From Spongiactinospora gelatinilytica (GTDB lineage: Bacteria > Actinomycetota > Actinomycetes > Streptosporangiales > Streptosporangiaceae): a stretch of DNA of 32,421 nucleotides. This document shows, one piece after another, positions 1 through 32,421 of this stretch; position 1 is the first letter of the stretch, and each line of letters opens with the position of its first letter. The position numbers and the translations under genes were made by a program. The notes under the pieces were generated by a model. It made no database searches and had not been told where the DNA came from. It saw nothing but the letters and a program-made list of their open reading frames with translations. The stretch covers positions 1-32,421 of the forward strand of contig NZ_POUA01000035.1 in NCBI RefSeq assembly GCF_003236385.1, read 5' to 3'.

Positions 1-2
1 CG

Positions 3-1643
3 CCCACGCCCACGCCGACGGGCGAGCCGTGTGAGACGGCGGCCACCCACCAGATCGCCGAGGTCCAGGGCGGCGGGGAGTCGACGCCGCTCGCCGGCCG
101 TACCGTCCGGGTGGAAGGCGTCGTGACCGGCGACTTCCAGAAGTCCACCGAGCTGAGCGGGTTCTTCCTGCAGGACCCGACGCCCGACGCCGACCCCGCG
201 ACCTCCGAGGGCCTGTTCGCCTTCGCCGGGGACACCCTCAAGGACGTCAAGGTCGGTGACCGGGTGCTGGTCACCGGCCGGGCCGTGGAGTACAACGGCT
301 GGACCGAACTGTCCCCGGTCACCGCCGTGGACGTCTGCGGCACGGGCAGGATCAGGCCCGTGGTCCGCACCCTGCCGCGCGCGGCCGGGGGGACGTTCGA
401 GCCGCTGGAGAACATGCTCCTCACCTTCGCCGGGCCGCTGTCGGTGACCGAGCACTACCAGCTCGGGCGTTTCGGTGAGGTCACCGTCTCCGCCGGGGGC
501 CGGCTGTACCAGCCGACCGACCGGGGCGGGGTGGACGCCGGGCGCGACGAACGCCGCCGGCTGCTGATCGACGACGGCTCCACGGTGCAGAACCCGCCGG
601 TCGTGCCGTACACCCGCCCGCGTGCCGTCCGGATCGGGGACACCGCGCTGAGCGTCACCGGCGTACTCGGGTACGGCTTCGGCAGCTACCGCCTGCAACC
701 GACCGGGCAGGTCCGTTTCCTGCCGCTCAACCCGCGCCCGCAGCGGCCGTTCCCGGTGTTCGGCAACGTGAAGGTCGCGAGCTTCAACACGCTCAACTGG
801 TTCACCACGCTCGACTCGCGCGGCGCGGACACCGCGCAGGAGCAGCAGCGGCAGCTCGCCAAGCTGGTCGCCGCGCTCAAGGGCCTGGACGCCGACGCGG
901 TCGGCCTGATGGAGGTCGAGAACAACGGCCAGACCGCCCTCGACGCCCTCGTCGGCGCGCTCAACGCCGAGGTCGGCAAGGGAACCTACGCCGCGCTGCG
1001 GCACCCGAACCCGGGCACGGACGCGATCCAGGTCGGCATCATCTACAAGCCCGCCAAGCTGACCCCGGTCGGCGCCGCCCGCTCCTCCGCCGACCCGGTC
1101 TTCCGCAGGCCCCCGCTCATCCAGACCTTCCGCAGGGTCAAGGGCGGCACGCCGTTCACCATGATCGTCAACCATTTCAAGAGCAAGGGCTGTGACGGGG
1201 CCAGCGGCCCGGAGCAGGACCAGGGCGACGGCCAGAGCTGCTTCAACCCCGAGCGGGTGCGCCAGTCCAAGGCGGTGCTCGGCCTGATCGACTCCCTCGG
1301 CCTGCCCGGCCCGCTCGTGCTCGGCGACCTCAACGCCTACGGCGAGGAGGACCCGATCCGCACCCTGGAGGCGGGCGGGCTGTCCAGCGTGACCAAGCGG
1401 TTCGTCCCGGCCCCGCTGCGCTACAGCTACGTCTTCGGCGGCCTGTCCGGCGAACTCGACCACGCCCTGGTGGGCAGGAGCCTGCTCAGGCGGGTCACCG
1501 GCGCGACCATCTGGCACATCAACGCCGACGAACCGCTCATCCTCGACTACAACACCGAGTACAACCCGCCCGCCCTCTACCGGCCGGACGCCTTCCGATC
1601 CTCCGACCACGACCCCGTCCTCATCGGCCTGAACCTCTTCTGA
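3..1643 (+). CDS. Secreted ExeM/NucH-type nuclease, 5'-truncated
   Basis: The reading frame is open to the window edge, so only the C-terminal ~546 residues are visible. The fragment starts with a Pro-Thr repeat linker, as in modular secreted proteins, followed by an OB-like region (VEGVVTGDF...GFFLQDP) and then an endonuclease/exonuclease/phosphatase (EEP) domain. EEP motifs are in order: NVKVASFNTLNWF, GLMEVEN (metal-binding Glu), IVNHFKSKG, LGDLNAY (Asp/Asn) and the terminal SSDHDPV (catalytic His). This is the arrangement of ExeM/NucH extracellular DNases, which degrade external DNA. The GTG at 111 is internal and is not the start. The last 67 bases overlap the 3' end of the convergent MFS gene. 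The family is clear; the exact substrate is inferred. Confidence 0.9.
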   Translation, partial: PTPTPTGEPCETAATHQIAEVQGGGESTPLAGRTVRVEGVVTGDFQKSTELSGFFLQDPTPDADPATSEGLFAFAGDTLKDVKVGDRVLVTGRAVEYNGWTELSPVTAVDVCGTGRIRPVVRTLPRAAGGTFEPLENMLLTFAGPLSVTEHYQLGRFGEVTVSAGGRLYQPTDRGGVDAGRDERRRLLIDDGSTVQNPPVVPYTRPRAVRIGDTALSVTGVLGYGFGSYRLQPTGQVRFLPLNPRPQRPFPVFGNVKVASFNTLNWFTTLDSRGADTAQEQQRQLAKLVAALKGLDADAVGLMEVENNGQTALDALVGALNAEVGKGTYAALRHPNPGTDAIQVGIIYKPAKLTPVGAARSSADPVFRRPPLIQTFRRVKGGTPFTMIVNHFKSKGCDGASGPEQDQGDGQSCFNPERVRQSKAVLGLIDSLGLPGPLVLGDLNAYGEEDPIRTLEAGGLSSVTKRFVPAPLRYSYVFGGLSGELDHALVGRSLLRRVTGATIWHINADEPLILDYNTEYNPPALYRPDAFRSSDHDPVLIGLNLF

Positions 1644-2854
1644 CCGGCCGCTCGGCGCCGACCCTCGTCAAGCGGGCGGGACATCGTCCGGTCGAGCAGG
1701 ACGAGCCCGACCGTGATCACGGCCAGGGCGGCGCCGAGCCAGGGGAGGGCGATCAGCCCCGCTCCGGCGTCGAGCGCCGTGGCGGCCAGCACCGGGACCA
1801 GGCTGATGCCGAGCTGGAAGGCCGAGACGGTGGTGGCCCCGGCGAGGGTCGGCGCACCGGACGCGATGGCGAACACCCGCCCGTAGATCGCCGGGTTCAG
1901 CACGAACCCGGCGACGCCGAGCAGCAGGACCAGCGGGACGACGGCCGCCGCGTGCCGGGCGGACACGGCCAGCAGTACCGAGCACGCGGCGATCCCGAGC
2001 GCCCCCGCCAGCAGGGCGTGGGTGGGCAGCCGGTCGGCGATCCTGCCGCCGATGGACAGGCCGACGAACGCGCCGACGCCGAACAGGGTCAGGATCACCG
2101 GGACCCAGATCCCGGGGATGCGGGTGATGCCGGTCAGGAACGCCGCCAGGTAGTTGTAGGAGATCATGTAGGCGGCGGTGCTCAGCAGGGTGACGGCGTA
2201 GATCGCCCACAGTCGGGGGCGGCGCATGACGCGAAGCTCCCCGCGCACGCTCGCCTCGCGCGGCCCGCCGGTGGCGGGCAGCGCGAGGAGCGTCAGGACG
2301 GCACCGGCGACGGTGAACGCGGCCACGGCCCAGAACCCGCCCCGCCAGCCGATGAAGTAGCCGAGCATCGCTCCGGCCGGACCGCCGGCGATCATCGCCA
2401 GGCTGAGGCCGCTGACCACGACCCCGGAGGCGCGGGCGGCACGGTCGGCCGGGACCAGGCCGATCGCGGTGACCGCCGCGACCGCCCAGAACCCCGCGTA
2501 GGCCAGCCCGCACAGGAAGCGCGTGACCAGCAGCACCGGGTAGGCGTCGGTGATCATGCCGATCGCCACGCACGCGGCGAAGGCCGCCTGGGTGACCACC
2601 AGTGTCAGCCGCCGCGGCAGGCGCAGGGTCACGATGGCCAGTGGCGGCCCGCCCACGACGACGGCGACGGCGAACGCCGAGATCAGCGCCCCGGCGGAGG
2701 ACAGCGTGATCCGCAGATCCGCCGCAACGGCCGGCAGCACCCCGGCCAGCAGGAACTCCGCGCTGCCCATCGAGAACAAACTGAAGGACAGCAGATAGAC
2801 GGCCGGCGGCAACCTCCCCCGGACCGCCGGTCCCACCACGGCCCCGGCGCTCAC
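1577..2854 (-). CDS. MFS drug exporter, DHA1 type, Cmx/CmrA-like
   Basis: 425-residue integral membrane protein with about 12 hydrophobic segments. The first segment (YLLSFSLFSMGSAEFLLAGVLPAVAADL) and the loop before TM3 (LRLPRRLTL) resemble actinobacterial chloramphenicol exporters of the Cmx/CmrA group and arabinose-efflux-like DHA1 permeases. It probably uses the proton gradient to export a small hydrophobic compound; the substrate is not determined by sequence. The start is GTG with a GGGGTGGG stretch upstream; a later start would cut into TM1. The ~35-residue basic C-terminal tail overlaps the convergent nuclease gene by 67 bp. It lies 127 bp downstream of the flavoprotein gene on the same strand and could be co-transcribed with it. 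Confidence 0.85.
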   Translation of the reverse strand: MSAGAVVGPAVRGRLPPAVYLLSFSLFSMGSAEFLLAGVLPAVAADLRITLSSAGALISAFAVAVVVGGPPLAIVTLRLPRRLTLVVTQAAFAACVAIGMITDAYPVLLVTRFLCGLAYAGFWAVAAVTAIGLVPADRAARASGVVVSGLSLAMIAGGPAGAMLGYFIGWRGGFWAVAAFTVAGAVLTLLALPATGGPREASVRGELRVMRRPRLWAIYAVTLLSTAAYMISYNYLAAFLTGITRIPGIWVPVILTLFGVGAFVGLSIGGRIADRLPTHALLAGALGIAACSVLLAVSARHAAAVVPLVLLLGVAGFVLNPAIYGRVFAIASGAPTLAGATTVSAFQLGISLVPVLAATALDAGAGLIALPWLGAALAVITVGLVLLDRTMSRPLDEGRRRAAGQKRFRPMRTGSWSEDRKASGR

Positions 2855-2981
2855 CGTCCCACCCCAACGGCACGCGGGAAAGCGGGTGATGTGATCGGAG
2901 CTTGGGTGTGTACGGGCATGGGGAGTTCTCCTTCATGGGTGACGGGCGCGATGGCCGCAGGCGGGTACGGCGGGCGGCGGG

Positions 2982-3941
2982 TCAACTACGGGCGCCGGTG
3001 GCGGCCTGCCGGCGGGCGACGGCGCGCTGGACGTCCTCGTCCACCAGGTCGGCGTTGAGGGCGAAAGCGGCGGTCGCCCCCATTCCGGCGGCGGTGATGA
3101 CCTGGGCGCGTGGGTCGATGACGTTTCCGGCCGCCCAGACCCCCGGCACGCCGGTGCGGCCCGTGCGGTCGGTGGCGATCCAGCCGCTGTCGTCCTTGGC
3201 GCAGCCCAGGCCGGTCAGCAGCCCGTCGTGCGGCACCATGCGCGGGAAGAGGAAGACGGCGGCGCGGGGCAGCACCCGGCCGCCGGCGAGTTCGACGCCG
3301 CGCAGCCGGTCCCCTTCGACCACCAGGTGGTCGATCTCGCCCTCGACGACACGCAGGCCGAACGCCTCCAGCCGCTCCCGGTCCTCCGCCGCCAGATCGA
3401 GGGTGTGCTTGAGGAAGATCACGTCCTCACTCCACTGCCGCAGCAGCAGCGCCTGGTGGACCGCCCCCGGATGCGTGCCGAGCACGGCCAGCGGCCGTCC
3501 GGCGACCTCGTGGCCGTGGCAGTAGGGGCAGTGCAGCACGTCCTTGCCCCAGCGCTCGCGCACCCCGGGAATGCCGGGCAGCTCGTCGCGCAGGCCGGTG
3601 GCGACCAGGACGCGGCGGGCGCCGAGCACCGGGCCGCCGCCCAGGCGGACGGAGAAACCGGGCTCGATCTCCTCCACCCGGCCCCGTAGCAGGCGCACGC
3701 CGTACCGGGCGACCTCCGCCCGCCCGGCCTCCAGCAGGGCGGCCGGGGGCATGCCGTCACGGGACAGGAAGCCGTGCATGTGCGCGGCGGGGGCGTTGCG
3801 CGGCTCCCCGGCGTCGATCACGGCCACTTTGCGCCGCGCCCTCCCCAGGAGCAGCGCGGCGTTCAGCCCGGCCGCTCCCGCGCCGACCACCACGACGTCG
3901 TACCGCACATCGGTGTTCTGGCCGTTCATCGTCTTGATCAT
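2982..3941 (-). CDS. Thioredoxin-reductase-like NAD(P)/FAD oxidoreductase
   Basis: 319 residues, the usual length for low-molecular-weight thioredoxin reductase relatives. It has an N-terminal FAD Rossmann motif (VVVGAGAAGL, GxGxxG at about 20-25), a redox CPYC pair (Cys138/Cys141) where TrxR has its active disulfide, a second nucleotide-binding region (LAVLGTHPGAVHQ, a weak GxG) and a C-terminal FAD motif (GVWAAGNVIDP). The start is the ATG at 3941, because a strong GGAGGTG lies 6 bp upstream; an in-frame ATG 63 bp further up would run into the divergent promoter. It probably reduces a small thiol or organic substrate. The divergent XRE-cupin gene is the obvious regulator, and an MFS exporter follows downstream. 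Confidence 0.87.
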   Translation of the reverse strand: MIKTMNGQNTDVRYDVVVVGAGAAGLNAALLLGRARRKVAVIDAGEPRNAPAAHMHGFLSRDGMPPAALLEAGRAEVARYGVRLLRGRVEEIEPGFSVRLGGGPVLGARRVLVATGLRDELPGIPGVRERWGKDVLHCPYCHGHEVAGRPLAVLGTHPGAVHQALLLRQWSEDVIFLKHTLDLAAEDRERLEAFGLRVVEGEIDHLVVEGDRLRGVELAGGRVLPRAAVFLFPRMVPHDGLLTGLGCAKDDSGWIATDRTGRTGVPGVWAAGNVIDPRAQVITAAGMGATAAFALNADLVDEDVQRAVARRQAATGARS

Positions 3942-3983
3942 GACGTTCACCTCCGGCCCCGATGGTGCGCGCCGGCTCGGGCG

Positions 3984-4005
3984 AATGACAACTTTTGTTG
4001 CCATT
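3984..4005. promoter_or_regulatory. Candidate operator between divergent genes
   Basis: Inverted repeat with 9-bp arms AATGACAAC and GTTGCCATT around a TTTT spacer; 8 of 9 positions pair. It lies in the 92-bp gap between the flavoprotein start and the XRE-cupin start. On the minus strand TTGTCA inside it could be a -35 element, with CACCAT 18 bp downstream as a weak -10. Position and symmetry suit binding by the adjacent XRE regulator. Inferred. Confidence 0.5.
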
Positions 4006-4033
4006 TCCGGGACGGCGGAGATGGAATGGACCC

Positions 4034-4630
4034 ATGGAGCAGCGATCCCCGATAGACGTCACGCTGGCCCAGGTCGGCACCCGGCTCAGGCGCATCCGCA
4101 CCCAGCGCGGCGTGACCCTGTCCGCACTGGCCGAGGCCACCGGCATCTCCAAGAGCACCCTTTCCAGACTGGAGTCCGGACAGCGCCGTCCCAGCCTGGA
4201 ACTGCTGCTGCCGATCGCGCAGGCGCACCAGGTGCCGCTGGACGAGCTGGTCGGCGCGCCGGAGGTCGGCGACCCGCGCGTCCGCGCCAGGCCCGTCGTC
4301 CGCAACGGGCGGACCGTGCTTCCGCTGACCACTCAGCCGGGACCGCTGCAGGCATGGAAGTCGATCATTCCGGCCACGCAGAACGAGCCGCGGCCGGTCA
4401 CGCACGAAGGCTACGAGTGGATGTACGTGCTGTCCGGGCGCGTCCGGCTCATCGTGGCCGACCACGACCTGATCATGGGACCGGGGGAGGCCGCCGAGTT
4501 CGACACCCGCCTGCCGCACTGGTTCGGCCCGGCGGGCGACACCCCCGTCGAGGTGCTCAACCTGTTCGGCCGCCAGGGCGAGCGCATGCACATGCGCGCC
4601 CGGCCCCGCGCCGAGCGAGAGGTCCGATAA
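4034..4630 (+). CDS. XRE-family transcriptional regulator with C-terminal cupin
   Basis: 198 residues. An N-terminal helix-turn-helix of the lambda-repressor/XRE class (about residues 12-65, with GVTLSALAEATGISKSTLSRLESGQ as the core) is joined to a C-terminal cupin barrel (about 100-190; HEGYEWMYVLSGRVRL and the late LPHWFG strand). HTH-cupin proteins usually sense a small ligand through the cupin. The ATG at 4034 starts just before the conserved helix; an upstream in-frame start at 3995 would sit inside the inverted repeat and was rejected. It is divergent from the flavoprotein gene, so it probably represses or activates that gene and perhaps the MFS exporter. The alkylation-repair operon starts 66 bp downstream, so read-through is possible. 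Confidence 0.88.
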   Translation: MEQRSPIDVTLAQVGTRLRRIRTQRGVTLSALAEATGISKSTLSRLESGQRRPSLELLLPIAQAHQVPLDELVGAPEVGDPRVRARPVVRNGRTVLPLTTQPGPLQAWKSIIPATQNEPRPVTHEGYEWMYVLSGRVRLIVADHDLIMGPGEAAEFDTRLPHWFGPAGDTPVEVLNLFGRQGERMHMRARPRAEREVR

Positions 4631-4696
4631 CCGCCGAGGTCTTCCCAGGCCGATGGTGTTGAACAGGTAGAGACGCCAACGGAAGGAGGGGCGGAG

Positions 4697-5209
4697 ATGA
4701 GGCTCTACACGACGATCACCGGCCCGCTGGGGGAGCTACTGGTGACAGGGAAGCGGACCGCCGCGGCGCGCGGCGGGGTCGCGCTGGTGAGCGTGGCGTT
4801 CCCCGGTCAGGCCCGCGCGTTCGGCGTGCGGCCGGAGTGGAGGCGCGACGACGACGCGTTCACGGAGGTCCGGCGGCGGTTCCGGGAGTACTTCGCGGGC
4901 GAGCGCACCGGCTTCGGCCTCGACCTCGCGGCGGGCGGAACGGCGTTCCAGCAGCGGGTGTGGGCCGCGCTGGAGGCGATCCCGTACGGCGAGACCACGA
5001 CCTACGGCACGCTCACCGGACGGGTCGGCGAGCCGCGCGACCGCGTCCGCGCGGTGGCCGCCGCCGTCGGCGCCAACCCGCTGCTGATCGTGCGCCCGTG
5101 CCATCGCGTGGTCGGCGCGGACGGCGCGCTGACCGGCTACGCGGGCGGCATCGAGCGCAAGCGCCACCTGCTGGACCACGAGGCCGCGCAGCAGACGCTG
5201 CCCGTCTGA
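4697..5209 (+). CDS. ogt: Methylated-DNA--protein-cysteine methyltransferase
   Basis: 170 residues. It takes the methyl group from O6-methylguanine or O4-methylthymine in DNA onto its own Cys in a suicide reaction. The acceptor is Cys135 in PCHRV; the conserved Asn of the ANP turn (127) and the Arg of RAV (118) precede it, and a YAGGIERKRHLL tail follows, as in Ogt/Ada C-terminal domains. The usual ...VPCHRV reads VRPCHRV here, a mild variation. The ATG has GGAGGGG/GGAG sites upstream (GAAGGAGGGGCGGAG). First gene of a tightly packed operon with four more genes, three of them recognisably linked to alkylation repair. Confidence 0.93.
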   Translation: MRLYTTITGPLGELLVTGKRTAAARGGVALVSVAFPGQARAFGVRPEWRRDDDAFTEVRRRFREYFAGERTGFGLDLAAGGTAFQQRVWAALEAIPYGETTTYGTLTGRVGEPRDRVRAVAAAVGANPLLIVRPCHRVVGADGALTGYAGGIERKRHLLDHEAAQQTLPV

Positions 5210-5244
5210 CCGGCCCGCTCCGGAGACATGGAAGGACGATCACG

Positions 5245-5967
5245 ATGACGTCGACACAGACCCGGCCGGACGATCGCGTCGCGGCGATCGACCAGGACGC
5301 GCTGGCCGAGGAGATGAACGCCCACGGCTGCGCGCCCACCGGCCCGCTGCTGACCGCCGATGAATGCCGCGACATCGCCGCGCTCTACGACGAGCCCGCG
5401 CTGTTCCGATCCACGGTCGACATGGAACGGCTGCGGTTCGGCCGCGGCCGGTACCGCTACTTCAACCGCCCGTTCCCGGCCCCGATCGAGGAACTGCGGC
5501 AGGCCCTCTACCCGCGGCTGCTGCCGATCGCCCGGGACTGGGCGGCCAGGCTGGGCAGGCCCGCGCCCTGGCCGGACACCCTGGACGAGTGGCTGGACAT
5601 GTGCCACCGCGCAGGGCAGACCAAATCCACCCAGATCCTACTGCGCTACCGCGCGGGCGACTGGAACGCGCTGCACCGCGACCTGTACGGGGACCTGGTG
5701 TTCCCGTTGCAGGTCGTGGTCGGCCTGGATGAGCCCGGCGGCGACTACACCGGCGGGGAGTTCTTGATGGTCGAGCAGCGGCCCCGGGCCCAGTCACGGG
5801 GGACGGTGACGCTGTTGCGGCGCGGCCACGGCCTGGTGTTCACCACCCGCGACCGCCCGGTGGCCTCGGCGCGAGGCTGGTCGGCCGCCCCGGTCCGCCA
5901 CGGCGTCAGCACGGTACGCACCGGCCTGCGGCGCACGCTCGGTCTGGTGTTCCATGACGCGGCCTGA
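5245..5967 (+). CDS. 2OG-Fe(II) oxygenase in alkylation-repair operon
   Basis: 240 residues. A prolyl-hydroxylase-like double-stranded beta-helix is suggested by an HxD pair (LHRDLYGD, His144/Asp146), a distal His219 (PVRHGVS) and an Arg in VRTGLR that would bind 2-oxoglutarate, followed by TLGLVFHDA. It should use Fe(II), O2 and 2-oxoglutarate for an oxidation; the substrate is unknown. It differs from AlkB because it lacks the RxNxTxR signature. Start ATG 5245 has GAAGGA 8 bp upstream. Its stop overlaps the next start as TGATG, which indicates translational coupling. Operon membership suggests a role in the response to alkylating agents, but this is inference. Confidence 0.85.
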   Translation: MTSTQTRPDDRVAAIDQDALAEEMNAHGCAPTGPLLTADECRDIAALYDEPALFRSTVDMERLRFGRGRYRYFNRPFPAPIEELRQALYPRLLPIARDWAARLGRPAPWPDTLDEWLDMCHRAGQTKSTQILLRYRAGDWNALHRDLYGDLVFPLQVVVGLDEPGGDYTGGEFLMVEQRPRAQSRGTVTLLRRGHGLVFTTRDRPVASARGWSAAPVRHGVSTVRTGLRRTLGLVFHDAA

Positions 5968-6308
5968 TGTTCACGCTGATCGGCGCCGATGGCCGTCCCT
6001 ACCCGAGCGAGATCCCCGGGACGCTGGGCGGTCACCGGCGTGGACGTCTGTACGGCCGGTTGGACTGCCCGTCGGCGTTGCGCGCCATCGCGCAGGGCGG
6101 CTACGTCGGGCAGCGGGTGTTCTTCGCCGACGAGGCGACCGCGCTCTCGGCCGGATACCGGCCGTGCGCGGTCTGCCTGCCCGCCCGCTACCGCGCCTTC
6201 CGGGCGGGCCGGGATGAGGCCGCGTTCGCCGCTGCTTCCGGCGGCCGGGGCGGCCCGTCCGGCTCCGGCGGCCCCGCACACCGCGGCCGAACTGGCCGCG
6301 CTCCTTGA
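5967..6308 (+). CDS. Stand-alone Ada zinc-domain-like protein lacking acceptor Cys
   Basis: 113 residues. About residues 26-72 match the N-terminal metal-binding domain of Ada (YGRLDCPSA ... VFFADEATALSAGYRPCAVCLP). Ada uses four Cys, and the first (Cys38 in E. coli) accepts methyl from phosphotriesters. Aligned on CxPSC, the first position here is Gly30; only Cys34, Cys67 and Cys70 remain. The spacing between the second and third Cys is also longer (32 residues versus 26). Metal binding would need another ligand, for example His23. There is no AraC-type HTH. The ATG overlaps the previous stop (TGATG). The tail after ~85 is Gly/Pro-rich and lies in a 95-bp overlap with the next frame, so its last ~30 residues may not be meaningful. 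Confidence 0.75.
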   Translation: MFTLIGADGRPYPSEIPGTLGGHRRGRLYGRLDCPSALRAIAQGGYVGQRVFFADEATALSAGYRPCAVCLPARYRAFRAGRDEAAFAAASGGRGGPSGSGGPAHRGRTGRAP

Positions 6309-6735
6309 CCTGCTGCGCGCGCAGCGGCCCAGGATCGAGGCGGTCACGGTGGGGCATGGCCGCGACCCCGCCTCGGTGGCCGCTGCCGAGGCGTTCGCCG
6401 CGTCCTGGACCGGCATGGGCCTGCATGTGCTCGCGACGGTGGACTGGCCGGAGGAGGCGGCCTCCTGGCTGCGTCAGGCCCGGCGCATGGTCGCGGGCGA
6501 GCCCGACGCGTGGGTGGTGGCCGCGAGCGGGCCCGGCTGGGCGCAGATGAGCCGCCGCCTGCGGCACAGCACCGCCTGGCGGCCGGAAAGGACCTTCGGG
6601 TTCGCCTCCGCCGCGCGCGGCGTGGCGGCGGCCGGGCCCGGGACGCTGCTGGGCCTTCGCGGCGCGACCGCCGGCGGCGAGGTCTGGGAGGCCGGCCGTA
6701 ACCTGGTCACCGTGCGGGAGGGGTGGTCGCGATGA
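6214..6735 (+). CDS. Unknown alpha/beta protein of alkylation-repair operon
   Basis: 173 residues from the ATG at 6214. Not recognised. A Pro/Ala-rich N-terminus (to ~20) is followed by alternating strands and helices: strand EAVTVGHG, helix, strand HVLATVDWP, helix, strand AWVVAASG, then GWAQMSRRLR and strand TFGFAS. This looks like a single Rossmann-like or periplasmic-binding-protein-like lobe, but no catalytic motif is visible. The start is uncertain: only a weak GGGCGGGCCGGG precedes 6214, and the frame is open further upstream inside the Ada-like gene. It could be a separate gene overlapping the Ada-like gene by 95 bp, or the second half of a fusion broken by a frameshift. Its stop overlaps the alkB start as ATGA. 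Confidence 0.6.
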   Translation: MRPRSPLLPAAGAARPAPAAPHTAAELAALLDLLRAQRPRIEAVTVGHGRDPASVAAAEAFAASWTGMGLHVLATVDWPEEAASWLRQARRMVAGEPDAWVVAASGPGWAQMSRRLRHSTAWRPERTFGFASAARGVAAAGPGTLLGLRGATAGGEVWEAGRNLVTVREGWSR

Positions 6736-7421
6736 GTCCGCGCAGGCAGATCGCGCCCGGCGCGGTACACGTGCCGGGCTGGCTGTCCCCTGACGAGCAG
6801 CGCGACCTCGTGGCGGCGTGCCGGGCGTGGGCGACCGGGCCGGTGCCGATCCGGCACACGGTCCTGCCCCGGGGCGGTGTCATGTCGGTACAGACGGTCT
6901 GCGTCGGCTGGCACTGGCGGCCGTACCGGTACACCCGCACCGCCGACGACGTGAACGGCGCCCGCGTGGCGGAGTTCCCCCGCTGGATGGTGGGCCTCGG
7001 CCGCCGCGCGCTGGTCGCCGCCTACGGGGAGCACGACGGCTACACACCGGACACCGCCCTGATCAACTTCTACGACGGCGCGGCGAAAATGGGCATGCAC
7101 CAGGACAAGGACGAAAAGTCCGACGCTCCCGTGGTCTCGCTCAGCATCGGTGACACCTGCACCTTCCGCTTCGGCAACACCGAGACCAGGAGCAAGCCCT
7201 ACACGGACCTCCTCCTGGCCTCGGGCGACCTGTTCGTGTTCGGCGGCCCGTCCCGGTACGCCTATCACGGTGTCCCCAAGGTCCACCCCGGCACCGCCGA
7301 CCCGGCCACCGGGCCGGCCCGCGGCCGGTTGAACATCACCATGCGGGTGACCGGCCTGGCCGATCCGCTACGGGGTCATGGTGACGGGGATCTCGATGAT
7401 CGGTTGCCGTCCGCCGGCTGA
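6732..7421 (+). CDS. alkB: AlkB-type DNA/RNA repair dioxygenase
   Basis: 229 residues. AlkB enzymes oxidise 1-methyladenine and 3-methylcytosine with Fe(II), O2 and 2-oxoglutarate, releasing formaldehyde. The Fe ligands are visible: HxD at His123/Asp125 (MHQDKDE) and His179 (AYHG). The family signature RxNxTxR is present as RLNITMR (199-205) and binds 2-oxoglutarate. INFYDGAAKMGMHQD matches the classic N-Y-Y-G-x-x-x-x-M-x-x-H-x-D block. The ATG at 6732 is chosen over a GTG at 6723 because GGGAGGGG lies upstream and it forms an ATGA overlap with the previous stop. The final ~18 codons overlap the 3' end of the convergent subtilase gene by 54 bp. Confidence 0.93.
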   Translation: MSPRRQIAPGAVHVPGWLSPDEQRDLVAACRAWATGPVPIRHTVLPRGGVMSVQTVCVGWHWRPYRYTRTADDVNGARVAEFPRWMVGLGRRALVAAYGEHDGYTPDTALINFYDGAAKMGMHQDKDEKSDAPVVSLSIGDTCTFRFGNTETRSKPYTDLLLASGDLFVFGGPSRYAYHGVPKVHPGTADPATGPARGRLNITMRVTGLADPLRGHGDGDLDDRLPSAG

Positions 7422-10334
7422 GTGGATGAGGAGTTTTCCGGTGTGGGGTCCCGAGGATGCGGCGGTGACGGTGATGGTGGCCGACTGGTTTTGCAGGAGT
7501 CCGCCGGTGGCGGGGGTGGCGGTGAGCCAGGCGTCTTCGGTGGTGACTTCGTAGGGGGTGGGGGCGGTGCCGGTGTTGGTGAGGGTGATGGTGGCGGTCG
7601 TGCTGCCGTTCAAGGTCAGTGAGGTGGGTGCGGCGGCGACCTTGGCGGTGATGAGGGCGGCGTCGTTGGTGGTGACGCTGGTCGCGGCGAGGGTGACGTC
7701 CTGGAAGAGAGTGCCGTAGTTCTGTTTGGAGACCTTCACCCGATGGGTCCCGGCCCGGACATGGCCGCCGTAGGTGCCATCGGCACCGGAGGTGAGCGTG
7801 GCGACGTGGGGGAATTCGACGGTCGCGCCTGCGAGGGGTTGGCCGTCGTTGGCGTCGGTGACCTTCCCGCGGACCGCGCCGTAGTCCTTGGCGGTGAAGG
7901 TCAGGCTCTGCCCGTCCTGTACGGACGGCGTGATGTGGGAGTACTGGAGGGCGTCGGTGCCATCGGCGTTCTCGATGCCGATGGTCGCCTCCACGCCCTG
8001 TTCGACTCCCGGGTCGACGTCCTTGTAGCGGTAGCCGATCGTGCCGTCCTCGCCGAGCAGCACGGAGAACGAGAGCCGTTGACCCGGCACCCGCCGGAAG
8101 GTGATGTCCCGCCACTCGATCACGAAGGACCGGTGGGGTGCCGTGCCCACCGTGGCGGTGTAGACCCCGCCCTGGTCATCGAGGTCCAAGAGCCTGGACC
8201 AGTAGGGGTAGACGGCCAGGTTGGGCTCCACCGTGCCGGGCAGCGGTTCGTTCGCCAGGCCCGGGTCGTCGCCGACGAAGGCGGCGTAGCCGCGGATGGC
8301 GACCGCGACTTCGGAACGGGACTCACCGTAGAACGGCACCGGGAACGGCAGCGTCACCTGCTCGCTCCCGATCGGGCCGGTGAGCGAGAGCCGTTCGGTG
8401 CCCGCCACGTACGGCTCGGTGCCGACCGTGCAGGTGTAGCCGAAGCGGTCCGTCCGAGGCGCGAGGTCGACGTTCTTGGTCAGGTTCCCGGTCACGGTGA
8501 TCTGCTCGGTGGCGGTGACGGTACAGCGTGAGGAGGTGACCTCCAGCCGGTGGGAGCCGTGCGGGAGGGTGATCCGGTAGTCGCCCGCGGCGTCGGTGAC
8601 GGCCTTGACCGCGGTCTTGGGCACGGAGACCGTCGCGCCCTTCTGGGGGACACCCGCCGCGGTGATCGTTCCGGAGACGACGGCTTCCGGTAGGCGGGTC
8701 GGCGTGAGGTTCGCGGTCGTGGTCTGGCCGTCGGTGACGGTGACGGTCGATGTCGCGCTCTGGTAGCCGAACCTGGCCGCGGTGATCGCGTAACTGCCGG
8801 GAGGGAGGCGGGGCAGCGAGTACGTGCCGTCCGCGCCGGTCCCCACCGTACGGCGGAGCGGTCCGGTGATCGTCACATCGACGCCGGACACCGGCGAGCC
8901 GTTCGCGGTGACGGTGCCGCTCAGCGTGCCGAGCGGGTCGTCGGGCGCGGCCTGGACGGCGGCGTGGGCGTCCAGCCGTCCCTCGCCGTAGACGTTGTTG
9001 TCCGCGGCGGTCCCGCCGCAGCTCAGGTCGGCCGTGTCGATGGCGGTGCCGTCCAGCAGCGCCCGGGTGGCGGGGATGTCGCCGCGCAGCGAGGGCGCCG
9101 CCGACCAGAGCAGCGCCACCGTGCCCGCCACATGCGGGGATGCCATCGAGGTGCCGTCCTGGCTGCTGTACCCGCCGTCGGGCACCGATGAGCGGATATC
9201 GACCCCCGGAGCCGCGATGTTCGGCTTGATCTCACCGTTCTCGCCCGGCCCCCGTTGGGATTGCGCCCATATCGCGTTGTTCACATCGAACGCGCCGGTG
9301 CTGTAGGTCCCGGCGAAGTTCGCGGGACTGCCCATCCTGCCGCAGGCCGGCCCCTGGTTGCCGGCGGCGAACATCGGGAAGATGCCGGCGGCGATCCACG
9401 TGTTGACGATCTGCCGGTACTCCTCGTAGTGCTCGTAGGACGACCAGGAGTTGTTGACGATGTCGGGAATGAGGTCGTAACGAGGGTTCTGGCCGTTGAG
9501 ATCGGTGGGCCTCGCCATCCACTCCGCACCCTTGAGCCTGGATGAGATCGTGCTCGTCGTCTTGGCGGCCATCCATCTGGCGCGGGGTGCGACGCCGATG
9601 CCGTTCTGGCCCACGATGGTGCCGGCGACGTGGGTGCCGTGGGAGTCGTCGTCGCAAGGTTGCGGGCGCGTGCAGATGGCTGTGGCGTCGAACCAGTTGT
9701 AGTCGTGGTCCAGGCTGCTGTCGGCCCGCCTGCCACGGTACTGGGCGGCCAGTTCCGGGTGCTCGAAATCCACTCCGCTGTCGACGATGCCGACGACGAT
9801 GCCCTCGCCCCGATCGTCCAGCTCGTTCCACACGCGCGGGGCGCCGATCCGGTCGATGTTCCACTCGACCGCGCCTGCCGCGGTCTTCGCCTTCGGGTGC
9901 GTCTTACCCGGCCGGGGCTTCGGGGCCTCGGCCTCGCCGATGGGCACGATGCCGGTGACCTCGGGCAGGGCGGCGATCTCGGCCGCCAGCTTCGCGTCCG
10001 CGGTCACCTCGACGGCGTTGACGATCCAGAACGAGGTGTGCTTCGCCTTCCGCTTCGTGAGCAGGTCACGCAATCCGGCCTGGGACCTCGCCGCGTACGC
10101 GGACTTGGCGTCGTAGACGGCCTTGGCCTTGGCCGCCTTCGTGGTGGCCGCGCGGGCGGCGGAGAGGCCGGCCTCGCCTTTGAGACGGACGAGGAAGGTG
10201 GCCTTGCCGTCCTTCAGGTCCGCTCTGACCTCGGCGGCGATCTTGTCGCTTCCTGGGGCGGCGTGCGCCGTTGCTTGGGGTGTCAAGAGACCGAGCACGA
10301 CGAGTACGCCGAGCAGCGCTCGTAAATGGGGCAC
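7368..10334 (-). CDS. Secreted S8 subtilase with C-terminal accessory domains (copy 1)
   Basis: 988 residues. Signal peptide ending AHA-AP; I9-type propeptide (about 35-135); S8 domain with Asp185 (VDSGVD), His232 (SHGTHVAG), oxyanion Asn326 (AAGNQG) and Ser396 (DGTSMASPHVAG). Downstream are two carboxypeptidase-regulatory-like beta domains (~455-615), a nidogen-like region (~620-815; FVIEW..., LLGEDGTIGYRYKD), a third regulatory-like domain and a C-terminal beta-sandwich (BACON-like, ~880-988). GTG at 10334 has AAGGAG 6 bp upstream; the in-frame ATG at 10370 lies before the ribosome site and was rejected. It should degrade extracellular protein. It is the longest of three tandem paralogs and overlaps alkB by 54 bp at its 3' end. 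Confidence 0.92.
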   Translation of the reverse strand: MPHLRALLGVLVVLGLLTPQATAHAAPGSDKIAAEVRADLKDGKATFLVRLKGEAGLSAARAATTKAAKAKAVYDAKSAYAARSQAGLRDLLTKRKAKHTSFWIVNAVEVTADAKLAAEIAALPEVTGIVPIGEAEAPKPRPGKTHPKAKTAAGAVEWNIDRIGAPRVWNELDDRGEGIVVGIVDSGVDFEHPELAAQYRGRRADSSLDHDYNWFDATAICTRPQPCDDDSHGTHVAGTIVGQNGIGVAPRARWMAAKTTSTISSRLKGAEWMARPTDLNGQNPRYDLIPDIVNNSWSSYEHYEEYRQIVNTWIAAGIFPMFAAGNQGPACGRMGSPANFAGTYSTGAFDVNNAIWAQSQRGPGENGEIKPNIAAPGVDIRSSVPDGGYSSQDGTSMASPHVAGTVALLWSAAPSLRGDIPATRALLDGTAIDTADLSCGGTAADNNVYGEGRLDAHAAVQAAPDDPLGTLSGTVTANGSPVSGVDVTITGPLRRTVGTGADGTYSLPRLPPGSYAITAARFGYQSATSTVTVTDGQTTTANLTPTRLPEAVVSGTITAAGVPQKGATVSVPKTAVKAVTDAAGDYRITLPHGSHRLEVTSSRCTVTATEQITVTGNLTKNVDLAPRTDRFGYTCTVGTEPYVAGTERLSLTGPIGSEQVTLPFPVPFYGESRSEVAVAIRGYAAFVGDDPGLANEPLPGTVEPNLAVYPYWSRLLDLDDQGGVYTATVGTAPHRSFVIEWRDITFRRVPGQRLSFSVLLGEDGTIGYRYKDVDPGVEQGVEATIGIENADGTDALQYSHITPSVQDGQSLTFTAKDYGAVRGKVTDANDGQPLAGATVEFPHVATLTSGADGTYGGHVRAGTHRVKVSKQNYGTLFQDVTLAATSVTTNDAALITAKVAAAPTSLTLNGSTTATITLTNTGTAPTPYEVTTEDAWLTATPATGGLLQNQSATITVTAASSGPHTGKLLIHSAGGRQPIIEIPVTMTP

Positions 10335-10382
10335 TTCTTTCTCCTTCGCGCGGAAACATGATCTTTCCATCGATGTCGAAGG

Positions 10383-10388
10383 AATGTA
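10383..10388 (-). promoter_or_regulatory. Candidate -10 of subtilase copy 1
   Basis: TACATT on the minus strand, 48 bp upstream of the GTG, inside an AT-rich stretch. The same TACATT hexamer, followed by a TTCCTTCG-like stretch, lies upstream of the other two copies (12438-12443 and 15123-15128). It fits the actinobacterial -10 pattern TANNNT. TTGATC 16 bp further upstream could be the -35. Confidence 0.4.
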
Positions 10389-10470
10389 ACTCGGTTTTGC
10401 AATTGATCAAAGCTGTTTTCTGGCTAAATGATCGAAAATCGGTGGATGCAATTCTTGTTGATGGTGATTT

Positions 10471-10506
10471 GCGCGGCGTATGGGACGGAGGCCGTGTACG
10501 CCGCGC
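10471..10506 (-). terminator. Hairpin terminator behind subtilase copy 2
   Basis: Perfect inverted repeat with 10-bp arms GCGCGGCGTA and TACGCCGCGC and a 16-nt loop, starting about 28 bp past the ancestral stop of the broken copy 2. No U-tract follows, which is common for actinomycete terminators. Confidence 0.6.
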
Positions 10507-10533
10507 TCTCACATGAATGCCTTCAGGGCGTCG

Positions 10534-12397
10534 TCACTCGGGCGCGGTGACGGTCACTGGGATCTCGATGGTCGGTTGTCGTTCGCTGGCTGGTGGGTTC
10601 CGGCTCTGACCTGGCCGCGGTAGGTGCCGTCTTCACGGGTGGTGAAGGCGGCGACGTGCGGGAATTCCACGGTCGCGCCGGCCAGGGGTTGGCCGTCGTT
10701 GGCGTCGGTGACCTTCCCGCGTACCACGCCGTAGTCCTTGGCGGTGAAGGTCAGGCTCTGCCCGTCGCGGATGGACGGGGTGTCGAAGGAGTACTGGAAG
10801 GCGTCGGTGCCGTCGGCGTTCTCGATGCCGATCGTGGCGCTGCTGCCCTGTTCGACCGCTGTGTCGATGTCCTTGTAGCGGTAGCCGATCGTGCCGTCCT
10901 CACCGAGCAGCACGGAGAACGACATGAGCTCGAAGGTGTCCGCCTGCGGTCTGATGTCACGCCACTCGATCACGAAGGACCGATGCGGAGCCGTGCCCAC
11001 GGTGGCGGTGTAGATCCCGGACTGCGCCTCCAACCGCAGGTCGTCCCAGAAGGGATAGACGGCGAGGTTGGGCTCCAACGGTTCCGGCAGGGGTTCATTG
11101 TCGAACACGACCTCACCGGCGAACGAGGCGAAGCCCACGGTGGTCACCCAGATCCGGGACCTGGACTCCCCGTAGAACGGCACCGGGAACGGCAGCGCCA
11201 CCTCCTGCCCCGCCCCGGGAACGACGGTCAGCGGCTCGGTGCCCGCCACGTAGGGCTCGGTGCCGCTGGTGCAGGTGTAACCGAAGTCGTCCCGCTTCAC
11301 CGTCAGGTCGAAGTCCTTCGTCACGCTCCCGGCCACGGTGATGTCCGCGGTCGCGGTGCCGGCGCAGTGCGAGGCGCCGGCGACGCTGAGCTGGTAGGAG
11401 CCGTGCGGGAGGGTCAACTGGTAGCGGCCGGAGCCGTCGGCGACGGCCTTGACCGGAGTGCCGGACGCGATGACCGTGGCATCCTTCTCGGGGTCGCCGC
11501 CCGCGGTGATGGTGCCGCTGACGACGGCTTCCGGCTTGCGGGGTCGGTCGGTGCGAGCATCCACTCGCCTGCCTTGATCTTCCCGTCCTGCGAGTTGTTC
11601 GCGGAGGTGGCGATCCACTTGGCGCCTGGCGCGACCCCGATGCCGTTCTCGCCGGCGATGATGCCGGCCACATGGGTGCCATGCCCTGTGTAGTCGCACG
11701 GGGCGCCCGTGGAGCAGGACCGGCCTGGGTCGTACCAGCTGTAGTCGTGGTCCACCGTGCCGTCCGGGAGGTTGCCGCGGTATCGCCCGGCGAGGTCCGG
11801 ATGGCCGATGTCGACCCCGCTGTCGATGATGCCGACGACGATGTCCTCGCCCCGGTCGTTCAGTTCGTCCCACACGCGCGGGGCCTTGATCCGGTCGATG
11901 TTCCACTCGACCGCGGCGGCTTCGGCCGCAGCCTTGCCCGGCTTCGGCCGCGGTTTCGGGGCTTGGTCCCTGCGGATGGGATCGAGGGCGGCGACCTCTG
12001 GCAGGGCGGCGATCTCGTTCGCCAGTCTCGGGCCGGCGGTGACCTTGACGGCGTTGACGATCCAGAACGGTTCGTGCTCGGCCTTCCGTTCGGTCAGCAG
12101 TTTTCGCAGCCGGGCCTGGGACCTGCCCGCGTGCGCGGTCAGGGCTTCGTGCACCGCCTTGGCCCTGGCGTCCTTCGTGGTGGCCCGGCGGGCGGCGCCG
12201 AGATCGGCCTCATCGCCGAGGCGGACGAAGAAGGTGGCCTTGCCGTCCTTCAGGTCCGTGCGCACGGCGACGGCGATCTTCTCGGCGCCGGGTTCGGCGT
12301 GCGCCGGGACCGGTGGCAGGAGAATGGGGAGAAGGGTGAGCAGCCCGGTCAGCGTCCGGCTGAGGGACCGATGCCATAAGGGATGGAAGACGCGCAT
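10534..12397 (-). pseudogene. Decayed S8 subtilase (copy 2), two internal deletions
   Basis: Clear paralog of copies 1 and 3, broken in two places. The N-terminal frame runs from a signal peptide (AHA-EP) through the propeptide, the Asp (IIDSGVD) and His (GHGTHVAG) motifs to GEWMLAPTDP, then shifts frame near 11548. The sequence resumes in another frame at KPEAVVSGTI, which in copy 1 lies ~0.8 kb further on, so the Asn and Ser motifs are gone. A second deletion of ~320 bp joins VRAGTH to a shifted remnant reading RQPTIEIPVTVT, matching the end of copy 1; its ancestral stop is at 10534-10536. At the start, alignment with AAGGAG-N6-GTG of copy 1 gives AAGGGA-N6-GTC at 12389-12391, so the start codon may also be lost; ATG 12397 is the nearest alternative. 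It cannot make an active protease. Confidence 0.9.
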
Positions 12398-12437
12398 TCC
12401 CTTCATGCTGGGGAGGAACTTCATCCCGGCCGAAGGA

Positions 12438-12443
12438 AATGTA
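12438..12443 (-). promoter_or_regulatory. Candidate -10 of subtilase copy 2
   Basis: TACATT followed by TCCTTCG, aligned with the element upstream of copy 1. The flanking sequence is AT-rich and partly alignable with copy 1 (TTTTCG...ATTTAG and CAATTG blocks), so the promoter was duplicated with the gene. Confidence 0.35.
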
Positions 12444-12567
12444 TCCCAAAACAATTGACTTTCCAGATGTCCGCTCGTCTAAATACGCGAAAAGCGGCGG
12501 AGGCGATTCTGCTGAATTTGCTCGCGGAGTGCGACGGGCACGGCCCGCCGCACCTCGCGGGCGGTCC

Positions 12568-15081
12568 TTACGGTCGCGTCCGGCGTGGGGCGGCCGGGGG
12601 TGCGGTGAAGGTCAGGCTCTGGCCCTCACTGATCGCGCGGACGTTGTAGGAGTACTCGAAGGCGTCGCCGCCGTCCTCGTTCTCCAGGCCGACCGTGGCG
12701 CTGAGGCCCTGGTCGCGCCAGGCGTCGATGTCCTTGTAGCGGTACCCGATCGTGCCGTCCTCGCCGAGCAGGACCGAGAACGACAGACGCCGGTCACCCT
12801 GGTCGTCGAAGGTGACGTTCCGCCATTCGATGACGAACGACCGGTGCGGGGCGGTGCCCACCGTGGCCGTGTAGACCCCGGCCTGCGCGTCCACCCAGAG
12901 GTTGTCCCAGAAGGGGTAGACGGAGAGGTTCGGGATACCCGGGTTGGGCAGCGGTTCGTTCTCGACTGCCGCGTCGGGCTCGATGAACGAGGCGTACCCC
13001 TTGGCGGTGACCCACAGGTCCGAGCGCGCGGTGCCGTAGAACGGCACGGGGAACGGCAGGGTCAGCCTCTCGACCAGCTTCGTGTCGATCTGGGTGAGGC
13101 GCTGGGTGCCCGCGACGTACGGCTCGGTGCCGCTCGTGCAGGTGTATCCGAAGGCGTCGCGCCGCACCTGCAGATCCACGTTCCTGGTCACGCTGCCGGC
13201 CACGGTGATCTGCTCGCTCGCGGTGCCCACGCAACGCGAGGAGCCGGCGATCTCCAGCCGGTAGGAGCCGTGCGGAAGGCCGAGCCGGTAGTGGCCCGCG
13301 GCGTCGGTGACCGCCTCGGCCGTCGTACCGGCCACCTTCACCGTGGCGCCCTGCTCGGGGACGCCTGCCACACTGATCGTCCCGGAGACGAGGCCATGCG
13401 GCCGCAGGGTCAGAGCGAGGTCGGCGGTGGTGGTCTGACCGGCGACGATGGTCACCGATGTGGTCGCGGGGGAGTATCCGAACCGCGACGCGCCGAGCTG
13501 GTAGGTGCCGGGAGGCAGGCGCAGGACGGAGTAGGCGCCCTGGCCGCCGCTGGCCGTCGTACGGCCGAGCGGGCCGGTGACCGTCACGTCGGCCTCGGGC
13601 AGGGGCGCGCCGTTCGCCGTCGTGACCGTCCCGAACAGCGTTCCGAGCGGGTCGTCGGGCGCGGCCTGTACGGCGGCGTAGGCGTCCAGCCGCCCCTCCC
13701 CGTAGACGTTGTTGTCCTGGGACGTCCCGCCGCACGTGGTGTCGTCCCCGTCGATGGCGATGCCGTCGAGCAGCGTGCGTACGGCGGCGACGTCACCGCG
13801 CAACGAGGGCGCGGCGGACAGGATGAGCGCGACCGTCGCGGCCACGTGCGGCGAGGCCATCGAGGTGCCACGTATGACGGAGTAGCCGCCTTCGGGGATC
13901 GATGAGCGGATATTGTCCCCTGGCGCGGAGATGTTGGGCTTGATCTCGCCGTTCTCGCCGGGGCCGCGGCTGGAGAAGCTCGCCGCCGCGTCGTCCGCGC
14001 CGAACGCGCCGGCGGCGTAGCTCTCGGTGTACATCCCGGGGGAGTGGCTGGTGCCGCAGGCAGGCCCGTCGTTGCCGATGGCGAACATCGGGAAGATGCC
14101 CGCGTCCACCCACGCGCTGATGACCGTCTCGTACCAGTCCTTGTACCCCTTGCCGCCCCAGGAGTTGTTGATGATGTCGGGGGCCAGGTCGGGCCGGGGG
14201 TTCTGGCCGTTCACGTCGGTCGGCGCGAGCATCCACTGGCCGCCCGCGAGCAGCGCGGCCTCGTCGCAGCAGCCCCCGGCGGCGATCCACCTGGCGCCGG
14301 GGGCGACACCGATGCCGCTCTTGCCGACGACGGTGCCGGTCACGTGCGTGCCATGGAAGTGGGGGTCGCACGGGGCGGCGCTCGGGCACAGCCCCTCGGG
14401 CGCCGTCCAGTTGTAGTTGTGGTCCATGAAGCCGTCGGCCCTCGTGCCGCGGTACTGTCCCGCGAGCTCCGGGTGCTCGATGTCCACGCCGCTGTCGATG
14501 ATGCCGACGACGACGCCCTCGCCCAGGTTCTTGAGCTCGCTCCACACCCGGGGCGCGCCGATGCGGTCGATGTTCCACTCGAGCGCGCCGACCTTCGCCT
14601 GGGCCTTGCCCGGCCGCGGCTTCGGCGGCTCGGCCTTCCCGATCGGCTCGATGGCGGTGACCTCGGGCAGGGCCGCGATCTCCTTGGCCAGCTCCGCGCC
14701 GGCGGTCACCTTGACGATGTTGGCGATCCAGAACGGGGTGTGCTCGGACTTCCGTTCGGTCAGCAGTTTCCGCAGCCGGGCCTGGGACCGGTTCGCGTGT
14801 GCGGTCTTGGCCGCGTACACCGCCCTGCCCTTGGCCGGCTTGGTGGCGGCCCTGCGGGCGGCCGAAACGTTCGCCTCACCGGCGAGGCGGACGAAGAAGG
14901 TCGCCTTGCCGTCCTTCAGATCGGTGGCGACCGCCTTGGCGATCTTGTCGTCGCCGGGGGAGCGGTACGGCACGGCGTGCGCCGTACCCTGGGGGAACAA
15001 CAGGCCGACAGCGGCCACCAGGCCGATGAGCAGCCGGACCGGGCTCCGGCGCGAGGCCGGTGACCGTAAGTGATGGGACAC
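12568..15081 (-). CDS. Secreted S8 subtilase, short form (copy 3)
   Basis: 837 residues. Signal peptide ending AHA-VP, I9-like propeptide (~45-150), S8 domain with Asp196 (IIDSGVD), His243 (FHGTHVTG), Asn337 (AIGNDG) and Ser407 (GTSMASPHVA), then two regulatory-like beta domains and the nidogen-like region. It ends right after GQSLTFTA with a short Pro/Arg tail and lacks the third regulatory-like domain and BACON-like domain of copy 1. The GTG start has AAGGAG 5 bp upstream. A CC pair (GGCCDE) between His and Asn is not found in copy 1. All catalytic residues are intact, so it should be an active extracellular protease. A small GC hairpin at 12543-12562 just past the stop may act as a terminator. 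Confidence 0.92.
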   Translation of the reverse strand: MSHHLRSPASRRSPVRLLIGLVAAVGLLFPQGTAHAVPYRSPGDDKIAKAVATDLKDGKATFFVRLAGEANVSAARRAATKPAKGRAVYAAKTAHANRSQARLRKLLTERKSEHTPFWIANIVKVTAGAELAKEIAALPEVTAIEPIGKAEPPKPRPGKAQAKVGALEWNIDRIGAPRVWSELKNLGEGVVVGIIDSGVDIEHPELAGQYRGTRADGFMDHNYNWTAPEGLCPSAAPCDPHFHGTHVTGTVVGKSGIGVAPGARWIAAGGCCDEAALLAGGQWMLAPTDVNGQNPRPDLAPDIINNSWGGKGYKDWYETVISAWVDAGIFPMFAIGNDGPACGTSHSPGMYTESYAAGAFGADDAAASFSSRGPGENGEIKPNISAPGDNIRSSIPEGGYSVIRGTSMASPHVAATVALILSAAPSLRGDVAAVRTLLDGIAIDGDDTTCGGTSQDNNVYGEGRLDAYAAVQAAPDDPLGTLFGTVTTANGAPLPEADVTVTGPLGRTTASGGQGAYSVLRLPPGTYQLGASRFGYSPATTSVTIVAGQTTTADLALTLRPHGLVSGTISVAGVPEQGATVKVAGTTAEAVTDAAGHYRLGLPHGSYRLEIAGSSRCVGTASEQITVAGSVTRNVDLQVRRDAFGYTCTSGTEPYVAGTQRLTQIDTKLVERLTLPFPVPFYGTARSDLWVTAKGYASFIEPDAAVENEPLPNPGIPNLSVYPFWDNLWVDAQAGVYTATVGTAPHRSFVIEWRNVTFDDQGDRRLSFSVLLGEDGTIGYRYKDIDAWRDQGLSATVGLENEDGGDAFEYSYNVRAISEGQSLTFTAPPAAPRRTRP

Positions 15082-15122
15082 GTGATCTCCTTCGCGAGAT
15101 TGCGATCTATATGTCCTCCGAA

Positions 15123-15128
15123 AATGTA
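15123..15128 (-). promoter_or_regulatory. Candidate -10 of subtilase copy 3
   Basis: TACATT followed by TTCGGAGGACAT, 41 bp upstream of the GTG, in a markedly AT-rich stretch that contains AGATCT and TCTAGA palindromes. It is shared with copies 1 and 2. Confidence 0.4.
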
Positions 15129-15166
15129 TTCTAGATTTCTTAGATCTTTTTGTGCGTCATTTCAAT

Positions 15167-15192
15167 ATTCCTCTAATAGAGTGCAGAGGAAT
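15167..15192 (-). terminator. AT-rich hairpin between tenA-like gene and subtilase copy 3
   Basis: Perfect 8-bp arms ATTCCTCT and AGAGGAAT with a 10-nt loop, ~27 bp past the TenA-like stop. It may terminate that transcript, or may be an operator upstream of the copy 3 promoter. Confidence 0.4.
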
Positions 15193-15218
15193 GCCGGAGA
15201 GTATCCGAAATGATTTAC

Positions 15219-15884
15219 TCAGTTTCCGGCCGCCATGTCGAAGAACCGGCGTTCCAGCACGGTCGCGCGCCGGAAGGCGTCAAGAACGCGCGCCTGCGCG
15301 GTCGCCGGCAGCGCCGGGCCGAGCCGGTCCAGCTCGCCGCGCAGGAAGCCGACCCAGGCCCGGAAGTCCGGCCCCTCGTGCAGCTCGATCCACTCGCGGT
15401 ACAGGAAGCCCTCCGGCAGCGGCTCTCGTGCCCGCGAGGCCCAGCCGAGGTAGCTCCACTCGGCCACGCACAGCACGGCGAGAATCACCGGGTAGTCTTG
15501 GCCGGCGCGCGCCTCGTCCATCAGCGCCCGGAATTCCGTGGTGACCGGCTCCGGCTCGGGCGTGGCGGCCGGGTCCTCGCCGAGGGCGGCGAGCGCCCGG
15601 TGGAAGTAGCCGCGCTCCTCGTCGGTGGCGATCTGCCCGAGGAACCGGCCGAACGGCACTCGTGCCTCGAAGGAGTCCGCGGCGGCCACGGCCGCGCCGA
15701 GCAGCGCGGTGAAGGAGTCCACGAACTGGAAGTCCTGGACGAGGTAGCGCCGCATGTCGGCCTCGCCGCGGATGATGGCGGTGGCGAACGGATGCCCGAC
15801 GACGGCCGACCAGACGGGCTCGCTGCCCGCGCGCAGCCATTCACTGAAGGTCGCGGTCTCCGGGTCTTCTCCGTAGCGACTCAT
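15219..15884 (-). CDS. TenA/thiaminase-II-like protein
   Basis: 221 residues, all-helical, the usual TenA size. YLVQDFQFVDSF and the terminal ERRFFDMA match the TenA fold. TenA enzymes hydrolyse aminopyrimidine compounds in thiamin salvage, normally with a Cys in a PCxWxY-type helix. Here the aligned helix reads VLCVAEWSYLGWA: Ala is at the Cys position with Glu next to it and the nearest Cys three residues earlier, so this may be a TenA_E-like variant or have another role. ATG 15884 is chosen because CAGGAG lies 6 bp upstream; the open frame continues ~230 bp higher across the divergent thioredoxin start and was rejected. No other thiamin genes are adjacent. Confidence 0.78.
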   Translation of the reverse strand: MSRYGEDPETATFSEWLRAGSEPVWSAVVGHPFATAIIRGEADMRRYLVQDFQFVDSFTALLGAAVAAADSFEARVPFGRFLGQIATDEERGYFHRALAALGEDPAATPEPEPVTTEFRALMDEARAGQDYPVILAVLCVAEWSYLGWASRAREPLPEGFLYREWIELHEGPDFRAWVGFLRGELDRLGPALPATAQARVLDAFRRATVLERRFFDMAAGN

Positions 15885-15913
15885 GCGCGACTCCTGAATA
15901 GTGGACCATGGTA

Positions 15914-15939
15914 GGAATGCCCACGAAGGGTACATGGTT
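15914..15939 (+). promoter_or_regulatory. Sigma-R-like promoter of thioredoxin
   Basis: GGAAT, exactly 18 bp, then GTT, with GTT ending 41 bp before the thioredoxin GTG. This matches the GGAAY-N18/19-GTT consensus of sigma-R (SigR/SigH group), the thiol-oxidative-stress sigma factor of actinomycetes, whose known targets include thioredoxin genes. Confidence 0.65.
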
Positions 15940-15980
15940 ATGTGGGCTGTCAAGTGAACGCCGGAAGCGAGGAGCCACTG

Positions 15981-16361
15981 GTGGCGACTGTCGCGGTAAC
16001 CGAGAAGAACTTCAACGAGATCGCCGATGAGGGCATCGTCCTGCTCGATTTCTGGGCGGAATGGTGCGGCCCCTGCCGCCAGTTCGGGCCGGTCTTCGAG
16101 AAGGCGTCGGAGAAGCACGAGGACATCACGTTCGGGAAGATCGACACCGACGCGGAGAGCGGCCTGGCCGAGGGCTTCGAGATCTCGTCGATCCCGACCA
16201 TCATGGCGATTCGCGATGGCATCGTCGTGTACGCGCAGCCGGGGGCTCTGCCCGCGCCGGCCCTGGAAGACCTGATCGGCCAGGTCAAGGCCCTGGACAT
16301 GGACGCCATCCGGGCGGAGCTCGCCGCCGAGCTGGACGGCGAGCAGAAGCAGGAAAGCTGA
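15981..16361 (+). CDS. trxA: Thioredoxin
   Basis: 126 residues. Classic thioredoxin fold with active site WCGPC (Cys29/Cys32) after DFWAEWCGPC and the cis-Pro loop SSIPTIM. It reduces protein disulfides in the cytoplasm and is itself reduced by thioredoxin reductase. The GTG at 15981 has GAGGAG 6 bp upstream; an in-frame ATG at 15942 lacks a ribosome site and lies at the predicted transcription start. The C-terminus has an extra acidic extension (~20 residues, AELAAELDGEQKQES). It is divergent from the TenA-like gene, and a sigma-R-like promoter suggests induction by disulfide stress. Confidence 0.93.
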   Translation: MATVAVTEKNFNEIADEGIVLLDFWAEWCGPCRQFGPVFEKASEKHEDITFGKIDTDAESGLAEGFEISSIPTIMAIRDGIVVYAQPGALPAPALEDLIGQVKALDMDAIRAELAAELDGEQKQES

Positions 16362-16380
16362 CCGTACCGCCAGTCGTGCG

Positions 16381-16409
16381 GAAGGGGAGCCGGTGGACGG
16401 CTCCCCTTC
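16381..16409. terminator. Bidirectional terminator between thioredoxin and DAHP synthase
   Basis: Perfect 11-bp arms GAAGGGGAGCC and GGCTCCCCTTC around a 7-nt loop, in the 73-bp gap between two convergent genes. Confidence 0.75.
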
Positions 16410-16434
16410 GCCGTAAGCGGCCTGTGCCGGATCG

Positions 16435-17775
16435 TCAGGCCGAGCGGTACAGCTCGGCCACCCGGAAGGCCAGGTCCAGTGACTGCCCGCGGTTCAGCCG
16501 CGGGTCGCAGGCGGTCTCGTAGCGCAGCGCGAGGTCGTCCTCGACCACCTCGTGCCCGCCGCCGACGCACTCGGTCACATCGTCGCCGGTGAACTCGATG
16601 TGGATGCCGCCGGGGTGGGTGCCCAGCGCCCTGTGCACCTCGAAGAAGCCGGTGACCTCGTCGAGCACGTCGTCGAAGCGCCGGGTCTTGTGCCCGCTCG
16701 GGGCCTCGAAGGTGTTGCCGTGCATCGGGTCGCACACCCAGCCCACGACCGCGCCGCCCGCGGTGACCTTCTCCACCAGCGGGGGCAGCGCGTCCCTGAT
16801 CTTCTTGGCGCCCATCCGCGTGATGAACGTCAGCCGGCCCGGCTCGTTGTCCGGGTTGAGGCGCTCGATCAGCGCGAGGGCGTCCTCGGCGGTGGTGGTC
16901 GGCCCGAGCTTGACGCCGATCGGGTTGCGGATGCGGCTGAAGAACTCCACGTGCGCGCCGTCGAGGCCGCGGGTGCGCTCGCCGATCCAGACCATGTGCG
17001 CCGACACGTCGTACGGCAGGCCCGTGCGCGAGTCGATCCGGGTGAGCGCCCGATCGTAGTCCAGGATCAGCGCCTCGTGCGAGGAGTGGAACTCGACCGT
17101 GTGGAACTCCTCCGGGTCGGCCCCGCAGGCGCGCATGAAGGCGAGCGCCTGGTCGATCTCCCTGGCCAGCCGCTCGTAGCGGCGGCCGGCGGGGGAACCG
17201 GCCACGAAGTCCTGGTTCCAGGCGTGCACCTGGCGCAGGTCGGCGTACCCGCCCTTGGTGAAGGCGCGGCAGAGGTTGAGCGTCACCGCCGCCGAGTGGT
17301 AGGCCCGCAGCAGCCGCCACGGGTCGGGCGCGCGGGACTCGGGGGTGAAGTCGAAGCCGTTGACCATGTCGCCCCGGTAGGCGGGCAGCTCGACGCCCTC
17401 GCGCACCTCGGTGGGCTTGGAGCGGGGCTTGGCGAACTGCCCGGCCATCCGCCCGATCTTGACGATCGGCACCTTGCCCGCGTACGTGAGCACTATCGCC
17501 ATCTGCAGCAGGGTCTTCAGCTTGTTGCGCACCGCGTCGGCGGTCGCGCCGGCGAAGGTCTCGGCGCAGTCACCGCCCTGTAGTACGAACGCCTCCCCGC
17601 GGGCCACGGCGGCCAGCTCGCTCTTGAGCTGGTCGCACTCCCCCGCGAACACCAGGGGCGGAAGGTCGGCCAGCTCGGCCACGACCTTGTCGAGCTCGCC
17701 GCGGTCAGGCCAGTCGGGCTGCTGCGCCGCGGGCAGCTCTCGCCAGGAATCCAGATGGATCGATTCTGCGCTCAC
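16435..17775 (-). CDS. aroG: Class II 3-deoxy-7-phosphoheptulonate (DAHP) synthase
   Basis: 446 residues. It condenses phosphoenolpyruvate with erythrose 4-phosphate, the first step of the shikimate pathway. Plant/actinobacterial type II motifs are clear: GGDCAETF (metal Cys), GQFAKPRSKPTE, HMVWIGERTR, NPIGVKLGP, DPMHGNT (metal His), HIEFTGDDVTECVGG (metal Glu) and ETACDPRLN (metal Asp). The length matches the M. tuberculosis type II enzyme. The GTG start has no Shine-Dalgarno; TTGACC-N18-TGATAT (17779-17808) or TAGCCT (17784-17789) just upstream suggests a leaderless or nearly leaderless transcript. Convergent with thioredoxin across a strong terminator. Confidence 0.95.
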   Translation of the reverse strand: MSAESIHLDSWRELPAAQQPDWPDRGELDKVVAELADLPPLVFAGECDQLKSELAAVARGEAFVLQGGDCAETFAGATADAVRNKLKTLLQMAIVLTYAGKVPIVKIGRMAGQFAKPRSKPTEVREGVELPAYRGDMVNGFDFTPESRAPDPWRLLRAYHSAAVTLNLCRAFTKGGYADLRQVHAWNQDFVAGSPAGRRYERLAREIDQALAFMRACGADPEEFHTVEFHSSHEALILDYDRALTRIDSRTGLPYDVSAHMVWIGERTRGLDGAHVEFFSRIRNPIGVKLGPTTTAEDALALIERLNPDNEPGRLTFITRMGAKKIRDALPPLVEKVTAGGAVVGWVCDPMHGNTFEAPSGHKTRRFDDVLDEVTGFFEVHRALGTHPGGIHIEFTGDDVTECVGGGHEVVEDDLALRYETACDPRLNRGQSLDLAFRVAELYRSA

Positions 17776-17888
17776 GGCATATCAGGCTATTGCACAGGAC
17801 GGGGTCAACCAGCCAGATGTCCACACAATGAGAAAGCTCTTTGTACGCCGGAGCCCCGCCGTATACCCCCGCTGCCCGAGCCGGCCGG

Positions 17889-18305
17889 TCAGCCGGGGAC
17901 GAGGGTGGGGGAGGCGGCGGCGCCCTGGGCGCAGGCGGCGTTGGGATAGTGGGCGTGGAAGCCGACGATGCGGCCGTGCCAGCTTCCGCGGATCTCGACG
18001 CGGACGGGGGTGTGGCCGCCGACGCAGCGGGCGGATCGGTAGCGGGCGCGTAGCAGGCCCAGGTCGCCATCGATGGCGCGCAGGTGGTCGCAGGCCCTGC
18101 GGGCCTCGGGATGGGTGCCGCCGTCGGGGTCGCAGAACAGCGACCAGTGGCGGGTGTGGTCGGCGATGAGGTCGTGCCGGGTGATGCCCAGCATGGACTG
18201 GGGGACCTTGGCCTGTGCGGGGAAGGCGGCGGCGAGGGCGGCGGCGGCCACGGCCGCCGCCGAGAGGGTGACCACGCCGCGGACCGGCGGGCGGGCGGTT
18301 GACAC
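17889..18305 (-). CDS. SSI-family secreted subtilisin inhibitor
   Basis: 138 residues. GTG at 18305 with AGGAGGT 5 bp upstream; earlier starts have no ribosome site. Signal peptide with cut after AQA (Ala32). The mature part has the SSI (I16) pattern: CDPDGGTHPEARRACDHL and four Cys (58, 72, 94, 125) for the two SSI disulfides, then GSWHG and HYPNAAC. SSI proteins block secreted subtilases by a reactive loop CPMVYDPV. The same loop here is CVGGHTPV, so the P1 residue (Met in SSI) is Gly96, unusual for a subtilisin inhibitor. The three subtilases upstream in the window are possible partners, but binding is inference. Confidence 0.82.
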   Translation of the reverse strand: MSTARPPVRGVVTLSAAAVAAAALAAAFPAQAKVPQSMLGITRHDLIADHTRHWSLFCDPDGGTHPEARRACDHLRAIDGDLGLLRARYRSARCVGGHTPVRVEIRGSWHGRIVGFHAHYPNAACAQGAAASPTLVPG

Positions 18306-18400
18306 GGGCCACCTCCTAGCGGTAATACTCACAGTCACTTTACCACTACGAGGAGTTCTCATGAAGTGCGGCCCGCCGCCCGCGCCCCGCGAGACTGAAC

Positions 18401-18435
18401 GGCCCCGCGCCACGGGGTCACCGTGGCACGGGGCC
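18401..18435 (-). terminator. Hairpin terminator of the CHAP gene
   Basis: Inverted repeat of 15-bp arms (14 pair), GGCCCCGCGCCACGG against CCGTGGCACGGGGCC, with a 5-nt loop, ~60 bp past the CHAP stop and upstream of the SSI-like gene. Confidence 0.7.
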
Positions 18436-18496
18436 GTAGGGTTCCGGGGTGGTCCCGCCGCCCGGGATCGGGGGCGTGGCCAGGTCGGGGCGAGGG

Positions 18497-19144
18497 TCAG
18501 GCGGCGTAGTCGGGGTAGCCGTAGCCGACCACCTGGCTGGTGGGCCGGGTCCGGACCTCCACCTTGCCGTTGCCCGTGTTGCCCTCGATGGTCTTGATGG
18601 TTCCGTTGCCGTTGTCCTGCACGACGAAACCGACGTGGTCGATGTCATCGAAGCGCTTGCCGCCGTTCCAGCCGAAGAACACGACCGCGCCCGGCTTGGG
18701 CGCCGTGCCCCAGCGCTGGTTCTCGTTGAACCACTTGGCGTGCGTCACGGTGTAGGCGTCCCATCCGACGGAGGGACGGACGCCCAGCTCCTCGCCGACC
18801 CAGGAGACGAACATCGCGCACCAGGGCGCGTTGGCGTACGCGTTCACGCTGCCGCCGTCACGGGCGACCGTCTCCAGGGCTCGCCGAGAGGACATGTACC
18901 ACTCATGGAACTTCGTGCCGCCGCCGGCGGCGTTCTCGCTGACGCCGACCTGCGAAAGGGCCAGGTTGATGACGTCCTGGGCCTTGACGGCCCGCTGGGT
19001 CTGGGTTGTGGCCGCCTTGGTGTCGGTGGGGGTGTCGGCGTGCGCGGCCTGCACACCGGTCAGGGCGCCGGCGAACACCGCGGTGCCCAGCGCGGCGCCG
19101 AGCAGTCGGGTCTTCCCGGCATGGGCGATCCGATGAAGGAACAT
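18497..19144 (-). CDS. Secreted CHAP-domain peptidoglycan hydrolase-like protein
   Basis: 215 residues. Signal peptide (hydrophobic ~12-34, cut near AHA-DT), a helical linker, then a CHAP domain with catalytic Cys109 (NAPWCAMFVSW) and His170 (DIDHVGFVV), followed by GTIKTIEGNT, typical of actinobacterial CHAP proteins. CHAP enzymes cleave peptide cross-links or amide bonds in peptidoglycan. ATG 19144 is chosen because AAGGAG lies 7 bp upstream. A c-di-AMP riboswitch ends immediately before this ribosome site, so expression is tied to a second messenger that signals wall and osmotic state. Confidence 0.88.
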   Translation of the reverse strand: MFLHRIAHAGKTRLLGAALGTAVFAGALTGVQAAHADTPTDTKAATTQTQRAVKAQDVINLALSQVGVSENAAGGGTKFHEWYMSSRRALETVARDGGSVNAYANAPWCAMFVSWVGEELGVRPSVGWDAYTVTHAKWFNENQRWGTAPKPGAVVFFGWNGGKRFDDIDHVGFVVQDNGNGTIKTIEGNTGNGKVEVRTRPTSQVVGYGYPDYAA

Positions 19145-19157
19145 AGGGGGACTCCTT

Positions 19158-19320
19158 GCTTCCATGCCGCCTACCGGGTTAGCTGACGGGTTCGGGCCTG
19201 GAAGTCGGCCCTACGGCTGGCCGCCCGAAGGCGGGCCTTGCCGATTCACCCCATGGGAGAGGTTGGGTCCCCGGCTCCGCGTATCGCGGACTCGGCGGTT
19301 GCGCCCCGGCTGGAGGGGGT
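19158..19320 (-). promoter_or_regulatory. c-di-AMP (ydaO/yuaA) riboswitch
   Basis: The minus strand carries the hallmark blocks in order: CCGCCGAGTCC, GGAGCCGGGGACCCA, GGGGTGAATC, a GCCCGCC-TTCG-GGCGG stem, GTAGGGC, then CGAACCCGTCAGCTAACC and GGTAGGCGG. These are the most conserved parts of the ydaO RNA class. It sits directly upstream of the AAGGAG of a secreted wall-enzyme-like gene, a known target type in actinobacteria (e.g. rpf genes). Boundaries are approximate. Confidence 0.92.
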
Positions 19321-19410
19321 TCCTGCCGTGACTGGGCGCTATGCAGTTTGCAAACGTCGCGGCAACGCTCTGACCTGCGACGCAGGGGGGCTCTGCCACA
19401 AACTCCGTGA

Positions 19411-19440
19411 AAGGTAATACATGGTGACATACGAGGGCAA
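19411..19440 (-). promoter_or_regulatory. Candidate promoter of riboswitch-CHAP transcript
   Basis: TTGCCC (19435-19440) and TACCTT (19411-19416) on the minus strand, 18 bp apart. The predicted transcript start lies ~80 bp before the riboswitch; the leader between contains a perfect palindrome GTTTGCAAAC at 19346-19355. Confidence 0.45.
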
Positions 19441-19461
19441 ATCGGGCAAAGGTCCTACACC

Positions 19462-19480
19462 CCGGAATCTCGTATTCCGG
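19462..19480. repeat. Inverted repeat between divergent CHAP and glycosyltransferase genes
   Basis: CCGGAAT and ATTCCGG, perfect 7-bp arms with a 5-nt spacer, flanked by ACACC/GTGT that extend the symmetry with a bulge. It lies ~55 bp before the plus-strand start at 19535 and ~20 bp above the CHAP promoter candidate, so it could be an operator for either side. The remainder of 19331-19534 shows no coding potential. Confidence 0.4.
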
Positions 19481-19534
19481 TGTTCACTGAGGCTTCCCGT
19501 GCTCGTAATCCCCCGTGGTTAGGGTGATGGCGTC

Positions 19535-20605
19535 GTGAACGGGTCATCACCCGGCGTGGAGGACGGTCGGCGGCGCCACGTGCGGGAGCAGGGGTCGGCC
19601 GTGGCCTGGGTGGAGTCACCGCTGCAGATGCTCTGCGCCGTGGAGGCCCACCATGCAGGCCTTCTCGGAAGCGGGACGCGCATCGTGCCGCGGGCCAAGC
19701 TTCCTGCCCTCGCCGCCACCCGACGTGAACTCAACCGCCTGGGCCTACCTGCGCATTCCGTGATCGATTCAGCTCAAAGCGAAATGCCGCGGCCCATGCG
19801 TGGGGGCACCTGGGTGGTGGGCGACGCCTTCTCCGGCAAGGTCCAGTTGCGCCTGCTGGCCGGTACGGGACGCCGCGTGGTCATCGTCGATGACGGCCTG
19901 GCCACCATCCGCCTGCTCGAACTTCTCAGCGGCCACGCCCTGCCGCCCCTGCTGCGCGCCCGCCCGGTGCGCTCCGGCCCGGTCCGCGGCCTCCTGCGCT
20001 CGGCGCTGGGCAGGGCCGCCGGCCTGCGGCTGCGCCTGGCCGCCCGCCGGGGCAGGCTCTCGGTGTTCACCGCGCTGCCCGTGCCCGCCGAGCTGGCCGA
20101 CGCCGTACGCGCGACCGGCGCCGAGCTGCTGACCCACGACTTCCCATGGCTGCGCGCCCGGCCCGACGAGCCCACCCAGCCGGGCGAGCGCACCATCGTC
20201 CTCGGCACCTCGCTGGTGCGCAACGGCCTGGTCCACCGCGACCCCTACCTGTGCTGGCTGGCCGGCCTGGCCGAACGCAACCCCGTCGCCTACTTCCCGC
20301 ACCGCCGCGAGGACCCCGCCGACCTCGACCTGGTCAGGGAGCAGCCGGGCGTCCACGTGTACGACGGCGGGGCCCCCGCCGAGATCACGCTGCGCGGGCT
20401 GTCTCAGGGACAGCGCGTGGTGAGCCTGCCGTCCACGGCCGTGACCTCGCTGCGGGTGCTACTGTCCCCGCGCGGCGTGCCCGTGGAGACCGTTGATGTG
20501 CCCGACGAGTGGTGGACCGCCGACGCGGCGCCGTCCCTGCGTTCGCACCTGCAGATGTTCGCCCATCACGATCACGGCACTCACGACATTGGAGTCACAT
20601 CTTGA
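19535..20605 (+). CDS. Sialyltransferase-clan-like glycosyltransferase
   Basis: 356 residues with no signal peptide. Not a well-known family, but three motifs recall bacterial GT-B sialyltransferases (GT38/GT52/GT80): an early VESPLQMLCAVEA, like the SPLQ/TPFQ start of GT52 and polysialyltransferase-like proteins; an acidic-acidic-Gly motif VDDG (119-121) that supplies the base; and YFPHRRE (~253-259) followed by VVSLPSTAVTSL (~295-306), resembling the HP and Ser/Thr motifs that hold CMP-sugar. Start GTG 19535 is weakly supported (AGGGTGA ~10 bp upstream; TAGGGT could be a -10 for a near-leaderless message); later GTGs are possible. Its stop overlaps the next start, so the two are co-translated. 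Confidence 0.65.
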   Translation: MNGSSPGVEDGRRRHVREQGSAVAWVESPLQMLCAVEAHHAGLLGSGTRIVPRAKLPALAATRRELNRLGLPAHSVIDSAQSEMPRPMRGGTWVVGDAFSGKVQLRLLAGTGRRVVIVDDGLATIRLLELLSGHALPPLLRARPVRSGPVRGLLRSALGRAAGLRLRLAARRGRLSVFTALPVPAELADAVRATGAELLTHDFPWLRARPDEPTQPGERTIVLGTSLVRNGLVHRDPYLCWLAGLAERNPVAYFPHRREDPADLDLVREQPGVHVYDGGAPAEITLRGLSQGQRVVSLPSTAVTSLRVLLSPRGVPVETVDVPDEWWTADAAPSLRSHLQMFAHHDHGTHDIGVTS

Positions 20606-21819
20606 AAGTCCTGGCGGTGGCCGACTCGGACTCGTATCTGAAGTGGGCCGCGTGCCTTCTCGACGGGCTCCCCCCAGGTGACGAGGCACTGCTCACCCTG
20701 ATCAGGACCCCGATCGCGCCCTCTTCCGGGCAGATCACCGCCGCCGTCGCGGGGACCCGCGCCGCGGCCGGGGAGGGCCTGCCCGAGGTGCTCACCGCCC
20801 GGCGGCTGCGCCGGGCCGCCGAACGGTTCACCCCCGACGCGGTACTGCTGGCCTGCACCGGCCCGGTGGTCGACGTGCTGTGCGCCGAGACTCTGGAGGG
20901 CCTGCGCCCCCGCCCGGTGTTCTTCTCCGGGCTGCCCGGCATCTCCGTGCCCGCCACCGACAAGGCGTGGCGGTTCCGCAGCGGCTGCGACCTGTTCATC
21001 GTGCACAGCACCCGCGAGGTGCGCGAGTTCTCCGCGCTCGGCGCCGAACTCGGCGGCGGCGGCGCGGTCGGCCTGGCCAGGCTGCCCTTCCTCGGCCAGG
21101 GCGCGGCCGGCCGGGCCTCCGGCCCCCGCGACCGCGTGGTGTTCGCCACCCAGGCCAAGGTGCCCAAGCGGCGCGAGGAGCGCGAGTCGATCCTGCTGGC
21201 CCTCGCCGAACTGGGGGAGCGGCGGCCCGACCTCGACGTGGTGGTCAAGCTCCGCGCCCGCGACACCGAACGCCAGACGCACAACGAGCGCTACCACTAC
21301 GAGCGGCTGTGGATGGAGCTCGCCGCCCAGGGCCGGGTCCGCGGCGGAGCCGTGCGGTTCGCCGACGGGCCGATGCACGAGCACCTGTCCAGGGCGGCCG
21401 GGTTCGTCACCGTCAGCTCGACCGCCGCGCTGGAGGCCATCGCCGAGTCGGTGCCGCTGCTGGTCCTCTCGGACTTCGGGGTCAGCGCCGAGATGATCAA
21501 CCTGGTGTTCGAGGACAGCGGGTGCCTGGGCGACCTCGACGAGCTGGCCAAGGGCGTCTTCCGCGAACCGGACGCCCGGTGGTGCCAGGCCAACTACTTC
21601 CACCACGAGAGCGCGGCCGACTGGCACCCCCGGCTCACCGCCCTGGCCGAGGACGCCCGCGCCGGGCGGCTCGTCCCGGCGCGGTCCCTGCTGCACAGCG
21701 CCGCCGACGTCGCCGCCCGCCGCCGGGCGCGGATGCGCATAGAGGTGCCGCCCGGCATGCTGCGCGTGGGCTACCGCGCCAAGCGGCGGGTGCGCCGCTA
21801 CCTCAAGTCCATCGGCTGA
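20602..21819 (+). CDS. Putative GT-B glycosyltransferase (DUF6716-like)
   Basis: 405 residues. It starts with TTG at 20602, with GGAG 7 bp upstream and a cTTGA overlap with the previous stop; a GTG 93 bp higher would lie inside the upstream gene. LKVLAVADSDSYLKWAA opens an N-terminal Rossmann lobe. The second lobe has VFATQAKVPKRREER, VVVKLRARD and TVSSTAALEAIAESVPLLVLSDFG, the SSTAALEA pattern shared with capsule and teichoic-acid GT-B transferases that bind a phosphate or nucleotide. Basic C-terminus (RAKRRVRRYLKS) may contact the membrane. Role inferred: adds or initiates a sugar in a surface polymer together with the neighbouring nonulosonic acid genes. Confidence 0.72.
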   Translation: MKVLAVADSDSYLKWAACLLDGLPPGDEALLTLIRTPIAPSSGQITAAVAGTRAAAGEGLPEVLTARRLRRAAERFTPDAVLLACTGPVVDVLCAETLEGLRPRPVFFSGLPGISVPATDKAWRFRSGCDLFIVHSTREVREFSALGAELGGGGAVGLARLPFLGQGAAGRASGPRDRVVFATQAKVPKRREERESILLALAELGERRPDLDVVVKLRARDTERQTHNERYHYERLWMELAAQGRVRGGAVRFADGPMHEHLSRAAGFVTVSSTAALEAIAESVPLLVLSDFGVSAEMINLVFEDSGCLGDLDELAKGVFREPDARWCQANYFHHESAADWHPRLTALAEDARAGRLVPARSLLHSAADVAARRRARMRIEVPPGMLRVGYRAKRRVRRYLKSIG

Positions 21820-21839
21820 CCCGGCGAGGGCGGGAGAGG

Positions 21840-23129
21840 TCAGGGCAGGGCGCGGGCGAGCTTGCGGCGCAGGCGGGCGAGAGCGCCCGCGCCCAGCCGG
21901 GCCTCGGCCGGCGCCAGTTCGAGCGCCGACAGGCGCTGCCGCTTGAAGTACGGTCCGGCGCCCGCCTCCGCCAGGTAGGCGGCGGCGGTGTCGCGCAGTC
22001 CGGGCAGGACCGTGCTCTGCATGCAGTAGCCGACGGAATGGATCAGCGGCGTGATCTGCTGCTCGGTGAACGCCGCGTCCAGCAGCGACCCGTCGGGTAG
22101 CAGCCGGGGCACCGTGGCGTCCACGATGGTGACCGGGATGCGGTTGCTGTTCTCGTACGGCGTGAGCCGTTCCAGCACCAGCTCGCTGCCCATGGTGGCG
22201 ACCGGAGCCCCGAAGTACCGCTTGGCGGTGAGCAGCGCCGTGGAGAAGCAGCCGACCACCAGCGACGGCTTCAGCGCCGCGACGCACACCTCCGCCGGGA
22301 CCGCCTCGCCCGCCACCGCCAGCCGTACGCCGAGGTCGTCGGCGACCTGCCGGAGCTGCTGGGCGTGCCTGCGCCCGGCCGCCGGGTGCGGTTTGAACAC
22401 CACCTGCTCATGCCCCCTGGCGGCCAGCGCGCGCAGCATCGACGCGTGCAGGTCGGCCTCCTTTTGGGCGGTCACGATGTCCAGGGCGGAGAGGTACTGG
22501 CCCAGGATGAGGGCATCGCCCTCGACGTCGTCCGGGCAGTACTCGGCCACCTGGTCCACCACGGAGGTGAACGCACTGCCGGGAAGGGCCTCGGCGGGCA
22601 CGCCGTGCTCGCTCAGCAGCAACGGCGAAAGGCCGGGCACCAGGTCGAGGTAGAGCAGCCGGGTCAGCCGGCCGGAGATCTCCAGTGGCAGCGGGTTGCG
22701 GGTCGGGCCGTAGCTCATCAGGCCGTCGGAGTAGACCGTGACCGGGCACTCGCGTATCAGGCCCGCGATGGTGCGGGCGGGCGGTACCGCCAGCGACTCC
22801 ACCACCAGCTCGGCCGGGCCGTCGCCGAGCGACAGGTGCGCGGCGATCAGCCGGCTGAGCATCGGGACCTCGATGACCCGCGCCTTCCAGTCCGACGGGT
22901 GCAGCGGGGAGACCAGCTCGTTCCACGACCACACCTCGTCGAAGCGGGCGCGCAGGGCGGCGAAGCCCGGTGTCTGGTCCAGCGGGGTCGCGACCTCCGG
23001 GATGGCCGCGTTGTTGGACACCAGCAGGATGCGCCGGTTGCCCTCGTGCTCGCCGAACCGCCCGCTGTCCATCGCGGCGGCCAGCGTCATCGCCCCGAAC
23101 AGGGTCGAGGCGTAGAAGACCTGGATCAT
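21840..23129 (-). CDS. Polysialyltransferase-like glycosyltransferase
   Basis: 429 residues. The sialyltransferase-clan motifs are well kept: TVYSDGLMSYG (D/E-D/E-G type, Ser134-Asp135-Gly136), VFKPHP (246-249, the HP motif that contacts CMP) and VGCFSTALLT (294-300, Ser/Thr motif). This order and spacing fit GT38-type polysialyltransferases, which add CMP-sialic acids to a growing chain at the membrane. IQVFYASTLFGAMTLAAAM is the first Rossmann segment, not a signal peptide. ATG 23129 has GGAGG 4 bp upstream and overlaps the GT2 stop (ATGA), so the genes are coupled. Convergent with the plus-strand GT gene, 20 bp between stops. Confidence 0.8.
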   Translation of the reverse strand: MIQVFYASTLFGAMTLAAAMDSGRFGEHEGNRRILLVSNNAAIPEVATPLDQTPGFAALRARFDEVWSWNELVSPLHPSDWKARVIEVPMLSRLIAAHLSLGDGPAELVVESLAVPPARTIAGLIRECPVTVYSDGLMSYGPTRNPLPLEISGRLTRLLYLDLVPGLSPLLLSEHGVPAEALPGSAFTSVVDQVAEYCPDDVEGDALILGQYLSALDIVTAQKEADLHASMLRALAARGHEQVVFKPHPAAGRRHAQQLRQVADDLGVRLAVAGEAVPAEVCVAALKPSLVVGCFSTALLTAKRYFGAPVATMGSELVLERLTPYENSNRIPVTIVDATVPRLLPDGSLLDAAFTEQQITPLIHSVGYCMQSTVLPGLRDTAAAYLAEAGAGPYFKRQRLSALELAPAEARLGAGALARLRRKLARALP

Positions 23130-24112
23130 GCGTCCTCCGGTGCGGGCCGGTAACGGGACGGGGGAAGACGGGGCACTTCGGGGACCAGCGCGCGCAACGC
23201 GTCCTCGCGTTCGCCCGTCAGATGGGACAGTGTCCGGGCGAGCAGGTCGGTGGGAAGCCGGCGCAGCGCGTCGGTGCCCCGCTCGACGAACCTGGCGCGC
23301 AGCTCGGGGGTGAAACGGTCGAGCAGCTCCAGGTGGTGGGCGAGCAGCGCGCACATCATGCGCACCGCTTTGGGCAGGTACTGCGGCTCGTCGGCCAGAT
23401 CCTTGAAGATCAGGTCGAAGGCGTCGAAGAAGTGGAGCTGCCGCTCGTCGCCGACCTGGGTGAGCGACCCGGGCACCAGCCGGCGGTAGAACAGGCCGTG
23501 CAGCGACACCACCGAGAAGGACCGGGTGTGGCGGTGCAGCCGCCAGATCCACGGCCGGTCCTCGGCGGTGTGCAGGTGCCCGGGGAACTGCAGCAGGTCG
23601 CCGAGTTCCCTGCGGTAGATCCCGGCCCACGCGTAGGGGTAGTCCACCATGGTCTTGATGTCCGCGGGCATGATCCCGTCGCGAGGGTCGAGCACCACGC
23701 CCCGCCGGGCCTGCGGCGCCCGGTGGATCACCCGCTTGCGGCCCTCGGCCTGTACGTGGTCCACGCGCAGGAAGTCGCAGCCGAGGGCCTCGATGGCCGC
23801 CACCAGGTCGCTCAGGTAGCCGGGGGCGAGCCAGTCGTCCCCGTCCATGAACGTCAGGTAGCGGCCGGAGGCCAGGGACAGCCCCAGGTTGCGCGCGTCG
23901 GCCAGGCCGACGGGGCTCGGGTTGCGCAGCACCGACAGTCCGGGGAGCTCCCCCCGGAAGTCGTCGATGATGGCCCCCGTGCCGTCCACCGAGCCGTCAT
24001 CGACCACGATGAACTCGAAGTCCCGTCTGGCGTTCCTGGCCAGGGACGTGAGGGCGTCGGCGAGATACGCCTCCCCGTCGCGGATGGGCACGATGACAGA
24101 GAGGGTGATCAA
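23126..24112 (-). CDS. GT2-family glycosyltransferase
   Basis: 328 residues. N-terminal GT-A domain: SVIVPIRDGEAYLADAL, FEFIVVDDGSVDGT (nucleotide-binding Asp38/Asp39), LADARNLGL and LTFMDGDDW, with the metal-binding DxD at 90-92. The C-terminal half (~200-328) is a helical domain often seen in polymer GT2 enzymes. The start is TTG at 24112 with AAGGA 5 bp upstream; longer frames to 24259 run into the upstream gene and are Pro/Arg-rich. 31 bp after the trifunctional gene and overlapping the polysialyltransferase-like gene, so one operon. It probably transfers a hexose to the nonulosonic acid polymer or its linker; the acceptor is unknown. Confidence 0.88.
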   Translation of the reverse strand: MITLSVIVPIRDGEAYLADALTSLARNARRDFEFIVVDDGSVDGTGAIIDDFRGELPGLSVLRNPSPVGLADARNLGLSLASGRYLTFMDGDDWLAPGYLSDLVAAIEALGCDFLRVDHVQAEGRKRVIHRAPQARRGVVLDPRDGIMPADIKTMVDYPYAWAGIYRRELGDLLQFPGHLHTAEDRPWIWRLHRHTRSFSVVSLHGLFYRRLVPGSLTQVGDERQLHFFDAFDLIFKDLADEPQYLPKAVRMMCALLAHHLELLDRFTPELRARFVERGTDALRRLPTDLLARTLSHLTGEREDALRALVPEVPRLPPSRYRPAPEDA

Positions 24113-24143
24113 GGCTGTCCTTCGTGGCGGTGGCCGGGGTGGT

Positions 24144-26213
24144 TCACACTGTGACGCGGCGCAGGCGGGCCTTGGGGGCCTCCTCACCGGGGAAGACGCG
24201 CTTGACGCCGTCTCCGAGCGCGGTCTCGATGATACGGATGTCGCGGACCAGGTGCTCAAGGCCGACCGGCTCCAGCGAGGCGGCGTGGTCCGAGCCCCAC
24301 ATCGTGCGGTCCAGGGTGATGTGCCGCTCGACGGCCACCGCGCCCAGGGTCACCGCGGCCAGCGAGATCTGCAGCCCCCGCTCGTGGCCGGAGTAGCCGA
24401 CCGGCACGCCGTACCGCTCGCGCAGGGTGACGATCGTGCGCAGGTTGGCCTCCTCCGGCGGGAGGGGGTAGGTGGAGGTGGAGTGCATCAGGATCAGCCG
24501 CGAGGTGCCGACCACCTCGACCGCCCGGTCGATCTCCGGCAGCGTGGACATCCCGGTGGACAGGATGATCGGCTTGCCGGTGGCGGCCAGCGCGCGCAGC
24601 AGTTCCAGGTCGGTCACGCAGGCCGAGGCCACCTTGTGGGTGACCACGTTCATGCTCTCCAGGAACTCCACCGAGGGCACGTCCCACGGGGAGGCGAACC
24701 ACTGCAGGCCGCGCTCCTCGCAGTACTTGGCGATCTGGGTGTACTCGTCGGTGCCGAACTCGGTCCTGAGCTTGTACTCCATGTACGTCATCTCGCCCCA
24801 GGGCGTCTGCCTGATCTGGCCGCGCTGCTCCAGCGGGACGCAGATCTCCGGGGTGCGCTTCTGGAACTTCACCGCCTGGCAGCCGGCGTCGGCGGCCACG
24901 TCGATGAGCCTGCGGGCGATGTCGATGTCGCCGTTGTGGTTGATGCCGATCTCGCCGATCATGTAGACCGGCCGGCCGGCGCCCACCGGAACGTCGCCGA
25001 TGAGCACCTCGGACGGCGAGCGGGGCGGCACACCGGCGGCGACCGGCGCGACGTCCAGGGTGCCGTCGGCCTGCGGACGCGCGGCGAGCACCCGGTCGCA
25101 CAGCTCACGTACGGCTCCCGCGCCCCCCGCGCGGCTGAGCACGACCCGCGCGACGGCGCGGACCTCGGGGTGCGCGTCGGGCACCGCGATCGGCCAGCCG
25201 ACCTCGCCCATCGGACCCAGGTCGTTGACGTCGTTGCCGACGTAGGCCACCCGCGCCGGGTCCAGGCCCTCGATGGCCAGCCAGTCGCGCAGCACCGTCC
25301 GCTTGTCGGCCAGCCCCTGCAGGACCGGCACGCCGAGCTTGCGGGCGCGGGCGGCGACCACCGGGTTGTGCTCGGTGGACATCACCAGGATCTTGACGCC
25401 GGCCCTGCGCAGCAGCGCGATGCCCATGCCGTCGGAACGGCTGACCGCGACCGTCTCGCGGCCGTCCTGGTCGACGTAGGCGCGGTCGTCGGTGTGCACC
25501 CCGTCGAAGTCGGTGATCACGGCGTCCACGTCCAGCGGCTCCGGCACGTCCACGAACGGGGCCAGCGCGCGTACCAGCTCCAGGTCCGCCGGGCCGTCCA
25601 CCTCGATGGCGTGACCGGGATCGACCGGCTGCACGGCGACCGTGCCGAAGAACCGGTGGCCGTGCTCGCGCAGCCCGGCCGTGCGCATCACGTAGAAGGC
25701 GCCGGTCTCGCGGTACTGCGGCTCGCGGTCCTGGCGCCGCCGGCGTACCGCCGGGTCGTGGTTGATGCCCGCGCCGCTGGTGCTCCACAGGAACTCGTGG
25801 GTGGCGAGGCCGGAGAACACCGCGTCGGCTTCGCCGCCGGCGACCTTGCCGATGGCGGCGTCAAGGTGGGCGGGGTCGATGAAGGCGCTGGTGCACTGGA
25901 CCAGGACCACGATCTCCGGCTCCTGCTGCCCGGCGGCGGCGCGCTCGTCCAGCGCGTGCAGCACCGCCGACTCGCTGGAGGCGGTCGCGCCGGCCAGGTC
26001 GGCCGGCCGCTCGACGACCTGTGCCCCGGCCTCCCGCGCCACGTCCGCGATACCCGCGTGGTCGGTGCTCACCACGACCTCGTCGACCAGCCCGGCCCGG
26101 ACGCAGGCTCGCACGGCGCGCGCCACCAGCGGCATGCCGCCCACCTTCGCCAGGTTCTTGAGCGGTACGCCCGCAGAGCCGCCGCGGGCGGGGACAACGG
26201 CCAGTACTCGCAA
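24144..26213 (-). CDS. Trifunctional CMP-nonulosonate enzyme (cytidylyltransferase-HAD-NeuB)
   Basis: 689 residues in three domains. About 1-220: acylneuraminate cytidylyltransferase (AVVPARGGSAGVPLKNL, STDH, VQCTSAFI, RETGAFYVM). About 229-380: HAD phosphatase of the KDO8P/KdnB type (ITDFDGVHTD with Asp235/Asp237, VMSTEHN, LADKRTVL, YVGNDVNDL). About 410-689: NeuB-type synthase TIM barrel (IGEIGINHNGD, VKFQKRTPE, STGMST, GYSGHERG, ERHITLDR). The usual C-terminal SAF (antifreeze-like) domain is missing. Together these give PEP condensation, dephosphorylation and CMP activation in one chain, as needed for Kdn via Kdn-9-phosphate, although Neu5Ac-9-P remains possible. TTG 26213 is chosen because GAGGAG lies 6 bp upstream; ATG 26243 has none. 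First gene of the operon. Confidence 0.88.
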   Translation of the reverse strand: MRVLAVVPARGGSAGVPLKNLAKVGGMPLVARAVRACVRAGLVDEVVVSTDHAGIADVAREAGAQVVERPADLAGATASSESAVLHALDERAAAGQQEPEIVVLVQCTSAFIDPAHLDAAIGKVAGGEADAVFSGLATHEFLWSTSGAGINHDPAVRRRRQDREPQYRETGAFYVMRTAGLREHGHRFFGTVAVQPVDPGHAIEVDGPADLELVRALAPFVDVPEPLDVDAVITDFDGVHTDDRAYVDQDGRETVAVSRSDGMGIALLRRAGVKILVMSTEHNPVVAARARKLGVPVLQGLADKRTVLRDWLAIEGLDPARVAYVGNDVNDLGPMGEVGWPIAVPDAHPEVRAVARVVLSRAGGAGAVRELCDRVLAARPQADGTLDVAPVAAGVPPRSPSEVLIGDVPVGAGRPVYMIGEIGINHNGDIDIARRLIDVAADAGCQAVKFQKRTPEICVPLEQRGQIRQTPWGEMTYMEYKLRTEFGTDEYTQIAKYCEERGLQWFASPWDVPSVEFLESMNVVTHKVASACVTDLELLRALAATGKPIILSTGMSTLPEIDRAVEVVGTSRLILMHSTSTYPLPPEEANLRTIVTLRERYGVPVGYSGHERGLQISLAAVTLGAVAVERHITLDRTMWGSDHAASLEPVGLEHLVRDIRIIETALGDGVKRVFPGEEAPKARLRRVTV

Positions 26214-26237
26214 AATGGACTCCTCGTGGAATGTGTT

Positions 26238-26247
26238 CGGCATGCCG
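26238..26247. promoter_or_regulatory. Palindrome in the leader of the nonulosonic acid operon
   Basis: CGGCATGCCG, a perfect 10-bp palindrome, 24 bp before the TTG start. Operator function is speculative. The rest of 26214-26395 holds no gene. Confidence 0.25.
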
Positions 26248-26395
26248 GAACGCTGCTGAGCCGGGGGTGCTCCGAAACTAGCCACGAGGGTGACCGGGCG
26301 GGGGTGTTGGAGCTGAACGCTCCGCATCGCCCTTGTTAACTTTCCGTGCCGTACGCCGTGGGGCGTTCGCGGGACGGCGATCCGCCCCAGGACAT

Positions 26396-26446
26396 GCTTA
26401 CGCCCCGTCCACCCCCCGATGGGGCTGGTGCGGACGGGGCGTAAGC
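26396..26446 (-). terminator. Strong hairpin terminator of the double peptidase
   Basis: Perfect 15-bp arms GCTTACGCCCCGTCC and GGACGGGGCGTAAGC; the 21-nt loop holds a nested CCCC-GAT-GGGG hairpin. It begins 19 bp after the peptidase stop and insulates it from the nonulosonic acid operon promoter. Confidence 0.85.
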
Positions 26447-26465
26447 CGTACCGATCAGGCGGGAG

Positions 26466-29779
<3,314 letters not shown>

Positions 29780-29808
29780 ACCGGGAAGTAGTAACCCCAC
29801 AGGTTTCC

Positions 29809-29852
29809 ATAACGTGGCGCTATGTCATGTGGGCGTTATAACACGGGGTTAT
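29809..29852. promoter_or_regulatory. Two T-N11-A LysR boxes upstream of the double peptidase
   Basis: Box 1 at 29838-29852 is ATAAC-N5-GTTAT (perfect dyad); box 2 at 29809-29823 is ATAAC-N5-GCTAT (one mismatch). Both contain the T-N11-A signature of LysR-type regulators and are offset by 29 bp. A third weak dyad (TAACC-N5-GGTTT) lies at 29792-29806. Box 1 overlaps the end of the lysR-type gene itself. Confidence 0.6.
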
Positions 29853-30823
29853 GGCACTGAAAGGGCGGCATTGTGGGCGGGCTGTGGCAGCGGTCCGTGC
29901 CGTTTGAGCCAGGAGGCGTAGATGGGCGCGTTCAGGGCGTCCGCCCAGTACGCCTGGGTGACGCTGCGCACCAGGTCGGCCGCGAAGCCCGCCATCGGGC
30001 CGTGCTCGGTCCAGCCGAGCACGTGCCGGTGGCGCAGCGGCGTGCCGGCCACCGGGCGGATGACGATGCCCGGCGACTCCCTGCTGGTGGCCTGGAACAT
30101 GCCCACGCAGCGCCCGGCCCCGATCATTCCCAGGGCCACGCTGGTGTGCAGGGAGTAGGAGACCACCGGAGAGAACCCCTTGACCGCGCACGCGGCCAGG
30201 AAGTGCTCACGATGGCCGTTCTCCACCACCGCGGGCAGCGTCCACTCGTCGTCGGCCAGGTCGGCCAGTTCCACCTCCTCCCGGGCGGCGAGCGGGTGGG
30301 AGGCGGTCAGCCCGACGAACATGGGCTCCACCGCGATCACCGAGTAGGCCACGCCGGGCCGCGGCGCCAGTTCGTGCCCCGGATAGTCCGGAAGCACGGC
30401 CAGTTCCAGCCGCTCGGACTCGAGCAACTCCGGCAGGACGTCCACGGCCTCCTCGGTCCGCATCGCGACCCTCGTGCCCCCCGCCAGGCGGTGCAGGCAC
30501 TCCGAGACGTGGATGGCCAGCCGGGTCGGCGCGCAGCCCACCCGGATGAGGGTTTGACCGGTGTATCGGCGGCCGTCGCGCTGGAGTTCGTCGAAGGCGG
30601 GGAGGATCGAGCGGGACCGGAGGAGCACCCAGGCGCCGAGCGGCGTCGGGCGGGCCCCCTCCCTTCCGCGCTCGAAGAGCGGGCCGCCGAACATCCGCTC
30701 GATTCTGCGTAACTGCGCCGCCAGGGCGGGTTGCGACGTTCGCAGATGGACCGCGGCCTTGGAGATGCTTCCGCAGTCGGCTATCGCACAGATCGCACGT
30801 AGGTGCCGTACTTCTAAGTCCAC
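29849..30823 (-). CDS. LysR-family transcriptional regulator
   Basis: 324 residues. N-terminal winged HTH (about 1-65: LRAICAIADCGSISKAAVHLRTSQPALAAQLRRIERMFGGPLFER), linker helix, then a LysR substrate-binding domain in two lobes (~90-300). The effector cannot be told from sequence. Start GTG 30823 lacks a ribosome site; TAACCT lies 6 bp upstream, a TANNNT -10 at leaderless spacing. It is followed on the same strand by the double peptidase, and two T-N11-A boxes lie between them, so this regulator probably controls that gene. Activation versus repression is unknown. Confidence 0.9.
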   Translation of the reverse strand: MDLEVRHLRAICAIADCGSISKAAVHLRTSQPALAAQLRRIERMFGGPLFERGREGARPTPLGAWVLLRSRSILPAFDELQRDGRRYTGQTLIRVGCAPTRLAIHVSECLHRLAGGTRVAMRTEEAVDVLPELLESERLELAVLPDYPGHELAPRPGVAYSVIAVEPMFVGLTASHPLAAREEVELADLADDEWTLPAVVENGHREHFLAACAVKGFSPVVSYSLHTSVALGMIGAGRCVGMFQATSRESPGIVIRPVAGTPLRHRHVLGWTEHGPMAGFAADLVRSVTQAYWADALNAPIYASWLKRHGPLPQPAHNAALSVP

Positions 30824-30906
30824 CTTGTCAGGTTAATAGTAAAGAACCTTTTCATTAAGGCCCAATTCGTGCCGCCTTCCACGTCGTACATGATCGACTG
30901 GAATCC

Positions 30907-31884
30907 TCACGCGCCGACGGCGGCGCGCAGCAGCGGCAGCGAGCGGCCCAGCGCCCGCTCCCAGTACGGCCAGGTGTGCGTGCCCGGCCCGTAGAAGTCG
31001 GTGGTGAGCCTGGCGCCGCCCGCGCGGGCGCGCCGGGCGAAGGCCCTGGCCTGGGCGAGCATCGCGCCCTCGTAGTCGGCGGCGGCGCCCGGCGGGTCCA
31101 GCGGCCCCGGTTCGCCGTCGCCGCAGGACACGTACACCGTCACCCCTCGCAGCCGTACGGCCAGCTCGGCCGGGTTGTGCTCCTGCCAGATCCGGGGATG
31201 GGACGAAAGGCCGCCCCACAGGCCCGCCGGGTCCTCGCCGTTCTCGCTGACGAGCGAGCGCACCGCGGCGCGGTCGCCGGTGGTGTCCAGCACCCCCGAA
31301 TAGGCCGCCGCGGCCTGGAAGAGGCCCGGATGCCTGGCCGCGTAGCCGATCGCGCCCAGCCCGCCCATGGAGAACCCGGCCACCGCGCGCCGCGGCCCCG
31401 CCCCGAACTCCCGCTCGATCAGCGGAATCAGCTCCCGGATGTGGAACGTCTCCCACGCCGGGCCGTCCAGCCAGTCGGAGTAGAACCCCACCCGGCCGCC
31501 CTCGGGCATGACCACGATCATCGGCGCGCCGGCGGTCAGGCGTTCCGCGCCGCCCTCCTCCGCCCAGCTCGCGTGATCGCTGCGGCAGCAGCCGTGCAGC
31601 AGGTACAGCACCGGCCACGGGCCCGATCCCGGCCGCCAGCCCGCGGGCAGCAGCACCCGCACCGAGGCCGTACGGCCGAGCGCCGGCGAGTGGACGGCGA
31701 GGTCCAGTCCGCGCTCCCCGGCCTTCAACCGATCGATGACGGTGGGCACCGCGGGCACGGCCATGGCCTCGGACATCTCCGCCGAAGGCTCGCCACCGCC
31801 CAGTTCGTGGCGCAGGACCGAGACGGTGGCGGCGACGGCCAGCAGGGCGGTCACAATGATCAGGGCAATCCGCAGGGACCTCAA
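30907..31884 (-). CDS. Exported Ag85/esterase-D-like alpha/beta-hydrolase
   Basis: 325 residues. One N-terminal hydrophobic segment (5-24) without a lipobox or clear cleavage site, so either a signal peptide or a membrane anchor. The hydrolase domain has LYLLHGCC, nucleophile Ser172 in GFSMGG and His303 in GTHTWPYWERAL, the order seen in the esterase D/antigen 85 family (PF00756-like). The acid residue is likely around CGDGE (~255). A CC pair at 99-100 beside the oxyanion loop is distinctive. TTG 31884 has AAGGAG 6 bp upstream. It probably cleaves an ester or transfers an acyl group outside the cell; the substrate is unknown. No operon partner. Confidence 0.85.
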   Translation of the reverse strand: MRSLRIALIIVTALLAVAATVSVLRHELGGGEPSAEMSEAMAVPAVPTVIDRLKAGERGLDLAVHSPALGRTASVRVLLPAGWRPGSGPWPVLYLLHGCCRSDHASWAEEGGAERLTAGAPMIVVMPEGGRVGFYSDWLDGPAWETFHIRELIPLIEREFGAGPRRAVAGFSMGGLGAIGYAARHPGLFQAAAAYSGVLDTTGDRAAVRSLVSENGEDPAGLWGGLSSHPRIWQEHNPAELAVRLRGVTVYVSCGDGEPGPLDPPGAAADYEGAMLAQARAFARRARAGGARLTTDFYGPGTHTWPYWERALGRSLPLLRAAVGA

Positions 31885-32101
31885 CGCCGACTCCTTCGGG
31901 CGCTTCCCGCGTGGGACGCCGGCCCGCCCTAAGTCCGGGGGCGAGTACGGCGGCCGTGCGCGCCGGGCTCATGATCGTACCGGCCCGTGCGCCGAATTCC
32001 ACCCCCTGTGACCGGATCGGCCGCGCCGACGCCTGTCCAGGGGGCCCAAAAGCCGGCTCCGGCCCATTCATGGCGAATCACTGCCGACATTTACCCAGAA
32101 C

Positions 32102-32132
32102 AGGGTTGAAACCCTCTTCCAAGAGTGTTTGG
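32102..32132 (+). promoter_or_regulatory. Candidate promoter with dyads for the ACT-domain gene
   Basis: AGGGTTGAAACCCT (perfect 6-bp arms, 2-nt spacer) contains TTGAAA as a possible -35, and CTCTTCCAAGAG, another dyad, follows at once; TGGTGT 18 bp on is a weak -10. The rest of 31885-32156 shows no gene. Confidence 0.3.
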
Positions 32133-32156
32133 TGTCAAGGTGGGGGGTGATTGCCA

Positions 32157-32421
32157 ATGCTGCTGCGGTTGCGGATTTCGCTGCCGGACCGTCCCGGCGC
32201 GCTCGGACAGGTGACCCGGGCGCTCGGGACCATCGGCGCGGACATCCATCAGGTGACGGTGCTCGGCAGGGAGGGCGGCAGGGCGGTGGACGACTTCACC
32301 GTCGCCTGGCCCGTCTCCGGCGACGGGCCGGAGGCGGGGCGGAACGAGCCGGTGTGCGCCCACATGCGGGACCGGCTCGCCGGGCTTCCGGGCGTGTCGG
32401 TGGAGGGGGTGTGGATCACGC
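32157..32421 (+). CDS. ACT-domain amino-acid-binding protein, 3'-truncated
   Basis: 88 residues visible before the window ends. LRLRISLPDRPGALGQVTRALGTIGADIHQVTVLGREGGRAVDDFTVAW is a full ACT motif (beta-alpha-beta, DRPGAL ligand loop). ACT domains sense amino acids and control metabolic enzymes or act alone. ATG 32157 has GGGGGGTGA 6 bp upstream. Actinomycetes carry stand-alone proteins of this kind near aspartate-tRNA or glutamate-handling genes, but the downstream context lies outside the window. Confidence 0.82.
   Translation, partial: MLLRLRISLPDRPGALGQVTRALGTIGADIHQVTVLGREGGRAVDDFTVAWPVSGDGPEAGRNEPVCAHMRDRLAGLPGVSVEGVWIT

Follow-up and report, generated by a model that had tools for sequence, protein, structure and literature searches.

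The question raised by this locus is which of its proteins joins a nonulosonic acid to a cell-surface polymer, and what kind of polymer is made. The original prediction, drawn from the window (the whole analysed stretch of 32,421 nucleotides of Spongiactinospora gelatinilytica DNA), saw two divergent proteins of the sialyltransferase clan facing each other. Both open reading frames lie where it had placed them and they are indeed convergent, but a gene for a DUF6716 glycosyltransferase-like protein, overlooked at that time, stands between them. The locus is considered likely to be a gene set, induced by phosphate starvation, for a wall polymer with a nonulosonic acid, presumably Kdn. In this set P0001 is the predicted core Kdn transferase together with the DUF6716 protein, and P0003 with a GT2 protein would form a second module. 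The conserved locus comprises five genes (P0001 to P0005), and its features are as follows.

19482..19503, forward strand: PHO-box-like stretch ahead of P0001, with GTTCAC at -53 relative to its GTG start and a second 11-nt unit that is degenerate in the window
19535..20605, forward strand: P0001, 356 aa, predicted GT-B sialyltransferase-like protein with no Pfam or NCBIfam family; gene-order counterpart of SCO4882
19889..19897, forward strand: codons of Asp119-Asp120-Gly121, proposed catalytic base motif
20300..20308, forward strand: codons of His256-Arg257-Arg258, proposed catalytic acid motif (H-R-R instead of H-P)
20381..20383, forward strand: codon of Glu283, proposed ribose-binding Glu
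20432..20437, forward strand: codons of Ser300-Thr301, proposed phosphate-binding pair
20602..21819, forward strand: P0002, DUF6716 putative glycosyltransferase (PF20471, E 1.1e-130), TTG start
21840..23129, reverse strand: P0003, 429 aa, PF07388 polysialyltransferase-family protein (E 4.6e-28); gene-order counterpart of SCO4877
23126..24112, reverse strand: P0004, GT2 glycosyltransferase (PF00535, E 5.9e-31), probable TTG start at 24112; counterpart of SCO4878
24144..26243, reverse strand: P0005, NeuA-HAD phosphatase-NeuB fusion (PF02348, E 5.4e-21; PF03102, E 5.8e-82); counterpart of SCO4880 + SCO4881

The TTG start of P0002 overlaps the stop of P0001 (TTGA) and the stop of P0004 overlaps the start of P0003 (ATGA). 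The longest open reading frame of P0004 opens at 24259, as against the probable start given above. In the P0005 fusion NeuA stands for a CMP-nonulosonate synthetase and NeuB for a nonulosonate synthase.

The three motifs noticed earlier in P0001, namely VDDG (118-121), PHRRE (255-259) and LPST (298-301), are present in that order, but the middle one is H-R-R and not H-P. Their conservation was followed in an alignment (A4) of 38 proteins, consisting of P0001, 33 of the 34 non-redundant relatives among the best 80 of 522 confirmed ones (L058, at a contig end, was left out) and four earlier relatives, where non-redundant means below 78% mutual identity, at most 90% identity to the query and 250-480 aa, with start codons in relatives picked by script. 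D119, D120, G121, H256 and E283 are kept in all 38 members, His256 is followed by two arginines in 38/38, position 300 is Ser in 35 and Thr in 3, and position 301 is Thr in 25 and Ser in 13. Since two peptide patterns (A[WF][VA]ESP[LV]Q[LM] and GD[AP]FS[GR][KRY][VA]Q) had served to choose the loci, these stretches owe part of their conservation to selection; D-D-G, H-R-R, E283 and the Ser/Thr pair lie outside both of them.

The view that the 356-aa protein lacks a clear family has held, as P0001 matches no NCBIfam model and, at E values up to 10, no Pfam family, GT52 (PF07922) and PF07388 included. Within its family PF07922 matches none of the 38 members and PF07388 is without a match in 37/38, the remaining relative reaching E 0.11. 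By sequence P0001 matched no solved sialyltransferase in the PDB (the best hit, at E 0.51, is an unrelated protein), and PDB-chain searches with P0001 singly, P0003 singly and the profiles A1, A2 and A3 gave nothing meaningful. A scan of 149 actinobacterial genomes found no PF07922 protein, a result made uninformative by 14 equally silent control genomes. In the Planobispora rosea table (Table 1 of PMC8269224) the SCO4882-type protein is a "hypothetical protein". P0001 is probably the core enzyme of the locus, its family unrecognised in the libraries searched. The wider reading, for which the chances are close to even, is that P0001 founds a new GT-B nonulosonate transferase family with H-R-R in place of HP, that P0001, DUF6716 and NeuA/NeuB would be a minimal self-contained machinery equipping the surface polymers of actinobacteria with Kdn or an acid like it, and that the PF07388 enzyme would be accessory.

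P0003 does have a place in a known family: it matches PF07388 (A-2_8-polyST) with 99.1 bits against a curated cut-off of 23.3, its residues 3-313 covering positions 1-314 of the 316 of the profile, and so do 28/28 aligned relatives, that is 29/29 of alignment A5 (P0003 + 24 + 4, relatives largely from the best 80 of 522). Its motifs SDG (134-136), KPHP (246-249) and FST (295-297) occur in the order described before. H248, P249, E280, S296 and T297 are kept in all 29 proteins, so that HP, the Ser/Thr pair and the putative ribose Glu are all invariant, and D135 is kept in 28/29. The position before D135 is Ser (18) or Ala (11), and Gly follows it; in this family the presumed catalytic base Asp is retained and the preceding acidic residue is lost.

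Predicted folds agree with the resemblance to GT-B sialyltransferases proposed for both proteins. The model of P0001 (pLDDT 83.7) has the GT-B fold of the sialyltransferase clan, on which the original prediction had staked its claim; the model of P0003 reached pLDDT 91.8. In Foldseek against the PDB, ranks 1-4 for P0001 were the GT52 Neisseria LOS sialyltransferase (2yk4-2yk7; E 1.1e-06 to 4.9e-06), with TM-scores of 0.29-0.37, rmsd 17-18 and 13-14% identity, and the GT38 enzyme MhPST stood at rank 7; for P0003 the first 15 rows held no sialyltransferases. In VIA-align MhPST (PDB 5wc6, 5wcn) is the best match of both models, with 5wc6 at Z 16.1 for P0001 (296 aligned, rmsd 4.8; next 13.7, plant enzymes) and Z 18.8 for P0003 (311 aligned, rmsd 4.5; next 14.8). 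GT80 chains are present in the Foldseek and VIA-align rows of both proteins; the absence of GT52 chains from the 50 VIA-align rows of P0001 and P0003, and of GT97 or GT99 chains from the fold-search rows listed, excludes nothing. Since Z values of 12-15 are also attained by further GT-B enzymes, namely UDP-glycosyltransferases of plants, UDP-GlcNAc 2-epimerases and antibiotic glycosyltransferases, the donor cannot be read from the fold by itself.

According to a passage of PMC5517516, the relevant ones in MhPST are E152/E153, H291, E323 (ribose) and S339/T340, and the same order of base Asp/Glu, His, ribose Glu and Ser/Thr is found in P0001 and P0003, so that the CMP-site pattern is present in both. 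Each family has an additional invariant Glu, E283 and E280 respectively, at the position of the ribose-binding Glu of MhPST; by analogy, ribose binding by Glu and phosphate binding by Ser/Thr may be inferred for P0001. The distances from H to E and from E to S are 32/16 in MhPST, 32/16 in P0003 and 27/17 in P0001. Identity of the two proteins to MhPST is 10-12%, with no profile match by sequence, and unlike MhPST P0001 is without the Pro of HP and P0003 has S/A-D-G instead of two acidic residues.

Profile comparison of the two families by hhalign puts their C-terminal domains in motif register, pairing H256/H248, E283/E280 and S300/S296, which goes along with the common clan proposed earlier and is weak in itself: the probability is 53% and falls to 12.6% with another column setting, at which the score is 32.5; none of 60 column-shuffled controls scores above 23.6, and the reversed control scores 20.7. 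Could the motifs be a matter of chance? Among 143 control proteins 300-500 aa long, taken from 26 related loci and the window after removal of P0001 and P0003 homologs, 27 hold the loose motif order, 3 hold it with similar spacing and none hold it with the extra Glu, as judged by patterns drawn up post hoc. The order of the motifs says little by itself, as 27/143 controls have it and it could arise by chance; the conservation of the residues across both families makes the motifs credible and argues against this explanation. Taken as models, the two folds suggest that P0001 and P0003 are both of the bacterial GT-B sialyltransferase-like type.

Co-occurrence was recorded in the same best 80 of 522 relatives, a gene being counted as absent when blastp gave no match at E 1e-6 in the fetched stretch of at most 10 kb on either side. 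All five genes are found in 54/80 loci, DUF6716 in 77/80 and P0005 (NeuA/NeuB) in 67/80. Four of the 13 loci without P0005 (L053, L058, L064 and L083) end at most 0.6 kb downstream of the P0001-family gene; the genomes of the other nine were searched and eight of them carry P0005, while Nocardiopsis sp. CNT312 has P0001 and no P0005 or P0003 match. P0003 is always accompanied by the GT2 gene (55/55 loci having P0003). Twelve loci, from Microbacteriaceae and relatives, hold P0001 with NeuB, whereas neither P0003 nor GT2 has a match in the stretch fetched; NeuA matches in 11 of them, and DUF6716 is kept in 11, the one without it being a 6.3-kb contig. Nine of these twelve genomes have no P0003 match genome-wide and three hold one elsewhere (one 39% partial, two weak). 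Scanning of neighbours in two minimal loci, L104 (10 of 15 called ORFs) and L107 (8 of 21), gave no further glycosyltransferase. Among 198 actinobacterial genomes P0001 and DUF6716, the latter over its cut-off, occur in the same seven, our own counted, which are not independent because five belong to one genus. P0001 is patchy, being present in 10/41 close genomes, and its family spans several actinobacterial orders among the best 80 of 522 relatives. Co-occurrence favours a core of P0001 and DUF6716, to which P0003 and GT2 would be joined as an extra pair.

What is assembled can be approached through Streptomyces coelicolor, in which SCO4873-SCO4882 are the named teichulosonic acid genes and teichulosonic acid is the major wall glycopolymer (PMC13011467 and passages of further papers); the polymer of this species, to which that of the present locus would be related, is described as Gal and Kdn in passages of PMC11481543 and PMC7831098. 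By gene order and products, together with the P. rosea table, the five-gene locus corresponds to the phosphate-starvation region SCO4877-SCO4882, an equivalence which comes from gene set, order and products and not from sequence identity. A Streptomyces albospinus locus (L111) has the arrangement of SCO4877 to SCO4882, running polyST, GT2, DUF6716, NeuA, NeuB, P0001-like, and locus L027 agrees as well. Spongiactinospora differs from S. coelicolor in having NeuA-HAD joined to NeuB in one protein and P0001 directly upstream of DUF6716; P. rosea JCM 3166 (L043) has the same order as the window. In Table 1 of PMC8269224 five P. rosea genes (EV45_RS15220-RS15235 and RS38880) are given as Pho-activated, three of them under the name of hypothetical proteins. 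By analogy, this known kind of gene cluster suggests that the product is a phosphate-free cell-wall polymer.

Because the locus matches the published Pho-regulated region by gene order, Kdn in a mixed Gal/Kdn polymer is the more likely sugar, rather than polysialic acid. Within P0005 the hits to the KdsC and KDN-9-phosphatase models stay under the cut-offs, and Kdn is not proved, since the fusion is below cut-off for every NCBIfam model matched. The NeuC score in the genome, 63.4 bits, does not reach the cut-off of 235.9 bits, which is only consistent with Kdn, and a second full-length NeuB domain lies elsewhere in the genome.

In the proposed mechanism the NeuA-HAD-NeuB fusion would supply CMP-Kdn, from which P0001, as an inverting GT-B transferase, would take Kdn. 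Asp120 would serve as base towards the acceptor hydroxyl and His256, with two Arg behind it instead of Pro, would stabilise the leaving CMP; Glu283 would hold the ribose and Ser300/Thr301 the phosphate. P0001 and the DUF6716 protein would work as the core pair, and P0003 with GT2 could form a second kind of linkage, e.g. by adding Kdn onto a sugar placed by GT2.

Three other explanations deserve attention. The DUF6716 protein might itself be the core Kdn transferase, with P0001 as a GT-B transferase of another donor, or as its partner. Co-occurrence does not separate the two, because DUF6716 accompanies P0001 in each of the 7/198 genomes and in 11/12 minimal cassettes. Nevertheless, among the residues recorded as invariant or nearly so in DUF6716 (alignment A6, 34 proteins: P0002 + 30/33 + 3) there is no acidic-acidic-Gly, no HP and no H-R-R, and profile comparison gave no alignment of DUF6716 with P0001 (2.0%) or P0003 (0.7%), whereas P0001 and P0003 have a common CMP-site pattern, so we hold this explanation to be unlikely. 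It would be somewhat more surprising if, along the lines of the original prediction, P0001 started the chain by placing one sialic acid on a primer, which P0003 then extended to an alpha-2,8 homopolymer of polysialic or poly-Kdn acid. The family of P0003 is named after alpha-2,8-polysialyltransferases and structurally P0003 comes closest to the GT38 polymerase, yet a Pfam name is not an activity, the constant GT2 companion of P0003 suits a mixed repeat, and the S. coelicolor polymer described above is no homopolymer.

Least expected is that both proteins are sialyltransferase-like in fold only, the chemistry of P0001 having been lost or changed with H-R-R, and another CMP- or UDP-sugar being used. 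HP is indeed replaced throughout the P0001 family and GT-B folds are common to many UDP-sugar enzymes, but D-D-G, H, E and S/T are retained in it, and NeuA/NeuB keeps its place at 67/80 loci, 12 of them without P0003 and GT2. P0001 as the core Kdn transferase with DUF6716 is the reading followed here. If it is right, every enzyme of the pathway has a role that can be put to the test, a protein family of several actinobacterial orders gains a function, and if P0001 does represent a new family, the PF07388 enzyme, by its name the main sialyltransferase, would be the accessory one. Few Kdn-adding enzymes are known that serve as laboratory tools. SCO4873-SCO4882 are tied in print to teichulosonic acid, yet in the passages of that literature concerned with them the transferases stand without assigned roles.

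Phosphate control may extend to Spongiactinospora. In the region upstream of P0001 a consensus score does not stand out from shuffles, whereas conservation of position does. The core of the S. coelicolor PHO box is given as GTTCACC in a passage of PMC4415409. The upstream region in the window scores 17 against the 22-nt PHO consensus, a value reached by 194/500 shuffles, and its copy of the box is weaker, with CTTCC in the second unit. In 61 upstream sequences (the window and 60 relatives at 55% identity or more, from the best 80 of 522), the second unit is mostly GTTCC or GTTTC and lacks the conserved CA. GTTCAY lies at -80..-10 in 46/61 of these mutually related sequences versus a shuffled mean of 1.5, and at exactly -53 in 38/61, and the PHO-box-like direct repeat GTTCAY-N5-GTT is found within 120 nt upstream of the chosen start in 55/61.

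The five genes P0001-P0005 make up a locus of a kind that is already known, and its organisation in the window is as follows.

19535-26243, both strands: five-gene locus, P0001-P0005
P0001, + strand: first gene of the locus, 356-aa sialyltransferase-like protein
P0002, + strand: DUF6716 protein
P0003, 21840-23129, - strand: 429-aa PF07388 protein
P0004, - strand: GT2 glycosyltransferase
P0005, - strand: NeuA-HAD-NeuB fusion

The genes of P0001 and P0002 share an overlap of TTGA and those of P0004 and P0003 an overlap of ATGA, which suggests two translationally coupled pairs, judging by sequence. The original prediction regarded P0001 and P0003 as a pair facing each other and overlooked P0002, which sits between them. 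The S. rosea counterpart is 94% identical to P0001.

Among the Pho-activated genes of Planobispora rosea, Table 1 of PMC8269224 contains the hypothetical-protein genes EV45_RS15220 (SCO4882), RS15225 (SCO4879) and RS15230 (SCO4877), the GT2 gene RS15235 (SCO4878) and the sialic acid synthase gene RS38880 (SCO4880). In P. rosea JCM 3166, which may not be the strain of that table, the order is P0001, P0002, P0003, P0004, P0005. The locus of Streptomyces albospinus (polyST, GT2, DUF6716, NeuA, NeuB, P0001) reproduces the order from SCO4877 to SCO4882, as does one further locus (L027). SCO4881 is named as NeuB in a passage of PMC2367054, the teichulosonic acid genes are delimited as SCO4873-SCO4882 in a passage of PMC13011467 crediting Ostash et al. 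2014, and passages of PMC11481543 and PMC7831098 give Gal and Kdn as the constituents of the S. coelicolor polymer. A GTTCAY-N5-GTT repeat is located 5' of P0001 in 55/61 sequences (the window and 60 relatives), with GTTCAY at -53 in 38/61, and it bears an imperfect resemblance to the PHO box as given in a passage of PMC4415409; scoring with the consensus PHO box did not single out the repeat of the window.

The motifs claimed for both putative transferases were found at the predicted positions and are kept across relatives, however for P0001 this is true of the acidic-Gly, His and Ser/Thr elements and not of HP, in whose place P0001 has H-R-R. In the P0001 family D119-D120-G121, H256-R257-R258 and E283 are present in 38/38 sequences, at identities down to about 29%, and S300 in 35/38; in the P0003 family H248-P249, E280 and S296-T297 are kept in 29/29 and D135 in 28/29. 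The pattern alone is cheap, being found in loose order in 27/143 other proteins of similar size and with its spacing in 3/143. P0003 has also a second invariant His-Pro, H77-P78 (29/29), in the 75-78 region of its N-terminal domain.

In a Foldseek search of PDB, the top hit of the P0001 model (pLDDT 83.7, pTM 0.83, built from 16 sequences) was the GT52 Neisseria sialyltransferase at E 1.1e-06; MhPST, the GT38 bacterial polysialyltransferase, came at rank 7, with plant UGTs interspersed. VIA-align placed MhPST at the top (Z 16.1 over 296 residues) with plant enzymes as the next chains (13.7). For the P0003 model (pLDDT 91.8) VIA-align gave MhPST a Z of 18.8 over 311 residues, the next being 14.8; Foldseek E-values alone put other GT-B enzymes ahead, with GT80 from rank 16 and MhPST at rank 22. 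According to a passage of PMC5517516, in MhPST E153 is the base adjoined by E152, H291 stabilises the departing CMP, E323 binds the ribose, and S339 and T340 bind the phosphate. By this analogy E283 of P0001 and E280 of P0003 would be the ribose Glu, an addition to the motifs originally predicted. The His-to-Glu and Glu-to-Ser distances of P0003 are identical to those of MhPST (32 and 16), whereas in P0001 they are 27 and 17. Profile-profile comparison of the two families set H256/H248, E283/E280 and S300-T301/S296-T297 in register, in just this region, at 53%; another column setting scored 32.5 (12.6%), against a maximum of 23.6 in 60 column-shuffled controls and 20.7 for the reversed profile. 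The DUF6716 profile aligned with neither family. On these grounds P0001 and P0003 are judged to be distant relatives within the sialyltransferase clan. P0001 was rightly expected to have no clear family, as profile searches left the P0001 family outside every Pfam and NCBIfam model. The listings and passages covered in open-licence literature on SCO4881/SCO4882, DUF6716, teichulosonic acid, sialyltransferase families and nonulosonic acid transferases gave no functional assignment, and a sialyltransferase-clan family with H-R-R replacing HP appears undescribed in the literature searched.

P0001 occurs in 10 of 41 relatives' genomes (own included), all ten in the window's family, Streptosporangiaceae. 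Among the best 80 of 522 relatives' loci, DUF6716 is found in 77, P0005 in 67, GT2 in 56, P0003 in 55 and all five in 54; P0003 lies on the strand opposite P0001 in 53 of its 55 loci and is never without GT2 (55/55). Thirteen of these 80 have no P0005 in the fetched stretch (up to 10 kb either side, blastp, E 1e-6), and eight of the nine such genomes searched carry it together with P0003; the ninth, Nocardiopsis sp. CNT312, matched neither, and its P0001 relative (L094, 10001-10933) retains D-D-G, H-R-R and the Glu. Twelve of the best 80, for example Herbiconiux L104 and Frigoribacterium L107, hold P0001 and NeuB with no P0003 or GT2 match within the fetched stretch; NeuA and DUF6716 matches are present in 11/12 each. 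Genome-wide searches gave no P0003 match in nine of these 12 genomes, a partial one (39%) in another and weak ones (27-30%) in the remaining two. Among the neighbours scanned (10/15 called ORFs in L104, 8/21 in L107) no further glycosyltransferase was found; those outside the cassette are mostly housekeeping, transport and regulatory genes, alongside which L104 encodes a UDP-sugar dehydrogenase and a GDSL-type lipase, and L107 a phosphate transporter (PHO4). In a set of 198 genomes from the phylum, the seven with P0001 are also the seven with DUF6716 over cut-off, five of them from one genus, and DUF6716 hits fall under cut-off in two more; PF07388 exceeds its cut-off in six of the seven and in one other. 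The three Herbidospora genomes of L061, L062 and L100 each hold a second P0003 relative of about 50% identity on another contig.

The simplest account would be that under phosphate shortage the cell builds a phosphate-free wall polymer: P0005 would make CMP-Kdn, P0001 partnered with DUF6716 would be the core Kdn transferase, and P0003 with GT2 may contribute a second linkage or repeat. The use of CMP-nonulosonate by P0001 is the best-supported part of it. Kdn is proposed from the S. coelicolor parallel and because the genome search gave no NeuC match over cut-off. Elsewhere the same genome encodes another NeuB domain of full length (263.8 bits, 687-aa frame, contig C123, 7888-8610, - strand), possibly of a second nonulosonate pathway.

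A gene for a CHAP-domain protein (18497-19165, - strand) carries at its start a c-di-AMP (ydaO/yuaA) riboswitch (80.8 bits, 19153-19307, - strand), which lies back to back with the promoter region of P0001. A subtilisin-inhibitor-like gene lies at 17889-18413 (-) and three subtilase (S8) genes in tandem at 7368-15081 (-); the middle copy (10554-12454) looks broken by its sequence, because it is split into two reading frames and its Peptidase_S8 match covers only profile positions 1-95 of 288. At 26466-29720 (-) a 1084-aa protein combines thermolysin (M4) and M28 peptidase domains with a terminal CBM5/12.
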